64,000 nt of DNA from Paenibacillus sp. 32O-W (GTDB lineage Bacteria; Bacillota; Bacilli; Paenibacillales; NBRC-103111). The stretch is taken from positions 1 to 64,000 of the forward strand of contig NZ_VEGP01000024.1 of the NCBI RefSeq assembly GCF_007679495.1. Reading direction: 5' to 3'. Positions 1 through 64,000 of the stretch are shown one piece after another (position 1 is the first letter of the stretch; each line of letters begins with the position of its first letter). The notes under the pieces are model-generated. The model worked only from the letters and a program-made list of their open reading frames with translations, was not told the DNA's origin and searched no databases. Position numbers and translations under genes: made by a program.

Positions 1-19
1 TAAACCGTTACTTTACCGT

Positions 20-628
20 TCACGCTACAGGTCTGCCCTTTTCAGGCGTAAAGTACCGCGATTCGCAAGACTCAAGTAACCATGGAGAGAGTAATATAAT
101 TCGACTCGGTTGAGGTAGATTTTTTTCCTTTAACCATTGAGCTAATGCTAGCGCAAATCCACCGCCTGCCGAATCCCCCATAAATATAATATTTTGTGGA
201 GAGGTTTTCATTAACAGCTTTTCATAAATGGGGAGTACTTGATCATATGATTCATGATACTGGTGATGAGGGACTTTTGGATAGACAGGTACAATCATGG
301 TGGCATTACCCATGTCTGCTATTTTACGTATGAATTTCCAATGAACACCCCGAGGCTGATTTATATAACCTCCACCAATTAAATAAATAATATATTTTTC
401 ACTGGCTTGTTTGTTTCCTTGTAAAATATAACAATCCTTTCCATACGATTGTTCCATAGCAATATCCAGTTTCTGTTGGATTCTTCTGGGCAAAATATAT
501 GGTTTCGCATTCTCGGTTCGCTTTTGCTCGAGGAATTTCGCAAACTTCTCTTTGTCTGAATAACGTTGTTTTAGTCCACTCATTAATAAAATACATTCTA
601 CCAGTTTGCTCCGTATGCTTCGCTTCAT
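20..628 (-). pseudogene. truncated alpha/beta hydrolase (HSL/esterase type)
   Basis: The 202 residues match the N-terminal two thirds of an HSL-family alpha/beta hydrolase. The nucleophile elbow GDSAGG is at about residues 151-156 (Ser153), and an oxyanion-type Gly triplet is at 85-87. The His that normally opens the HGGG motif is Ile here. Family members run to about 300 residues and carry the catalytic Asp and His downstream. This frame stops at position 20, soon after the LLSPWL strand, so both would be missing. The first 19 bases of the window show no obvious continuation in another frame. I infer a decayed or truncated gene at the window edge; an activity claim would not be safe. Confidence 0.6.
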
Positions 629-767
629 CTCAAAAAACCTCTCTTATTGTCTTTTTCACACATATGGAACGAGTATATAATGGCTGCCATCAAGCTCGCA
701 TCTCAACGATATGCCCACTAACTATATACTTTACGTAGGACATTTACCCTGCTCCACTGCTTTTCAT

Positions 768-1220
768 TTACGGTTTTAACACCATCAATATGATAATGGC
801 AACGACGAGTAGTTTACCAAACCAATCATAAGGAGTCAGTTTACTAGACAAGATTTTATACTGTTGCGGAATCTCTTCACTTTCACAGGTTCTGATCATT
901 TCATGCATAGTTTTCATTTTAGGTCCGATAACCATTTCCGAGTAAAGGCTGAAAACTACGAACAAAGCAATGGATGTGTCGAACCACAACATCCGAAACA
1001 GTGACGGGTTGATCCATCCCATCAATAATCCTGTAGGCAATAAAGCGATCCAACCAATAGTGGCCGCCTTATTCAGTTTCTCAACGCCTTGATGTGCATA
1101 TTTTAATTCACTTAAATCCTTAGTTCTTTTTAGAATCACGTTCGATAAGAGCAAAGGGCCCGCACCTAAGATAGCGCTAAAAATATGGATGCCAACCAGT
1201 AATGTATAAATTTGATTCAT
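768..1220 (-). CDS. DUF2269-type integral membrane protein
   Basis: A 150-residue hydrophobic protein with about four predicted membrane segments. It opens with a membrane helix containing GIHIFSAILGAGP, the hallmark of the DUF2269 (predicted integral membrane) family, and ends in another helix (LLVVAIIILMVL). The family has no established reaction. The ATG at 1220 follows a GAGAGG-like ribosome binding site. It is flanked by the truncated hydrolase downstream and a multicopper-oxidase remnant upstream, so the whole left edge looks like an eroding region although this gene itself is intact. Confidence 0.7.
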   Translation of the reverse strand: MNQIYTLLVGIHIFSAILGAGPLLLSNVILKRTKDLSELKYAHQGVEKLNKAATIGWIALLPTGLLMGWINPSLFRMLWFDTSIALFVVFSLYSEMVIGPKMKTMHEMIRTCESEEIPQQYKILSSKLTPYDWFGKLLVVAIIILMVLKP

Positions 1221-1325
1221 GCGCTTTCACCTCTCAATGTATTTCAAGTCCGACCACCACTGCTTCTCTAGACATGTCTTCAATCATAAGCGTTAGGGTC
1301 ACCGCAGCCGCGTTAACCTTTGCAA

Positions 1326-1577
1326 TCACTCCGGCCTGTTCTGTGCCACTTGGCTGATTTCAAAAGGTGAGGTTACCCCCCTCATAAAGTGCAAGGTCAT
1401 GCCGATAGCCGCATGCTCAAGATGATGACAGTGCTCCATCCATAATCCGGGATTGTCGGCTTTGAAAGCTACCTCATGCGACTCCCCGGGATCCACGTTC
1501 AGCGTATCGGTGATCCAAGGCCCGGCATCCCCCAAACCAATTCGTGATAAACTATCAGACTTGAGATCTTCCTCATA
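1326..1577 (-). pseudogene. multicopper oxidase, C-terminal remnant
   Basis: The open frame contains the C-terminal copper-binding signature of multicopper oxidases: WMEHCHHLEHAAIGM, i.e. the HCHxxxHxxxxM arrangement that joins the type 1 and trinuclear copper sites. It is preceded by the usual DPGE..EVAF.ADNPG stretch. A stop lies just upstream at about 1578 and there is no canonical ATG start; the only internal start is a TTG at 1535. The rest of the enzyme (normally more than 400 residues) is absent. This is a gene remnant and no function is expected. Confidence 0.75.
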
Positions 1578-1666
1578 TTATATTTTTTAGAATACGACCG
1601 AATAAGATTCCTTATCTACCACTAGACGGAGTATTTTCGCGGTCACAGGGAGTAATCGATTCAAAC

Positions 1667-1692
1667 AAAAAAGACTGCTCCGAAGAACAGTC
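1667..1692 (-). terminator. rho-independent terminator after the AraC gene
   Basis: Read on the minus strand, GACTGTTC and GAGCAGTC pair around a TTCG tetraloop closed by C-G and run straight into six T residues. It lies about 150 bases downstream of the AraC-family gene stop. Confidence 0.75.
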
Positions 1693-1756
1693 CTTCAATC
1701 GAACAATTTTCTAGATTATAACTGCCGTAGTGAACTCGTTCAGCTTAACATCGAGT

Positions 1757-1809
1757 AATCAGATGGAGACTCTACTCCACCTGATTTAGAGCCCACCTAT
1801 AGAGGTGGG
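1757..1809 (-). repeat. pair of adjacent palindromes, possible IS200/IS605-type end
   Basis: Two hairpins sit side by side. AATCAGATGGAG (1757-1768) pairs with CTCCACCTGATT (1775-1786) with one mismatch, and CCCACC (1792-1797) pairs with GGTGGG (1804-1809) around TATAGA. Such subterminal hairpins resemble the ends of IS200/IS605 elements. No tnpA or tnpB gene is near, so at most this is a solo end. Confidence 0.35.
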
Positions 1810-1839
1810 GGTCTTAACCCGATAATACAAACATCGGGA

Positions 1840-2799
1840 TTAAAATGAACATCTACGCAAGTTTCCAGGATTCACGCCGTACTTGTTACGAAACGCTTCC
1901 GAAAAGTAGCTGGGGTTGGAGTAGCCTACTGTAAGCGACGTCTCATACACATTCAAGTCTCCTTGCTGTAAAAGGAGACAGGCTTTTTCCAGACGTTTTT
2001 CCCTCAAATAACCAAATACGGTCGTTCCATATAGTTCTTTAAAACCAATTTTTAATTTGTTGTCGTTAATGCCAATCATGCGGGACAATTCGAGCAGCGA
2101 GGGGGGATCTGCCATACGTTCCAACATTATATCGCGTGCCTGCTGTATTTTCTGCCTTTCAATGCTGGATAATTTGGGAAGCTTCGGCTCGAAAAGAAAC
2201 GATTGAAAGGCTGACAACAGGAGTTCCAGCACACTGCACTCCAGCTCCAGTTTTTTGATGCCGCATGTTTGCACGGACTGAGTCAACCGTCTAATGATTA
2301 CGGCAGCCGCCGGATGGATGGACTCATGAAAAAGGCGAAATGACTTTTGCCCGAGAAGGCTGGAGAAGTCAAGATGCTTGGCACCCGAAAAATCCTCCAT
2401 GTAATGATTGAAGGTCGAAATAGGGATTCCGACTGACAACACCTGATAAGGCTGATTCGCGGTAAATTCAAGCTGCGCTTTCCCTTCGTCGATTAGCTGA
2501 AGCGCACACATCCCGGGAACAAATTCGTATTGATTTCGTTCGACATGGACGGCATTCGTTCCTTGCAAACAATAGTGAAGCTCGACCATTGGCGTTCTTG
2601 CCGTTAGCGGCATCAGGAAATCGCCATGAAACGTCAAATCGGAAAATACGATATTGAGATCGGGGCGAGGAACGAATCGACGAAAGGTCCCATCTCCGAT
2701 TGGCGTACGAAAAGTCATTGATTCCGAACCGTTTGAGCTTTGCTGCTGCAGCCCGAATTCGTCGAAAAACAAATTAAAGTTATGATGAAAGTCCGCCAT
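1840..2799 (-). CDS. AraC-family transcriptional regulator (PchR/YbtA-like)
   Basis: A 319-residue regulator. The N-terminal half is a cupin-like sensing region. The C-terminal ~100 residues carry two AraC helix-turn-helix units, ending in GYSNPSYFSEAFRNKYGVNP, which matches the family signature closely. The segment FKELYGTTVFGYLREKRL is typical of the PchR/YbtA branch that responds to siderophores. A perfect TGATAA-TTG-TTATCA palindrome starts 34 bases upstream of the ATG, consistent with Fur control. No siderophore gene adjoins it; the nearest neighbours are a multicopper-oxidase remnant and an EAL protein. I infer an iron-responsive activator whose target lies elsewhere or has been lost. 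A terminator follows at 1667-1692. Confidence 0.85.
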   Translation of the reverse strand: MADFHHNFNLFFDEFGLQQQSSNGSESMTFRTPIGDGTFRRFVPRPDLNIVFSDLTFHGDFLMPLTARTPMVELHYCLQGTNAVHVERNQYEFVPGMCALQLIDEGKAQLEFTANQPYQVLSVGIPISTFNHYMEDFSGAKHLDFSSLLGQKSFRLFHESIHPAAAVIIRRLTQSVQTCGIKKLELECSVLELLLSAFQSFLFEPKLPKLSSIERQKIQQARDIMLERMADPPSLLELSRMIGINDNKLKIGFKELYGTTVFGYLREKRLEKACLLLQQGDLNVYETSLTVGYSNPSYFSEAFRNKYGVNPGNLRRCSF

Positions 2800-2832
2800 T
2801 TTGTTTCTACTCCGTTTCGCAAAAATTGTAAA

Positions 2833-2847
2833 TGATAATTGTTATCA
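2833..2847. promoter_or_regulatory. Fur-box-like palindrome
   Basis: Perfect 6-3-6 inverted repeat TGATAATTGTTATCA, matching the core of the Fur consensus (GATAATGATAATCATTATC). It sits 34 bases upstream of the AraC-family start codon. The remaining non-coding DNA up to about 3280 holds nothing else I recognise, apart from an open frame running in phase into the EAL gene from 3122 without a convincing start. Confidence 0.6.
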
Positions 2848-3280
2848 ATTATAGCGTGGCATACCTCTCAACGACAACACAATTTCCGATTTGAGGATTG
2901 TGTGACAAGCAATCTAAGCATTCATGAGATAGCCCCACAGCGAGATAGTGCGTCAGAAGTTCTTTTTTCCGATTATAAGTCCATAAAAACAAATCCCTGC
3001 CGCCAGGTTTATAGGCCTTACAAACTATTTTTTCAAACAAAAATGGCAGAATGGTTAAATTTTGAAAAAAGAACACATGTTTTGTAGGAATCTGTCGCTT
3101 GATGGCGAATTTGATAATTAGGTACAAAGGATTGCTAATGGTCCTTTCGACGGGTATGCTCAGTACGATAATCGCAAACCTCTTGAAAAATTGGGACGCA
3201 AAACCTACGGGCCTAAGGATCTGCTTTCTATGGCGGCCGGGTTGCCGAAATGGTCTTTCTATCCGGAAAGGAAATTAGTC

Positions 3281-4036
3281 ATGCCATCCACACAAGCTCT
3301 TATCACACAGGAAGATTTATATCACGAGTTCCAGCCGATCTGCCATCTTCATACCCACAAGACGATTGGCTATGAAGCTTTAATCCGCTGCTCAACGGAA
3401 CCAAGAATCGATCGGCTGTTCCGGGCCGCTGCAAGACATAATATGCTGTTCACGCTGGACACCCTTTCCATTTATAATGCAATTTCCGCGTGCTTTGCTG
3501 ATCCAGGGCGGGTGGAATCCGATCAGCACCTGTTCGTGAACGTATTCCCTTCGACCTTATCTTCGGATCGATTTACCAGATTCATATTTAAGCTCATGCA
3601 GCGGTACGGAAAGTACGCCAACAATATCGTATTCGAAATTAATGAAGCCATCTCGGAGATGGACGACTGGGACACCGGACAATTTCTGCGTAACATCCAT
3701 CTGCTGCGGGAATGCGGATTCCTGGTTGCGCTCGATGACGTTGGAGAAGGGGCGACCACCTTGAAGAGAATCGTGGAAATCGGCCCTGACTTTATCAAGA
3801 TGGATCGTTTCTTTGCCAAGCACCTGCTCTTCAGCAAACAGAAGCAGAAATTGTTAAAGTTCTTCGTTGATTTCTGCGGTGACGAATCTAATCTGATTCT
3901 GGAAGGAATCGAAGAGGTTGAGGATTTGCGTCAATCTTGCAAGCTAGGTGTCCCCTTCGGCCAAGGCTATCTGCTGGCGAAGCCCGGCCCTCTGCCGGGT
4001 CGTCCACCGACCTCGTTTCGCTCAATCGAAGATTAA
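3281..4036 (+). CDS. EAL-domain protein, probable cyclic-di-GMP phosphodiesterase
   Basis: An almost pure EAL domain that would hydrolyse c-di-GMP to pGpG. Visible family motifs, in order: YEALIR (the EAL signature, residues 31-36), NVFP, FEINEA, ALDDVGEG (the loop-6 DDFG region with Val for Phe), FIKMD (metal/substrate Lys and Asp), LEGIEE and QGYLLAKP. All main acidic and Lys positions seem present, so activity is plausible. I chose the ATG at 3281 because AAAGGA lies eight bases before it and the domain begins just after it. The frame is open upstream to 3122, with weaker candidates at 3191 (TTG) and 3231 (ATG). There is no GGDEF or PAS partner domain. It converges on the metallophosphatase gene with a shared hairpin between them. 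Confidence 0.8.
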   Translation: MPSTQALITQEDLYHEFQPICHLHTHKTIGYEALIRCSTEPRIDRLFRAAARHNMLFTLDTLSIYNAISACFADPGRVESDQHLFVNVFPSTLSSDRFTRFIFKLMQRYGKYANNIVFEINEAISEMDDWDTGQFLRNIHLLRECGFLVALDDVGEGATTLKRIVEIGPDFIKMDRFFAKHLLFSKQKQKLLKFFVDFCGDESNLILEGIEEVEDLRQSCKLGVPFGQGYLLAKPGPLPGRPPTSFRSIED

Positions 4037-4066
4037 GGGAGTTATGACATTGGACATGAGCGAAAA

Positions 4067-4105
4067 GAAACCGGGAATGCCTCCTCAGGCTATCCCGGTT
4101 TCTTT
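4067..4105. terminator. terminator between convergent genes
   Basis: GAAACCGGGA (4067-4076) pairs perfectly with TCCCGGTTTC (4093-4102). An A-run precedes and TTT follows, so it can serve both the EAL gene (+) and the metallophosphatase gene (-). Confidence 0.7.
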
Positions 4106-4133
4106 CCGGGGATTGGCGCACCGGCAGCTCAAG

Positions 4134-4838
4134 TTATGCAAATACTGAAATCTTCCTCTGTCCGATTCGACCAGTGCAGACCTTGTAAACATAGTAACAA
4201 CGGTTGGTCAAATCAACCAATCCCAAGGCCCGCTCCTCGATCACTGCATAGGTGCTGGCCCCCAAGTCGCAGTTCATGCGCGCTCCATCGCTATAAATAA
4301 ATTCACAGGGGGTATGTCCGTGAATAACCGGTCTTCCCTCCGTCCTGCTTAATATCGACTCCTTCGGATAGGAATAAAAGTCCGATTCGGACATCCAAAG
4401 TATCTCACGATCCTGCTCCTCCAGAGGGGTATAAGGCACAATACCGGCGTGAGTATATACAAATTGCTGGTCTTCGAAAAGCAACGGCAATGAGGCCGAC
4501 CATTCCACATGCTCTTGCAATTCCCCTTCCTTGGTAAAGGTCTTCCGGAAGCTGGGTAACGTATCCTTTCCGGCATATTTTAACCACATATCTGTTTTCC
4601 CCCGGTAATACCAACTCATCATTTCCTCATGGTTGCCTGTCAATGCCACTACATGATCGGGGTACTGCAAGGCAAGCTTGCGGACCTCTTTAAGAACCAG
4701 CCCGCTATCTTTGCCGCGGCTCACCATATCCCCGCCCACGACAAGCTGATCTGATGACGGGTCAAATTTCGCATATTCCAGCAGCTTCATCATACCGTTG
4801 TATTCGCCATGAATATCCGTAATGAGTAAATTTCTCAT
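4134..4838 (-). CDS. metallophosphatase of the Ser/Thr phosphatase (PPP) family
   Basis: A 234-residue calcineurin-like phosphoesterase. The three metal motifs are in order: DIHGEY (residues 8-13), GGDMVSRG (GDxxxRG, about 35-42) and GNHEEM (about 68-73). A later THAG and a HGHTP motif complete the dinuclear metal site. This is the layout of PrpA/PrpE-like bacterial phosphatases, whose known substrates include phosphoproteins and diadenosine tetraphosphate; the sequence does not decide between them. It is a single-gene unit starting at ATG 4838 with an AGGGGGA-like ribosome binding site. Confidence 0.8.
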   Translation of the reverse strand: MRNLLITDIHGEYNGMMKLLEYAKFDPSSDQLVVGGDMVSRGKDSGLVLKEVRKLALQYPDHVVALTGNHEEMMSWYYRGKTDMWLKYAGKDTLPSFRKTFTKEGELQEHVEWSASLPLLFEDQQFVYTHAGIVPYTPLEEQDREILWMSESDFYSYPKESILSRTEGRPVIHGHTPCEFIYSDGARMNCDLGASTYAVIEERALGLVDLTNRCYYVYKVCTGRIGQRKISVFA

Positions 4839-5099
4839 TCTTTTCCCCCTACCTCGACAAATAGGAAACGCCCATTCCCCGTCAATAAGATTGTTAAATT
4901 CCTATCTTGTTCATATACATCATCATAGAATAAGCCAAGAGGATGATCCTGAACCTCAAGTCCTTTTTTGCTCTAAATCTAATTATACCATTGGGTTTGT
5001 CTTGAAATTATTGTAAATTTATTATCAGGTATTAAAATACAGTTCTGAAAGGAACTTTCTTAAATGATTACAACAACCATCAAGGGGATAAGTTAAAAT

Positions 5100-5627
5100 T
5101 TGAAGACTCGTGCCGGGCTCTTCTCTCCGCGAACGGTGGACAACGGAACTCTGGCCATGCTGTCGGTCATTGAATTTGAAAAAGACGATAAAATATGCGA
5201 TTTAGGCTGCGGTTATGGAGTCGTGGGCTTATTGGCGGCCAAACTGGTCCGTCCAGAAAATGTAGTTATGGTGGACAACGATGAACAGGCTATCGAAACC
5301 GCCAAAGAAAATGCGGCGGCCAATGAGGTTTCCGGTGTACACATTGCCCACAGCGACGGTTTTTCCGGTATCCGGCATAATGACTTTACCAAAATCATTT
5401 GCCACCCGCCTTATCATGCCGATTTTGCCGTGCCAAAAATGTTTATCGAAAAAGGATTTAACCGGCTCGCTCTAGAGGGCAGGATGTATATGGTGACCAA
5501 GAGAAAAGAGTGGTACAGAAACAAACTGATTTCCATCTTTGGCGGAGTTAAGGTTTGGGAAATCGAAGATTATTTTGTTTTCATGGCCATCAAAAAAAGT
5601 GATCGATACTCTAACAGCCGTGTCTGA
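5100..5627 (+). CDS. RsmC-like SAM-dependent methyltransferase, 5' end damaged
   Basis: Methyltransferase small-domain protein: SAM motif DLGCGYGVVG (about residues 31-40), MVDNDE (acidic end of strand 2) and an NPPY-like catalytic loop read as HPPYH. The segment DFAVPKMFIEKGFNRL is typical of 16S rRNA guanine-N2 and tRNA methyltransferases of this group. The start is problematic. TTG 5100 opens abruptly at KTRAGLFSP. An ATG at 5064 with GAAAGGAA upstream is in the same frame, but a TAA at 5094 intervenes. Reading the same stretch shifted by one base gives YNNHQGDKLKF, which looks like the natural leader to KTRAGLF. Two one-base indels or a stop mutation are therefore suspected. Activity is uncertain. 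Confidence 0.65.
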   Translation: MKTRAGLFSPRTVDNGTLAMLSVIEFEKDDKICDLGCGYGVVGLLAAKLVRPENVVMVDNDEQAIETAKENAAANEVSGVHIAHSDGFSGIRHNDFTKIICHPPYHADFAVPKMFIEKGFNRLALEGRMYMVTKRKEWYRNKLISIFGGVKVWEIEDYFVFMAIKKSDRYSNSRV

Positions 5628-5679
5628 TATTAACAGCCCCTATCACCTTCTTATTATCGGACACAAGCTTCCCGAATGG

Positions 5680-5706
5680 AAAAAGAGGGGAACCGAAACT
5701 CCCCTC
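5680..5706 (-). terminator. terminator downstream of the CHAT-like gene
   Basis: GAGGGGA and TCCCCTC form the stem (5685-5706). On the minus strand it is followed by five T residues. It lies about 30 bases past the stop of the 5736-6299 gene. Confidence 0.7.
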
Positions 5707-5735
5707 TTGTTACACGCGTGGCTGCATCGGATGTT

Positions 5736-6299
5736 TCAGTCATCTACAGAACTTTCATAGATTTGGTACATAGATACTTCTTCATCCATAGCCGAAGCAA
5801 GCTCGTAAGCCTCTCTTACGCTCTTCCCGTTCTGAATCATTTCATAGAAAAGCCGCAGCATGAACATAAGAGCCGAATTGCCGTCCGGATAATCATCCGG
5901 GCCGATATAGGTCCGGCAGCCGCGCTTCAGGAATGCTTCGGCCAATGCCCGGTCACCTAGTGAGCAGCCATTGCCAAAGACGATTTTCCCGTCCAGCTTC
6001 GCATATCGCAGCACCTCATCCGGACCAAAGTCTCCCCGCGGCTCTCCTTCTTCATAGACACTCTCACCCAATTCCGGCATGAGAAGCTTGCCTTCATCGC
6101 CGTGGAAACTGAGAATAATCATGTCGGTATCCGCATAGAGATCTTCGCCTGATAGCACGGAGATCAAATCATTCGGCCGGCCAATCCAATAAGTAAATAC
6201 TCTTGCGCCAAAACATTCGAGAGTCGCTCTGATGGCTTGCGTTTCCATATCGCTATCCGGTCCGCATACCAGCGCAACGTACATTACCGGTTTACTCAT
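5736..6299 (-). CDS. small CHAT/caspase-fold-like protein
   Basis: About 187 residues with the core pattern of the caspase-haemoglobinase fold: a hydrophobic strand ending in ILSFHGDEG (candidate catalytic His) and a later strand IVFGNGCSLGD (candidate catalytic Cys), followed by AEAFLKRGCRTYIGP and GKSVREAYELA, which recall CHAT-domain C-termini. The ATG at 6299 is chosen because the upstream ATG at 6314 is itself part of the GGAGG ribosome binding site. It stands alone, with its own terminator and no substrate-like neighbour. I do not know its function; a protease or an inactive ligand-binding relative are both possible. Confidence 0.55.
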   Translation of the reverse strand: MSKPVMYVALVCGPDSDMETQAIRATLECFGARVFTYWIGRPNDLISVLSGEDLYADTDMIILSFHGDEGKLLMPELGESVYEEGEPRGDFGPDEVLRYAKLDGKIVFGNGCSLGDRALAEAFLKRGCRTYIGPDDYPDGNSALMFMLRLFYEMIQNGKSVREAYELASAMDEEVSMYQIYESSVDD

Positions 6300-6506
6300 T
6301 TCCAATCCCTCCATAGTTTAGGTTTGTTTTGAATATACAGGCGTACTTCTATGGAGGACTGCGGGCGCTGCCGGCAAAGGAAGAAGCATTACGTTAATTT
6401 GTTGTCATCATTACAATTTCCTCCAGTTTTACACTTACCGTTTATATGTACATTAGATAGAAAGATAGAAAAATCAAATCGTCAGAAGAATTCATATCCA
6501 TATATT

Positions 6507-7385
6507 TTATGATGTCGAAATACCACTAAACTCCAACCCATGAAGAATGGAATGGTTTGCAACCAAACTTCTTACCCGCTCCATTATTTTAGGTCCAGCA
6601 GGAGCCCCACCGTTTCTACTAAGCAGCATCCATCTAAGACAAGCCAGCGCTTCATAAGCCTCAAGCTCTCCTGGAGGAATCTCAATGACTGTTAGATAGG
6701 CGGAACGAAATAGATTCGCATAACGCTCCGAAATGTATATTTTCTGCAGGGTAAGCGCCCAAGCAAAATCATATCTGGGGTCTCCTAATTGCCCGTTCGT
6801 CCAATCTATGACGGTGTATCGGCCGTTGTCCTCCAGAATGTTCATCAGGTGAAAATCACCGTGAATAATACGGTCCTGCTTGATTGGGGTTATTTCAACA
6901 AGAGCATTTAATGCTTGGCTCAGGTCTGAGTGTTCGCCTACTCCGGAAAAAAAGTAATGGATAAAATCATACCTGGGAAGCTGCAGATTTCCCATCTCTT
7001 CCATGCCGATTTGATGTATTCCAGCTAAAATGCCCGCCAAACGGGCCATTATTTTCGCATTCACCTTATGAAGGGGCGTGCCGTCGAAGGAGGTTAACAA
7101 AACCTGCTCGCCATCCGGATTTATCCCCCACCCCAGCGGTTCAGACACAGATTGTCCCCGTGCATAAAGAACATTCAGCAGCCGAAATTGAAAACGGACA
7201 TCCGGCTTGGAGCTCCTGTTCCATATTTTCAGGACATAGCTATCATCATGTGAGTTTATCCTAACGACTTCCGCTTCAAATCCTTGATTCATCGAATGCA
7301 CGGTTAAGGCATCTTCTTGGGCTAATAGCTCATCCAGCCTTTTGTTCTTCTCCATCCAATCCACGGTACTTAGAGGGGTTCCCAA
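6507..7385 (-). CDS. aminoglycoside-phosphotransferase (APH)-fold kinase
   Basis: A 292-residue protein with the APH/choline-kinase core: VLKIW (ATP-binding Lys), the catalytic loop IIHGDFHLMNIL with Brenner-type HGDxxxxN, and VIDW for the metal-binding Asp. Members phosphorylate aminoglycosides, choline, homoserine or other small alcohols; the sequence does not tell which. The TTG start at 7385 has AAGGAA eight bases upstream. An ATG at 7355 is possible but has no good ribosome binding site. It sits alone, so resistance should not be assumed. The 445 bases upstream (7386-7831) hold a TATAAT at about 7564-7569 (minus) and no other gene. Confidence 0.75.
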   Translation of the reverse strand: MGTPLSTVDWMEKNKRLDELLAQEDALTVHSMNQGFEAEVVRINSHDDSYVLKIWNRSSKPDVRFQFRLLNVLYARGQSVSEPLGWGINPDGEQVLLTSFDGTPLHKVNAKIMARLAGILAGIHQIGMEEMGNLQLPRYDFIHYFFSGVGEHSDLSQALNALVEITPIKQDRIIHGDFHLMNILEDNGRYTVIDWTNGQLGDPRYDFAWALTLQKIYISERYANLFRSAYLTVIEIPPGELEAYEALACLRWMLLSRNGGAPAGPKIMERVRSLVANHSILHGLEFSGISTS

Positions 7386-7831
7386 TCACGCTCTTCCTTC
7401 CATACAGAGTCTCTTCTTGATTGGCGGTACCTGCAAGCTGCCTTAACATTGCCATTTTTGATCCCGGCGAATTCTCTCATACTTCGAGCGGTTGCGTTCG
7501 CTTTTTGAAAAGATCATTCACACAGCTTCAAGACGGTCCTGTGCCCTGCTTGATTGGCTAGAATTATAACATATCCGCCATAAAAAGGAAGACAATTTTA
7601 TTAGCAGATAGATCATAGCAGTTACAGCTTATATTGAGGCAAAAGGAAAGACTACCTTCAGAAGAATAAAATCGGTTGTTGACTTCCATTCGCAATCCGC
7701 TTTTCGATGGCTATCTTTTGAGAATCAACTCAATCATCGAAAACAGCAATCCATAAGAAATACAGGAGTATGAATTATTATAATATTGTTTTTAAGCTAA
7801 AGATTTAATCCATTTAGAAAGGTTGTTGAAG

Positions 7832-8233
7832 ATGGCAAAGCTAAAGCCTTATATTCTGTCAGAAGACGCAATGGCCCAGGCCGAGTTTTATACGCAAGTG
7901 TTCGGAGGGCGAATCTTGTCCGTGACAACACATGAACAGGCAATGGGAACGCAGAACGAATTCAAGGATAAAGTCATGCATATGTGTTTCTCAATTGCAG
8001 GAGACAATTATATCTTTATCGCCGACACGATGGAACCCTTAAAGCAAGGAAACGACATCGCACTAAGCGTGGAGTTCGATCTGGAAGCCGAAGCCGTTGA
8101 AGCATTCACAAAGCTTTCCGAAAGCGGTACAGTCAAATATCCTTTGGAAATGCAGCCTTTCGGCGTGTTTTACGGGGAGGTTGTCGATAAATATCAGGTG
8201 ACCTGGATGATTACGGCCGGGATGGAAGGCTGA
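7832..8233 (+). CDS. VOC-family (PhnB/glyoxalase-like) protein
   Basis: A 133-residue PhnB-type vicinal-oxygen-chelate protein with the usual opening (YILSEDAMAQAEFYTQVFGG), a central MCFSIAGDNYIFIAD strand, and the end FGVFYGEVVDKYQVTWMI, where Glu and the GxxxDxxGxxW-like pattern of PhnB proteins fall. Family roles range from glyoxalase to antibiotic binding; none can be assigned here. Start ATG 7832 has AAAGG nine bases upstream; TTG codons at 7823 and 7826 are poorer choices. It is a monocistron followed by the repeat array. Confidence 0.75.
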   Translation: MAKLKPYILSEDAMAQAEFYTQVFGGRILSVTTHEQAMGTQNEFKDKVMHMCFSIAGDNYIFIADTMEPLKQGNDIALSVEFDLEAEAVEAFTKLSESGTVKYPLEMQPFGVFYGEVVDKYQVTWMITAGMEG

Positions 8234-8393
8234 TCTGCTATTTACAACGGATGGGCTTCGGAAGGGATGATGCGGAGAGCCGTGGACAGTAGTATCAACA
8301 TGGCTGTCTGTTCTTGGCGATCATGCCGAGTTGACGACTTATCGTCCGAAGGACCGCGTCTGTGGTAGATGGGGCCTGACACTTATCGTCGAA

Positions 8394-8735
8394 GGCCCCG
8401 TCAACGGCACGGGGGGCCTACTCTTTTCATCCGAAAGACCCCGTGCGACGGCACAGGGGTCTTACTCTACTTTCATCCGATGATCCCGTCAACGGCATGG
8501 GGGGCTTAGCCTGCTTTCATCCGAAGACCCCGTGCGACGGCACAGGGGTCTTACTCTACTTTCATCCGATGATCCCGTGCGACGGCACGGGGGGCTTAGC
8601 CTGCTTTCATCCGAAGACCCCGTGCGACGGCACAGGGGTCTTACTCTACTTTCATCCGAAGACCCCGTACGACGGCACAGGGGTCTTACTCTACTTTCAT
8701 CCGATGATCCCGTGCGACGGCACGGGGGGCTAACT
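8394..8735. repeat. array of eight 45-bp hairpin repeats
   Basis: Units begin at about 8394, 8437, 8482, 8526, 8571, 8616, 8661 and 8706, giving a period of 43-45 and mostly exactly 45 bases. Each holds a strong dyad such as GACCCCGTGC-GACG-GCACAGGGGTC, followed by a spacer like TTACTCTACTTTCATCCGA. Two subtypes alternate: gacccc..aggggtc and gatccc..ggggggc. Because 45 is a multiple of three, open frames of 15-residue repeats run through it on the plus strand. I see no start signal or codon pattern that makes these a gene. Confidence 0.85.
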
Positions 8736-8841
8736 GTATTTTATACAGGTAATTTCAAGTAAATTGCAGAAAGTGGCTCAACTAAATGGAAAAACTACAG
8801 TTAGATTGGATGAATTCAGGAGATATCGCCTAATTTGCCCA

Positions 8842-8919
8842 AACTAGATGGAGGTTTTCCATTTAGTTTTCGTATTTCGCCCTAGAATGGGAAACTAACT
8901 GGATGAAATCCATTTAGTT
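8842..8919. repeat. two AACTAAATGGA-type hairpins
   Basis: AACTAGATGGA (8842-8852) pairs with TCCATTTAGTT (8858-8868). AACTAACTGGAT (8893-8904) pairs with ATCCATTTAGTT (8908-8919). A related single arm occurs near 8780. They are dispersed-looking intergenic hairpins. Confidence 0.6.
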
Positions 8920-9000
8920 ATCTAGGGGAGATACCGGGAGGATGCGAAGGATCTTCCAGGAAACGGTCGAGGATATCTGGGCTGCTTCCGGGGCAGTCGG

Positions 9001-9220
9001 AGGCTATCGAGGATGTCTGGGGGGCGTCCGGGATCGTCCAAGAGAGGCTTATCGGGATGTCTGCGGCATGTGGCTGACCACCGTCAATGCGACGCCATAC
9101 ACCGCGCACTGGAAGTCTCGTGCGGTCCGCGGAGGCTACCGGTGGTGTCTGCGGCATGTGGCTGATCACCGTCATGTGACGCCATACACCGCGCGCTGGG
9201 AGTCTCGCGCGGTTCGGGGC
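9001..9220. repeat. degenerate 44/88-bp direct repeats
   Basis: The segment starting GTCTGCGGCATGTGGCTGA at 9059 recurs at 9147, 88 bases on, with both copies running through CGCCATACACCGCGC. An AGGCT-TATCG-like segment recurs at 9001, 9045 and 9133, so the base period may be 44. No convincing gene lies between 8234 and 9373. Confidence 0.6.
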
Positions 9221-9258
9221 TGGCGGGCACCTTCAGGCGGATTCCTATTACATACTTG

Positions 9259-9287
9259 TTGACAATTAAAACCATATGAAATATGGT
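9259..9287 (+). promoter_or_regulatory. promoter with overlapping palindrome for the SGNH hydrolase gene
   Basis: TTGACA (9259-9264) is followed after 17 bases by TATGGT (9282-9287), a plausible sigma-A promoter. A perfect inverted repeat ACCATAT-GAA-ATATGGT (9271-9287) covers the spacer and the -10, which suggests repression by an unidentified regulator. Confidence 0.55.
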
Positions 9288-9373
9288 AAAATCGGGTTCA
9301 TATTAGGATAATATAGTCAAGTTATTTATTCTTGCTAGATTAATACCGACTGTCCGCCGAAAGGAATGGTATT

Positions 9374-10465
9374 GTGAATTCGCTGGAAAGATACGACCTC
9401 CACATGCGCCCGAATGAACAGTTCGATGGCGCCATTCGCTGGTATTCGCCTTTAGAGGAGCCTTTTCAAGTATCCGGCCTCGCTTGGTTTGCGCAGGAAA
9501 GAAAATATCGCCGATTGCCAACTTCGCCGGCTCAAGCAATTCCCCAGGCGGTCGATCATTTGGCCAATCATACGGCAGGAGGGCAAATCCGGTTCCAATC
9601 GGATTCCTCCTCCCTATCGGTCAGGGTGAAGCTGAGAGGGATAGCCGGCATGGCCCATATGCCTGCAACCGGGCAATGCGGTGTCGATTGTTATGTGAGC
9701 GCTCCTGATACCAACGCTCGTTGGAGGTATGTCAATACCACCAGATATGATCACACTCTCATAGAGTATGAGTGTGCCTTGTATACCGGTTGGGAACCGA
9801 CGATGCGCAATTTGGTGCTGAACCTGCCGCTGTATCAAGGGGTGGAAGAGATCTGGATCGGATTGGATGAGGGAGCCTCGGTGATGGCCCCGCCCGGCTA
9901 CGCTTCCGGGAAGAAAATCATCATCTATGGAACATCGGTCACTCAAGGCGGCTGCGCTTCGCGTCCTGGCATGGCCTACTCCAATATCTTGAGCCGCAGG
10001 ATTCCATTGGAATTCATTAATCTCGGTTTCTCGGGTAGCGGCAAGGGGGAACCGGAGCTCGCCGAAATCATATCGCAGATTAACGATCCGGCATGTCTTG
10101 TTGTTGATTATGAAGGTAACTGCGTTAGCACCGAACTATTCCGCAAGACCCTTCCGGAATTTATTCGTATTTATAGAGAAGCCCATCCGGTCACACCGAT
10201 CCTGGTCGTGTCTCGTATCCGTTACGCTCGTGAGGAGCTGACACCGCATTTATATCAAATGAGAATGGAACGCAAACAATTCGAGCAGTCTCTCGTTAAC
10301 GAGCTGCGGGAGCAAGGGGACTTGAATATTTATTTCTTCGACGGCTCCAAAACATTGGGCGAAGATTTCTTCGAATGTACGGTAGACGGCCAACATCCGA
10401 CAGATCTTGGTTTTCTGCGAATGGCGGATGCACTCGAGCCGGTTCTGAAAACCCTGCTTTTATAA
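9374..10465 (+). CDS. SGNH/GDSL-family hydrolase
   Basis: A 363-residue two-part esterase-type protein. The N-terminal ~180 residues form a beta-rich domain of the sort found in SGNH_2-containing carbohydrate esterases. The catalytic domain has block I as GTSVTQGG (Ser replaces the usual first position, GTS for GDS), block II NLGFSGSG (Gly), block III DYEGNC (Asn) and block V DGQHPTDLG (Asp, His). All four SGNH catalytic elements are visible, so it is probably active, perhaps as a polysaccharide deacetylase. Start GTG 9374 has AAAGGA eight bases upstream. A 195-bp internal stretch recurs at 37187-37381 at about 93% identity. Confidence 0.8.
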   Translation: MNSLERYDLHMRPNEQFDGAIRWYSPLEEPFQVSGLAWFAQERKYRRLPTSPAQAIPQAVDHLANHTAGGQIRFQSDSSSLSVRVKLRGIAGMAHMPATGQCGVDCYVSAPDTNARWRYVNTTRYDHTLIEYECALYTGWEPTMRNLVLNLPLYQGVEEIWIGLDEGASVMAPPGYASGKKIIIYGTSVTQGGCASRPGMAYSNILSRRIPLEFINLGFSGSGKGEPELAEIISQINDPACLVVDYEGNCVSTELFRKTLPEFIRIYREAHPVTPILVVSRIRYAREELTPHLYQMRMERKQFEQSLVNELREQGDLNIYFFDGSKTLGEDFFECTVDGQHPTDLGFLRMADALEPVLKTLLL

Positions 10466-10481
10466 CATCCCGTTACAGCAA

Positions 10482-10516
10482 ACAAGCCGGAAAGCGAATC
10501 GCTTCCGGCTTGTTTT
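10482..10516 (+). terminator. rho-independent terminator after the SGNH gene
   Basis: ACAAGCCGGAA.. and ..TTCCGGCTTGT form a long GC-rich stem, followed by TTTT. It lies in the convergent gap between the SGNH hydrolase and DinB genes and may serve both. Confidence 0.8.
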
Positions 10517-10550
10517 AATATACTTGTATAGTAAATTCAAGAATAGTTGC

Positions 10551-11027
10551 TTATCCCATTTGTTCCTTCGTCGGCCCCATGACTCCCGGCACGGTAAGCC
10601 CGGCTTGACGAAGCAGTACAGTCATCTGGCCGCGATGGTGCGTATCATGGGCGATCAGTGTGTGGAGCAGCTTTCCGCGGGCCATTTCCCTACCCATAGC
10701 AGACACCGTTTCAGCCAGCATATCGTCCGTCAGCGCGTTTTGGACCCCTTCCTGCACATCCGCGGCCATACGGCGATAGGCTTCGACAATTTCGCTCACC
10801 TTGTCCGGCACACCATCCCGCGTCCCTGCAGGCTGTACTTTAACACCGACCAAGCCTGTAAAGAACGCCGGGCTCGTCGCCAAATGCCAACCCAGCCAGC
10901 CAAGTGTGCTGTGTCCTTCCACGATAGCCTGTCCAAGCTTGTCGTCGGAAATCGCTTCGATCACCCGCAGCGTGCCCGCCGTCTGTACATTCCAATCTGC
11001 AATAAAGTCGTCAATTTTCCGGTACAT
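10551..11027 (-). CDS. DinB-family protein
   Basis: A four-helix-bundle DinB/YfiT-type protein of 158 residues. The metal-binding histidines are visible at GWHLATS and at LIAHDTHHRGQM near the C-terminus, the typical three-His site. Relatives include bacillithiol S-transferases and stress-induced proteins without known substrate, so the function is open. The ATG at 11027 is preferred because AAAGGAG lies eight bases before it and overlaps the upstream ATG at 11048. Confidence 0.8.
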   Translation of the reverse strand: MYRKIDDFIADWNVQTAGTLRVIEAISDDKLGQAIVEGHSTLGWLGWHLATSPAFFTGLVGVKVQPAGTRDGVPDKVSEIVEAYRRMAADVQEGVQNALTDDMLAETVSAMGREMARGKLLHTLIAHDTHHRGQMTVLLRQAGLTVPGVMGPTKEQMG

Positions 11028-11332
11028 CTTCGTCACTCCTTTGTTCATAGTACAGAATTTGTAAGCTCCGGGGCTCCCCGCAAAGTATCCGGAATACGCT
11101 TCGAAGGCTGACCGTCACTTTGCAGGGTTATTTTAAAATTGTTTCCACCTTCATTGTAAGAAAACGGCGGATAGAATGCAAACATATGACCGTAAATTTT
11201 CTTTAGGTTTGGCTATGTCAGTAAGCGTGGCGGGACAGCCCAATTTCAGCGGCAGGTTTATTTATAATTATTTTTTGCCGGCACTTTTAATGAAGGGAAC
11301 TGATATACTCAATTCAGGATTACAGAAAGCAG

Positions 11333-11821
11333 GTGTTCAGGCTGGAGCTGAATATTGTAAAAGTGCCGATAGAAGAGAAACCGATACTTAACAATCTAAT
11401 GCAGTTTTACTTGTACGATTTTTCCGAGTTCATGGATTGCGATGTAGAAGACAATGGTCTATTTGGAGAGTATCCGTATTTAGACGACTATTGGATTAGT
11501 GTAGAACACCGTTTTCCTTATTTTATAAAGATGGACGGAAAGAATGTCGGATTTATATTGGTTCGATATATCGATTCCAGCGACACCCCTCATTTTTCTA
11601 TTGCCGAGTTTTTCATAATGAAAAAGTATCGGAGATTAGGGCTAGGCAAACATGCTGCCATGAAAGTGTTCGATATGCATAGAGGGCGCTGGGAAGTTAC
11701 TCAATTGGAAAGGAATATTCCCGCACAGCAATTCTGGAATAGGGTTATCACGGAATATACTTCGGGAAGGTTCAGCAGTCGAATGGAATCAGGGAAATAC
11801 ATACAAGCTTTTTTCAACTAA
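11333..11821 (+). CDS. GNAT-family N-acetyltransferase
   Basis: 162 residues of the GNAT fold. The central beta-strand AEFFIMKKYRRLGLGKHAAMKVF contains the acetyl-CoA-binding R/Q-x-x-G-x-G/A motif (RRLGLGK), and VTQLERNIPAQQFWNRVI is the usual C-terminal helix. The substrate is unknown. The start is uncertain: GTG 11333 has only a weak AGCAGG upstream. The gene stands alone and converges on the opp operon. Confidence 0.7.
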   Translation: MFRLELNIVKVPIEEKPILNNLMQFYLYDFSEFMDCDVEDNGLFGEYPYLDDYWISVEHRFPYFIKMDGKNVGFILVRYIDSSDTPHFSIAEFFIMKKYRRLGLGKHAAMKVFDMHRGRWEVTQLERNIPAQQFWNRVITEYTSGRFSSRMESGKYIQAFFN

Positions 11822-11926
11822 CGGAAAATGGGGCCGTACAATTAACGGATAACCTCTCATTTGTTGAGAACCCGACGCCAAGGATTCAGCCCGCACGAAG
11901 CGGTTCGTCCGTTCTAGAGCAACAGA

Positions 11927-12919
11927 TTAGTCGGCAGCATCTATTTCTTCAAAATGAAGGCAAGCCACCTGGTGGCCGATTTCGCCCGGAACGGATCGCA
12001 TCTCGGGAGCCTCGGAACGGCAGCGGTCGCTGGCATACCTGCAGCGGGTATGGAACCGGCAGCCTGACGGAGGATCGATCGGAGAAGGCACGTCCCCCTT
12101 CAACAGAATGCGCTCCGCCTTGCGTTCCGGATTCAGAGTCGGAATGGCGGACAACAGAGCGCGGGTATACGGGTGCCGCGGCTGACGGAATAAGGTGGCC
12201 GTATCGGCGATTTCAACGATCGTTCCCAGATACATGACAATGATCCGGTCGGAAATATGGCGGACGACCCCCAGATCATGCGAGATGAACAGGTAGGTCA
12301 GCTTGAATTCCCGCTGCAGCGACTGCAGCAGATTGAGAACCTGGGCCTGGATGGAGACGTCCAGGGCGGATACGGCTTCGTCGCAGATGATCAGCTTCGG
12401 GTTGACGGACAGCGCCCGGGCGATGCCGATCCGCTGACGCTGTCCCCCGCTGAATTCATGCGGATAACGGTCCGCCTGATACGAGGACAGCCCCACGGTT
12501 TCCAGCAGCTCGATGGCCCGCTCCCGCCGGCGTTCCTTGGGCACGACATTTTGGATTTCCATCGCCTCCTCCAGCACCTGCACGGCGGTTTTCCTCGGGT
12601 TGAGGGAGGCATACGGGTCCTGGAAAATGACCTGGATGTCTTTGCGCTTGCGGTTCATGGCTTTCTTATTGAGCGTAAGCAGATTGACGCCGTCGAACAG
12701 AATCTCCCCCGAGGTCGGTTCATCCAGGCGCAGAATGGCGCGTCCGGTCGTCGATTTGCCGCAGCCCGATTCCCCTACGAGGCTAACGGTCTCCCCTTCC
12801 CGAACAGTGAAGGAGATGTCGTCTACGGCTTTGACATAGTTGAGCGTCCGTCCGAAGATGCCTCCCTTAATCGGGAAATACTGCTTCAGCCGATTTACGG
12901 TCAGAAGGGGTTTGCTCAT
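11927..12919 (-). CDS. oppF: peptide ABC transporter ATP-binding protein (OppF type)
   Basis: 330 residues. Walker [10 protein letters not shown], signature FSGGQRQR, Walker [13 protein letters not shown] and the H-loop ISHD are intact. The C-terminal oligopeptide-transporter domain ends with [17 protein letters not shown], whose cysteines suggest the [4Fe-4S]-type cluster seen in this subfamily. The ATG at 12919 overlaps the oppD stop as ATGA, so translation is coupled. It is the last gene of the C-B-D-F operon and would couple ATP hydrolysis to di/oligopeptide import. The symbol follows family position; the substrate could equally be nickel or glutathione. Confidence 0.88.
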
Positions 12920-13926
12920 ATCGTCACTTTCACCTCCGGCTTCATCTCCCAATGCTCGGTATATATCCAGCAGCGTACCTTATGGTTGCCCCCTACCTCG
13001 TTCAGCTCCGGCTGAGCTTCGCGGCACCGCTCCTGCGCATAGGGACAGCGCGGCGCAAACCGGCATCCGGCCAGCGGTTCATAGGGGCTTGGGACGGAGC
13101 CGGCAATCGGCACAAGCTCCTGCTGCTCGACGTCATGGCGGGGCAGCGAATTCATCAGTCCTACCGTATACGGGTGCTTCGGCTCCCGGAACAGCGTAAC
13201 CACATCCGTATATTCCACGATCTGTCCGCAATACATGACGGCAACATCGTCACATGTCTCTGCCACGACGCCGAGATCATGGGTAATGAATAGCACCGAC
13301 ATGTGCAGTCTGCGCTGCAGATCCCGGATCAGATCCAGAATTTGCGCCTGGATCGTTACGTCCAGCGCCGTTGTCGGTTCATCGGCGATGAGCAGATCGG
13401 GATTGCAGGCCAGCGCTATCGCAATCATTACCCGCTGCCGCATGCCTCCGGATAACTGGAAAGGGTACTGCTTCACTCTCTTCTCGGGAGAAGGGATTCC
13501 GACAAGGCGCAGCATCTCGACCGCTTTGTCCATCGCCTGGCGCTTCCCCAACTGCTCATGAATCCGGTATACCTCCGCGATCTGCTGGCCGACGGTAAAG
13601 ACGGGATTCAGCGACGTCATCGGCTCCTGAAAGATCATCGATATTTGATTCCCCCGGATGTGGCGCATCTGCCTGCCGGTTTTGTCCAGCAAATTATCCC
13701 CGTTGTATTTGATTTCACCGCCGATAATGCGGCCGGGATGGGAAATCAGGCGCAAAATCGACAGCGACAAAATGCTTTTCCCCGAGCCTGACTCGCCGAC
13801 AATGCCCAACACTTTGCCTTTATCGATAGTAAGGCTGACGCCGTCCACCGCTTTGACCTCACCGTGTTCCGTGAAAAAGGAAGTTCGCAGGTTGTTGATT
13901 TCCAGCAGCGGCTGCTTCGTGTTCAT
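12916..13926 (-). CDS. oppD: peptide ABC transporter ATP-binding protein (OppD type)
   Basis: 336 residues with Walker A GESGSGKS, signature LSGGMRQR, Walker [13 protein letters not shown] and H-loop ITHD. The C-terminal segment [15 protein letters not shown] carries the cysteine cluster typical of OppD/DppD. Start ATG 13926 is picked over an upstream in-frame codon because a GGAGCGAGGAAGG tract lies immediately before it. It sits between the OppB-type permease and OppF, sharing ATGA with the latter. Confidence 0.88.
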
Positions 13927-13957
13927 CCTTCCTCGCTCCTCTCTCGGAAGTATCGGA

Positions 13958-14881
13958 TTAATCCAAATCAATTCGTTTATTAAAATATTTGTAGGAGATG
14001 TCCACTAACAAATTTACAAGCACGAAAGTTAAAGAGATGATCAGGATGGTAGCCTGAACCACTGGAAAATCCCGCGCCCGGATCGAATCGATGACATAGC
14101 GGCCGATTCCGTTAACGGCGAAGACGGTTTCCGTCAGCACCGCTCCGCCCAGCAAGCCGCCGAACTCAAGGCCGATGACCGTAATGACGGGGATCATCGC
14201 ATTTTTCAGGGCGTGCCGGTATATAACTGCGCGCTCTCGCACCCCCTTCGCGAGGGCTGTGCGAATATAATCCTGATTCAGCACCTCCAGCATGCTGGAG
14301 CGGGTCATGCGGGCAATAATCGCTGCGCCGCCGGTGCCCAGCGTAATGACCGGAAGCACGGTCTGTCCCCAGGTTCCCCAGCCGGAAGGACGGAACCAGC
14401 CTAGATCGACGGCGAAGTATTGAATCAGCATCAGTCCGAGCCAGAAATTCGGCATCGATACCCCAAACAAGGCAACGAGCATGACGCCGATATCGGAGGG
14501 AGAATTTTTGTAAACGGCGGAAATAATGCCTGCAGTCAATCCGAGGAAAACAGCCAGTATCGTACTGTACAAGGCAAGCTCCACCGTAATCCAGAAGCGG
14601 CTCTTGAAAATTTCCTCAGCGATAGGACGGCTGCTGCGGATAGAGACTCCGAGATCCCCCTGGATCAGCTTGCCGGCGTAATTCCAATACTGCACGTGCA
14701 GTGGATCGTTCAGGCCGAGGCTCTCCCGAATCTGCTCCACCTTCTCCTTGGGAGCTCCTTCTCCGACAATGACTTGAGCGGCATCTCCGGGAATGAGATG
14801 CATGAGGAGGAAGACGATAATCGTTACCCCGATAATGACGGGGACAGTTTGAATCAGTCTCCGGATAATATATATGAACAT
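13958..14881 (-). CDS. oppB: peptide ABC transporter permease (OppB/DppB type)
   Basis: 307 residues. The N-terminal segment [20 protein letters not shown] is diagnostic of the OppB/DppB/GsiC branch. Six membrane helices follow, with the cytoplasmic EAA-like coupling loop around [25 protein letters not shown]. It lies 32 bases upstream of oppD and 37 bases downstream of oppC in one transcription unit. Confidence 0.88.
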
Positions 14882-14918
14882 GGCGCCGGCTCCTTTGCAA
14901 TTGAATTGGTGACTCCGG

Positions 14919-15812
14919 TCACTTCTTCATTTTCGGGTCGAGCACGTCCCGCAGTCCGTCGCCCAACAGATTGAACGCAAGGACCACAAAGACGATGGAC
15001 AGTCCGGGGAAGAGGGCAACATGAGGATGCTCCACAATGTATTCGCGCCCATCGTTCAGCATTGCCCCCCATTCCGGCGTCGGCGGCTGCGCCCCAAGCC
15101 CGAGGAAGGACAGCCCGCTGGCGGTCAGAATCGCAATCGCGATGCGGAGAGTGGCCTGGACGATGATGGGAGAAGTAATATTCGGCAAGATATGCTTGAA
15201 AATAATGCGGCTGTCGCTCGAACCAAGAGCCCGCATGGCATCGATGTATTCCAGCTTGCGAACCGCCAGCGTCGATCCCCGCACGATCCGGGCGAAGGTC
15301 GGAATCGAGAAGATGCTGACCGCAATGATGACATTGAACAGACTCTTTCCGAGAGCGCTTACAATCGCCAGAGCCAACAGCAGACCGGGGAACGCCAGCA
15401 GAATATCGCAGATGCGCATGATGATAGAATCCCATATTCCCCCATAATAACCGGAGAGGACACCGAGAACGATTCCGAAGACTGCACCGAGGAGGGCTGC
15501 GATGAAGCCGATCGTCAGGGTGATCCGCGTTCCATGGATAATCCTCGTGAAGATATCCCTGCCGTTATGGTCCGTTCCGAACCAATGGTCTGCGGACGGC
15601 TTCAACAGCTTGGAGGAATAGTCGACGATGGTCGGATCATGCTGGGTAAGGTAAGGACCGAAGATAGCAACGAGAATGATAAAAAGAAGAAAGTAACCTC
15701 CCCACAGCGCCGCTGTGTTTTGCCGTAATTGTCTGTACAACCTCCCCCATCCGCGTGCCGGAGTCCGGCTGCGTCCTGGTGCGTTATCCGCTGCTCCTGC
15801 CCCGTTTCGCAT
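14919..15812 (-). CDS. oppC: peptide ABC transporter permease (OppC/DppC type)
   Basis: 297 residues with one N-terminal helix before the DPT..D..KLLKPS..HWFGTDHNGRDIFTR segment that marks OppC/DppC proteins, then the six-helix permease core and an EAA loop near YIDAMRALGSSDSRIIFKH. It is the first gene of the operon, reversing the common B-C order, and is divergent from the binding-protein gene 130 bases away. The two start regions share an AT-rich intergenic segment that probably holds both promoters. Confidence 0.87.
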   Translation of the reverse strand: MRNGAGAADNAPGRSRTPARGWGRLYRQLRQNTAALWGGYFLLFIILVAIFGPYLTQHDPTIVDYSSKLLKPSADHWFGTDHNGRDIFTRIIHGTRITLTIGFIAALLGAVFGIVLGVLSGYYGGIWDSIIMRICDILLAFPGLLLALAIVSALGKSLFNVIIAVSIFSIPTFARIVRGSTLAVRKLEYIDAMRALGSSDSRIIFKHILPNITSPIIVQATLRIAIAILTASGLSFLGLGAQPPTPEWGAMLNDGREYIVEHPHVALFPGLSIVFVVLAFNLLGDGLRDVLDPKMKK

Positions 15813-15941
15813 GTGGAATTCATCCTTTCTACAAATAATTATCCGCCCGTTTAAGTAGAATCCTAGAATAAATTGGAATTACTCAAATATATGTTAAGTA
15901 CGAAAAAAATATTTATCTTTTGATCGAGAGGGGTGTGTTAA

Positions 15942-17624
15942 GTGTTGATTCACAGAACAAGGTTAAAATGGTTCGTTCCGCTTATGCTCGCGATGATCCT
16001 GCTGCTTATACCGGCATGCAGCGAAAGCAGCGGTACGACCGAGGAGAAGCCTCCGGAGGAAAACAAAGGAAGCACAAGCTCTCCAAGTCCAAGTCCAAGC
16101 CCAAGTCCCGGGAATGAGGACAAGAGCAAGGATCCGCCAAGTGGCGGCGGCGGTACCGGGGATCTCATTGTGGCCTGGCTATCCGAACCTCCTACTTTAG
16201 ACCCTCATATGTCGACCGATCAGCAAACCAGCATTGCGTCCTCCCATATTTATGACACGCTGGTTAAGCATGACAAGGATCTGAACATCCAACCGAGACT
16301 GGCCGAGAGCTGGAAGATGGTGGATGACGTAACCTGGGAGTTCAAGCTTCGCCAAGGCGTGAAATTTACAGACGGATCGGCCTTCAATGCCGAGGTGGCG
16401 AAGGCTAATCTGGACCGGCTGCTGGACCCCAAGACGGCTTCCCCGAGGGCTTCATTGGTAAATATGATCAAGGAAATTACCGTCGTTGACGAATACACGC
16501 TGCAACTCGTTACCGACTATCCCTATTCTCCCCTGCTAGCCCACCTGGCCCACCCCGGAGTAGGGATCGTCAGCGCCGAAGCCATCAAGAAAGACTACGA
16601 GAAAGTGAACGCCGGCGAGAAGGCCGGAGCCTGGCTGTCCCAGAATCCGGCAGGAACGGGGACTTTCAAGCTGGACTCCTGGGAACCCGGGCAGGAATTG
16701 AAGCTGGTCAAGAATGATGACCACTGGGGGAATAAAGCGAAGATAGACAGTATAACCTTCAAAGTGGTCAGCGAGAACGGCACGCGCATAGCGGAGCTGG
16801 AGACGGGATACGCGCATATTATTGAGCCTGTATCACCGAGCAGCATCGCCCGAGTGGAAGGACTGGACGGCGCTTATCTGAACCGTCAAGCATCGCTCAG
16901 CCTGTCATATATTGGCTTTAATACGGAGAAGGAGCCGTTCAATGACGTTCGCGTGCGCCAGGCTCTATCCATGGCTATTAACAAGGATGAGGTGATCTCC
17001 GGCATTTACGAAGGAACGGGAATTCCCGCGGTCGGACCGCTAGCCCCGGATGTGTTCGGCTATGATCCGTCTGTCAAACCGATAGAGTATAACTTGGATA
17101 AAGCCAAGGAGCTAATGAAGGAAGCGGGATACGAGAACGGTTTCTCTACCACGATCTGGACGAATGACAATCAGGAACGGATTAAAGTTGCGGAATATGT
17201 GCAGGCGAAGCTGAAAGAGCTGAATGTGGATGTGAAGATCGAAGTGATGGAATGGGGCGCTTATTTGTCCCAGACGGCCGAAGGAAAGCATGATATGTTC
17301 GTGCTCGGCTGGTCTACGGTGACGGCCGACGCCGATTACGGATTGTACCTCGTATTCCATTCCGCTAATGCGGGCGAGCCAGGGAACCGGACCTTCACGA
17401 AGGATGCGGAGCTCGACAAGCTGCTGGATGAAGGACGCAAGGAGAACGATCCGGAGAAACGCAAAGCAATTTATAAGCGAGTACAGGAGAAGCTCGTCGA
17501 ATTGGCTCCTATGCTGTACATTCACCATCAGGAATATTTGGACGGGGTAAGCAAGAAGGTGAAGGGCTACTGGAGACATCCGAGCGGCATTATGCAATTC
17601 CATGACGTGTCGATAGAGCCGTAG
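15942..17624 (+). CDS. oppA: peptide-type solute-binding lipoprotein (SBP family 5)
   Basis: 560 residues. The signal peptide ends in a lipobox (LIPAC, Cys26), so the protein is membrane-anchored outside the cell. A low-complexity linker of Ser-Pro repeats (about residues 47-56) precedes the SBP_bac_5 domain. Family landmarks are LSEPPTLDPHMSTD, the LR.GVKFTDG motif and FNDVRVRQALSMAINKDE. Start GTG 15942 follows GAGAGGGG. It is divergent from its permease operon. Substrate could be peptides or glutathione; nothing in the sequence decides. Confidence 0.87.
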   Translation: MLIHRTRLKWFVPLMLAMILLLIPACSESSGTTEEKPPEENKGSTSSPSPSPSPSPGNEDKSKDPPSGGGGTGDLIVAWLSEPPTLDPHMSTDQQTSIASSHIYDTLVKHDKDLNIQPRLAESWKMVDDVTWEFKLRQGVKFTDGSAFNAEVAKANLDRLLDPKTASPRASLVNMIKEITVVDEYTLQLVTDYPYSPLLAHLAHPGVGIVSAEAIKKDYEKVNAGEKAGAWLSQNPAGTGTFKLDSWEPGQELKLVKNDDHWGNKAKIDSITFKVVSENGTRIAELETGYAHIIEPVSPSSIARVEGLDGAYLNRQASLSLSYIGFNTEKEPFNDVRVRQALSMAINKDEVISGIYEGTGIPAVGPLAPDVFGYDPSVKPIEYNLDKAKELMKEAGYENGFSTTIWTNDNQERIKVAEYVQAKLKELNVDVKIEVMEWGAYLSQTAEGKHDMFVLGWSTVTADADYGLYLVFHSANAGEPGNRTFTKDAELDKLLDEGRKENDPEKRKAIYKRVQEKLVELAPMLYIHHQEYLDGVSKKVKGYWRHPSGIMQFHDVSIEP

Positions 17625-17640
17625 AATAGATGCAGGCGAA

Positions 17641-17681
17641 AGCCCCAGTACTTTAGTTCTAAAGTGCAGGGGTTTTTTTAT
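17641..17681 (+). terminator. terminator after the binding-protein gene
   Basis: GCCCC..ACTTTAG-TTC-TAAAGT..GGGG forms a long stem followed by seven T residues, 17 bases after the stop codon. Confidence 0.8.
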
Positions 17682-17791
17682 TGCCATTTATAGATATAAA
17701 TTGAAATTTAGAGAAGGATTTTCCAGAAAAATACAGAATGCTTATGATCGCGCAAAAATGATCGCTGTGTCGATCTGAGGAGAGTGTTACG

Positions 17792-18587
17792 ATGAAAAAT
17801 TACGGTCATGAGTTATTTAACTGGAACCGCATCTTATTATTCTGCGTACCGCCCGCTTTACCCGTCTGAACTGGTGCGGTGGATCGTGAACCGATTTTCT
17901 CTCGATGGCCAAGGCAATATGCTTGATTTGGGGTGCGGAACCGGTCAACTCATGATGCGCTTCTCCGATTGGTTCGAGAGGCTGGTTGGCGTAGACAGTG
18001 AGCAAGAAATGATTGACGAAGCCTTGAGGAGAAGTGAAGAAGCGAGGATCGATAACATCAAGTGGATTACGGCCGATGCGGAAAGCTACTTGCAGAATAC
18101 TAACGAAATCTTTCGGGTAGTCACGATCGCCAAAGCGTTTCATTGGATGGATAGAAAAGCGGTGCTCGACGATTTATATAACAAAATCCAACTAGATGGC
18201 GGAGTCGCCATTATTGATCATTATGCCCCGCATAAAGAGCCGCTGCCATGGCAAGCTGAGCTCCAGAAGATCATCAAATTATGGTATGGAGAAGAAAGAA
18301 GAGCGGGAAACACGACATACTCCCACCCACAAATTAGTCACGAGGAGATCGTTGCGCAATCTCGATTTGAATTAGAAGTTCATCGTCTGCCAACGTATGA
18401 ACAGCAGTGGACGATCCAGTCCATCATTGGCAACCTGTATTCCACTTCCTACGGTTCCAGGCGTTTCCTTGGCGACCGGGCTTCTTCTTTCGAACAGGAA
18501 CTGGAAAAAGCTTTATTACGCATAGACAACAGCGGAATCTTCACAGAAGAAATAGACCTGTCCATTATTTTAGCGATGAAACGTTAG
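17792..18587 (+). pseudogene. class I SAM methyltransferase with a 5' frameshift
   Basis: The body (from 17808) has the SAM motif MLDLGCGTGQL, VGVDSE at the end of strand 2 and KAFHWMD, typical of methyltransferase type 11 proteins acting on small molecules. The best start is ATG 17792, preceded by GAGGAGAG. It encodes MKNYGHELFN and then leaves the frame, whereas the body frame continues GTASYYSAYRPLYP. Removing one base near 17821-17824 joins the two exactly into HELFNGTASYYSAYRP. The in-frame ATG at 17808 has no proper ribosome binding site. I infer a one-base insertion, either a real lesion or a sequencing error. Confidence 0.7.
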
Positions 18588-18675
18588 CGAACGTAAAGGT
18601 GTTGATTTCCCTGCGGAATTTGGGGCCTGGTTGAAGAAACATTTCTGTTCCCGACATCGTCTCAACAGTAAGCAA

Positions 18676-18698
18676 GGAGGGACAAGCGTCCCTCCTCT
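18676..18698 (+). terminator. hairpin after the methyltransferase gene
   Basis: GGAGGGAC-AAGC-GTCCCTCC is a perfect eight-base stem. Only TCTT follows, so the terminator is moderate. Confidence 0.5.
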
Positions 18699-18729
18699 TA
18701 TCATATTCCTCTATTCCAATTTTGAGTCT

Positions 18730-19220
18730 CTAAACTTCCATATAATTCGAGAGCGCCTTGTTAAACCCGTCTCCGCGCTTATTTAACAAGGTGAGATTGA
18801 TTGCCAGGGAGCGCTTATTGGGCCGGTAAATTCTAAATAAATTTGCAGAGACGGTTACCGTACGCCTACCCCTACCCGGTTCTTGTATACTTCATTCCGG
18901 GTTCCGACAACCTCGTTCCAGGGTACGAATTCTTCGATAAAAACAAAAGATCTTATCCCAATTCCATCCGGAGAAATTTGCACAATCGGCCTTGGGTCAA
19001 AAGTCAAAATGGCACACGCCAAACCGCCTACAACGGCTACAATTAAAAAGCCATAAAAGACAAAATAAGCAATCTCTGTAATATCGCCCGGATCGGCTAA
19101 AAGTTTAGTATAGATGATATAAACCGCGGCAAACATCACCACACTACAAAAAGCGGTCAGTATCCTGTTCGAATAAAAATTTTCCGTCTGCTGCACTCTG
19201 TTCTTTCCTTCCCATTTCAA
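18730..19220 (-). pseudogene. STM3941-like membrane protein, frameshifted near its end
   Basis: The first 121 codons encode two membrane helices followed by DPRPIVQISPDGIGIRSF and FVPWNEVVGTRNE, a PH-like pattern resembling the STM3941 family of small two-helix proteins. The frame stops at 18855 after NRVGVGVR. In the next frame the sequence continues without a break as TVSANLFRIYRPNKRSLA and ends at a TAG at 18730, giving the expected length of about 163 residues. One base seems to be missing near 18864. Function is unknown in this family. Confidence 0.6.
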
Positions 19221-19224
19221 GTCA

Positions 19225-19443
19225 TCAACTCTTGAGAAAAATCAAAGTCAAAATCCCCAAATTCAAAATTATAATGGATACTGCGCAAAAAACAAGCGAC
19301 TTTATTCCCGTATTTATATAATTTGGCGCTTTTCCAAAGTTGGGGGGGACGTCATATTTAAGATTTCGAATTGTACTTTTTCCGCTACCATTATTACCGG
19401 CAAAAACATACATGATTGGAATCATTTCATGCATGAGAGTCAT
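19225..19443 (-). pseudogene. zeta-toxin-like kinase, truncated just after the P-loop
   Basis: The N-terminus MYVFAGNNGSGKST is the Walker A segment that opens chromosomal zeta-toxin/AAA family proteins, which phosphorylate UDP-N-acetyl sugars in the classical PezT/zeta toxins. After about 28 residues the homology ends. The frame continues as an unrelated hydrophobic tail (a membrane helix near its end), so the kinase core is gone. The start overlaps the end of the small upstream gene by 17 bases, as in a toxin-antitoxin operon. Confidence 0.55.
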
Positions 19444-19618
19444 TCTGGTTCAAAACAGGGACAACTTTACCATCAGTGAATTCTTTTACAATTTGTCCCT
19501 GAGATGTCTTATATACAATGTATGTGTCGTTAGCTTTGGCAGCCAACTTAGCACGCTCACCTGTGAGTTTAATGAGTTTCTGAAGATCCTTGATTTGATT
19601 CATTGGCGCACCATCCAA
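19427..19618 (-). CDS. putative antitoxin partner of the zeta-toxin remnant
   Basis: 63 residues, hydrophilic. The core DLQKLIKLTGERAKLAAKAN is predicted helical, followed by a short beta-like stretch TYIVYKTSQGQIVKEF. It sits immediately upstream of, and overlaps, the P-loop remnant, the position an antitoxin would take. I have no firm family name for it. ATG 19618 and ATG 19603 are both possible starts. If it is an antitoxin it is now orphaned. Confidence 0.5.
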   Translation of the reverse strand: MDGAPMNQIKDLQKLIKLTGERAKLAAKANDTYIVYKTSQGQIVKEFTDGKVVPVLNQNDSHA

Positions 19619-19794
19619 TCCCTAAATATCAGTATTGATTCTGACTATAACATATGATGAGATTTTAGATTGAATCATTCATGTTCAACCGAAAATAGCT
19701 ATAACCGGGTGCATTATTTTGAGCCCATAATTCTTCTCAGCCCTCAAAAATTTATTCCGCCTCATAGGGTATCTGGAATCCATGTTCTATCCAA

Positions 19795-20125
19795 TTATCT
19801 TATAGGTGTACCAAAAGCTATATGCCAGTGTAAATGTTTTGAATCTTGGTACTTTCCTAAGTTTGTTATAACTCGACAAGCCACCTTGTTCAGATACTAC
19901 ATCAGACGCAACTTTTTTTACTACGGATAACAATTCAACAAGCAATCCAGTATCGCTATCTTCCAAGGTAATTAGCGATGATATATGTCTTTTAGGAATT
20001 ACAACAATATGTACGGGATAGAATGGGCGTGTATGATGGTAAGCAAGCACATTTTCCGTCTCGTAAACTTTATTCACAGGTGTCTTTCCACTTAATACCT
20101 CATCACAATAAAAATCTTCTGACAT
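19795..20125 (-). pseudogene. HIT-family nucleotide hydrolase, frameshifted before the HIT motif
   Basis: Residues from MSEDFYCDEVLSGK through ENVLAYHHTRPFYPVHIVVIPKRHI match HIT-domain proteins (Hint/Fhit-type hydrolases of nucleoside phosphoramidates or polyphosphates). The frame then misses the signature. Shifting by one base near 19882-19888 restores ACRVITNLGKYQDSKHLHWHIAFG with the HxHxH motif and a stop at 19795. A single inserted G explains it. In the undisturbed frame the enzyme lacks its active site, so this copy is inactive unless the shift is a sequencing artefact. The 398 bases upstream to 20523 hold no gene I can support. Confidence 0.7.
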
Positions 20126-20523
20126 TCTATTCCTATACATTTAATATATAACAATGAAAACGACACCTCAAACAGGGGCTTCAAACGCTATTCCCTTACT
20201 AATAACGCTCCATGATGTTCTTCAAAAGGAAAGACACTTTCCAACCTCAACTTGTACGATAACCAGACTGAGGCTCAGTGTCTTCTCGGATAATTTTCTG
20301 ATAGTCTTGTCGCCAAAAGTCTCCTTAAAGGTAGCACCGTATTTGTTCTCCAGTTCTTTAATGGATTATTCCAAATAAGTCACTTCATCGACTTGAGGTT
20401 CTTCATTTCTTTGTCCCTGTTAGCTTTAAGTATCGACACATAAATTGAATTTCTCCTCATTTCGATTATCGTTGCTACAGTGAAAAAAGAAGAACGGGCG
20501 TAACTCACGCCCTTAATGTATAT

Positions 20524-21102
20524 TTATTGCCGATCATTCTCCGGAAAGATCGAGGCAAGATCTATGGTCAAACAAGGAATCGTTGGAGACTGGAGTTGAT
20601 CCTCTTCCGTTAAGGTTGCCACAAGCCGATAGCCTTCTCCTTCGGTTAGCACGAATTGATCTACCGTCCGATAGCTTGGGTCGGCAAGCCAATATTCTTT
20701 GACGCCGTGTTTCTCATATAAGTCTTTCTTGATCGTCTTGTCTCTTCGTCCCGTACTGCTGGATAAAATTTCGACAAGCAAATCAGGCACACCGAACACG
20801 AAACCATCGCGGATAATTCCAAGGTTCGCATTGGCTATATAAATGACGTCTGGCTGTACAATATTCTCCTCGTCGAAGTGGACATCCATCGGAGCGAGCA
20901 ATATTTCCCCCTCCGCTTTACACGCCCCATGGAATGCAAGATAAAAATTCGTCAATATCTTCTGATGTACATATTTGGGGGAGGATAAAAAATCATACCG
21001 GATTCCGCCAATAATTTCGTAGCGCTCGGGCACATCGTAACTCCCCTGCTGTTCCTTCACTTTCGATGTCTGTTTGGGATTAGATGGTTTGGATGAACTC
21101 AT
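20524..21102 (-). CDS. Uma2-family (DUF820) putative nuclease
   Basis: 192 residues of the Uma2 family, a PD-(D/E)XK-like fold common in Bacillota and cyanobacteria. Landmarks are RYEIIGGIRYDFL near the N-terminus, QPDVIYI, PDLLVEILSSST (acidic core), and KKDLYEKHGVKEYWLADP. The members' biological role is not established. Start ATG 21102 is chosen for the GGAG nine bases upstream. It is a single gene in a decayed neighbourhood, with an AT-rich region before it. Confidence 0.75.
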   Translation of the reverse strand: MSSSKPSNPKQTSKVKEQQGSYDVPERYEIIGGIRYDFLSSPKYVHQKILTNFYLAFHGACKAEGEILLAPMDVHFDEENIVQPDVIYIANANLGIIRDGFVFGVPDLLVEILSSSTGRRDKTIKKDLYEKHGVKEYWLADPSYRTVDQFVLTEGEGYRLVATLTEEDQLQSPTIPCLTIDLASIFPENDRQ

Positions 21103-21422
21103 CAAACATCACTCCTCATCAGATCATAATATTAGCACACCCGTTCTCATTATTATAACCTGTTAAGGCCATATTTGCATTATTTTATAATTCCGACCTT
21201 TCATTCTCGTTGAGCAATTATCCCAGGACCATTACGGGACTTGCCACAAACCTCCGAACAGCACTTGGCGTTCCGATATCCCTTTACAATTCAAATCTCT
21301 TTTTCACCTTGCCATATAATCCATCAGTCCTTATAAGGATCAAATTCATCTGAGCGCTGGCGAGAAAATCTCTTCCAGATTTCAGTTTTCCAATCCATTC
21401 AGCGCGAGTAAATATACTTCAT

Positions 21423-21604
21423 GCGGACAAAAGATCCGCTATTCTTGATTTGGAGGCTGCTTTTGGAGTTTAAGCGGACATATGTTCCGCTACCTGCTAT
21501 GTTACATGGATAATCCGACGTTTTAAGGATGAATAACGGATTCTCTGTCCGCCAAATCTGAATTTTCAGGGCAAATATGAGCAAATAACGGAACTTGTGT
21601 TCGC
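21423..21604. repeat. four dispersed GCGGA-n7-TCCGC hairpins
   Basis: Hairpins at 21423-21439, 21474-21490, 21537-21551 and about 21588-21604 share arms GCGGA/TCCGC or close variants around seven-base loops. They fill much of the 600-base gap between the Uma2 gene and the LacI gene. They look like a family-specific intergenic repeat; I see no gene here. Confidence 0.6.
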
Positions 21605-21605
21605 A

Positions 21606-21657
21606 CAAAAAATCCGGCTGGGAAGTCTGAGCATTTTACTCAGCTCCCTGACCGGAT
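21606..21657 (-). terminator. terminator of the iol operon
   Basis: On the minus strand ATCCGG..GGGAGCTGAG-loop-CTCAG..TCCC..CCGGAT folds into a long interrupted stem and runs into TTTTTT. It lies 50 bases after the LacI-family gene stop, the last gene of the inositol block. Confidence 0.8.
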
Positions 21658-21706
21658 CCCCCTATTCCACCTAACCCTGCCTAACCATACTTAACCATAC
21701 TAAACC

Positions 21707-22711
21707 CTACCCTTTCCTGCTTCCCGTCGATCCCCGCACAACAAGCTCAGGCAGCAGGACAATTCGCTGCTTTGTAGTCTTGTCGCCATTGATCTCCTGA
21801 GAGATCAAGTTCACGACTTGCCTGCCCAATTCTTGAATGGGCTGGGCGATGGTGGTCAGGGGCGGGTTCATATGAGCCGCTAAGATACTGTTGTCGAAGC
21901 CGATGATCGAAACCTCTTCCGGTACTGCGATTCTCCGTTCATAAGCGGCCTGCATGGCGCCGATGGCCAGCAAGTCGTTGCAGGCGAAGATCGCCGTCGG
22001 GCGGTCAGGCTCGTCGAGGATCTGCCCCGCTGTGTCCTTCCCGCCTTTGACATGGAAGGCGCTCACGCGAATCCGATCTTCCCTGTAGGGAAGATGATGA
22101 TCTTCCAATGCCTGCCGATATCCACGCACCCGCTCCTTGCTGCTCATCACTTCCAAATCCTCCGCAATGACCGCGATATCCCGGTGACCCAGCTCAATCA
22201 GATGCGAGGCCGCCAAATACCCGCCTAGATTATCGTCCACCAGCACTGTATCGACCGAAAGAGATGGCATCCCACGGGCAATGACGGCGATGGCCTGGTT
22301 CTGCTGGATGAGATTACGGATGATGTCCTGATTTTTGCCGCCAGTGGCCAGGATGATGCCGTCGGCGCTTTTTTGCCTGAGCAGGTTAATGGATCGTTCT
22401 TCCTTATCCGGCTCGTTGTCCGTACTGCAAATCACGAGATTGAAGCCCAACTCATGACAGTGATCCTCAATGCTTCGAGCCAGTTCAGCAAAAAAAGGAT
22501 TCGCCAAATCCGGAATCAACAGTCCGATCATATAGGTCCTTTTCTTGGTCAGTGCGGAAGCGACCACGCTCGGCTGATAATTCAGCCGCTTCATGACCTC
22601 TTTCACTCGCTGCCTGGTTTTATCGCTGATCCGTCCGGTCTCGTTGATCACTTTGGAAACCGTCGCGATCGATACTCCCGCCTCTTCGGCAATATCATAA
22701 ATCGTGGCCAT
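21707..22711 (-). CDS. LacI-family regulator of the inositol operon
   Basis: 334 residues. The N-terminal helix-turn-helix with hinge is textbook (IYDIAEEAGVSIATVSKVIN, then PSVVASALTKKRT). A periplasmic-binding-protein-like effector domain follows, with TAIFACNDLLAIGAMQA and EEVSIIGFDN. It is the last gene of iolGDEBCA, 107 bases after iolA, so it is probably autoregulated with the operon. Two TAANCGNTTA-type dyads upstream of iolG are its likely operators. In Bacillus subtilis the same pathway is controlled by the DeoR-type IolR, so this is a different solution. The inducer is unknown; an inositol catabolic intermediate is the natural guess. Confidence 0.85.
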   Translation of the reverse strand: MATIYDIAEEAGVSIATVSKVINETGRISDKTRQRVKEVMKRLNYQPSVVASALTKKRTYMIGLLIPDLANPFFAELARSIEDHCHELGFNLVICSTDNEPDKEERSINLLRQKSADGIILATGGKNQDIIRNLIQQNQAIAVIARGMPSLSVDTVLVDDNLGGYLAASHLIELGHRDIAVIAEDLEVMSSKERVRGYRQALEDHHLPYREDRIRVSAFHVKGGKDTAGQILDEPDRPTAIFACNDLLAIGAMQAAYERRIAVPEEVSIIGFDNSILAAHMNPPLTTIAQPIQELGRQVVNLISQEINGDKTTKQRIVLLPELVVRGSTGSRKG

Positions 22712-22817
22712 ACCATTCCTCCAACTTCTGTTGCCAACGTGCCGGTTGCGTTCCGCTTATGCAAGCTTCCTTTCCTTTAGCATAAACGAACCCTGCACCG
22801 CTTACAACCCGAAGCGA

Positions 22818-24272
22818 TTAATAGCGGGCGACGACCATTTTTTTGCGTGTGTAGAATTCGACGCCGTCCTTGCCGTTCGCATGCAGGTCGCCATAGAATG
22901 ATTTTTTGTACCCGGAAAAAGGGAAAAAGGCCATCGGAGCCGGCACGCCCACATTAATACCGAGCATCCCGGCATCGATCGTTTCGCGGAACTCATGAAT
23001 CGCTTTAGCGCTATTTGTGTATAGACATGCTCCGTTAGCGAATTCCGATTGATTGGCGACTGCGATAGCTTCCTGCAAAGAATTCACTCTCACGATTTGC
23101 AAAACAGGGGCAAAGATTTCATCTGTCCATATTTTCATCCCTGGCTTCGCATGATCGAACAAGGTCGGCCCCAGGAAATATCCTTCTGAATCAGAAGCCT
23201 GATGCTGTCTGCCGTCAAGCACTAGGGACGCCCCTTCCTCCACGCCCTGCTCAATATATTGAACTGTACGTGATTTATGGGAATCGCGAATGACAGGTCC
23301 GAGGAACACGTTGTCCTCCATACCGTTCCCGACAGTCAATTGCTTGGCTGCATCGGTCAGACGACGAACCAGTTCATCGGCAACATCGCCAACAGCTACA
23401 ACGACAGAGCAAGCCATGCAGCGCTCGCCGGCTGACCCGAATGCTGCATTCGTAATTTCTTTGGTAGCGAGAGCAAGGTCCGCATCGGGCATGACGATCG
23501 AGTGGTTTTTCGCTCCGCCCAGCGCCTGTACGCGTTTGCCGTGAGCGGCAGCCGTTTTGTAGACGTATTCGGCGACGGGCTGCGATCCGACGAACGAAAT
23601 GGCCCGAACGTCGGGATGCTCCAATAAACCATTAACGACATCATGGGCGCCATGGACAATATTGAATACGCCATCCGGCAATCCCGCTTCCTTCAATAAT
23701 TCCGCCAGCCGGTTAGCCAGCATCGGCGTTCGTTCCGAAGGCTTCAGGACAAAGGTGTTTCCGCATGCGATCGCCAGCGGGAACATCCAGCACGGAACCA
23801 TCATCGGAAAATTAAACGGAGTGATGCCGCCGATCACGCCGAGCGGATAGCGATACATCGCTGATTCAAGCCCAGTCGCAATATCCGGAAGATTGGAGCC
23901 CATCATAAGCGAGGGCACGCCAGCGGCAAATTCAACGCATTCGATCCCGCGCTGCACTTCGCCGTACGCTTCGCTGTAGTTTTTGCCATTTTCCAGCGTA
24001 ACGAGCCGTGCCAGCTCTTCCCAATGCTCAACGAGAAGCTGCTGGTACTTGAACATAATGCGGGCACGACGCGGTACAGGCACTTTGCTCCATGTCCGAA
24101 AAGCCGCATCGGCTGCCTGAACGGCCCGGTCCAGATCGTTCCGAGTCGATAAAGGTACTCGAGCCAAAATTTCACCCGTTGCCGGATTGGGAACCGTATC
24201 TTCCCGTTCCGTCTCGGCTGCCGCCCACTGCCCATTGATAAAGTTTTGCAACAAAGGTGTGTTGCCTGCCAC
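22818..24272 (-). CDS. iolA: methylmalonate-semialdehyde dehydrogenase (CoA-acylating)
   Basis: 484 residues of the MmsA/IolA branch of aldehyde dehydrogenases. It converts malonate semialdehyde (or methylmalonate semialdehyde) with CoA and NAD to acetyl-CoA (propionyl-CoA) and CO2, the last step of inositol breakdown. The catalytic Cys is in AGERCMACS (Cys285), [10 protein letters not shown] and FVGS mark the NAD site, and [17 protein letters not shown] is the subfamily C-terminal signature. It is the sixth gene of the operon, 40 bases after iolC. Confidence 0.93.
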
Positions 24273-24312
24273 AGTTATTCCCCCTAAATATTAACGATGT
24301 GAAAAAACGACT

Positions 24313-25314
24313 CTAATTCCCGCTTGTGTTATAGCGTTCGATCCGCGCTTCGATCTGCTCCACCGTTGGCATCGCATCAGAACTGCTGTGGCTCGAAACG
24401 ACGATCGAAGCGGATGCGCTGCCAAATTGCTGGCACCGTTCAATGCTCCAGCCCTGCATTAAGCCGTAAATAAACGCCCCGGCGAACGAGTCGCCCGCTC
24501 CGAACGTTTTGACGACTTTGGCCGGGAAGGTTGCGCCTTCGTACCGCTGTCCATCGTTCGTATAAGCGGTCGAACCATCACCACCGCGTTTGATAACGAC
24601 TAGCTTGGCCCCTTTCTGAATCCAGGTATCGGCCGTCGCCTGATCGTCCTGCTTTAGCGGTCCGTCCAATACCTCCATCAAGTCGAACTCTTCACGCCCT
24701 CCGAAAATCACATCGCATTTCTCGGAGACGAGTCGGCAGTAGATCGCGGTTTCCTCTGCGGATTTCCACGTATAGGGTCGGTAATCGATATCAAAAATCG
24801 TCACAACGCGATGCTTGCGTGCGTAATCCAGTGCGGCGAAGACCGCTTCACGAGAAGGACTCCGGGCGAGTGCCGTACCGGAGATCAGCAGCGCCTTGGC
24901 ATCACGAATATAGGCCTCGTTCACATGACTTGGTTCCAGCTTTAGATCGGCAACATTGTCGCGATACATCAAAATGCTGCATTCGCTTGGTGATAAAATC
25001 TCGGTAAAAGCGAGGCCCGTTACGCTCCCGGATGGATCGACTACAATCTGGTCGGTATTCACATGACATTCTTGCAAATACCGAACGATAAACCGTCCGA
25101 ATTGATCATTGGCAACGGCTCCGATAAAGCCTGTTTTCATGCCTAACTTAGCGAGCGCAATCGTAATGTTAGCCGGCGAACCGCCGACATATTTAGTAAA
25201 CGTCCGCGTCTCTTCCATCGGACGGTTGATTTCATTCGCATTTAAATCAATGCAAAGCCGCCCCAATCCGATAAAATCAAGCGCCCGATCTTTCGGAAAT
25301 TGCAAATCAATCAT
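24313..25314 (-). CDS. iolC: 5-dehydro-2-deoxygluconokinase
   Basis: 333 residues, PfkB/ribokinase family. It phosphorylates 2-deoxy-5-keto-D-gluconate at O6. The N-terminal FIGLGRLCIDLNAN and KYVGGSPANITIALAKLG segments are characteristic of IolC. The anion-hole/catalytic motif is FGAGDSFAGAFIYGL, with the base Asp in GAGD. The start overlaps the iolB stop by eight bases, which indicates translational coupling. The operon lacks an IolJ-type aldolase in this window; that step must be supplied elsewhere. Confidence 0.93.
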   Translation of the reverse strand: MIDLQFPKDRALDFIGLGRLCIDLNANEINRPMEETRTFTKYVGGSPANITIALAKLGMKTGFIGAVANDQFGRFIVRYLQECHVNTDQIVVDPSGSVTGLAFTEILSPSECSILMYRDNVADLKLEPSHVNEAYIRDAKALLISGTALARSPSREAVFAALDYARKHRVVTIFDIDYRPYTWKSAEETAIYCRLVSEKCDVIFGGREEFDLMEVLDGPLKQDDQATADTWIQKGAKLVVIKRGGDGSTAYTNDGQRYEGATFPAKVVKTFGAGDSFAGAFIYGLMQGWSIERCQQFGSASASIVVSSHSSSDAMPTVEQIEARIERYNTSGN

Positions 25315-26134
25315 CGTTCGTTCGGCCTCCTCCCGGTGTCATCAACCATTCATGGTCAGGATCGTTGTGAAACTTCCATGTCCGTACCGGCCCAGCCATG
25401 ACGTTGAGATAGTAAACCTCATAGCCTGGAGGAGCCGACACGGGGTGGTAGCCTTTCGGCACGAGGACAGCATCTCCATCCTGAACAACGAGCGCTTCAT
25501 TCAGAGAGCGGTCATCCGTATAGACGCGCTGGATCGCGAATCCGTGAGCCGGGTGAATCCGATGATAATAAGTTTCCTCCAAAGACGATTCATGAGGCAA
25601 GTTAAGCCGATCATGCTTGTGCGGGGGATAGCTCGACCAGTGCCCGGCCGGCGTAAACACTTCGACTACCAGCAAACTTTCGGCACGGCTATCCTCCGGC
25701 AAAATATCATGAATCGTCCGTTCCATATTCCCGGATCCACGTACGGATACGCGAACATCTTCAGGCGCAATCAGGCGTGCGGCAAGCGTTCCTTTGGCAG
25801 GGGCCCAGCAGACGGCAAACTCCAAATCCGTTATCGCCGTAATTTCGAATCGATCTTGAGCCGGCACATAAACCGAGCATGCGGGTGTCTTCTCAAACAC
25901 ACTCATTCGCAGCCCAATGTTGAGGAATTTCTCTTGTGCCGTAATGACATTTGCTTTGCCCCCCAACAACACAATACACGCTTCGCGATCTTCTGTCGGC
26001 AGAGCCAGAGCCTGACCTTCCGACAAAGCAAAGACCTGGAATCCGACATACTCCCACCCTGCCGATTCCGGGGTGATGGTCAGACGATTGCCGTCTGGAC
26101 CCGGCAGGCAGCTGGATACGATCAGATCAGACAT
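25307..26134 (-). CDS. iolB: 5-deoxy-glucuronate isomerase
   Basis: 275 residues, double-cupin KduI/IolB family. It isomerises 5-deoxy-D-glucuronate to 2-deoxy-5-keto-D-gluconate. The metal-binding cupin motif is visible in SSYPPHKHD (two His) with downstream Glu and His in SSLEETYYHRIHPAHGF, and the C-terminal GYHPVSAPPGYEVYYLNVMAGP is a subfamily hallmark. It is the fourth gene of the operon, 62 bases after iolE, and overlaps iolC. Confidence 0.93.
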   Translation of the reverse strand: MSDLIVSSCLPGPDGNRLTITPESAGWEYVGFQVFALSEGQALALPTEDREACIVLLGGKANVITAQEKFLNIGLRMSVFEKTPACSVYVPAQDRFEITAITDLEFAVCWAPAKGTLAARLIAPEDVRVSVRGSGNMERTIHDILPEDSRAESLLVVEVFTPAGHWSSYPPHKHDRLNLPHESSLEETYYHRIHPAHGFAIQRVYTDDRSLNEALVVQDGDAVLVPKGYHPVSAPPGYEVYYLNVMAGPVRTWKFHNDPDHEWLMTPGGGRTNDD

Positions 26135-26196
26135 ATAAGCACCTCTCTTTCTGAATCATGCCGTTTCTTTTTTATATAAAGAGACATTCTTCCCGT

Positions 26197-27105
26197 CTAT
26201 CCCACTAAAATGGACTTGATGTACTGTTTGCTTTTCTCCGCATATTCGTTTGGCTCGGCAATCGCAGGATCCTGCTCGGCTTCTAAAATGAACCAATCGT
26301 CATAACCGATTTGGAACAACCGCTCGAAGATCGGCTGGAAATCGATCATGCCATCCCCAGGTACGGTAAAGACCCCTTGAATCACCGCTTGCTGAAATGG
26401 AATGGCTTGCGTTCTTACTCGCTCCAGCACATCCTTGCGCACATCCTTCAAATGAACATAGGCGATGCGGGCCGCATATTTCTCTAGCAGTGCCAGCGGA
26501 TCGGTTCCGCCATACAGCGCATGCCCTGTGTCGAATAACAGATGCACCAGGTCGGGGTCCGTCGTCTCCATGAGGCGGTCGATTTCATGCGACTTTTCTA
26601 CCACGGTGCCTATATGATAATGATAGACGAGCTTCATCCCGTATTCCTGACAGATCGCCCCGGCTGCATGCAAGCCATCCACCATATGGTTCCATTGCTC
26701 ATCCGTGAGCGGTACGACCTCAGTTACACCCGGGCCCGGGGGCCGTCTCGGATCTCCAATGATCGAGCCGCCCAGCTCGCATGTCACGACATGCCGACAA
26801 CCAAGCACGCTTAAAAATTCCACATGCTTGCGATAAGCCGCCAGTTCTGTCTCCCGATATTGCGGATCGGAGAACAGCACGCCCTTCCACTGCGAAGTGA
26901 GTTGAATTCCTCGCGCAGACAAGGCCTCTTTGAGTTCATGCGGATCTTTCGGGAACTTGCGGCAGTTTTCCGTTCCCCTAAATCCTAGCCGGGAGAAATC
27001 ATTCAGCAGTTGTTCGAACGTATAGTGATCGCCCAGTTCCAGCACATCTTCATTCACCCAGTTGATAGGCGAAATGCCGAGCTTAATTTGATCGAATGCT
27101 TTCAT
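26197..27105 (-). CDS. iolE: myo-inosose-2 dehydratase
   Basis: 302 residues, xylose-isomerase-like TIM barrel. It dehydrates scyllo-inosose (2-keto-myo-inositol) to 3D-(3,5/4)-trihydroxycyclohexane-1,2-dione. IolE landmarks are LGISPINWVNED near the N-terminus, the divalent-metal ligands around HLLFDTGHALYGG, and YVHLKDVRKDV. The ATG at 27105 is preferred because GGGAGGAG lies seven bases before it; a GTG at 27126 overlaps the iolD stop but has no ribosome binding site. Confidence 0.92.
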   Translation of the reverse strand: MKAFDQIKLGISPINWVNEDVLELGDHYTFEQLLNDFSRLGFRGTENCRKFPKDPHELKEALSARGIQLTSQWKGVLFSDPQYRETELAAYRKHVEFLSVLGCRHVVTCELGGSIIGDPRRPPGPGVTEVVPLTDEQWNHMVDGLHAAGAICQEYGMKLVYHYHIGTVVEKSHEIDRLMETTDPDLVHLLFDTGHALYGGTDPLALLEKYAARIAYVHLKDVRKDVLERVRTQAIPFQQAVIQGVFTVPGDGMIDFQPIFERLFQIGYDDWFILEAEQDPAIAEPNEYAEKSKQYIKSILVG

Positions 27106-27122
27106 CCTTTGTCTCCTCCCGT

Positions 27123-28991
27123 TCACACTTGCTTTACGTGTCTGATCCGCTCTTCCATCTCATGTCTGGCCGCCTGCACCTTCTCATTGCCGGATACCTC
27201 TGCCGGATCTACACGCCACCAAGAGTGATAACCGGACGTATTCGTGCCAGGCAGCACTTTGATGTGAATCAGCGTAGATACCGGGTCATTCCTGGCACTC
27301 TGCAGGGCGGCTTGCAGCTCCTCCTTTGTATGGACGGTGTAAGCTTCTGCCCCCAGGCTGCGGGCATGAGCAGCGTAATCAATCGGCAGGTAGTCGCCCG
27401 TTAACCGATTGGTCTCGCCGGAACGGCTGCGGAACTCATTGCCAAACCCATCGCTTCCGTGTTCCCTCTGCAAATTATGAATGCATTGAAACCCATGATT
27501 ATCGAATAGCAAAATGTTGATTTTAACGCCTTCCTGTATACTCGTTACGAGTTCGGAATGAAGCATCAGGTAGCTTCCGTCACCTACCAAGGCATAGACA
27601 TCCCGAGCCGGTTCCGCCATTTTGACTCCAACCGCTCCTGAAACCTCATAGCCCATGCAGGAAAACCCGTATTCCATGTGATAAGTTTTCGGCTGGGCGC
27701 TCCTCCATAGCCGGTGCAAATCGCCAGGCAAGCTGCCGGCGGCACAGACGATGACCGCATCGTCGCCAATGGCGCGATTAATTTCGCCAAGCACGAGGGT
27801 TTGCGTTAAACCGTCTGCTTTTTCCAATGTGTAATACCGATCGACCTCTTGGGTCCATTCGCTCATTAACCCGACCAGCTCCGAGGACTCGTATGCAGAC
27901 CGATAGTTCCGCTGCTGCAGTTCGTGTTGAAGGGAACGCAGCACAACTTGGGCATCGCCAATCAGTTGGTGCGCATCGAGCTTCATCGCATCCGAACGGC
28001 TGACGTTAATGCTGATAAACTCTACATCCGGATTTTGAAAAGCACTCTTGGACGCTGTCGTGAAATCCTGCAACCGGGTGCCGACGCAAATCACCACATC
28101 CGCTTCCTTCGCTAACCGATTGGCGGGCAGCGAACCGGTTACGCCGATGGCGCCTGCATTCAGTTCATGGTTCCAGGGCATTGCGCTTTTCCCGGCCTGC
28201 GTTTCGGTTACCGGAATGCCGAAGGCTTCGGCAAACTCGGTCAATGCTTCCGTTGCCAACGAATAATGGACGCCGCCTCCGGCGATGATCAGTGGCTTTT
28301 GCTTGCGGGCGATCAGTTCCACCGCTCCGTTAAGGGCTGTTGGAACCGGTAGGCGCCTCTCGATGGCATGAACCCTTTTGCGGAAAAATTCAACCGGGTA
28401 ATCATAAGCTTCGCTCTGCACATCCTGCGGCAGCGCCAGCGTGACCGCGCCTGTGTCTGCAGGATCGGTCAACACTCGCATCGCCTGCAGCGCAGCCGTC
28501 ATCAGCTGCTCAGGCCGGCTGATCCGATCCCAGTACCGGCTAACCGGTTTAAAAGCATCATTCGCCGATATTGTATAATCGCCCGGATGCTCAATTTGCT
28601 GCAGCACCGGGTCCGGCTGACGGCAGGCGAAAATATCGCCGGGCAGCAGCAGCAGGGGAATGCGGTTGACCGTCGCCGTTGCGGCGGCTGTTACCATATT
28701 GAGCGCGCCCGGACCGATCGAAGAGGTGCAGGCGAATATCCCCAATCGATTGGACTGCTTGGCGTAAGCGATCGCCGCATGAGCCATGCCCTGCTCGTTC
28801 TTGCCCTGGATAAAGGTTAATTCGCCCGGCTGTCTTTCCAGCGCTTCGCCCAGTCCCGTGACGTTCCCATGACCGAATATCCCCATGACGCCACGAATAA
28901 ATTTATGTTCTACTCCGTCCAACTCAACATATTGCTGATCCAGAAATCTGACGAGCGCCTGCGCCATCGTCAAACGAATGGTTTTCGACAT
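27123..28991 (-). CDS. iolD: 3D-(3,5/4)-trihydroxycyclohexane-1,2-dione acylhydrolase
   Basis: 622 residues, thiamine-diphosphate-dependent enzyme that hydrolytically opens the inositol ring to 5-deoxy-D-glucuronate. Three ThDP-enzyme domains are visible: the N-terminal pyrimidine-binding domain with [19 protein letters not shown] (catalytic Glu region), a central Rossmann-like domain, and the C-terminal pyrophosphate domain with the [12 protein letters not shown]...NILLFDNHG ThDP motif (GDG-xn-N). Start ATG 28991 follows GAGGAGGTTGGATCG, ruling out the longer frame to 29057. Confidence 0.93.
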
Positions 28992-29085
28992 CGATCCAAC
29001 CTCCTCAGATAATCGAATGGTTAGCACCCATGGATAGTTCGTATAGATAACTCTCATGGAAAATTCTCATGGATTATTCCCATGG

Positions 29086-30117
29086 TTAATTTCCAGCAGA
29101 CAATGAATCGGTAATCTCTGCTATCGTCACAGGTCTACGCTCCTGCAAAGACCGCTTGGCTGCAGCGGCGATCAGCTCCGCCTTATATCCATCCATGCCG
29201 CTTACCGGCACCGGTTTGCCATTTAGGATACTATCGATGAACATCTCCGTTTCCAGCATATAAGCCCCTTGATAACGCTCCAAGAAAAACTGCTTCGGCT
29301 TCACGCGAAACACCCCCTCGCCCGTACTCCATTCGGCCGAGTTATCTGTATCGTTCTGTACGGTGGCATTACCTTTGGAACCGAACACCTCGACTCTTTG
29401 GTCGTACCCGTAGGCGGCGCTGCGGCTGTTGTCGATTACAGCGATTGCGCCGCTGCTCAGTTTCAACGTAGTAATTGCCGTATCAATGTCGCCCAGTTCG
29501 CCGATGGCTGGATCAACGAGCACGGCTCCTTGAACATACACCTCTTTCACCTCACTGCCAGATAAGTAGCGGACCATATCGAAATCGTGAATCGCCATAT
29601 CGAACAGCAAGCCCCCGGATACGCGAATATAGTCATAGGGCGGCGGGCTTGGATCGCGTGAGGTTACCTTGATAATATGTGGATCGCCAATTTGTCCCTC
29701 GTCGACCAATTGCCGAACTTTCATAAAATTATGATCGAACCGGCGGTTGAAGCCCGTTTGCAACTGAACTCCGTTTTGCTTCACGACCTCCAGCGCTTCG
29801 CCCGTTTTCTGCAGCTCAAAGCTGATCGGTTTTTCACAAAAAATATGCTTCCCTGCCCGCGCCGCCTCCATAATGAACGAGACATGGGAATTCGTTGAGG
29901 AGCAAATGAAAATAGCGTCGATGTCTGGGTCCGCGAATAATTTCCCGCTGTCTTCCGTGACGGTTGCGACTCCAGCATCCTTCGCCCACTCGGTCAAGTG
30001 ATCAATCCGAATATCCGAAATCGCTTTCAAGTTCACTTTCCTATTACGCAGCAAATTCTCGGCATGCAGCATGCCAATTCTTCCCGCTCCGATAATCCCG
30101 ATGTTTAAAGTGTTCAA
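29086..30117 (-). CDS. iolG: myo-inositol 2-dehydrogenase
   Basis: 343 residues of the GFO/IDH/MocA family. It oxidises myo-inositol to scyllo-inosose with NAD. The Rossmann motif GIIGAGRIGMLHAENL opens the protein, CEKPISFELQKT supplies the EKP catalytic Lys, and GGLLFDMAIHDFDMVRYL carries the Asp/His pair of the active site. Start: GGGAGGG is directly abutted to an ATG at 30126, which leaves no spacing, so the TTG at 30117 is the likelier start. It is the first gene of the operon and is preceded by a promoter and LacI-type dyads. Confidence 0.92.
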   Translation of the reverse strand: MNTLNIGIIGAGRIGMLHAENLLRNRKVNLKAISDIRIDHLTEWAKDAGVATVTEDSGKLFADPDIDAIFICSSTNSHVSFIMEAARAGKHIFCEKPISFELQKTGEALEVVKQNGVQLQTGFNRRFDHNFMKVRQLVDEGQIGDPHIIKVTSRDPSPPPYDYIRVSGGLLFDMAIHDFDMVRYLSGSEVKEVYVQGAVLVDPAIGELGDIDTAITTLKLSSGAIAVIDNSRSAAYGYDQRVEVFGSKGNATVQNDTDNSAEWSTGEGVFRVKPKQFFLERYQGAYMLETEMFIDSILNGKPVPVSGMDGYKAELIAAAAKRSLQERRPVTIAEITDSLSAGN

Positions 30118-30167
30118 GCTCAACATCCCTCCCTTGATGGAACCAGTGTCCGCGTCACTTTTCAGGG

Positions 30168-30215
30168 TAACCGCTTAACCTTATTTCATTATAACAAGAT
30201 TGCGTTCTTTTGCAA
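30168..30215 (-). promoter_or_regulatory. iolG promoter with LacI-type operator
   Basis: On the minus strand TTGCAA (30215-30210) and TATAAT (30193-30188) are 16 bases apart, a good sigma-A promoter. Ten bases downstream of the -10 lies TAAGCGGTTA (30178-30169), the TAANCGNTTA core recognised by LacI-family proteins, at the transcription start where binding would block initiation. Confidence 0.65.
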
Positions 30216-30253
30216 TATTTTGTCTATTTTCCGCTAGAAATTACGACTAATGG

Positions 30254-30269
30254 GGGTAAGCGCTATCCC
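30254..30269. promoter_or_regulatory. second LacI/CcpA-type dyad upstream of iolG
   Basis: GGGTAAGCGCTATCCC has a perfect AGCGCT core and matching GGG/CCC outer arms. It is about 85 bases from the first operator and 40 bases upstream of the -35. It could be a looping operator or a cre with two mismatches. Confidence 0.45.
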
Positions 30270-30332
30270 TAAATAGAAATAAAGGTACTTTCCGATTTTG
30301 ACTACATTTTTTTTTTTTTGCAATGACAGCTT

Positions 30333-31133
30333 CTATTTGAGCAATGACAGCATTAAGGAATGAATGTGCCTGTTGCTGCACAATACATTTTCGGTAGTTA
30401 GGCTATAGACCTCACCCTCTATATCGCTAACCGTTCCGCCCGCCTCACAGACGATTAGGACACCTGCGGCGACATCCCATGTATGCATTCCGTATTCCCA
30501 GAAGGCGCACAATCTTCCGCTAGCCACATAAGCCAAATGCAGGGCAGCCGAGCCTAAAACCCTTACACTCCTGCAGGTAAGCGCCACTTGCCCAAGCGAA
30601 TCAACCACGGCGCGCCTTGCCCCATGCAGATCGGCCGGGAACCCGGTAGCGACTACGCTTTCCGCTAGCGTTTGGGTACTTGAGCAGCGGATGGGAACTC
30701 CATTCAGGAACGCGCCTTTGCCTTTTTCCGCCCAAAACATTTCGTCCCTCATCGGATCATAGATGACCCCGACTAACAGTTCGCCTTGATAGGCCAATGC
30801 GATGGACACCGTATACCCTGGAATGCGGTTGACGAAGTTGACCGTGCCATCGATCGGATCCACAATCCATAAATAATCGTCTGCGATTTCCGTCTCCAAT
30901 AATTGCTGCAGGGATAGTTCCTGCTCGAACATCTGCTCCTCCCCGAGTATCCGATGATGAGGATAGGTCTCGTTAATCATCTGCCGAATCAACCGTTCGA
31001 CGCCCTGATCCACTTCGGTGACTACATCATAAACCGTTCCTTTCTCCTGAACAGCAAATCCCTTGCCTGTACTCTGCTTCATCATCGCGCCTGCTTCTAG
31101 GGCCATTTGTTTCGCTGTTTGTAAAAAGTCCAC
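30333..31133 (-). CDS. inositol-monophosphatase-family phosphatase
   Basis: 266 residues, IMPase/SuhB/CysQ superfamily. Metal ligands are all present: Glu65 in GEEQ, Asp92 and Asp95 in WIVDPIDGTVNF, and Asp220 in WDVAAG. These enzymes dephosphorylate inositol phosphates and, in some members, sugar phosphates. It lies 15 bases after the ATPase gene of a putative phospho-sugar importer, and 216 bases upstream of iolG on the same strand. That placement suggests it turns an imported phosphate ester into free inositol. SuhB-type housekeeping function is the alternative. Confidence 0.85.
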   Translation of the reverse strand: MDFLQTAKQMALEAGAMMKQSTGKGFAVQEKGTVYDVVTEVDQGVERLIRQMINETYPHHRILGEEQMFEQELSLQQLLETEIADDYLWIVDPIDGTVNFVNRIPGYTVSIALAYQGELLVGVIYDPMRDEMFWAEKGKGAFLNGVPIRCSSTQTLAESVVATGFPADLHGARRAVVDSLGQVALTCRSVRVLGSAALHLAYVASGRLCAFWEYGMHTWDVAAGVLIVCEAGGTVSDIEGEVYSLTTENVLCSNRHIHSLMLSLLK

Positions 31134-31148
31134 GACATCTTCTCCTCA

Positions 31149-32279
31149 TTATCCTTGATCATTAGAAGGCAGTACACGTATTTGTTCCTTTTTCAGACTG
31201 AGACGAACGATTTCCCCTACCCGATGAATGCCATGATCATGATGGCGATAGTCAATCATTGTTACGGTCTGGTCGTTAATGCCGATTTCATATTCGACGT
31301 ATAAACCGAGATAAGTGGTCCGCAAGACCTTGCCTGTGAAAGAGCCTTCCGAAGCAAACTGCCAAAACTCCGGGCGAATGACACAATGGGCCTGATCGCC
31401 AGTGGAAAAAACGTGCTCAGACTGCCACTGAACAACGTACTCCGACTGCTGCGGAACGGCTACATTTTGACCGAGCAATTTTACTTGAATCGATTCAGAG
31501 GATGTCTCCACAACTTGAACCGGAATAAAATTCGCTTTCCCCATAAAATCGGCGACGAATTGATCATTCGGTTTGGTATAAATATCATGCGGCGAACCGA
31601 CCTGCTGAATGGAACCTTTATTCATAATGACCACTTTATCGGAAATCGCCATCGCTTCGGCTTGATCATGAGTGACATATAAGCTCGTAATGCCAAGCCG
31701 TTGTTGGATCTTGCGCAGCTCATCCCGCATATATTCCCGCAGCTTCGCATCCAGATTGGACAGCGGTTCGTCAAAGAGCAGCACCTTCGGTTCGGTTACA
31801 ACGGCCCGCGCCAATGCGACACGCTGCTGCTGGCCCCCTGATAGCTGTGAAGGCATGCGATCCTGCATGGATTCGAGATGCATGAGATCGAGAACCTTCT
31901 GTACCTTTTCCTTAATGGTCGACTTGGAAAGCTTCTGAATATGCAGTCCATAGGCAACATTCTCGTAAACGGTCAGATGCGGGAACAAGGCATAGCTTTG
32001 GAAGACCATCGCGACATTCCGCTTATTCGGAGCCAGATTCGTAATGTTCTGGTTTCCGATATAGATATTGCCTGAGGTCGGTTGTTCAAAACCTGCAAGC
32101 ATTCTCAGCGTTGTCGTTTTACCGCAGCCTGAAGGTCCCAGCAGTGTCACCAGCTCTCCCGGCTCGATATCAAGCGAGACATTATTCACGGCATAGACCT
32201 GCTCCTCTCCTGAATAAGAAGGAAAGGCTTTCATTAATTGTTCGAACTTTACCGCTTGTGATGCCAGCGTCATTTTCAT
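31149..32279 (-). CDS. ABC importer ATPase (PotA/FbpC/AfuC type)
   Basis: 376 residues. Walker A GPSGCGKTT, Q-loop QSYALFPHLTV, signature LSGGQQQR, Walker B VLLFDEPLSNLD and H-loop VTHD are intact. A C-terminal TOBE-like regulatory region follows (about residues 250-370). This architecture drives importers for ferric ions, polyamines, 2-aminoethylphosphonate and hexose phosphates. It lies between the double permease (50-base gap) and the phosphatase gene, in one unit. Confidence 0.85.
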   Translation of the reverse strand: MKMTLASQAVKFEQLMKAFPSYSGEEQVYAVNNVSLDIEPGELVTLLGPSGCGKTTTLRMLAGFEQPTSGNIYIGNQNITNLAPNKRNVAMVFQSYALFPHLTVYENVAYGLHIQKLSKSTIKEKVQKVLDLMHLESMQDRMPSQLSGGQQQRVALARAVVTEPKVLLFDEPLSNLDAKLREYMRDELRKIQQRLGITSLYVTHDQAEAMAISDKVVIMNKGSIQQVGSPHDIYTKPNDQFVADFMGKANFIPVQVVETSSESIQVKLLGQNVAVPQQSEYVVQWQSEHVFSTGDQAHCVIRPEFWQFASEGSFTGKVLRTTYLGLYVEYEIGINDQTVTMIDYRHHDHGIHRVGEIVRLSLKKEQIRVLPSNDQG

Positions 32280-32328
32280 ACCCCCTTATGTCAGTTTCTT
32301 ATGTCTGGTTCTTATGCGCATTCTTATT

Positions 32329-34020
32329 TCACCTTTTCTTTGTGCCTAATCGATTGACCAAAAATTGCATCGTTCCCAACGCAGTAAGCACAATAGCGAA
32401 CAGGATGACACAATAAGCGGCAGCGGCTCCGAGCCTGCTCCCTTCAATCTGTGAAAGGATCGATACCGTCATCAGGTTCCAGTTCACCGAGACAAGAAAG
32501 ATGAGCGAGCTGATCGAAGTCATCGACTTGGTAAAAGAATAAAACAACCCGGAGAACAAGGCCGGTCTCATGAGCGGCAAAGAAATACGGCGAAACGTGG
32601 TGAAGTTATTCGCTCCCAGGTTAGCGGACGCTTCTTCAATCGATTTATCAATCTGTCTTAGGCTGTTCGTTCCGGCTTCGATTCCTACCGGCATGTTGCG
32701 GAAAGTTAACGCGAGAATAATAATCGCGCTTGTTCCCGTTAGCAGCAGGGGCTTATCGTTGAAAGCGAGAACATAGCCAATCCCGACCACCGTTCCAGGA
32801 ACGGCAAAGACGACCATCGAACCGGTTTCCATTAACTTTTTGCCAATAAATTGTTTGCGAATAAGGAGGTACGCGATCAGCATCCCCATCACGACCGTGA
32901 ACGGTGTCGATACGGCTGACAGAACGATCGAATTCCGGATCGAGTCGAGACCAAGCGAGAAAATATACCTGAAATTATCAAGCGTAAGCGAGTTGTTGAC
33001 ACCCCAGACTTTAACAAAAGCTCCCCAGACGACCGTGCCATAAATCAGCAGAACGAAGCCTGTAATCAGAAAACAAAAGATGAACAACGGCCACACGATA
33101 TGTTTTTCCGTGATCCGAACGCCGGAATTGGAGGGCTTGCCGGTCACTGTAACATAGGATTTTTTGCTTATCCAATATTTTTGCATGAAAAAAGCTAGCA
33201 TTGACGGGAAAATGATCGCCAGCGCCAAAATCGCGCCGCCCCGCAGGTTATACATTCCGGTGATCTGAATGTAAGCTTGAACCGCAAGAGTAGAGTAATC
33301 CCCTGCAATAACCATCGGATTGCCAAAATCCTCGATAGATTTAATGAACACGAGCAGCAATGCGCTGAAGATAGCCGGCACGGAAAGCGGAAGCGTAATC
33401 GTACGAAACACTTTCCATCGGGAAGCACCCAAATTCATGGAAGCGTCCTCAATCGAGGAATCGATCGATTCCAGCATCCCCTTCATATTCATATAAGCCA
33501 GCGGAAAGAAAGATAAGGTCTGGATGATCAGCAAGCTGGTTAATCCATAGACATTGAAGCTATCTAAACCGAACAGTCCGTTCGTGATCAGCCCTTTGCG
33601 CCCAAACAATAAAATAATCGACAAGGCAATGACAAAAGGCGGTGATATAACAGGCAGCAGAGCAATCAAGTTAAAAATGTTCTTGCCCTTCATATTGGTC
33701 CGCGTGATGGCAAAGGCGAAAATAAAGCCAACCACCGTGCTAAAGACCGCCGCCATAATCCCCAATTTCAGACTGTTCCAGAAAGAAGTGAGGAAATAGT
33801 TGTTCGCCAGCGTTTCTTTTAATGCAGAGAAATCCAAACCTTCATCGTTAACAACGGACACCTTAAAAACTTGATAAATCGGATATACGGAAAAGATGAA
33901 CAGGGAAGCGAAGATCAGAACAATGATGGCAATCAGCCAAGGTTCCTTGATGAGCGCTGCCCATTTTCTTCTGGATGGCGGCCTGTTTTCAGTTATCACC
34001 GCCGTAGATGAACTGGACAA
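32329..34020 (-). CDS. double-length ABC importer permease (FbpB/AfuB type)
   Basis: 563 residues, a tandem fusion of two BPD_transp_1 permease units with about twelve membrane helices. Both EAA coupling loops are visible: DSSIEDASMNLGASRWKVFRTI in the first half and KSIEEASANLGANNFTTFRRI in the second. A single polypeptide therefore forms the whole channel, as in Fbp/Sfu/Afu systems. Start TTG 34020 has AAAGGGG nine bases upstream. It is the second gene after the binding protein. Confidence 0.87.
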   Translation of the reverse strand: MSSSSTAVITENRPPSRRKWAALIKEPWLIAIIVLIFASLFIFSVYPIYQVFKVSVVNDEGLDFSALKETLANNYFLTSFWNSLKLGIMAAVFSTVVGFIFAFAITRTNMKGKNIFNLIALLPVISPPFVIALSIILLFGRKGLITNGLFGLDSFNVYGLTSLLIIQTLSFFPLAYMNMKGMLESIDSSIEDASMNLGASRWKVFRTITLPLSVPAIFSALLLVFIKSIEDFGNPMVIAGDYSTLAVQAYIQITGMYNLRGGAILALAIIFPSMLAFFMQKYWISKKSYVTVTGKPSNSGVRITEKHIVWPLFIFCFLITGFVLLIYGTVVWGAFVKVWGVNNSLTLDNFRYIFSLGLDSIRNSIVLSAVSTPFTVVMGMLIAYLLIRKQFIGKKLMETGSMVVFAVPGTVVGIGYVLAFNDKPLLLTGTSAIIILALTFRNMPVGIEAGTNSLRQIDKSIEEASANLGANNFTTFRRISLPLMRPALFSGLFYSFTKSMTSISSLIFLVSVNWNLMTVSILSQIEGSRLGAAAAYCVILFAIVLTALGTMQFLVNRLGTKKR

Positions 34021-34051
34021 TATGGATAACCCCTTTCATAGTCAGCATTCT

Positions 34052-35140
34052 TTACTTGGCTGCATCTTGTCCTTTAATCTTCGATTCAAACTTGGCCAAT
34101 AGCTCCTTACGATGTTCTCCTGCCCAAACCTCATCGTAATCCATCACTTTCAATTCATCGATTCTCGCTGCACCTTCGGCAACCTCCGCATCTGGATTAA
34201 TAGGTAGACGGAATGATTTTGTACTTGCATATAAATCCTGAGCTTCTTTGCTAATGGACCAGTCGATAAATTGCTTGGCAATTTCCCGCTCATCCTCAGG
34301 CCCGCCTTTAATCAGGGCTATAGCTCCGATCTCAAAGCCTGTTCCTTCACTTGGAAAAGTGAGCTCGAGCGGGTAACCTTCGCCCTTAGGCTTCAAAATA
34401 TCATGCGCGAAGGCAATACCGATTGCGCCTTCACCTAAGCCAACTTGCTTCGGAGGACCGGAACCCGACTTTTGATACTGCAGCACGTTCTCATCCAATT
34501 TTTTCAGATAGTCAAAGGCCTTGTCTTCGCCCCACATTTGAACCAATGTTGCCAGAATGGAATAAGCCGTACCCGAAGCGCCTGGGTGGGCAACCACAAT
34601 TTGACCTTTGAACTCCGGCTTGATCAGATCTTCCCAGCTCTCGGGGGCTTTCACATTGTGTTTTTGCAGCCATTCCGTATTCGATGCGAATCCGAGCGGA
34701 CCTACATATACAGGAGCCCAATACCCTTGTTGATCGCGATATTGCTCAGGTATAACCTCAATTCCTGCCGGCTGATAGGACTCAAGCACACCCTCCTTGA
34801 TCGCCGCCACAAATGTATCCGATGGGCCACCATACCAGATGCTGGCTTGCGGATTATTTTTCTCCGCTTGCAGTCTGGCCAGTGTCTCTCCCGCAGACAA
34901 ACGAACAAACTTCACTTTAATGCCGGTCTGCTTCTCGAATGCATTCAAATACGGAACCACCTCTTGTTCAGGAAAAGCAGTGTACATAGTAAGCTGCTTT
35001 GCTGTCGCTTTCGGCGTCTCCGCCTGCGTTCCACTGTTATTCGTTCCGGGTGCTGCTGTTCCCTTCGACTTTCCACAGCCAGCCAGAAATAAACTCAGCA
35101 TCATGCATAGAACTATGGAAGTGACTATACTTTTACGCAT
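34052..35140 (-). CDS. solute-binding lipoprotein of the AfuA/FbpA class
   Basis: 362 residues. Lipoprotein signal peptide ends at LAGC (Cys22); the rest is a COG1840-type binding protein (KQLTMYTAFPEQEV...). Ferric-binding members use a tandem Tyr pair late in the protein; I see none here. At that place the sequence reads AHD (His246, Asp247) with Glu270 in GTGFE. The His-Asp-Glu spacing equals that of His205/Asp206/Glu229 which, as I recall, contact the sugar phosphate in AfuA of Actinobacillus pleuropneumoniae. With two phosphatases and inositol genes alongside, a phosphorylated polyol or sugar is the likely ligand. Confidence 0.82.
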   Translation of the reverse strand: MRKSIVTSIVLCMMLSLFLAGCGKSKGTAAPGTNNSGTQAETPKATAKQLTMYTAFPEQEVVPYLNAFEKQTGIKVKFVRLSAGETLARLQAEKNNPQASIWYGGPSDTFVAAIKEGVLESYQPAGIEVIPEQYRDQQGYWAPVYVGPLGFASNTEWLQKHNVKAPESWEDLIKPEFKGQIVVAHPGASGTAYSILATLVQMWGEDKAFDYLKKLDENVLQYQKSGSGPPKQVGLGEGAIGIAFAHDILKPKGEGYPLELTFPSEGTGFEIGAIALIKGGPEDEREIAKQFIDWSISKEAQDLYASTKSFRLPINPDAEVAEGAARIDELKVMDYDEVWAGEHRKELLAKFESKIKGQDAAK

Positions 35141-35162
35141 TTTTTCAACCTCCTCATTATTA

Positions 35163-35176
35163 TGAAAACGCTAGCA
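35163..35176. promoter_or_regulatory. consensus cre site
   Basis: TGAAAACGCTAGCA matches the CcpA consensus TGWAARCGYTWNCW at every position. It lies 23 bases upstream of the binding-protein start codon and downstream of the HAD gene, so catabolite repression, possibly by roadblock, is expected. Confidence 0.7.
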
Positions 35177-35221
35177 AAAATGAATTTTAGTAAAAATATC
35201 AGAACCTTAACTTTGATAGCT

Positions 35222-36013
35222 TCACGACATTAATTCTGTAATGATTTGTGCGATCGCATGCTGTTCATGATGTACGGTAACCTGATCAGCTTGTGCTTTA
35301 AGCTCTGGGTGAGCGTTAGCCACCGCTATCCCTGTATCCGCTGCTTGAATCATAGAGATATCATTCAAATTATCGCCCACAGCAATGGTGTGGAGTTCTT
35401 TGATTTGCAGCATTTCGGTAAGAACCTGTAGGGCCGTCCCTTTCGATGCTCCTTCAGGCAGTATTTCAAAATAATTTTGCTCCGAATAGACGGTTTCACA
35501 GCTTAGACCGCTATCCATCACGATCTTTTCAAAGGAATGAAGCTGTTCGGGTACTTCCGCTATAACGAGAATTTTAGTGATCGGATTCGTTATGAGAGTT
35601 TCGTTCCAAGGTTTACAGCGAACACCTTCTTTATGCTCATGTTCTCGAACGATATGGTTAGGAACCGGGCTATAAACATCGTTTTCGGCATATACCAGCA
35701 AGCCAAACTCATTTGTAAGTGCTTCCAAGATTGTCTGCCAAAGAGAAGCTGTTACAGTTAAAAGCTTCTCATATACGATTTCTTTGGTTACAGGGCAATA
35801 GATGCGGGCCCCATTGTATAAAATGACAGGTGTTGTAATGTCTAATTGGCGTATAAATGGAATGACGGCTGCTTCCATCCTGCCCGTCGCTAATGTGAAC
35901 AGGCCGCCGGACTGGATGAAGGATCGGATCGCCCGTTCATTCTCGCTGCTGATTTGTTGATTCCCATCAAGCAAAGTACCGTCCATGTCGGTCACAATCA
36001 ATAATGGTTTCAA
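35222..36013 (-). CDS. Cof-type HAD-IIB phosphatase
   Basis: 263 residues. Motif I DMDGTLLDGN (nucleophile and acid Asp), ATGR in motif II, the catalytic Lys in the GASKGTALQ segment, and motif IV GDNLNDISMIQAADTGIA define a Cof/HAD-IIB sugar phosphatase. Likely substrates are hexose phosphates or related phosphate esters. The TTG start at 36013 overlaps the stop of the LacI gene as TTGA, so the two are translationally coupled. It precedes the importer genes by 80 bases. Confidence 0.83.
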   Translation of the reverse strand: MKPLLIVTDMDGTLLDGNQQISSENERAIRSFIQSGGLFTLATGRMEAAVIPFIRQLDITTPVILYNGARIYCPVTKEIVYEKLLTVTASLWQTILEALTNEFGLLVYAENDVYSPVPNHIVREHEHKEGVRCKPWNETLITNPITKILVIAEVPEQLHSFEKIVMDSGLSCETVYSEQNYFEILPEGASKGTALQVLTEMLQIKELHTIAVGDNLNDISMIQAADTGIAVANAHPELKAQADQVTVHHEQHAIAQIITELMS

Positions 36014-37020
36014 AGACTTTCCAGCCTCCCTACAGTTTTTCTCTGAAGCAGTTGGGTGTCAAACAATACGGATGGAGGAATTTCATCTTTGTTCTCGATC
36101 ATGTTCAGTACGAGTTGAGCTGCTCTTCTGCCCATTTCCTTCCGAGGCTGCTTCATGGTCGTCAACTGAATCCAATGCAATCTGGAATATTCCAGATCAT
36201 CAAACCCAATCAACGAAATCTGATCGGGCACCGCTATCTGCTGCTCGGCCAAGTATTCCAAAGCACCGATTCCAAGCAAATCATTCACGGCAAATACGGC
36301 TGTAATCGTCGGGTTGGCTTCAAGAAGGCGACCCATGGCTTCCCGGCCAAACTCGATGCGATTCCCGCCAAGAACGACATTCTTGTCTTCTAGCTCAATT
36401 CCATTCGCTCGAAGCGTATCGACATAACCCTGATAGCGGAGCTGCCCGACGAACGATGTTTCCGACATGCCGATCAGCCCGATCTGCCGATGACCTGCTT
36501 CAATCAGGTGACGAACCGCTGTACACGCAGATTCATAGTGATCGACATCAACGAATGGCATAGGCAGTTGTTCCGGTGTTCTCCTCCTTAGAAAAACATA
36601 TGGAATCGAAATGTTGGCGAGCATGGAGATGAATTCCTCATCCATATGATCTGGCGTCAAAATTAACCCGTCATACTGCCGACTAATTGCACTGGAGATA
36701 AAGTTTTTTTCTTTTTTCGAGTCTCTTCCGGTATTTCCATAGACACACTGATAGTTGTGATTGGATAGTTCTTCCTCGACCCCATGCGCAATACCTGAGA
36801 AGAATGGATCTGTGATCTCCGGGATCATTAATCCAATCGTGTAAGACTTTTTCTGGATAAGTCCTTTTGCCATGGCATTAGGCATGTAGTTGAGCTTCTT
36901 GATCATTTCCATGACTTGCTTTTTCGTCTCTTCCCGAATGTCGGGATGATTATTCAGCGCCCTGGAAACCGTAGAAACAGACACACCCAGCTTTTTCGCA
37001 ATGTCCTTAATCGTAGAAAT
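36010..37020 (-). CDS. LacI-family regulator of the importer operon, apparent ATT start
   Basis: 336 residues. The frame from ATT 37020 reads ISTIKDIAKKLGVSVSTVSRALNNHPDI, which is the complete LacI-family DNA-binding helix-turn-helix. An AAAGGAGG ribosome binding site lies nine bases before the ATT. The first conventional start (GTG at 36984) would remove the first helix and cannot give a DNA-binding protein. The effector domain has ITAVFAVNDLLGIGALE and ISLIGFDD. Family members begin M(x)TIKDIA, so the ATT occupies the exact Met position. It leads the HAD/importer/phosphatase unit and is preceded by a tandem operator array. Confidence 0.8.
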   Translation of the reverse strand: MSTIKDIAKKLGVSVSTVSRALNNHPDIREETKKQVMEMIKKLNYMPNAMAKGLIQKKSYTIGLMIPEITDPFFSGIAHGVEEELSNHNYQCVYGNTGRDSKKEKNFISSAISRQYDGLILTPDHMDEEFISMLANISIPYVFLRRRTPEQLPMPFVDVDHYESACTAVRHLIEAGHRQIGLIGMSETSFVGQLRYQGYVDTLRANGIELEDKNVVLGGNRIEFGREAMGRLLEANPTITAVFAVNDLLGIGALEYLAEQQIAVPDQISLIGFDDLEYSRLHWIQLTTMKQPRKEMGRRAAQLVLNMIENKDEIPPSVLFDTQLLQRKTVGRLESL

Positions 37021-37048
37021 TTGTTCCGCCCTCCTTTCTGAAAATGTT

Positions 37049-37110
37049 CCGGTAACGTTACGGTTAAAATTACTGGTAACGTTTCCGGTAACGTTGCCGG
37101 GAACGTTACC
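37049..37110. promoter_or_regulatory. tandem array of GGTAACGTTACC operators
   Basis: Four copies of an AACGTT-centred dyad, flanked by GGT/ACC-like arms, have centres at about 37056, 37080, 37092 and 37104: spacings of 24, 12 and 12 bases. A degenerate fifth position falls at about 37068. The array lies 30-90 bases upstream of the LacI-family start and is probably its autoregulatory site. Confidence 0.7.
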
Positions 37111-37186
37111 GTTAATTATAAAAAAGAATCCTCTTGCTTGTCAATTGCAAATGTTCAGTTTATTGTGACTGCATCGAACGGGCGGC

Positions 37187-37381
37187 TGATCATACTCTCG
37201 TAGAGTATGAATGTGTCTTGGATACCGATTGGGAACCGACGATGCGCAATTTGGCGCTGAATCTGCCGCTGTATCAAGGGGTGGAAGAGATCTGGATCGG
37301 ATTGGATGAGGGAGCCTCGGTGATGGCCCCGCCCGGCTGCGCCTCCGGGAAGAAAGTGATCTTCTATGGAACATCGGTCAC
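37187..37381 (+). pseudogene. internal fragment of an SGNH hydrolase gene
   Basis: These 195 bases align without gaps to 9748-9942 in the SGNH hydrolase gene with 13 mismatches by my count (about 93%). They encode DHTLVEYEC through YGTSVT, so the fragment ends inside the catalytic Ser motif. Several changes are at third codon positions, suggesting a diverged paralogue rather than a fresh copy. Its right edge is fused to the 3' end of the sugar isomerase gene on the other strand. Confidence 0.8.
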
Positions 37382-38218
37382 GCTCCAGCATTGTCCAAGC
37401 CGTTCAGGACTAACCGGTCGTACTTCGAACATGAACGGGCCATGATACCCGCATTCAAGCAGAGCGGAAATCACGTCATTCCAACGAATGATCCCTTCCC
37501 CCGGATACCAATGCTTCTCGTCCAAGCCATCATTATCCGACATATGGACCGTAATGATGCGTGAGCCTATCTTCCTTACAAACTCTTCCGGTTCCTCCTG
37601 CAGCAGGTGGTTCACGTCACAGCATACACCCAACCGTTCATCCACAGCAAGGAGTTCCCTCATTTCTGCGCTCGTATTGCCGAGACAGGTTCGCGGCAAG
37701 CATTCCACCGCGACCCGCAAGCTGAGCCGCTCAGCCTCGGCCGCCATACGGGCCAATGACCTTCGACAAGCCTGCAGACGCTCGTTTCTTTCGGCAGCGG
37801 GTATCGGCTCCCAGCTTGGATGCAGGATGACCGTGCCGATCTTCCATGCAGCCGCCAAGTGCATCAACTGCAGATGCCGGGCGATTGCCGCTTCCCTGTG
37901 TCGTTCATCCACCGCCGAGACATCCCACTCTGTACCATAGGGCAGATGCAGGGACCAGACATGAATGCCCAGTTCCCTGGCTTGCCGCACAAGCTCCTCA
38001 CACCGATTCCGGTTGTCCGGCTCCAGCATATCGAATACATCATTGGGCCAGGCCAGCTCAATGCAGCCCACGCCGTTGTCCCGTAAATCCTCCAGCTTCA
38101 TATTCGGCTCAGCGCCTGCCCCAAGCTGGATGGAGGTGCCGGGCTTCCAAGCAGCGGGAGCAGGCGGGGCGCATGCCGTCCGCCCTATCCCCGTTTGAGT
38201 TCCCTCAGATTTGTTCAT
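37364..38218 (-). CDS. sugar phosphate isomerase/epimerase (xylose isomerase-like), 3' end replaced
   Basis: 284 residues. A TIM-barrel of the AP-endonuclease-2/xylose-isomerase superfamily: CIELAWPND, VWSLHLPYG, GTVILHPSWEPIP, VAVECLPRT, GVCCDVNHLL (metal-ligand Asp/His) and ITVHMSDNDGLDEKHWYPGEG. It would act on a sugar imported by the neighbouring ABC system. The last native residues are around RLGQCW. The final few codons come from the SGNH fragment fused at 37381, so the protein is slightly truncated. Start ATG 38218 lies one base after the stop of the solute-binding gene. Confidence 0.75.
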   Translation of the reverse strand: MNKSEGTQTGIGRTACAPPAPAAWKPGTSIQLGAGAEPNMKLEDLRDNGVGCIELAWPNDVFDMLEPDNRNRCEELVRQARELGIHVWSLHLPYGTEWDVSAVDERHREAAIARHLQLMHLAAAWKIGTVILHPSWEPIPAAERNERLQACRRSLARMAAEAERLSLRVAVECLPRTCLGNTSAEMRELLAVDERLGVCCDVNHLLQEEPEEFVRKIGSRIITVHMSDNDGLDEKHWYPGEGIIRWNDVISALLECGYHGPFMFEVRPVSPERLGQCWSVTDVP

Positions 38219-38219
38219 A

Positions 38220-39231
38220 TCAGTTATCCAACCCTCGAGCCTGCACCGCTTCATTGACTTCTTCGATCGCTTTCTGAAGTCCTTTATTGTCGTACCCTCT
38301 AACCGTCTCCTTCCACATGGCCACCGGATCTTCCTTGGCCAGCATAATCCGAATTATATCCTCCGCCACGTTAATCGCGCTCAGCTTCGCTTTAGCCGGC
38401 GTATGCAGTAACTCCACTTTGAAATTGGTCGGAACCGGCTCATAATTTTCAACACGATGCTTCAATTCCTCACGGGACATCCTGGCTAACTCCGCCCCAT
38501 AGGCAATGTCCACCGCTTCGCTTTCGGTAAACTCCATCCATTGGTACCAGGCCGCAAGACTCCCAAACATATTAAATGAAGGATAGAGTGAACCAATGCT
38601 TACGAATTCTCCCTCTTCATTCTTGTCCCGAGTGATGGTATAGGTATCGCCTTGCTTCGTATAATCTTTTCCCTCCATGCCGTAAAACCGGTCCGTCATA
38701 AATTCGTCCGACAGCAAATAGTCATAAATGTGAAGAATCCGCTCCATCTTCTTGTCGTCTACCTGGGAGCTGAAATAGCTCTCCGACCAGAAGGTGATAG
38801 CTTGATAGCGATAGCGCTTCCCATCGGGGCTTACCCAGGATTCAGGAATAATGGCGATGACATCTTCGAATTTGACATCTTTGTTATATTTATCCCATGA
38901 ATTATTAAGATTTTTCAATGCATTCGGCGTGGCTTGAATGGAGATGGCGCCGACCTTGCCTTGCCCGAACTTATCAATGCCGTCGTTCGTCTGCATAATG
39001 GCAAAGTCCGGGTCGATGGCTCCTTCTGTGAAGAGCTCGCGCATTTGCTGAACGACGTCATACATCCTCTCGGAAGCATAGTAAGGGATATACTTGCCGT
39101 CCTCCTTGACCCAGGAGCTATTGCTCAGATTGGCAAAGGTCCCTGTAGCGATCGGAAGCAGCATCGCGTTGGAGCGGAACGTCAGACCGACCGTATCGTC
39201 TTTCTGGTTGCCGTCCGGGTCCGGAAAGATA
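38220..39231 (-). pseudogene. solute-binding lipoprotein (SBP family 1), C-terminal part of a split gene
   Basis: About 337 codons of an LplA-type carbohydrate-binding protein. Upstream of the first Met at 39164 the frame continues to read FPDPDGNQKDDTVGLTFRSN, a calcium-binding-like DPDGN segment normally found in the middle of such proteins. There is no start, signal peptide or ribosome binding site. The frame is cut at about 39232, where group II intron sequence begins. The matching N-terminal part with signal peptide lies at 54345-54832 on the same strand. Together they give nearly a full-length protein lacking roughly 50-60 residues. Confidence 0.8.
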
Positions 39232-39232
39232 T

Positions 39233-39404
39233 AAGACTATGGCAATACGATGGCTTGGACGATTAGCAAGAAACCTTCCTAAACTCTTTGCACATTGGCA
39301 GTTAGGAATACTGCCTACGGCTGGATAATGGGAGCCGGATGGGCTGAGAGGTTCACGTCCGGTTCCGAGAGGGCCTGAGGGTGCGATTCCTTCGGGCTAC
39401 CCAC
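39233..39404 (+). mobile_element. group II intron 3' remnant (RT tail, domains V-VI)
   Basis: The first 90 bases encode a reverse-transcriptase tail (LARNLPKLFAHWQLGILPTAG, then stop). A canonical 34-nt domain V follows at 39332-39365, GAGCCGG...CCGGTTC, then a domain VI hairpin ending near CTACCCAC. Everything 5' of this is missing. Its 3' end abuts another intron's reverse-transcriptase reading frame. Confidence 0.65.
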
Positions 39405-39824
39405 CTTGTGAGTATGTTTCAATACAAAGAAGATGCAGAACGATTCTACTATGCGTTACTGAAGCGCTTAGATAAATTCAATCTCACCGTAGCCGAAGAG
39501 AAGACCGAGATTATTCGTTTTGGTCGTTTCGCAGAGATTGCAAGGAGGAAAGCTAGACTGGGAAAGCCAGAAACGTTTAATTTCGAATCAAGCGCAAGAC
39601 GAACAGGAAGAAATTCAGGCAGAAGGTGAAGGCTTTTGACGAATGGATGAAGCAGGAGAGGCATAAGAAGGCCTTAACCCTTCCAAAGGTTCGAGCGAAA
39701 CTCAGTGGCCACTATAGATACTACGGGATAATGGATAACTTTATAAGCAAAAAGGCATTTGCTTATCTTGCACAGAAGTCGATTTTTAAATGCCTGAACC
39801 GCAGAAATCAGAGGAGCGTATGCG
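39405..39824 (+). pseudogene. group II intron reverse transcriptase/maturase fragment
   Basis: The frame resumes at what would be the YADD(FV) active-site region: LVSMFQYKEDAERFYYALL, then KFNLTVAEEKTEIIRFGRFA. About 40 bases are deleted after KPETFNF. The next frame continues FRIKRKTNRKKFRQKVKAFDEW, GHYRYYGIMDN and KCLNRRNQRS, the typical LtrA C-terminal part. Both ends adjoin other intron sequence, so it has been interrupted twice. Inactive. Confidence 0.7.
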
Positions 39825-40783
39825 TTAAGGAGCAGCCGATAAGGCTGCAATCAAACCGGTGCTAGTCCGGTCAAGGGTACATAGCTATACCGCTGCTTGG
39901 AAAGGTAACAAACCAAGTACTGCGCGGCGAAAAAGGTCTTGCCACCTCAGAGAAAGTGGGAGCAACTAGGGGTCGAGCAAAAATAGAAACCTGAACATAA
40001 ATGAATTACTGCAACCTTGAAATACGGCGTTCCACAAAGGAGTTCGGAACCATATCGGAAGGCAAATCCTGTTTAACGTGAAGAAAAGCTAGCAGTTTTC
40101 AGGAAGAAATGAACAAAAGTACTGCAAACCTTTCCCGAGCTAAGGGTACAAGCACCTATCGAATGATTGCAGAGATAACGTCGGGAAGGTCCTACTTCCA
40201 ATAAGGATTAGTCAACAACCTGCAAAGACCTATCTTATAAGGGAAAGAGATGGGAGGATCTAGGACTGACGCATGACCCCGTAGTAGTGATGAAGTTGGG
40301 GTAAATCCCAAAGAAATGGTATCAAACCATTCCAGACAAACTGGGCAAAGGGGCTGTGGGTACTTGGTGGCTTCAAAGTGCACAGTGTCGATACCACTAG
40401 CAAGTGTTGAGAAGCTAGTGGATAAGCAAACTATATGTCATAGGTGCGCATGTTGGCTGAAGCTAAAACCTCATGGCATATAGAAAGGCTTAGCCGTGAC
40501 AAATGGGTGTAGAGGCAAGACCAGAACCGGACTCGGGAAATCCGACCGTACGGGATCGCAGGGAGGCCTCAGAAAACGTGATAGGTAGACAAACACTGAA
40601 ATACTTCGATGGTAAGAAGGAAAAAAATGCCGACATTAGGTATCCTACAATCTCACTGTCAACTTGTAGGGACTGTATTGGAAACCTATTGGCGCAGCTG
40701 AAATTCTACCCCGAGTTGCGCACGTACGGATCTATGAGGGGTAAGGGGCACAATCCTCGAAGGAAAGGCCCCGCCTACTCGAC
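39825..40783 (+). mobile_element. group II intron ribozyme-like sequence without ORF
   Basis: About 950 bases with many short stems and no long frame. The 3' end shows the second half of a domain V (GCGCACGTACGGATC, 40718-40732), a domain VI hairpin, and CCTACTCGAC ending at 40783, a common intron 3' terminus. The 5' half of domain V and nearly the whole ORF are absent. The boundary at about 39825 falls directly in the preceding LtrA frame. Confidence 0.5.
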
Positions 40784-40885
40784 CTGAATTTCTTCTCGCA
40801 TGATCAGTTCGAGTTTTTCTTTCACAAAATCTGTGACAAGATTTTCAATTAGATTTGTGAGCATGTTTTCGTGTATAGTTACCAT
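40784..40885 (-). pseudogene. IS256-type transposase N-terminal fragment
   Basis: From ATG 40885 the minus strand reads MVTIHENMLTNLIENLVTDF then VKEKLELIMREEIQ, the start of an IS256/Mutator-family transposase. It is cut at 40784, where the intron 3' end begins on the other strand, so the intron probably inserted into this gene. Confidence 0.55.
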
Positions 40886-41560
40886 GAGTAGGGTTCCTTT
40901 ATTGGTGACTTTTGCAATCCCGAGAATACCCTACTTTTTTGTCACCTGTGAAGGGTCCAAATCCTGGTACACAAACAATTTTACACCGTCATTAATTATG
41001 ACTATAAGCCAAGTTAGAAGGAAGAAAGAACTGCGATAAGTATCTTTTGACTAAAGTCTGTTAATTTTCGCCTTGAATGATAGATACATATCTAATCTCG
41101 ATCTATTGTTTTTCGAGTTAGATTTTTTGGGTGTTTGACTTACGTTTCAGTCCTATTCGTTGTGTAGAAAGGCTACCGATCGTGATCGGCAGCCTCGCAT
41201 AACAATATCAAACGCCAGTTCGGATGCACCTTTACGCATAACCTGTGGATAAATGGGGCCAATATTAAGCATTTTAACAAGCTAACTCTCGATGGTGTAT
41301 TTTCAATGACCACCGAAAATCCTAAGTGTAACAAGTAACGTCATAAATCAGAAGGCTCTTTTAGTAAACAGTAAACGGAAGAATATCTGTTCATCAAAAA
41401 GGTGGAGTAGTGAGGCCTTTCATGAGGTATCTACCCAGCAATGAACGAGAGCACCACGTAGCCGGACAATATTAATACTTACATGTAGAGTAGACATTTT
41501 AAGTCGGCAATTCGGAACATAAGCACGAACGTTCCGGACCGCCATTATGTTAGTTTCATA
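40886..41560. other. non-coding spacer, IS leftovers
   Basis: It holds the presumed upstream region of the IS256-type fragment, a strong dyad GGCTACCGATC-GT-GATCGGCAGCC at 41168-41191 (terminator-like on the minus strand) and no gene I can support. Confidence 0.4.
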
Positions 41561-42352
41561 TTAACTCCCCGAACTGGCGTACCTTTTTAATGCTTGCCGC
41601 CATACCAAAGCTCCGATCAACAAGGAAAGCAGTGCGACAACTGGGGAAATAAGCCCGGCCCAGCTTAAACCGAGCTCCGTCTTGCCGAGCAGAACCAACG
41701 AAGGATAATAGTTCATAAAAGCGATCGGTATCAATGTAACAACAACGCGAAACCAAGCACCAAATATGTCGATCGGATATTGTTGAACAAGCAGATTGAA
41801 GCGGTTCATCACAAAAGTGAGCGACATCGACCTCCCGGTCCAGAACGCTGTACAGGCGATGATCCAACGAATAGCCATCTCCAAGATCGTTCCGGAAAGG
41901 CAGGCCAACACGAAAAACAGCCACATGCCCAATCCCCAATGCAATCCGAGATGGGCATACGCAATCGCGAATGAAGCAACGCCGACGATGAGGTCCCCGA
42001 AACCGATATACTGGATTTCCCGCCCGATGAACTGAACGAACGGACTGACTGGCCGGATCAGAAATTGATCAAACGTCCCACGAATAATGTAATCGTCCAT
42101 CTGATTGAAGTGCCAGAAGAGTAAGCTATAGATACTGTGGCCCAGCACGAACATGCTGTACAAGAACACCATCTCCCAGACAGACCATCCGTTCAGGGAA
42201 GTAAAGCGGTTTACCAAAATGCCGATCAGTCCCAGGTTCACGGCATTTAATACGATCACGCTGATGATACCGATAATGAAATCGGCGCGGTACTGGATCC
42301 GGCTTTGCATCGATATTCGAATCAGCTTGAAGTAAATCCGAAGTGATTCCAT
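41561..42352 (-). CDS. ABC-2 type exporter permease subunit 2
   Basis: 263 residues with about six membrane helices, of the ABC-2 family in which two distinct small permeases accompany one ATPase. The sequence around FNQMDDYIIRGTFDQFLIRPVSPF is the conserved cytoplasmic segment of this group. ATG 42352 with GGGAGG upstream is preferred to an earlier in-frame start that overlaps the previous gene. It is the last gene of the exporter unit. Substrate unknown. Confidence 0.8.
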   Translation of the reverse strand: MESLRIYFKLIRISMQSRIQYRADFIIGIISVIVLNAVNLGLIGILVNRFTSLNGWSVWEMVFLYSMFVLGHSIYSLLFWHFNQMDDYIIRGTFDQFLIRPVSPFVQFIGREIQYIGFGDLIVGVASFAIAYAHLGLHWGLGMWLFFVLACLSGTILEMAIRWIIACTAFWTGRSMSLTFVMNRFNLLVQQYPIDIFGAWFRVVVTLIPIAFMNYYPSLVLLGKTELGLSWAGLISPVVALLSLLIGALVWRQALKRYASSGS

Positions 42353-42356
42353 TGTA

Positions 42357-43154
42357 TCAACCTCCCTGCACGGCAAGCTTGGAATGTACGGCAGACCATG
42401 TCAACCGACAGATTACTAGCAGGCCGGCAACCCAAACCGCTTGAAACAACAGCGACTCCCAAACTCCGGCACCAGTCTGTTTTCCGATGTAGATCGATAA
42501 TGGAATAGAGAAGATACATTTAAAAGGGAGCGCATTCGCCAACCCGTTCAGCCATCCGGGAAAAAGCCAGAGGGGCACCATTTGCCCGGCAAAGAAACGA
42601 AGAAGAGAGTTGTATGTCCAAGTGATGCTCCGAATGTCGATCGTCAGTACGGACACCATCCCCAGCAAAAAATTCAAAGAAAACAGCACCAAGTATCCTA
42701 ACAGCAGGCTGACAACAAATAATAGAGCATTCAGTGCGGATACCGGTGGCTTGAGATCGAGAAACAGTACGCCGACCAAAGCTGCTGGCAGCACGATCGT
42801 ACCGAAACGGAACGAAATCTCACCGAAATTCCTCGCCAGCATATGCAAATGGAAATCGAGCGGCTTGATCAAGTCCGTATCGATGGAACCAGACTTGATT
42901 TGCGACGATATGTACATTTGCGGTCCTTGTCCGGGATTGAAGATCGCTTCGAGCGCCATGCCAAGCACACCATACGTAGCCATCTGATTAAGGCTAACGC
43001 CAAACGCACCCGGATGTTCCGAATAAAGGATATTCCATATCCAGTACACGCTGTACATCATCAGAAAAGCGGAGACAAGCTGAAGCCAGTATTCAAACCG
43101 GTAAATAGCCGTATTATGGAAAGATTGCCGTGTGAATGACCAGAAGATACTCAT
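42357..43154 (-). CDS. ABC-2 type exporter permease subunit 1
   Basis: 265 residues, about six membrane helices, same permease group. The conserved segment SSQIKSGSIDTDLIKPLDFHLH parallels IIRGTFDQFLIRPVSPF in the partner subunit. It begins three bases after the ATPase stop and ends just before the second permease, which implies fixed stoichiometry of a heterodimeric channel. Confidence 0.8.
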   Translation of the reverse strand: MSIFWSFTRQSFHNTAIYRFEYWLQLVSAFLMMYSVYWIWNILYSEHPGAFGVSLNQMATYGVLGMALEAIFNPGQGPQMYISSQIKSGSIDTDLIKPLDFHLHMLARNFGEISFRFGTIVLPAALVGVLFLDLKPPVSALNALLFVVSLLLGYLVLFSLNFLLGMVSVLTIDIRSITWTYNSLLRFFAGQMVPLWLFPGWLNGLANALPFKCIFSIPLSIYIGKQTGAGVWESLLFQAVWVAGLLVICRLTWSAVHSKLAVQGG

Positions 43155-43157
43155 CTT

Positions 43158-44150
43158 TTATACCGCCCTTGCATCGATGGTCTTCCCCTCGTATATCGAA
43201 CGAACCATTTCTTCGATTTCTGGCTCTTCCACTGTCAAGTCCTTGATCGGGTAACAGGCACCGATTAGAGTGATGAGTTCGGACGGAGAAGCCTCGTTGC
43301 GATTAAACTTGAACCATTTTTTCGTGCCGTCGGACTTTACTAATTCCGCACCTTTCACGTTAAAATCCGCGACCGGCTGCTCAAATTGAATGACAAGCGT
43401 CCGGTACTCCCCATATTTCATGCGTATTTCCTCGATATCCCCATCGTAAATGACCTCTCCGCGATCAATGATCATCATGCGCGAGCACAGCTTTTCAATG
43501 TCGCCCATGTCGTGAGTCGTTAGGAGAACGGTCACCTTTTGCTCCCGATTGATCTCTTTAATGAAGGCCCGAAGTCTCTCTTTGGCGACCACGTCGACTC
43601 CGATCGTCGGTTCGTCGAGGAATAGAATCTTCGGACTGTGAAGCAGCGCCGCAGCTAAATCCGCCCGCATCCGTTGACCAAGGCTTAGTTGTCGGACGGG
43701 GGTGTTCTGGAATTGGTGAAGCTCCAGCAATTCGCAAAATAAATCGATATTTTTCTTATACAGCGAGTCTGGGACTTTATAGATATCTTTCAGCAATCTA
43801 AGGCTGTCGATGACCGGAATGTCCCACCAGAGCTGCGTCTTTTGCCCGAACACTACGCCGATTTGCTTAGCATGTTCTTTCCGGTTTTTGGATGGAACGA
43901 TGCCGTTCACTTCGACATGTCCACTCGTCGGAACCAAAATGCCGGTAAGCATCTTGATGGACGTCGATTTCCCTGCGCCGTTCGGGCCAATATACCCGAC
44001 CAGTTCGCCTTCTTGAATCGTAAAGGAGACCTCATTTACGGCGCGTTTTATGTTAAAATTAGGGTTGAAGAGAGTACGTATACTAGAGAACATTCCGTCC
44101 TTTCGTATAGTTTGTTTATATTCTTTCACTAAAGAATCTACGAAAATCAT
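43158..44150 (-). CDS. ABC-2 type exporter ATPase
   Basis: 330 residues. Walker A GPNGAGKST, Q-loop FGQKTQLWW, signature LSLGQRMR, Walker B ILFLDEPTIGVD and H-loop TTHD are intact, with a C-terminal extension (about 230-330) usual in drug/lipid exporters of the DrrA/NodI group. Base composition resembles the host chromosome, unlike the AT-rich genes just upstream. There is no obvious terminator in the 89 bases separating it from the glycosyltransferase, so co-transcription is possible. It could export the product of that cluster. Confidence 0.82.
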   Translation of the reverse strand: MIFVDSLVKEYKQTIRKDGMFSSIRTLFNPNFNIKRAVNEVSFTIQEGELVGYIGPNGAGKSTSIKMLTGILVPTSGHVEVNGIVPSKNRKEHAKQIGVVFGQKTQLWWDIPVIDSLRLLKDIYKVPDSLYKKNIDLFCELLELHQFQNTPVRQLSLGQRMRADLAAALLHSPKILFLDEPTIGVDVVAKERLRAFIKEINREQKVTVLLTTHDMGDIEKLCSRMMIIDRGEVIYDGDIEEIRMKYGEYRTLVIQFEQPVADFNVKGAELVKSDGTKKWFKFNRNEASPSELITLIGACYPIKDLTVEEPEIEEMVRSIYEGKTIDARAV

Positions 44151-44239
44151 AAAAGATCATTCCCCTTTGATATATCAATTCGAGCTCGTGCATGCTCTGT
44201 CAACTAAAACTTTTTTCTAGGGTCAGCTTGATAATATAC

Positions 44240-45676
44240 TCACGAAAACTTTCTCCTCACTAATATTTTTTGAAATAATGCCCACCAGTTATCCATAAAT
44301 AATTCCTCATGAAAAGCGTTTATACTTTGGTAGGCATTTCCACTCATGAATCGTAATTTCTCGGGGTTCAAAAAGAGTTCCTTCATTTTTTGAGCTAAGC
44401 TGTTAATATCGTCTTTTGGAACTAAATATCCATTAAATCCATGATTAATCATTACACTTGGACCATATTTTAAATCGTAACTAATTACAGGGCATCCATG
44501 GGATAAACTTTCCAAAGTAGCAAGACTAAATCCTTCAGACTTACTTGTTACAACGGAAAAAGCAGCTTCTTCAAAAATGTCTCTTGGGTTTTCTGAATAA
44601 CCTTTCAAAAAAACGTGATCCTGTAGCTGCAACTTTTCAATAAGTTCACTGAGTACATTTTCTTGATCACCTTTCCCGTATAGTTCTAGGCGCAAATTTG
44701 GAATTATATCTAGAACTGTTTTAAAAGCTTTTATAATATGGTCGAGTTGTTTTACTTTATGATACCTTGCTATAACAATAGCCTTCTTTAGGTCCCTTTT
44801 GGTAAAGTCTGGGGGGTTATCTGGTTTTTTATAACAATGTGGAATAACAAATAATCTCTCATTTTCCCCAAGAATTAATTCAACATCTTTCTTTTGAGCT
44901 TCTGTATGGAGCACAATTGCATCCGATTTCTTAAAATTATTTAACAACAATCTATAAGTATTTTTAATTGGGGAATCCGTTTCATAAGGTTCTTCTATAT
45001 GAATACTGTGACTAACAAAAATTCTTAAGCTATTAGTTTTTTCAAAAGATAATATATGTTGGTCCATGTCTCTTCCATCAACTATAAAAAAACAAGGGTC
45101 TTCAGTAGTTGACAATACATTTAACCAATGCATTATTAATTCTTGATCAGTATTACAAACCATAATGAGTCGATTACCTTCATCAAATAAAGATATTTTT
45201 TCATTATAAGCTCCGTAAGCAGTTCTTTGAAACTGTTTCACCATGAAACACCGTTTGTTACTGGTATAGTAAAACTCATATGTAATTCCGTTATCGTCGT
45301 CATCAGCTATCATTTTCCGTAATCTCCCTAAACTATCGAATACCTCCTCTACTGTTTTGAGTTTACAGTAATTAATCAATGAATCTTGATCTAAATAACT
45401 ATCATCTGGTAACAATCCCATTTCTGGTAACTTCTCGTAATACTCATACATATTTAAAATAGTTATATCGCTCGTTATTTTCCCTTTTTTTAGTAAATGT
45501 GATCTAATCAAATTGTAACTTGGATTAAAATTAAAAGTTAAGATTGTTGGTTTTAAGTTCGCCTCTTTACTAAAAATTCTTGCTCTTTGCAACATTGCAT
45601 TGGTTAATCCACCAAATTCCATATTGATATACGATACTATAAAAAAGAATCTACCATTTCTAAAATATTCAACCAT
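44240..45676 (-). CDS. glycosyltransferase, GT4-like (TagE-related)
   Basis: 478 residues. The C-terminal half is a GT-B donor domain: KAIVIARYHKVKQLDHIIKA, LYGKGDQE, VFLKGYSENP and the nucleotide-sugar E-x7-E region SEGFSLATLESLSHGCPVI. The long N-terminal region (GGLTNAMLQRARIF...) resembles poly(glycerol-phosphate) glucosyltransferase-type proteins. Acceptor unknown. It is the third gene of an AT-rich minus-strand unit after the UGM-like and NIS-type genes (130-base gap). Codon use and composition set it apart from the flanking chromosome. Confidence 0.75.
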   Translation of the reverse strand: MVEYFRNGRFFFIVSYINMEFGGLTNAMLQRARIFSKEANLKPTILTFNFNPSYNLIRSHLLKKGKITSDITILNMYEYYEKLPEMGLLPDDSYLDQDSLINYCKLKTVEEVFDSLGRLRKMIADDDDNGITYEFYYTSNKRCFMVKQFQRTAYGAYNEKISLFDEGNRLIMVCNTDQELIMHWLNVLSTTEDPCFFIVDGRDMDQHILSFEKTNSLRIFVSHSIHIEEPYETDSPIKNTYRLLLNNFKKSDAIVLHTEAQKKDVELILGENERLFVIPHCYKKPDNPPDFTKRDLKKAIVIARYHKVKQLDHIIKAFKTVLDIIPNLRLELYGKGDQENVLSELIEKLQLQDHVFLKGYSENPRDIFEEAAFSVVTSKSEGFSLATLESLSHGCPVISYDLKYGPSVMINHGFNGYLVPKDDINSLAQKMKELFLNPEKLRFMSGNAYQSINAFHEELFMDNWWALFQKILVRRKFS

Positions 45677-45805
45677 CTACTCCTCACCTCACTATACGCT
45701 TGTCAGATGTGTAATGAGGGGGATGTCAAAGATACCAAAGATAACATCCCCTCAAATAAAGCGATTACAATATTCCTTATAATGAGTGAACTTTTATATA
45801 GGATA

Positions 45806-47617
45806 CTAATTTCCAAGTACTTTTGACATTGTATTATAATTTAGATAAAGTTCGTTTTTTCGCACTGAACGGTATGGAACCGGTGTGTTTTTTAAGTTAA
45901 GCCCTTTCGATAATAGATTACGTCTCACTGATAAGTCCAACATGTATAACTTATATGTCTCAAAAGGAAATTCGCTCTTTTTCCACCATTTTGAATAAAT
46001 TGAATTAACAATCTCAATCAGTTTTTCAGATTTAACTGAATATTGTTTTGAAATAAACTTGATTAGATAGTTAAGTTGCGAATCAATAATCCCATGAGTA
46101 TAACCAGTTGTGAGGAAATAGCTTCGTAGATAAGGATCATTGTCTGGTAACACTGACATACTTCTTGTTTGTGCAGCATTTGTACTGTTGATGTGATTTG
46201 ATGATATACCATATCTTCCTAATAATTCCTTACTAATCTTTGTAGACTCTATATCTCTTAAACAAATACCAGTAAATGCCCGTTCTTTATTACTCCAGAC
46301 CAGAAGTGTGTTTTGTGCGTGTGACTCATGACCAAGTCCAAATTTTAATAACTCTAAATAACCTTCTACAAGACACTGTGATATATTATAAAACAATTCA
46401 ACTATTGATAAATGAGACATGCCTAGAAGTTCCTCGAATACGGTTAGTTCTCCTGATGGTGGTGATGAAACCATTGCAAAAGATGGAAGTAGTATCTCAT
46501 CATTTTTTAGAGCAGGATAAACCGAATTGATACCCCCCCGAAGTAGACACGTCAATATTGAGCATTCTTGGTGATATATCATCGCAAACTCTGGAATGAA
46601 ATGTACTCCTTGAGGCCATATTCCCTTTTCATAAATTTGCATAAATACCTGGGATGTAAGGATTCCATTCAGTGCCTCCTCACGGTTTAGAACACGAGAA
46701 TGGCTCGTTATTTGTCCAGTGTAAGTACATTTAATGTGGAAGTCAGAATAAGTCCCGGAATCTTCAGAGTATAATAATGTCCGAATAGATGTTGTAGGGG
46801 CACAACGAATTGTGCCAATTTTTATTAGATCTTCCTTTAGTTTTGGCATTTTTTCGAATAGATGAGGTAACGAAAAAGGATGTATGGGTATCATAGCTTT
46901 TCCCTGACATACCTTATCAAAAAGCATAATAGATTGATCAGTTAAATTCATAGTTTGTTTTTGAATACTAATCTTCCCGCTCTTTGAAGCAAAAAGGGGA
47001 ACCTCAATTTCTTTATTCTCCATTAAATATGGGTGATGGCAATGATCACCTATAAAGGCATGAGAAATAGGATTAATTTGAGGGCGTTCAATATTATATT
47101 TCTGCTCAAGTTCAACATATAGTTCTTTTTTTAAATGCATTAGTTCTTTTATATTGTGTCTTTTTGTTTGTCGCAAAGTACGCAGATTCTGCCCCATTAT
47201 GTAAGCCATGTTCATATTTGCTTCAAGTAACCCTTTAGCTTCAGGATGAATATTAAGGAGATGACATATCCAATCGATTGATACATCAATTTTTTTATTT
47301 GTAGCTACTTCATAAATCGAATGAATTTCATTAATGTCACCACAATAGTCTATAGTTGCTATTATATGAAACTGAGTATCATGGTTGTTAAGTTGGACTA
47401 GAAAGACAAGATAATCATCGGGGCAATTAAGATCCTCTGGATAAACATTTACACATGAAATACATCCTAGTGCTGCCTCTGATGCAATTAATGATTCATT
47501 AATGAATGCACGAAGGACATTAAAGACAGTAAATTGTTCTGCTGATCTAAGAGCGAATTCTTTATTGGAATCGCTAAATCTCTCGACCCAATTATTTTTA
47601 TTTAAAAGAGTCTCCAT
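45806..47617 (-). CDS. IucA/IucC-family NIS synthetase
   Basis: 603 residues. This family uses ATP to condense a carboxylate (citrate, 2-oxoglutarate or succinyl derivative) with an amine or alcohol, usually to make NRPS-independent siderophores. Visible motifs: HHPYLMENK (about 194-202), IPIHPFSLP (244-251, for the HPWQ motif), APTTSIRTLL (273-282), the TYTGQITSHSR strand, LGHESHAQNTLLV (429-440, the eAHgQN motif) and LRDIES (453-458, for RDxxg). The start ATG 47617 has GGAGGAAAAG upstream and overlaps the UGM-like gene by 16 bases, so they are coupled. The N-terminal motif is divergent. No partner NIS gene, TonB-type or iron ABC receptor is seen nearby. Confidence 0.8.
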   Translation of the reverse strand: METLLNKNNWVERFSDSNKEFALRSAEQFTVFNVLRAFINESLIASEAALGCISCVNVYPEDLNCPDDYLVFLVQLNNHDTQFHIIATIDYCGDINEIHSIYEVATNKKIDVSIDWICHLLNIHPEAKGLLEANMNMAYIMGQNLRTLRQTKRHNIKELMHLKKELYVELEQKYNIERPQINPISHAFIGDHCHHPYLMENKEIEVPLFASKSGKISIQKQTMNLTDQSIMLFDKVCQGKAMIPIHPFSLPHLFEKMPKLKEDLIKIGTIRCAPTTSIRTLLYSEDSGTYSDFHIKCTYTGQITSHSRVLNREEALNGILTSQVFMQIYEKGIWPQGVHFIPEFAMIYHQECSILTCLLRGGINSVYPALKNDEILLPSFAMVSSPPSGELTVFEELLGMSHLSIVELFYNISQCLVEGYLELLKFGLGHESHAQNTLLVWSNKERAFTGICLRDIESTKISKELLGRYGISSNHINSTNAAQTRSMSVLPDNDPYLRSYFLTTGYTHGIIDSQLNYLIKFISKQYSVKSEKLIEIVNSIYSKWWKKSEFPFETYKLYMLDLSVRRNLLSKGLNLKNTPVPYRSVRKNELYLNYNTMSKVLGN

Positions 47618-48960
47618 GTCTTTTCCTCCGTACCGAAAATAACTTTTTCAATAACTTCCATTCCTTGCATAAAGGTATGATCTTGGTTTGATATTTCATA
47701 ACACCATGCTCCAAATCGTCCCCGCGAATAGATATCGTGCTTCATTAACTCGGGTTGAATAATCCTTAGAGAATTATTTCGTTCAACTGTTGGCACAGGG
47801 TATCCAAATGGAGCCATAAAATACCATGTTGAAACAACTTCGCCATTTTCGGGGTCCATTAACTTTGTATTTATAGCCCCTTGTATTACCTCATTTATCA
47901 AATTATCCTTTACTTGTTTAGAATCTGATTCGGACACTTCACACAATAAAGAGTAATGGCCTTCAGATGGTACATTATATTTCGAATAATTAGATAATAT
48001 AGTAACCCTATAGCATGGGGTATCATCATTAGGGAAATATATCCAACTTTTATCTACCAAATGTTGTGGAATTTCACCTTTGATTCCGATGCCAACTACG
48101 TGGACAATATTATTTATGAGCTTATTCGCATGCTCATATAAATGTTCCAATTTTGCCATTTTAATTAATTTTATTAACGGTATCGAAGTAATTAGTGTAT
48201 CATATTCTTCTATTGATCCATCATTAAAAAACAGTACTTTTTCCTTTATATTAAGTTCGGTAAGCTCTTTATTAAAATGAATTTGACTCTGTGGTAATTT
48301 TGCGGCTAGACCTTTCCATATAGTCCCTGTTCCTCCTTTAATGGGATAGGAAAAATAATTATTAGGTCCCCAACTGTCATTCGTTTTATCATATAAAATG
48401 TCTCTTACAACTTCCTTTAGGTCTATTTGTGACACCCTTTCTTTTACCCAATAGTAACCCATTTCTTTTGGTTCATGAGCCCATACCTTATAATTATATG
48501 GATACATGAAATGTTTAAAGATACCAACTCCATAATTTTGCTTTATCCATTCTTCAAAATTTGCTGGAGGCTGACTACTTTCGTTCTTTGTCTTTGAATC
48601 AATAAGACCCTCTAAACATTCCCACGCACAATCTGCAGGTAGGTCTTTTAAATTCGCATGATAGGGATAAGAAATGAATCTATCATGTTGCCAAGCAAAA
48701 GCATTTCTTTTTATATTTTTGTTTAAGTCTGAATTGAAGTGTTCCTCTAACATTTCGTTGTATTGTTCATAATGTGAGAACTGTACATGTCCACCGATAT
48801 CCCATACAAATCCCATATTATCCTGGAATGAAGTAGCCAACCCCCCTGCATAACTATTTTTCTCAAATGCAACCCAATTCGAATATCCGATCTTTTGCAA
48901 CTTATTAGCTGCTCCGATTCCACAAGGTCCAAGTCCAAGAATAACTATCCTCTTCAACAC
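47602..48960 (-). CDS. UDP-galactopyranose-mutase-like flavoenzyme (eukaryotic-type)
   Basis: 452 residues. FAD-binding motif VILGLGPCGIGAANKLQ, then FEKNSYAGGLATSF and WDIGGHVQFSHYEQY. The last segment (His58) and later NYKVWAHEP, SWGPNNYFSYPIKGGTGTIW match UGMs of fungal/protozoal type (Aspergillus-like GGHVIFSHY, WGPN..F..P..GGTG.IW) rather than E. coli Glf. UGM converts UDP-galactopyranose to UDP-galactofuranose. A related ring-contraction substrate or another FAD oxidoreductase role is possible. Start GTG 48960 follows AAAGGGG. It leads the AT-rich unit and is divergent from a GT4 gene. Confidence 0.72.
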   Translation of the reverse strand: MLKRIVILGLGPCGIGAANKLQKIGYSNWVAFEKNSYAGGLATSFQDNMGFVWDIGGHVQFSHYEQYNEMLEEHFNSDLNKNIKRNAFAWQHDRFISYPYHANLKDLPADCAWECLEGLIDSKTKNESSQPPANFEEWIKQNYGVGIFKHFMYPYNYKVWAHEPKEMGYYWVKERVSQIDLKEVVRDILYDKTNDSWGPNNYFSYPIKGGTGTIWKGLAAKLPQSQIHFNKELTELNIKEKVLFFNDGSIEEYDTLITSIPLIKLIKMAKLEHLYEHANKLINNIVHVVGIGIKGEIPQHLVDKSWIYFPNDDTPCYRVTILSNYSKYNVPSEGHYSLLCEVSESDSKQVKDNLINEVIQGAINTKLMDPENGEVVSTWYFMAPFGYPVPTVERNNSLRIIQPELMKHDIYSRGRFGAWCYEISNQDHTFMQGMEVIEKVIFGTEEKTWRLF

Positions 48961-49091
48961 TGTAACCCCTTTCAATTTTTGATGGCATTGAGATAAACTA
49001 TTTACAAAAACCTAATGAATATTTTACAATAAATTTACATGGAATGAAATAGGGTATTTTTAAAAAAAAGGTAAAAAAGGCAGGTATTATT

Positions 49092-50288
49092 ATGAACTCA
49101 AAAAATAAAGTTCTAATGATTACTCCCGACTATCCACCAGATGTTTTTGGAGGTATTGGTATTCATGTAAATGAATTGGCAATTGCTTTGTCCGAAATAA
49201 ATTGTGATTTAACAGTAGTTGTAGCCCCTCTATATAAAGAGATGAGTTTTAGTAGAATAGAGATAAATGATAACTTATCTGTAGTGACCCTTAAACAACA
49301 AATAACAGACGAGGTACCGCTAAATTATTGGCCTCTTAGATTGTCAAAATATAACGAACAATTATTGAACGAATTAGATAAATATATCGAACATAGCAAT
49401 CACAGCTCATTTGATATAATACATATTCATGATTATTACCATGCTCATGTTGCGGTTGCCCTGAAGGAGAAGTTTCAACTCCCTTTAATCTCTACTATTC
49501 ACTCTATTGCTCCTCCAGCAAGTCATTTTATTGATGGTCTTAGAAGATTTCTTGCTTCAAATTCAGATACTATTATTTCAGTAAGTGCCTGGTTACGAGA
49601 AAAAATAAAGACCAGGTACAATTTGGATGACAGTGTCAAAGTAATCCATAACGGTATTACATGTAAAAATCCTGATGCTGCCCTACTAAGGGCAAAAAAA
49701 CCCACACAACCTAAAATAATTACCTTTGTTGGCAGGCTTGCACCTAGAAAAGGATGTGATATTTTATTAAGAGCCTTCAAAAAGGTTCTGATAAACGATC
49801 CAACGGTGATACTTCAAATGATTGGTGATGGTCCACTACGTAGTAATCTTGAATCATTAGCTGATGACCTAGGAATCCTTGATAATGTTCAGTTCTTGGG
49901 ATATATAAAAAATGAAGAAATTCGAAGTTACTTAGCAAATTCGTCATTACACGTTGTACCCAGCACACAGGAACCCTTTGGCATTGTTGCCCTGGAAGCA
50001 ATGGCTGAAGGAATCCCAGTCATCACTACAACCGTGGGCGGATTCCCTGAATTTATAACTCATGGTTGGAATGGATATATGGTAGAACCTGATGAAGTAA
50101 ATTCACTATCTGATGCAATTCAGTTGTTGATAGAGAATACGAATCTCAGATCTAATCTAGCATACAATGCATTAACATCTTTAAATAATTTCTCATGGAA
50201 AAAGGTTGCTGCATCAACCAAATCGATATATCTTGAGCATATTAGTAAGGAGAAAATTATTAAAAAATATCATATAAATATGTTCTAA
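49092..50288 (+). CDS. glycosyltransferase family 4
   Basis: 398 residues, GT-B fold. N-terminal PDYPPDVFGGIGIHVNELAIAL (acceptor-domain glycine loop), FVGRLAPRKGCDILLRAF, MIGDGPLRSNLE, and STQEPFGIVALEAMAEGIPVI with the E-x7-E donor motif, then VGGFPEFI. It is a retaining transferase using an NDP-sugar; if the divergent UGM-like enzyme makes UDP-Galf, that is a natural donor. Divergent promoters must lie in the 131 AT-rich bases to the UGM-like gene. It resembles glycogen-synthase-like GT4 proteins only in general fold. Confidence 0.8.
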   Translation: MNSKNKVLMITPDYPPDVFGGIGIHVNELAIALSEINCDLTVVVAPLYKEMSFSRIEINDNLSVVTLKQQITDEVPLNYWPLRLSKYNEQLLNELDKYIEHSNHSSFDIIHIHDYYHAHVAVALKEKFQLPLISTIHSIAPPASHFIDGLRRFLASNSDTIISVSAWLREKIKTRYNLDDSVKVIHNGITCKNPDAALLRAKKPTQPKIITFVGRLAPRKGCDILLRAFKKVLINDPTVILQMIGDGPLRSNLESLADDLGILDNVQFLGYIKNEEIRSYLANSSLHVVPSTQEPFGIVALEAMAEGIPVITTTVGGFPEFITHGWNGYMVEPDEVNSLSDAIQLLIENTNLRSNLAYNALTSLNNFSWKKVAASTKSIYLEHISKEKIIKKYHINMF

Positions 50289-50367
50289 GCCCTTTAAACA
50301 GGCGCAACAGGGATCTTATATATTTGATATGGAAATATGAAACAGATTTGACTACTCCAGAGCAAAT

Positions 50368-50510
50368 TCAACCATCTATCCGGTGAGTGATAGCCACCTC
50401 TCTGGTGTTTTTAAGCTTCCCTTTCCATCCCCTCATGGGGAGACGCAGGGAACAAGCCCCTTGAACTGGTCGTGAGGCAACCCCCAATGGTTTACTGGGG
50501 GATTGCATGA
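50368..50510 (-). mobile_element. IS200/IS605-type right end, omegaRNA-like remnant
   Basis: On the minus strand hairpins CCCCCA..TGGGGG and TCCCC-ATGA-GGGGA are followed by AAGGGAAGCTTAAA, ACACCAGAGAGGTGG and GGATAGATGGTTGAAT. The order and the terminal GGTTGAAT resemble the 3' end of tnpB loci, where the omegaRNA scaffold lies. No tnpB frame is left upstream. The rest of 50289-50700 holds nothing else I recognise. Confidence 0.4.
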
Positions 50511-50699
50511 GTGTGCTGTGGATATAAAGTAATGTAATGCAACAAAAGCATGTTTTCACCCAAATAGAATCTATTTTTATGAAAATCATTGCAATGACAA
50601 ATCAGATAAAATTAAAAACACTAATGCTTCGTATGCCTTAGAAAAACTACGACAGCAGGATTAGCTTGTCGAAGTATTACAGGGAAAGAACTTTACAAA

Positions 50700-51699
50700 G
50701 GAGTTACCTCATACTTTCTAGAATCGGCTAGGCGCTGCCCCTCGAATTTAATTTCGAACCGAAATGACTCATTACCCGCACTGTGAAGCGAAGCTGCAAC
50801 ATTCGCATATGGCCTGGCATAAAAAGATGTCTACACTAAATGGCGTTATCGATGTATGGAGCTTGGCTTACGCTTGTAAGAATCCTTCACGCCTGCACAT
50901 GGGCGTCTCGTATAAATCGGCCGAAGCGGAGATGCTCAGCATGAAGCACTCGTCCTACGGCTACGATGTGCTGGCTCTGGCGGCGAGCTGCGATTCAAGC
51001 ATCATATGACGGTCAAAGAACTGGCGAACGTCAAGCGCAAAATTTTTATGAGCGTTATCAAGTCCTTATGACCGCGAGTCTCGATGACCATGTCCGCAAG
51101 ATGCTGGCCGAAAAGACAGAGCAAAACGGCGGTATCATTTTATCCATGGATGGCTTTCAGCCGGAGAAGGTCAACGACCCTGTATGTCCTTCGCGAAGTA
51201 TTCAGCGGGACGGTGCTTGCTGCGAAGAACATGAAAAGTGGCTCAGCGGCGGAGTTGCAAACGCTCATCCTGTCGGTGATCGAGCTCGGCTTTCCCATTG
51301 TCGGGATCGTTAGCGACGGCCAACATTCGATCCGTTTGGCGTTCGAACGCCTACGTCCCGACGTTCCGTATCAGTATTGCCAGTATCATTAATTGAAGGA
51401 TATTGTAAAACTAGTAGGGCTTGGAGAAATTATTCGACAGACGAAGGTGAATCACCGCCGGATCACAGGATTACGGAATTGGAATTCCTACATCCAGCGC
51501 AACGGTGAATTGATCGTGCTGATCCGGGATGCGCTTCCATAGGAACATATTGAACACCATCTAGGCTCCGTCGCTATGCCGCTTACAAGAACTGTGAGGT
51601 CAATTGGCGCTCCCGTTTGAACGAACATGTGGAACGTAAACGTTTTAATCGAGATACCGAGGCTTATCTGGCTGTACTGAGCACGAATGGGATAAAATA
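50700..51699 (+). pseudogene. DDE transposase, several frameshifts and deletions
   Basis: Fragments in successive frames belong to one transposase: PHCEAKLQHSHMAWHKK and DVWSLAYACKNPSRLHMG, then LMTASLDDHVRKMLAEKT, IILSMDGFQPEK (first Asp), PIVGIVSDGQHSIRLAFERL (second Asp), YQYCQYH and finally NWRSRLNEHVERKRFNRD ending at 51699. At least three frame changes and a missing C-terminal catalytic part make it inactive. The cysteine-containing start suggests a zinc-finger transposase; I cannot name the IS family with certainty. Confidence 0.65.
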
Positions 51700-51733
51700 G
51701 TCTGTTAGCTAACTATGCTGTCGTAGAAAAAAA

Positions 51734-52240
51734 TCGAGTAAGTGGGGGCGACTAATCCCCATCTTCTCACACCACCGTACATACATGGTCCGCATACGGC
51801 GGCCCCAAAGATTAACAGGGTTGCAAGTAACGAGAAAGCAGACTTTTCAGCCCTCTCGCTTCCCAATAGGAAGTCGGGAGGGCGTTGTTTGTGTTCCGGG
51901 ACACTTCCCATGCACCGCGACGGGAGTTGGCCATGTCGAAGCAAGCCCACTCTGGCACGCCAAGCGCTCGAAGCTCACGAATGCGCGTGCGGACTCTCTC
52001 GCGTACTATGGGGCCTCTGCTGGCTCTTGCGGATTCAGTAGAGTCTCTCGGCTCTAGTTACGAAGGGACTTCGCGTATTCCGCAGGCCTCCCCAGATTAG
52101 AACGTCATCTTTCTGCCCGCGACCACTGGAGTATACAAGACTAGTCCTTGGCGGCTCTGGATTTTTTTATGTACCGGCAACTCATCACTAATCCTGCCTC
52201 AAAGCTAGTTCGTGTACCTTGGCCCGATGACGCCCATGCT
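51734..52240 (-). mobile_element. group II intron remnant on the minus strand
   Basis: The minus strand ends with GCCGTATGCGGACC...TACGGTGG and a hairpin closing in CTTACTCGAT at 51734, the look of domains V and VI. Upstream the frame VRERVRTRIRELRALGVPEW, FDMANSRRGAWEVSR, LPTSYWEAREGLKSLLSRY is the C-terminal tail of a group II maturase. Before that lie ribozyme-like stems. The bulk of the ORF is gone. It adjoins the broken transposase. Confidence 0.55.
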
Positions 52241-52250
52241 GGGCGTACAG

Positions 52251-52288
52251 AAAAAACGCGGAAGGAGTAATACACTCCTGTCCGCGTT
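52251..52288 (-). terminator. terminator after the LeuB-like gene
   Basis: On the minus strand AACGCGGA..AGGAGT and ACTCCT..TCCGCGTT pair in a long stem and run into six T residues. It lies about 85 bases past the dehydrogenase stop. Confidence 0.8.
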
Positions 52289-52371
52289 CTAATGTGCAAA
52301 GCAGTATTGAAAAACATATAGTGGCCAATAAAGGATCACTTCTTGTGAATGGTTCCTTATTTATAAACCAA

Positions 52372-53466
52372 TCAATCACTTATCATAATTTTGTGACAAA
52401 CTTTATCACCAAATTCAGCAGTACCAAGTACTTTTGATAAATCGTCTCCCTCAATAAATAGATCTTGGGTTCTGAATCCCTCTTCTAATACAGAAAAAAT
52501 TGATTCTTCAATATGTTTAGACTCATTTTCAAGATTAAATGAGTATCTTAACATCAATGCCACCGATAAAATTGCACTTATTGGATTAGCAATATTTTTC
52601 CCAGCAATGCTTGGTGCCGATCCATGAATAGGTTCGTACAATCCAAAAGTACTATCACCTAAACTAGCCGATGGCAGTAAACCAATTGAACCTAATAATA
52701 CAGAAGCTTCGTCTGATAAAATATCACCAAACATGTTGCTAGTAAGAATAACATCAAATTGACTTGGATTTAATATTAGTTGCATTGATGCGTTATCAAC
52801 ATGCATATAGTCTAATTTAACATCTCCATAATCCTTGGAAATCCTTTCTACAACCTCTCGCCATAATAAACTACTTTTCAAAACGTTTGATTTCGCAACT
52901 AATGTTAATTTTCTCCTCCTCTTCCTTGCTATCTCAAATGCTTTAACTGCTATTCTGCTTATCTCTGATTCTGAGTATGTTTCAGTATCCGAATAAATCT
53001 TTTCACCATTAATAATTTCTTCTTTTTTTTGGCCAAAGTAAATACCGGATGTTAATTCTCTTACAATAACTATATTGACATTTTCTACAATTTTTTCTTT
53101 TATAGGAGAAAGATGAATTAGCGGTGCGATAGTTTTTGTCTCTCTTAAATTGTTATATAAATTAAAATGTTTTCTTAGAGGTAAAATGGCTTTTTGCTCA
53201 ACTCCAGACCATTTGGGATGATTAATATCTTCAGGCGGGCCACCAAATGGGCCCTTTAATAAAGCATCACATTTTTTTGCTTCAATAATTGTGTGTTCTG
53301 GCAAATGTTTCCCATATTTATCAAATGCTTCACCGCTTGCTTCTAAATAAGTTCTTTCAAATTGGTGATTGAATTTTTTTTCAATACACGTTAAAACTTT
53401 CTCTGCCTCTGCAATTATCTCAGGACCAATATAATCACCTTTAAGAATTCCAATTTTCGCTCTCAT
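52372..53466 (-). CDS. 3-isopropylmalate-dehydrogenase-like enzyme
   Basis: 364 residues, beta-decarboxylating dehydrogenase family (LeuB/isocitrate/tartrate/homoisocitrate). LPLRKHFNLYNNLRE carries the substrate arginines, RELTSGIYFG the third Arg and Tyr, VAKSNVL the catalytic Lys, NMFGDILSDEAS the metal Asp residues and HGSAPSIAGKNIANP the NAD site. It is closest to LeuB, but it stands alone: no leuA, leuC or leuD is present. It is AT-rich like the UGM/NIS cluster and unlike the chromosome. Start ATG 53466 (GGAAGG upstream) is preferred to GTG 53475. It may feed a 2-oxo acid into a special pathway or be a displaced leu gene. Confidence 0.8.
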   Translation of the reverse strand: MRAKIGILKGDYIGPEIIAEAEKVLTCIEKKFNHQFERTYLEASGEAFDKYGKHLPEHTIIEAKKCDALLKGPFGGPPEDINHPKWSGVEQKAILPLRKHFNLYNNLRETKTIAPLIHLSPIKEKIVENVNIVIVRELTSGIYFGQKKEEIINGEKIYSDTETYSESEISRIAVKAFEIARKRRRKLTLVAKSNVLKSSLLWREVVERISKDYGDVKLDYMHVDNASMQLILNPSQFDVILTSNMFGDILSDEASVLLGSIGLLPSASLGDSTFGLYEPIHGSAPSIAGKNIANPISAILSVALMLRYSFNLENESKHIEESIFSVLEEGFRTQDLFIEGDDLSKVLGTAEFGDKVCHKIMISD

Positions 53467-53599
53467 TACCTGCACACCTTCCTATTATGTTTTTCCCAAA
53501 TGATTAGTTAAATTTAGTATATATTAAATAATTAGAAAAAGAAACAAAAGCAAATTGTAAACGCGCAAAGATAATTTAAATCGAGCCAACCTTTGCTTC

Positions 53600-54340
53600 G
53601 GTGGATTTGTATAAATCGTCAGGTAACGTTTATTGCGGAGCCTGAGCAATCGCTGCAGTTCCTGTTCCGTTACATACGGATCTTTTGTAAGCTCGTTGCA
53701 AATGTAAGCCGAAGATCATGCGGACGTAGCGGCGAATGTCCCGTGTTGGATCACGTCGCCCCTCACATGCCAAATCCCGATTTGCTCCAGAATCCTGTTA
53801 ATGGTCCGGAGATATAATCGGCCATCCACTTTCCACCGAGTCGTTCCCTTCGCACTTAAAAAGAACTCGGACGATTACTGAGATTCGTCGATTAAGCCTT
53901 CTTCTCCAAATAATCAGCAAGAGCCATGTCGCATCCCGAGATAAGTACTCAGTTCCTTCCGTTCTTCCTTTCCCACGAATTAGAATAACCGTTGTTCGCT
54001 CCGCAGATCGGAGCTTAGCCGGCGTGTTAGTTACAACTTGGTTCAGATCCAGCTGTACCAGCTCCTCCCGGCGCAAATTAGTAGATAACAACACATCCAT
54101 GATCGCCCGGTCACGGTTAGGTCTTGCATATTTTCTGAGTAAATATTTTCCTGCGGATCTCCATACATCGTGCTTACGGTAGTACCGCTCGAGCTGGTTG
54201 TACAGATTTTTCAATGATAAGATCTGTTCTTCGGTCAATGTCCGGGCTCTGGATCGGGAAGCAGAATATCGCGGACCCCTTTGGTCGGATTGTCCGGCAG
54301 CAAATCGGCGCAGCAGTGCGGCGCCATTTCATAAAGGGAT
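53600..54340 (-). pseudogene. tyrosine recombinase (integrase), frameshifted
   Basis: The frame TEEQILSLKNLYNQLERYYR, NRDRAIMDVLLSTNLRREEL is the start of an integrase catalytic domain, with the first catalytic Arg in TNLRREEL and later IRGKGRTEG and YLSRDAT. After that the frame is lost. The neighbouring frames continue ALADYLEKK, FLSAKGTTRWKVDGRLYLRT and INRILEQIG. The box with the remaining catalytic His/Arg/Tyr cannot be read. It sits exactly at the island edge next to the cut solute-binding gene. Confidence 0.65.
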
Positions 54341-54344
54341 CCAT

Positions 54345-54832
54345 AAGTGGTTAAGCGTTTTGGTTTCATCCAGTTCCATTACTCTTTGTACATTGGGAAA
54401 CGCGCTCAAATCATCCGGCAATTCTCGAATGATTCCTTGCTTGATCCATGAGTAGTAGGTGTCGGAATTAATGATGTCGTGGCTGAAGACGTCCGGTAAT
54501 TCGCCGGAAGCGCTCCATAATTGATATTTCTCCACATAATCGGAATAACTGATCACTTTGTCTACGAATGTCACGTTAAACTTCTCTTCCATCCACTTTA
54601 AATATTCGTCCGAATTCCGATCCGGAAACGCCTTGCCAATATTGAACGTGGATACGGAAATGTCCATGTGTTCGGCGAATGGATTGGCGTCCGTGCCGCC
54701 GGTTTGCTCGTTCCCCCCGGAATTCCCCCCATTTCCATTAGTCGAATTTGAATCCTTCGAGCAACCAACCATAATCGAAAGCAGAATAGCCAATGCCGTC
54801 ATTAACAAAGTCGTTCTTTTGCTCTTGTTCAC
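54345..54832 (-). pseudogene. solute-binding lipoprotein (SBP family 1), N-terminal part of a split gene
   Basis: Begins with a lipoprotein signal peptide (lipobox MVGC, Cys24) and a Gly/Asn-rich linker, then PFAEHMDISVSTFNIGKAF and ELPDVFSHDIINSDTYYSWIKQG, an LplA/YtcQ-type carbohydrate-binding protein. The homology breaks after LDETKTLN at about 54345, at the point where a typical protein would continue toward the DPDGN segment found at 39200 on the same strand. It follows its two permease genes by 59 bases, the normal operon order. Confidence 0.85.
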
Positions 54833-54891
54833 GATAGTCCTCCCTTGTACATTCTTTGTCTATTTTAAGACATCCGTCTCAAAACTGCGGG

Positions 54892-55767
54892 TCATTCCTT
54901 CACGGCACCCAAGGTAACCCCTGCCGCAAAGTACTTTTGCAGGAATGGATACACCAGCATGATCGGTGCCATCGTTATGATGACGCTGGCCATCTTCAGG
55001 CCGTCCGGGTAGGTTTCGCTAAGCTGGGCCACCATAGATGCGCCCATATCGTCCCTGGCCATTTTGGTAACGTCCATCAGCATATTTCGCAGGAACAATT
55101 GCATGGGATACATCTTCGTATCCGTCATGAATAGCATCGCGTAATACCATTCGTTCCAGCGGGCGACGGCATAGAAGAGTGTAATCGCTGCAATCGTCGG
55201 CTTCGATATGGGAATAACGATACGAAACAGAATAAAGATATCGTTGGCGCCGTCCATCTTCGCCGATTCTTCCAGCTCCGAAGGAATGGAGCGGAACTGA
55301 TTGATCATGACGATCAGAAAAAAGGTACTTACCGCCACCGGCAGGATCATGGCGCCATAACTGTTAATGAGCTTCAAGTTCTTGATCGTCAAGTAAAATG
55401 GAATCAAGCCGCCGCTGAACAGCATGGCGAAAATAACCCCGGACATCATTACATTTCGGCCCGGCATGCCTTTCTTCGACAAGGCGTAAGCGCCGCAAGT
55501 CGTTACCAGCATGTTGATGGTTACCCCTACCAAAGTGACGATCAGCGAATTTGTCAATGCTCTGCCGATATAGCTTCCTTTCAACAATATCTCGTAGGAG
55601 CTCAGATTAAAGCTGGTCGGGATCAGATAGAATTGCTGCTTGACCACCGCGGCCGGGTCTGCAAAAGAAGTAATCAGCACGTTGTAGAACGGCAAGATCG
55701 TAATCAAAGCCAACAGCATTAACCATACGTGAATAGCGTAATCCGTCCATGTATTCTTCCGATTCAT
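54892..55767 (-). CDS. carbohydrate ABC permease (LplC/YtcP type)
   Basis: 291 residues, six membrane helices. PFYNVLITSFADPAAV, GLIPFYLTIKNLKLINS and the coupling loop ELEESAKMDGANDIFILFRIVIP identify the MalG-like LplC branch. C-terminal residues KYFAAGVTLGAVKE are the standard ending of this branch. Its ATG shares a base with the stop of the other permease (TGATG), so translation is coupled. The binding protein it serves is disrupted. Confidence 0.88.
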   Translation of the reverse strand: MNRKNTWTDYAIHVWLMLLALITILPFYNVLITSFADPAAVVKQQFYLIPTSFNLSSYEILLKGSYIGRALTNSLIVTLVGVTINMLVTTCGAYALSKKGMPGRNVMMSGVIFAMLFSGGLIPFYLTIKNLKLINSYGAMILPVAVSTFFLIVMINQFRSIPSELEESAKMDGANDIFILFRIVIPISKPTIAAITLFYAVARWNEWYYAMLFMTDTKMYPMQLFLRNMLMDVTKMARDDMGASMVAQLSETYPDGLKMASVIITMAPIMLVYPFLQKYFAAGVTLGAVKE

Positions 55768-56690
55768 CAGAATAATCCTTCCTGTCCGAGACGTTTGGCT
55801 GCTTTATTCGCCGTATATAACAAGACAAAATTAATAATCGATTTGAACAAGCCGACGGCGGTTGACGTGCCGAAGCTTTCTCCTACGGAAAATGTCCTTC
55901 GGTATACGTAAGTATCCAGAATGTCCGCCTTTTCATAAACTGCCGGATTATACAGGTTGAAAATCTGATCAAATCCGCCTCCCCCCGAGCTCATCATCGC
56001 ACCGACATTGAGAATGAACAGGATGGCGACCGTGCTCTTCAATCCCGGCCAAGTAATGTGCCACATCCGCTGCAGACGATTCGCCCCGTCTATGCTGGCC
56101 GCTTCATATAAGGAGGGGTTAATCCCCGCAATGGCCGCGAGGTAAATGATCGTTCCCCAGCCCATATCTCTCCACAAGCTGCTGCTGAAGATAAGAGCTC
56201 GGAATGAACTCGGGTCGACGAGCAGATTGACCTTTTGGAAACCGAATATGTCGAGAAGCTGGTTCAATACCCCGAAGGCCCCGAGGAAATTAATCAGAAT
56301 TCCGCTGATAATGACCCACGATAGAAAATGAGGAAACGTATAAACGACTTGATAGAACTTCTTCAACCGGGCGGTGCGTACTTCATTGAGCAAAATCGCC
56401 ACAATGATCGGCACGGGGAATTCAAACAGCAGTCGGCCGAACGCTATAATGACCGTATTCCGAAAAGCAATCCAAAAATCGTTCAGATAGAAAATTTCCC
56501 GAAAGTTTGCTAAGCCGACCCACTCACTCCCCCAAATCCCTTTGGAAAAATTAAACTCCTTAAACGCAAGCATCAGGCCGTAGAGCGGAACATACTCGAA
56601 GACGATGTAGTAAGCAAGGAGCGGAGCGACGAGAATGTAGAAATATTTATATTCGATCATCCGCTTTAACAGGCTCTTGCCATAACCCAA
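55767..56690 (-). CDS. carbohydrate ABC permease (LplB type)
   Basis: 307 residues, MalF-like LplB branch: YYIVFEYVPLYGLMLAFKEF near the N-terminus and the coupling loop YEAASIDGANRLQRMWHITWPG. Start TTG 56690 has GGGG seven bases upstream. It heads the operon and is preceded at about 26 bases by a cre-like dyad. The ATPase is not encoded here; these systems usually share a MsmX-type ATPase. A YesMN-type two-component pair lies upstream and probably controls it. Confidence 0.88.
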   Translation of the reverse strand: MGYGKSLLKRMIEYKYFYILVAPLLAYYIVFEYVPLYGLMLAFKEFNFSKGIWGSEWVGLANFREIFYLNDFWIAFRNTVIIAFGRLLFEFPVPIIVAILLNEVRTARLKKFYQVVYTFPHFLSWVIISGILINFLGAFGVLNQLLDIFGFQKVNLLVDPSSFRALIFSSSLWRDMGWGTIIYLAAIAGINPSLYEAASIDGANRLQRMWHITWPGLKSTVAILFILNVGAMMSSGGGGFDQIFNLYNPAVYEKADILDTYVYRRTFSVGESFGTSTAVGLFKSIINFVLLYTANKAAKRLGQEGLF

Positions 56691-56715
56691 TCCTTATCCC
56701 CTCATTTCGTTTTGG

Positions 56716-56730
56716 TTTAAGCGCTTTCAA
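56716..56730. promoter_or_regulatory. cre-like site upstream of the lplB-type gene
   Basis: TTGAAAGCGCTTAAA (minus strand) matches the CcpA consensus apart from one position and has a perfect AAGCGCTT core. It lies just upstream of the permease start. Confidence 0.6.
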
Positions 56731-56812
56731 CATTATTGTAAGGGAGCCCCGGTAAAGTACCTATGGATTTATCTCACGTGAAGTATGGAAATTTCTAATG
56801 CATTTGTCGATA

Positions 56813-57290
56813 AAAAAAGCTCCTAACGGAGTATTTCATGGATGAGCGACCGCGTTTAAAGGATGTTTTTATCGCCAAATAGAATTTGAAGTTATTCAGG
56901 ACGCAATAACTTATAAATTCTGATTGTGGTAAAAAAAGCTCCTAACGGAGCCCTGAGGGAAAGCCAACGTCGCATTCGGGTCGGTAAAGACATCACAAAA
57001 GACGAGCAAAAATACATTAAAATCGTGCCCTTTTCCAAAAAAAGGCGAAAGACGCTCAAATGTGCAGGTCTTTTTCACAAAATGGGGCCATTTCGCAAAA
57101 ATCGCTCCAAAGACGTGCATTATTGCTCTAGAATAGGGCATTGCGTAGCTTTCTCTAAAAAAGACCTGCATTATTGCTCTAGAATCGGTATGTGGCGACT
57201 TTTCTCCAAAAAGACGTGCATTATCGCTTTAGAATAGGGCGCTTCGCGGTTTTTCCCAAAAAAAGACCTGCAGTTTTGCTTGTCTTTTAC
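56813..57290. repeat. intergenic repeats: duplicated GCTCCTAACGGAG hairpin and about 50-bp tandem units
   Basis: AAAAAAAGCTCCTAACGGAG occurs twice (about 56813 and 56933). From about 57109, units opening AAAGACSTGCATTAT.GCT..TAGAATMGG recur at 57109, 57160, 57210 and, degenerate, 57262 (periods 51, 50, 52), with a decayed unit near 57049. A 103-residue frame crosses the units, but its sequence is repeat-derived. I see no gene between 56691 and 57513. Confidence 0.7.
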
Positions 57291-57486
57291 ACCATCCGGT
57301 AGACGACCCGGGGTTGCCCAAAAAAGTTTAATATAAAACGAAAAATTCCGGTGCTAGCGGTGCTGAAAAATCGCAAACTGGATTTTGGGGCAGCGCCTTA
57401 ATTGAAAGAAGAGCTATCCGCTAAAACGTTCGGTTTTAATTAAGGAACTAAATAAGCTCTCAAAACTTATACTTTCTTATATTTTA

Positions 57487-57520
57487 AAAAAAACAAGCCC
57501 GCCGACTAATCCATTAGTCG
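57487..57520 (-). terminator. terminator overlapping the response-regulator stop
   Basis: CGACTAAT (57503-57510) pairs with ATTAGTCG (57513-57520), containing the stop codon in the stem, and a T-run of eight follows shortly on the minus strand. Confidence 0.7.
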
Positions 57521-58359
57521 ATGCGGAACTCGGTAGGCGTCTGTCCTGTATATTTCTTAAAGGTTTTTGCAAAGTAATAGTACTCCTTGTAACCAGACTG
57601 CATGGCGATATCGCTAACCGCCAGTTGTGTCGTTTTAAGCAATTTGCAAGCGTGCTGCATGCGTAAATCGGTCAAATATTTGGTGAAGTTCACCTGCAGC
57701 TCCTTCTTGAACAATGAGCTTAAATAATTCGGATGCAAGTAAAATTGTCTGGCAATGTCCTGAATGGTCAGATTGTCGCGAAAGTGTTCATGAATATGCC
57801 GCACGATGAGCCGAAGCGTCTCTTTGCCGTCCGTATCCACTGCATCCGCAGCATTGGGGAGTGCCTCATCCATTGCGCCCGTGGCCATATCGAACGCCGG
57901 TTCCATCTCACCCGAATCCAAGGACCGCGTCATATCCCCATGGTCACGAAGCCGTTCGAGTTCATGGCGCAATGCCTGCCGTTCCTTAGCTATCGAATTC
58001 TTGACGGTCAGGAGAGCCTCCATAATATCTTCTTCCTTGAAGGGCTTCAGACAATAGCCGACAGCCCCGTAAGACATCGCCTGTTTGGCATATTCGAATT
58101 CCGCATAACCGCTGGCAATGATGAATTTGGTAGCCACTTCGGCAGCCTTCAGCTTCCCGATTAGCTCGATCCCATTCATACCCGGCATACGAATATCGAT
58201 AAAGGCGACATCCGGCCGAAGCTCGGTAATGCGTTCATAGCCTTCAATGCCATTCGCGGCCACCCCGACGATTTCGAAGCCGATCTCCGTCCAATCGACC
58301 GTTCCCTTCAAGCTCTCCAGAATCCACTTCTCGTCATCAACCAACATAGCCTTATACAT
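57514..58359 (-). CDS. YesN-type response regulator (REC-AraC)
   Basis: 281 residues. N-terminal receiver domain: acidic pair in LVDDEKW, phospho-acceptor Asp in VAFIDIRMPG (about Asp55), Lys in YCLKPF. A linker leads to two AraC helix-turn-helix units (DIARQFYLHPNYLSSLFKKE and DIAMQSGYKEYYYFAKTFKK). Paired with the YesM-type kinase upstream, whose stop it overlaps by eight bases. By analogy with YesMN/LytSD-type pairs in Paenibacillus it should activate the nearby ABC operon in response to an extracellular carbohydrate. Confidence 0.9.
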   Translation of the reverse strand: MYKAMLVDDEKWILESLKGTVDWTEIGFEIVGVAANGIEGYERITELRPDVAFIDIRMPGMNGIELIGKLKAAEVATKFIIASGYAEFEYAKQAMSYGAVGYCLKPFKEEDIMEALLTVKNSIAKERQALRHELERLRDHGDMTRSLDSGEMEPAFDMATGAMDEALPNAADAVDTDGKETLRLIVRHIHEHFRDNLTIQDIARQFYLHPNYLSSLFKKELQVNFTKYLTDLRMQHACKLLKTTQLAVSDIAMQSGYKEYYYFAKTFKKYTGQTPTEFRID

Positions 58360-60169
58360 CTAAATCTTCTCCTTTTACAGGAATGCAGAGGGTCACCTTG
58401 GTCCCTTCGTTAGGCAAACTATCAATGGATGAGATGCCGTACCCGTCTCCATAGGCAATACGAAGTCGCCGATGCACATTCATTATACCAATATGCTTGG
58501 AGGGGGAAACAGGGAGGAGCTCTCTTCCCGTTTCCTGATTCCGCAAGCTTTGCCTGATGCTGTTGAGCAATGCGGCCTCCATGCCTACACCATCATCCTC
58601 CACCCACATGATCATCTGCCCGTTATCGCCCATTCGGCTGCCTACAACAAGACGACAGGTTACCATACTCGGCTCAATCCCATGGTATATCGCATTTTCC
58701 ACCAGAGGCTGGAGGATCATCTTGATGATTTTATTATTTAAAGTGGATTCAGCGAACTCATACTGCACATTAAAGCGTCCTTCAAAGCGGATTTGCTGAA
58801 CATGGACGTAGGCTTGAATAATATCGATTTCCTCCTGCAGCCTTACGTGCTCCTCCCCCTTGATGCTGTAACGAAAAATCCGGCTCAACGCATCCGACAT
58901 ATCGCGGATTTCCCGAACCCCCCGTGCCAGGGCAATCCCTTTCATCGTTTCCAATGTATTGTACAAGAAATGAGGGTTAATCTGACTCTTCAGGAAGCGA
59001 AGCTCCGCCTGCTGCTTCAATATTTCCAATTCAAAAATATGAGTTCGGGATTCGATCAGCTCTTCCACCAAATCATCAATTTCGTCCAGCAGCGAGTTAA
59101 ATTTGTTGGCCATCACGTCAAATTCCGCATATCCCCTGACTGCTATGCGGTTGCTTCTGCTTTCAAGCCCTTTAGCCCGAATCCCATAGATGTAGGATAG
59201 GAAAGAACGAAGAGGGAGCAGAATGTTCCGGCTGATGAAAATATAGCATAAGATCAAAACAGCAATCAGCAGAGCAAAAACTCCAATGATCAAAGCCTGC
59301 ACGTCCTCCAGACCACGAAACAGCTCCTTCACCGGAAAAACGCTTATGATCCTGCTGCCAATTTCGGGAACCTCCAACGTATGTACGACAGAGTTCTCCC
59401 CATTAAGCTTAAAGGTCGATGGAATAGTTTCCTGTTCATATATCTTTAAGGTCTCAGGAAGCGGTTGGCCAATTTCCGTTGGACTGTTGCCCGCATAAAT
59501 GATCCCCTTGCGGTCCGTAACATAAAATTTTCCCGTAATGCGCTGCGACATGTAGTCCATATGCGGTACGAGCGCATTGACGTCCAGCACCATAATCGCA
59601 TATCCGATTTTGGTTCCGGCACCGGTAGCGGTGTCATAAACGGGCACCCCGACATAAATGACATAATCTTCGGAAAAGGTTGATCTCAGATGGAGGGGAA
59701 CTCCGGCCGGAAGCGGGTGGATGCCCAAGTAATAGGCCGTTGTACGCGCAGGAATCTCTTCCAAGGGAATATCCTTCTCGCAGTTGATACAGTTATACGT
59801 GTTGCCGTTCATTCCAATCAGTACGATTTCAAGAATGCCCTGCTTCATCGATCTCAGGTTCACGAGCAATTTTTCCAGCTTCAAATAAAGCTCGTACCTG
59901 GCAAGCGGATCTTCGTTCCGTAAATATTGCTGCACCGTATCGTTATACGCTATATTCGGCATGATCCGGTTGATGGTATCCGCGTTAGATAGAATATTTT
60001 GATTGATCGTAGTAATGATTTCTTGAGTATATACGCTATTTCGTTCATAGGTAATGTCCAGGATGCGATAATAGCTCCAAATGACAATAACAATGAGCAT
60101 AAGCAAAATAACGATGCCTGTAAAAATCAACTGCCAACGTATCGAATGTCTTCTTAAGAAAGCAAGCAT
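58352..60169 (-). CDS. YesM-type sensor histidine kinase
   Basis: 605 residues. Membrane helix 1 near residues 11-33, a large extracellular sensing region, helix 2 (IIGVFALLIAVLILCYIFI), a HAMP-like segment, then the His_kinase box QINPHFLYNTLETMKG with the phospho-His, and an HATPase_c domain (ILQPLVENAIYHG, EDDGVGM). ATG 60169 with GGAGGGG four bases before it is the proper start; an upstream in-frame codon at 60217 is unsupported. It forms an operon with the response regulator. Confidence 0.9.
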   Translation of the reverse strand: MLAFLRRHSIRWQLIFTGIVILLMLIVIVIWSYYRILDITYERNSVYTQEIITTINQNILSNADTINRIMPNIAYNDTVQQYLRNEDPLARYELYLKLEKLLVNLRSMKQGILEIVLIGMNGNTYNCINCEKDIPLEEIPARTTAYYLGIHPLPAGVPLHLRSTFSEDYVIYVGVPVYDTATGAGTKIGYAIMVLDVNALVPHMDYMSQRITGKFYVTDRKGIIYAGNSPTEIGQPLPETLKIYEQETIPSTFKLNGENSVVHTLEVPEIGSRIISVFPVKELFRGLEDVQALIIGVFALLIAVLILCYIFISRNILLPLRSFLSYIYGIRAKGLESRSNRIAVRGYAEFDVMANKFNSLLDEIDDLVEELIESRTHIFELEILKQQAELRFLKSQINPHFLYNTLETMKGIALARGVREIRDMSDALSRIFRYSIKGEEHVRLQEEIDIIQAYVHVQQIRFEGRFNVQYEFAESTLNNKIIKMILQPLVENAIYHGIEPSMVTCRLVVGSRMGDNGQMIMWVEDDGVGMEAALLNSIRQSLRNQETGRELLPVSPSKHIGIMNVHRRLRIAYGDGYGISSIDSLPNEGTKVTLCIPVKGEDLDV

Positions 60170-60277
60170 GCGACCCCTCCCGCCAACAAGCAGACCCGAG
60201 CCCGCTTCATATCTCACCTATGTGGGATTCTAGCACAGCGCCGCGGGGATGGAAAGGCTTACAAACATTACAAGCAC

Positions 60278-60305
60278 AAAAAAACAGCATGCAGATGCAT
60301 GCTGT
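60278..60305 (-). terminator. terminator of the toxin-antitoxin operon
   Basis: ACAGCATGC-AGAT-GCATGCTGT is a perfect nine-base stem, followed on the minus strand by seven T residues. It lies about 47 bases after the toxin stop. Confidence 0.8.
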
Positions 60306-60351
60306 AGTTGGAGCAAAGCATAGTTTTTTTTATTACTATACTATTACCGGA

Positions 60352-60651
60352 CTAAGTCTTCTTTCTTTTCCAATACACATTTTCTCGCTTATGTTTAATA
60401 CCATTTATCCAAACAATTGCTTCATCTTCGTCGACTTCAAACACAAGAATAACTTGATAAAGCCCCAGTCTTGCCCAAAGACCTCTCAATTCGCCTGTCA
60501 TAATTTGTTTAGCGGTGAGCGTTGGTGTATACAGCAACCTGGTAAACGAGTCCAGAAAAATCTTTTCCTTCACATCTGGTGGATAGGCAAGAATACCGCT
60601 AAGCTCATCCAAAGCCGTTTGCGTCCAATAAACGCTATACGTTTTGTTCAT
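60352..60651 (-). CDS. ParE/RelE-superfamily toxin
   Basis: 99 residues, basic C-terminus. YSVYWTQTALDELSGILAYP opens like ParE/RelE toxins, and LRGLWARLGLYQVILVFEVDE is the central beta-sheet with the usual Arg/Tyr pattern; it ends in KRENVYWKRKK. It may be a ribosome-dependent RNase or a gyrase poison; catalytic residues do not decide. The start at 60651 overlaps the antitoxin end by 17 bases. A longer in-frame extension to 60786 lies inside the antitoxin gene and is not credible. Confidence 0.78.
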   Translation of the reverse strand: MNKTYSVYWTQTALDELSGILAYPPDVKEKIFLDSFTRLLYTPTLTAKQIMTGELRGLWARLGLYQVILVFEVDEDEAIVWINGIKHKRENVYWKRKKT

Positions 60652-60922
60652 GTTCAAAATCTTTGACCTTATTGCGTAAATAATCAAGTCCGGCTTCTTT
60701 ACCGTATATCCGTCCATGTTCACGATCTTCACGACTCTGACCAATTTGTCTAATGAGATCTGCATCCTCCGCGAGTGATGCGTCATCCAATTGTTCCAGA
60801 ACGGCTCTTTCCCGTTTCATATTCAAATATCCGATAAAATCATATACTTCGATTGCGTCTTGTTCGGGGATTCGGTCAATCATTCTTTTTAGTTCTTCGC
60901 GGTCTATACTCAAACCGTTCAC
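60635..60922 (-). CDS. antitoxin of the ParE/RelE-type pair
   Basis: 95 residues, acidic, mostly helical. LSIDREELKRMIDRIPEQDAIEVYDFIGYL in the N-terminal part resembles the dimerising/DNA-binding region of DUF2281-like antitoxins, and the C-terminal tail (YLRNKVKDFEHEQ) would wrap the toxin. GTG 60922 follows GGAGAGG. It overlaps the toxin start, the usual coupled design, and probably autoregulates the operon. Confidence 0.72.
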   Translation of the reverse strand: MNGLSIDREELKRMIDRIPEQDAIEVYDFIGYLNMKRERAVLEQLDDASLAEDADLIRQIGQSREDREHGRIYGKEAGLDYLRNKVKDFEHEQNV

Positions 60923-61140
60923 CGCCTCTCCATTTTCCTAATGACACATTATTCCCATTATACCACAAAAAGAGCAGGCTAAAGACAGAAGAGAAATCGA
61001 CGGGTAACCATTGGCATAAAGCATCATTTTTCGCGACTTCATCAACGTCCTGTCAACAAGTTTGCAATGAGCAAGATGCTATATTCTCAAATAAGTTGAT
61101 GGAAAGCTGCGCTTATTCGATTCTTGGCCTCGCAAGCCCT

Positions 61141-62385
61141 CTATTCGGACGAAACCGACTTTAACACGCTCCGCAAATCATGTCCGGTTGGAGACTGGTA
61201 GACTCGAAGTCCAAACTCCGGCGCAACAGCAAGAATATGATCAAAAATATCGGACTGAACCCCTTCATAAACCGTCCAGGCGGTATCATTCGTGAATGCG
61301 TAAATTTCCAAAGGCAGGCCGGTTTCCCCCGGATTCAATTGCCTGACCATGCGTGTCATTCCTTTATGAATTTTGGGATGATGCTCGAGATATTGTTCGA
61401 TATAGGCTCTAAACACACCGATGTTCGTCATTGCCCTGCCATTCACTTTGCTGGATCGGTCTATTTCATTTTCGATGTTATGCTGCTCAATTTCTATCTC
61501 TCTTTTGGTGATATAGTCGTGAAGATAATGAATTTTCTTGAATTTCTCTATCATTTCAGGGCTGCAGAAGGTAATGCTGCCCGTATCCACGTGAATCGCA
61601 CGTTTGATCCGCCGACCACCGGAGGCTTGCATGCCTCTCCAGTTTTTGAAGGAATCGGAGATTAGCGCATAAGTCGGAATGGTCGTGATCGTCTTGTCCC
61701 AATTCTGAACCTTAACCGTGACCAAGGAAATCTCGATAACATCTCCGTCCGCTCCATACTTCGGCATCTCAATCCAATCCCCGACGCGCACCATATCATT
61801 GGAAGTCAATTGAATTCCCGCTACCAGGCCCAATATAGAATCTTTGAAAATCAACATAATGACCGCTGATAATGCGCCGATCCCGCTTAGAAGAATGACT
61901 GGGCTCTCGCCAATCAGGTTGGAGATAATCAGTATTCCGCCAATGATAAAAATAATAATTTTAACGACCTGAATGTATCCCCGGATCGGTCTGACCTTGG
62001 ATATTTCGTAAGTGGTATAAATGTCATTCATTGCATTAAGAAATGCGTCCAGTACCAGCATCATCACCACGATCATGTAGATGACGACACCCTTCTCTAT
62101 CCATTGTTGATAGGCGGGGAAGGTGAAAGAGAAGTAATAAATAATAAGGGCGGGAACCACATGAGAGAGCTTCTGGAAGACCTTCCGCTCCAGAAGATAA
62201 TTGTCCCACTTGAACCGGTTGTTGTTAATGTAATGACTAAGGACTTTTATAACAATCTTTTTGGTAATAAAATTTGCTAGTATGCTTAGCGCACTGATTC
62301 CAACAATCATGATCGCATTAGACAGGTAAACAGCTGTATCTGCTTGGATTCCGAGCTCTACAAGTAGATTGTTAATGAATTCCAT
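61141..62385 (-). CDS. MscS-family mechanosensitive ion channel
   Basis: 414 residues. Four to five N-terminal membrane helices lead to the pore helix region (LLSGIGALSAVIMLIFKDSILGLVAGIQL) and the cytoplasmic beta-domain (VRVGDWIEMPKYGADGDVIEISLVTVKVQNWD.TITTIPTY). The last motif is that of MscS, and the long C-terminal region (KRAIHVDTGSITF...) suggests the larger YbdG/MscM-like subgroup. It would open under membrane tension to release osmolytes. ATG 62385 is preferred because GGAGG stands just before it. Confidence 0.85.
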   Translation of the reverse strand: MEFINNLLVELGIQADTAVYLSNAIMIVGISALSILANFITKKIVIKVLSHYINNNRFKWDNYLLERKVFQKLSHVVPALIIYYFSFTFPAYQQWIEKGVVIYMIVVMMLVLDAFLNAMNDIYTTYEISKVRPIRGYIQVVKIIIFIIGGILIISNLIGESPVILLSGIGALSAVIMLIFKDSILGLVAGIQLTSNDMVRVGDWIEMPKYGADGDVIEISLVTVKVQNWDKTITTIPTYALISDSFKNWRGMQASGGRRIKRAIHVDTGSITFCSPEMIEKFKKIHYLHDYITKREIEIEQHNIENEIDRSSKVNGRAMTNIGVFRAYIEQYLEHHPKIHKGMTRMVRQLNPGETGLPLEIYAFTNDTAWTVYEGVQSDIFDHILAVAPEFGLRVYQSPTGHDLRSVLKSVSSE

Positions 62386-62433
62386 AATTCCTCCCAAAAA
62401 AAGAAAGGTCCACCATAGCACGCATGGACTGCT

Positions 62434-63009
62434 TCACTCCCGTTCAGGCCCTGTTCCTTCCACTCGATGGCTATTGATTAACTGTAAAACCCACTCTTCA
62501 TCAAACCGGAGCTTCTCCAACCGATGCCGGAAGAAGATCAGAATGTATCGCTGCTCCCCGTCGGGAATCCGCTCATCCTTGCTCGCATACTCCAACCGTT
62601 CTTCCTCATGGCGGATTTCATACCGCAGGTAGTCCTTGTATTGGTGTAAAATTAAAAACTGCAATTCCTTGCTGACCAGACCAAAATTCTTCAATTTAGT
62701 ATAAAAATGCAGCTCGTAATCCGGCGAATAAGGAATCGGTTCTTCCATCAACCGAAAAAAACGTATTCTGCCTTCATCTGTAAGTTTATAAATCTTTATC
62801 TTCTTTCCTCTTCCCTGCCTGGCACCCTCCGGTTGTTCATCGGGGACCTGCTCGATCAGCCCGTCTGCAAGCATGCCGTGGATAAGCGGATAAATCGCCC
62901 CCCAGCTGACTTTTCGCGTAGGTCCAACAATTCCGTTCAAAATCTGATGCAGCAAATAGCCGTGCATCGGGTTATTCATCAATTCGCCGAGTATGAACAA
63001 TTCGTACAC
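62434..63009 (-). CDS. PadR-family transcriptional regulator
   Basis: 191 residues. The N-terminal winged helix is typical of PadR: ELFILGELMNNPMHGYLLHQIL, then VSWGAIYPLIHGMLADGLIEQ and KIYKLTDEGR. A C-terminal helical dimerisation region with DYLRYEIRHEEERLEY follows (PadR subfamily with a Vir_act_alpha_C-like tail). GTG 63009 has GGGAGG upstream. It is adjacent to the MFS transporter gene, whose expression it may control, as PadR proteins often repress drug exporters. Confidence 0.83.
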   Translation of the reverse strand: MYELFILGELMNNPMHGYLLHQILNGIVGPTRKVSWGAIYPLIHGMLADGLIEQVPDEQPEGARQGRGKKIKIYKLTDEGRIRFFRLMEEPIPYSPDYELHFYTKLKNFGLVSKELQFLILHQYKDYLRYEIRHEEERLEYASKDERIPDGEQRYILIFFRHRLEKLRFDEEWVLQLINSHRVEGTGPERE

Positions 63010-63083
63010 GCGAAAGGCCTCCCTTATAAGTTCCTACTGCTTTTAAGTAAAGAACAGTATAACATACGGCTGCCTGAAATAAC

Positions 63084-63109
63084 AGAAAAGCCGCGGTTTT
63101 CGCGGCTTT
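63084..63109 (-). terminator. terminator after the MFS gene
   Basis: AAAGCCGCG-GTTTT-CGCGGCTTT is a perfect nine-base stem; on the minus strand TTCT follows. It lies between the MFS gene and the PadR gene. Confidence 0.7.
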
Positions 63110-63154
63110 GTCCAGTCGTTTGCGGCCGATCCCGGCCTATCGTTCTCTCCACTA

Positions 63155-64000
63155 TCACGCCGACGTCTGCTGCACCATCACATTGCGGTGTTTCGGCAGT
63201 AGCTGCACGGCGAGCAGGTTCGCAACCGCAATACCGCATATGAGCAGAAAAACGGCATGCATACCGGCAACCAGCTCCGTTTTGGAGCCAAGCGTTGTCA
63301 CATGCTGGTTGTAAATCGTGCCGAACACCGCGATGCCGACCGTTTGGCCCATCGCCCTCAACAGCATGCTGGAAGCGTTGGCGACCCCCCGTTGTTCCCA
63401 GCCGACGACCGATTGCACGGCAACGGTCGAGGGTGTCGCAACGAAGCCCATCCCCAGCCCGATTAGAACAAGGATACCAATCCAGTATACGTAAGGCGAG
63501 TTCATCTGAAGCGCAATAAGCCAGATGGAGCCGGCCACTACGAGAGAAGAACCGAATACAATCGATGCCTTCACCCCGATTCGGTACATGAGCCTGCCGG
63601 CGATGTTGGAAGCGAGCGGCCAGGCCAGCGACATCGGCATAACGATCAGGCCGGAGCTTGTCGCAGAATTTCCGAGCACGGACTGAATCCAGATCGGCGA
63701 GTAAACCGTCAGCCCCGTCGTGATGCTGAACGTCAGAAAACCGCTGAAATTGATCACGTTCAATACGCGGATGCGGAAAATCGACAACGGCATCATCGGC
63801 TCCTCCGCCCGTTTTTCAATCCATAGGAACAACATGAATAATATGGCGGACGCCGCGAACAGCCCCACAATCAACGGGGAATCCCACGAATGGTCGGACC
63901 CGCCGCTCAGCAGTGCATACAGCAGCGCGGAGAAGGAGATAGTAAAGATGAGAGCACCGAGGTAATCGATTTTTTTCGCCCGGCGCTCGATCGGTTGATG
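63155..64000 (-). CDS. MFS multidrug transporter, DHA2 (EmrB/QacA) type, 5' end outside the window
   Basis: About 281 residues of the C-terminal part. The frame is open through 64000, reading ERRAKKIDYLGALIFTISFS, typical of the segment between helices 6 and 7 in DHA2 drug:H+ antiporters, followed by seven membrane helices. VGWEQRGVANASSMLLRAMGQTVGIAVFG is a DHA2 hallmark. The N-terminal half and start lie beyond the window edge. A neighbouring PadR regulator suggests drug-inducible expression. Confidence 0.85.
   Translation of the reverse strand, partial: HQPIERRAKKIDYLGALIFTISFSALLYALLSGGSDHSWDSPLIVGLFAASAILFMLFLWIEKRAEEPMMPLSIFRIRVLNVINFSGFLTFSITTGLTVYSPIWIQSVLGNSATSSGLIVMPMSLAWPLASNIAGRLMYRIGVKASIVFGSSLVVAGSIWLIALQMNSPYVYWIGILVLIGLGMGFVATPSTVAVQSVVGWEQRGVANASSMLLRAMGQTVGIAVFGTIYNQHVTTLGSKTELVAGMHAVFLLICGIAVANLLAVQLLPKHRNVMVQQTSA

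Follow-up and report, generated by a model that had tools for sequence, protein, structure and literature searches.

A horizontally acquired island of Paenibacillus sp. 32O-W carries overlapping genes for a eukaryotic-type UDP-galactopyranose-mutase-like flavoenzyme and a divergent IucA/IucC-type synthetase

Synthetases of the NIS family (IucA/IucC type), for which we took IucA, IucC, AcsD, AsbB and DesD as points of comparison, are mostly siderophore makers. Glycosyltransferases of the SdgB, TarM and GtfA types decorate wall teichoic acid or surface proteins with many repeats; the defining reaction of the SdgB/TarM type is the transfer of GlcNAc to teichoic acid or an SD-repeat protein. For UDP-galactopyranose mutases (UGMs) of the eukaryotic type, which convert UDP-Galp to UDP-Galf and which we compared through the enzymes of T. 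cruzi (4dsg) and A. fumigatus (AfUGM; 3ukf), the residues of AfUGM that contact FAD, the diphosphate and the galactose have been tabulated (PMC3624792, Table 3), and Gln107 of AfUGM, which hydrogen-bonds the uracil, is said to be absent from classical bacterial UGMs (PMC3624792). Here we describe a locus in which genes related to all three groups lie together. Each of its proteins falls within a known family; the literature that we searched, which took in few subscription journals, held no description of such a gene set and no paper combining galactofuranose with an NIS synthetase.

The locus lies on contig C152 (NZ_VEGP01000024.1) of the 5.76-Mb draft genome of Paenibacillus sp. 32O-W, within a stretch of 64,000 nucleotides that was analysed as a whole (the window) and that looks Paenibacillaceae-like in its genes and their homologues. 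The genes of the locus are as follows:

41561..42376, minus strand: ABC-2 permease 2 (PF06182), host-like codon usage
42357..43154, minus strand: ABC-2 permease 1 (PF06182), host-like codon usage
43158..44150, minus strand: exporter ABC ATPase (PF00005)
44240..45676, minus strand: GT4a, an AT-rich glycosyltransferase of the SdgA/SdgB-TarM-GtfA group (NCBIfam, solved relatives)
45806..47617, minus strand: NIS, an AT-rich, divergent IucA/IucC-type synthetase of 603 aa (PF04183, hhalign, motifs)
47602..48975, minus strand: UGM, an AT-rich, eukaryotic-type UDP-galactopyranose-mutase-like flavoenzyme (4dsg match, fold, residues)
49092..50288, plus strand: GT4b, an AT-rich, divergent GT4 near the MshA/BshA group (Pfam, NCBIfam)

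On the minus strand the order is UGM, NIS, GT4a (after a 129-base gap) and the ABC-2 trio (after a further 89 bases), with GT4b on the opposite strand and divergent from UGM. The reading frames of UGM and NIS overlap by 16 bases (47602-47617), and a clear Shine-Dalgarno sequence, GGAGG, precedes the NIS start, an arrangement consistent with translational coupling of the two genes. A first-pass annotation of this DNA had given the same gene set and order, the same overlap and 89-base gap and the divergent GT4, and all were found at its coordinates. Its UGM gene call needs one probable change: GTG 48960 or TTG 48957, preceded by AAAGGGG, is a more likely start than TTG 48975. It had also seen no obvious terminator in the 89-base gap, and a consensus scan listed none there or in the other gaps from UGM to the ABC genes. 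Promoter matches were no more frequent than in shuffled sequence and were given no weight.

The flavoenzyme matched T. cruzi UGM (4dsg) with an E value of 4e-120. Modelled by AlphaFold2 with an input of 30 relatives, it reached a pLDDT of 89.9 and superposed on 4dsg with a TM score of 0.95; the next fold family, protoporphyrinogen oxidase, reached 0.76 or less. This difference, together with UGM-specific residues, excludes a protoporphyrinogen-oxidase or amine-oxidase identity. The protein did not match classical bacterial UGM (PF03275), for which there was no match elsewhere in the genome either. Judged by sequence and modelled fold, the island flavoenzyme is a firm member of the eukaryotic-type UGM family, as had been proposed, and not an unrelated oxidase.

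We mapped AfUGM numbering onto the island protein by alignment. Residues H63, R180, N205, Y313, R323, Y392, R420, Y426 and N430 all match AfUGM contacts (H63, R182, N207, Y317, R327, Y419, R447, Y453 and N457), which are identical in 84 relatives too, and the GGH (GG-His) flavin loop is kept. Thus the island enzyme resembles the T. cruzi and A. fumigatus mutases in fold, flavin loop and every sugar, diphosphate and FAD contact that we checked, but differs from them at two neighbouring positions: Tyr105 stands for AfUGM Phe106, and His106 stands for the uracil-contacting Gln107, which is Gln in 84/84 relatives. The histidine suggests that this enzyme may use a different nucleotide-sugar. It is a specificity feature, one that lowers confidence in the substrate and not in the fold family. 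The earlier proposal of a galactofuranosylated product accordingly keeps its enzyme family but is uncertain as to the sugar nucleotide.

Eukaryotic-type UGMs are not rare in bacteria at large: we confirmed 287 relatives in genome contigs, the best of them 49% identical and from a Flavobacteriales MAG. Among 399 Bacilli genomes sampled, the island protein was the only match at E 1e-30, and in a FastTree phylogeny with 84 relatives it stood alone on a long branch (0.93), with nothing close to it. The nearest relative by identity (L034) is encoded in a polysaccharide cluster, together with a pyruvyl-transferase and with GT2, GT4 and ABC proteins. Three Streptomyces plasmid loci combine a UGM 32-34% identical to the island protein with a GT4-type gene. 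On NZ_CP130719 and NZ_CP109251, as in our locus, a UGM-like enzyme (33%) and a GT4-type protein are encoded in one short operon. The other partners there are P-loop proteins, kinase-like proteins and one further protein, with no NIS; a 528-aa neighbour is not an NIS protein, and we rejected these loci as examples of the same system.

If UGM and NIS served one pathway, as the first-pass annotation supposed, their genes might be expected to recur together, and it had proposed looking for this. We searched the 80 closest UGM loci, with flanks of up to 10 kb on each side (several were short), by tblastn with the NIS protein and with an NIS profile. An NIS gene was near UGM in 0/80 and no LeuB match was present in these flanks; by crude BLAST, only 26/79 other UGM loci had a GT2 or GT4 gene in the flank. 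The UGM-NIS gene set was present in one genome among all the samples searched. Conserved linkage therefore gives no support to a joint pathway, and the outcome leans against one, in a test that has low power on the NIS side because NIS has no close relatives and that would be compatible with a rare pathway. What does speak for such a pathway is found at the locus itself: the overlap, a common composition and a common island.

The NIS protein scored 46.9 bits against Pfam IucA_IucC (PF04183; gathering threshold 25), and hhalign aligned its residues 241-545 with a profile of nine ordinary NIS proteins at 99.1% probability. As in IucA, IucC, AcsD, AsbB and DesD, the S.R, H.K, T...R, H.QN and RD motifs occur in order, with the catalytic-motif residues S277, R279, H294, K296, T304, R308, H433, Q435, N436, R454 and D455 kept. 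The protein differs from those enzymes in its very low score, in the lack of alignment of residues 1-240 to the NIS profile and in reading HPFS for HPWQ; 28 of 61 strongly conserved NIS columns are kept. By eye, DHCHHP at residues 191-196 may be a remnant of the N-terminal histidine-proline motif. Single-sequence structure prediction gave a pLDDT of 33. From its motifs and profile matches, the protein is a genuine family member, as first annotated, but a highly diverged outlier. Searches of overlapping samples (104 family, 395 order, 399 class and 299 phylum genomes) and of plasmids and phages returned no close homologue, nor did single-query scans of viral and genome contigs, which are sensitive to close relatives only.

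Both glycosyltransferases were confirmed as GT4-like, with Glycos_transf_1 scores of 115 and 161 bits. GT4a scored 208 bits against NCBIfam SdgA, under a cutoff of 800 bits that is set for the exact protein SdgA, and its solved relatives are 7ec1/7ec7 (162.8 bits to 7ec7), TarM (4x6l; 123 bits) and Gtf1/GtfA (5e9t). The 7ec1/7ec7 entries were deposited as 'glycosyl transferase, group 1'; since GT4a matches the NCBIfam Sdg models best, we treat these entries as the SdgA/SdgB enzymes of S. aureus. Identities are low: the best matches in 161 class genomes were 31-37% identical over most of the length, and staphylococcal plasmid glycosyltransferases were about 30% identical. These matches place GT4a, on present sequence comparison, in the SdgB/TarM group of surface-polymer glycosylating enzymes. 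It differs from SdgA/SdgB, TarM and GtfA in its identity of about 30% and in that we found no teichoic-acid or repeat-adhesin gene in the island. GT4b was nearest to MshA and BshA, far under their cutoffs.

The genes sit in a 15.1-kb insertion that splits a sugar-type solute-binding-protein gene, with the following features:

38220..39221, minus strand: split solute-binding-protein gene, 3' part (homologue alignment)
about 39222..54334, no strand assigned: inserted island (comparison with the intact gene of L115)
39330..40000, plus strand: group II intron remnants (Rfam)
50647..51726, plus strand: IS256-type element remnant (weak NCBIfam IS256_Zn_var match)
51733..52230, minus strand: group II intron remnants (RF00029, 37.5 bits, and RF02001, 31.5 bits, both just under gathering)
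52372..53475, minus strand: extra leuB, AT-rich, 3-isopropylmalate dehydrogenase family (TIGR00169, 412 bits; cutoff 353)
53798..54238, minus strand: tyrosine recombinase (integrase) remnant (weak PF00589 and XerC matches, under cutoffs)
54335..54832, minus strand: split solute-binding-protein gene, 5' part (homologue alignment)

We defined the borders by comparison with an intact solute-binding-protein gene in a member of the same family (L115): the left flank aligns from residue 222 and the right flank up to residue 174, at 66% and 53% identity, with about 47 codons absent at the junction. Immediately upstream of the 5' half come genes for sugar ABC permeases (54892-56690), matching a sugar ABC operon. 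An assembly chimera is unlikely because both flanks are halves of one gene. Nor is there a sign of plasmid or phage origin, as NIS had no match in either and the island DNA had no useful match in plasmids. Of the leftward intron remnants, RF00029 (39330-39449) scored 47 bits, above gathering, and RF02003 (39853-40000) 32 bits, below it; imperfect 20-bp terminal inverted repeats (50647-50666 and 51707-51726) bound the IS256 remnant. The island is horizontally acquired and mosaic and, being rich in remnants, may be in decay. Those parts of the window outside it that were sampled by Pfam searches of ORFs encode peptide and sugar transport and sugar/inositol-type catabolism. The first-pass annotation had included neither the island borders nor the AT-rich leuB paralogue.

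Codon usage divides the island genes into two layers. GC3 is 0.25-0.28 in UGM, NIS, GT4a and GT4b, bearing out the AT-richness reported earlier, against 0.57-0.63 in the ABC trio. Against host genes, an AT-rich codon model gave GT4a, NIS, UGM, GT4b and leuB +0.33 to +0.52 bits/codon (for leuB, with the model trained on the other four), whereas the trio fitted the host model (-0.44 to -0.53 bits/codon). By this measure leuB belongs to the AT-rich layer. It is 49-50% identical to another leuB of the same genome, which lies on contig C235 near a TPP-enzyme gene of acetolactate-synthase type. Ordinary LeuB proteins of other bacteria carry a loop similar to the substrate loop of the island LeuB, and we dropped a reading of that loop as altered. 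The UGM/NIS overlap and the one common codon usage indicate that the five AT-rich genes probably arrived together, leuB probably as part of the acquired operon set, and that UGM and NIS were likely acquired and translated together. The ABC-2 exporter, although within the island and codirectional, has by its composition a different history. Its gene assignments were upheld (ABC2_membrane_6, PF06182, 127.7 and 78.5 bits for the permeases, with a PF00005 ATPase), and the best match of permease 1 among 25 genomes was a 41% identical paralogue in its own genome.

These observations bear on whether the genes form one pathway at all. An orphan NIS gene and unrelated pieces of a glycan locus could have come to lie together by chance in a decaying mobile island, whose intron, IS256 and integrase remnants would suit such a history, as would the differing composition of the ABC trio, the lack of co-occurrence at the 80 UGM loci and the restriction of the set to one genome. 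Against this, all five AT-rich ORFs (UGM, NIS, GT4a, GT4b and leuB) are intact, catalytic residues are preserved in both NIS and UGM, and the overlap and the codon usage common to the five genes point to a probable joint arrival. We regard chance adjacency as rather unlikely, though well worth keeping in view.

A second reading, close to that of the first-pass annotation, is that the operon makes a small glycosylated (galactofuranosyl) carboxylate, perhaps a siderophore, and exports it through the ABC-2 trio. It draws on the usual role of NIS enzymes, on the codirectional trio just downstream with no terminator listed between, and on the best scores of GT4b, which, far under cutoffs as they are, go to the small-molecule glycosylators BshA and MshA. 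The genomic setting of NIS points the other way. PF04183 proteins occur in 33/104 family genomes, the island genome included; the other 32 have 2-4 matches each, with best scores of 212-263 bits and the genes mostly a few kilobases apart, whereas the source genome has a single PF04183 protein, the diverged island NIS, at 49 bits in that comparison. This solitary state argues against an ordinary siderophore locus. An NIS siderophore cluster would be expected to hold several NIS genes, or one accompanied by genes for amine-modifying enzymes and ferric-siderophore uptake. Siderophore partner genes were also missing: no hydroxylase, acetyltransferase, decarboxylase or ferric-siderophore uptake gene was recognised among the island ORFs, and no amine-modifying or ferric-siderophore uptake gene among the Pfam-sampled window ORFs outside it. 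The idea of a small glycosylated metabolite retains its two GT4 proteins, but the relatives of GT4a act on surface polymers; the claim of export retains a codirectional exporter, but one whose link to the pathway is weaker than claimed because its codon usage is host-like. On balance we consider a secreted metabolite unlikely.

We favour, over both the secreted metabolite and chance adjacency, a reading in which the acquired UGM-NIS-GT4a operon and the divergent GT4b act on a glycoconjugate of the cell envelope, to which NIS would add a carboxylate; we offer it tentatively, as the leading possibility but one that falls short of probable. In its favour we count the overlap with its Shine-Dalgarno sequence, the single codon usage, the UGM fold and contacts, the NIS motif residues, the polymer-glycosylating relatives of GT4a, the polysaccharide cluster around the nearest UGM relative and the solitary NIS. 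Counted against it are the lack of a second genome with the gene set, the lack of NIS at the 80 UGM loci and the low share of those loci with a GT gene, the remnant-filled island and the low-scoring NIS model. The envelope role is indirect, because none of the genes recognised in the island encodes a lipid-carrier transferase, flippase, polymerase or anchoring function.

We observed the gene content, the overlap, the common composition, the families, the fold and catalytic residues of UGM and the motifs of NIS. From these we infer the substrates, the order of steps, how NIS is coupled to the sugar reactions, the acceptor and export as follows. UGM would convert a nucleotide-bound hexopyranose to its furanose form through a flavin N5-sugar adduct; its default substrate would be UDP-galactose, although His106 leaves room for another nucleotide or sugar. 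Sugars would be transferred onto the acceptor by GT4b and GT4a; enzymes of the GT4a type act on wall teichoic acid or on surface proteins rich in repeats. NIS would convert a di- or tricarboxylate to an adenylate and then couple it to the product or a precursor, at an amine or hydroxyl group, and the ABC-2 trio might export the product. A more specific form of the envelope proposal, in which a surface glycan or glycoside that contains a furanose receives a polycarboxylate through NIS, the Gln-to-His mutase has a changed nucleotide specificity and the island LeuB-type dehydrogenase possibly shapes the acid, is speculative and in our view improbable.

If NIS does work with the mutase and the glycosyltransferases, NIS chemistry would no longer be confined to siderophores but would take in the modification of glycans or glycosides. 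A changed base contact in a UGM would likewise offer a way to study how flavoenzymes of this kind select their nucleotide-sugar.

Codon 106 of the UGM-like flavoenzyme (47602-48975, minus strand) encodes histidine, where eukaryotic-type UGMs have a glutamine that contacts uracil; this substitution was found in none of 84 relatives. Streptomyces plasmids share a five-gene operon (loci L017, 11968-17636; L018, 2765-8434; L016, 11767-17633) encoding UGM-like, P-loop, kinase-like and GT4 proteins and an unassigned protein of 527-530 amino acids. Most of its parts have no Pfam name, and the operon looks like a separate conserved system in its own right. In Bacillota MAG UR.bin48 (locus L091, 3369-8973), a eukaryotic-type UGM adjoins an S9 peptidase (prolyl-oligopeptidase-type) and a Fic-domain protein, odd surroundings for a sugar mutase.

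The 15.1-kb island and its flanks comprise:

38220-39221 and 54335-54832, sugar-type solute-binding-protein gene, in two parts
39330-40000 and 51733-52230, group II intron remnants
50647-51726, decayed IS256-type element
52372-53475, second leuB, intact and AT-rich
54892-56690, permeases of the host's sugar ABC operon

The intron remnants flank the cargo on left and right in opposite orientations; maturase-like fragments were seen by eye near 39380-39850. Imperfect 20-bp inverted repeats form the ends of the IS256-type element. The island leuB is 49-50% identical to the leuB on another contig of the genome (C235), and may be linked to the acid used by the NIS synthetase. Because the island splits the solute-binding-protein gene, with ~47 codons lost at the interruption, its insertion has probably inactivated the host's sugar ABC operon.
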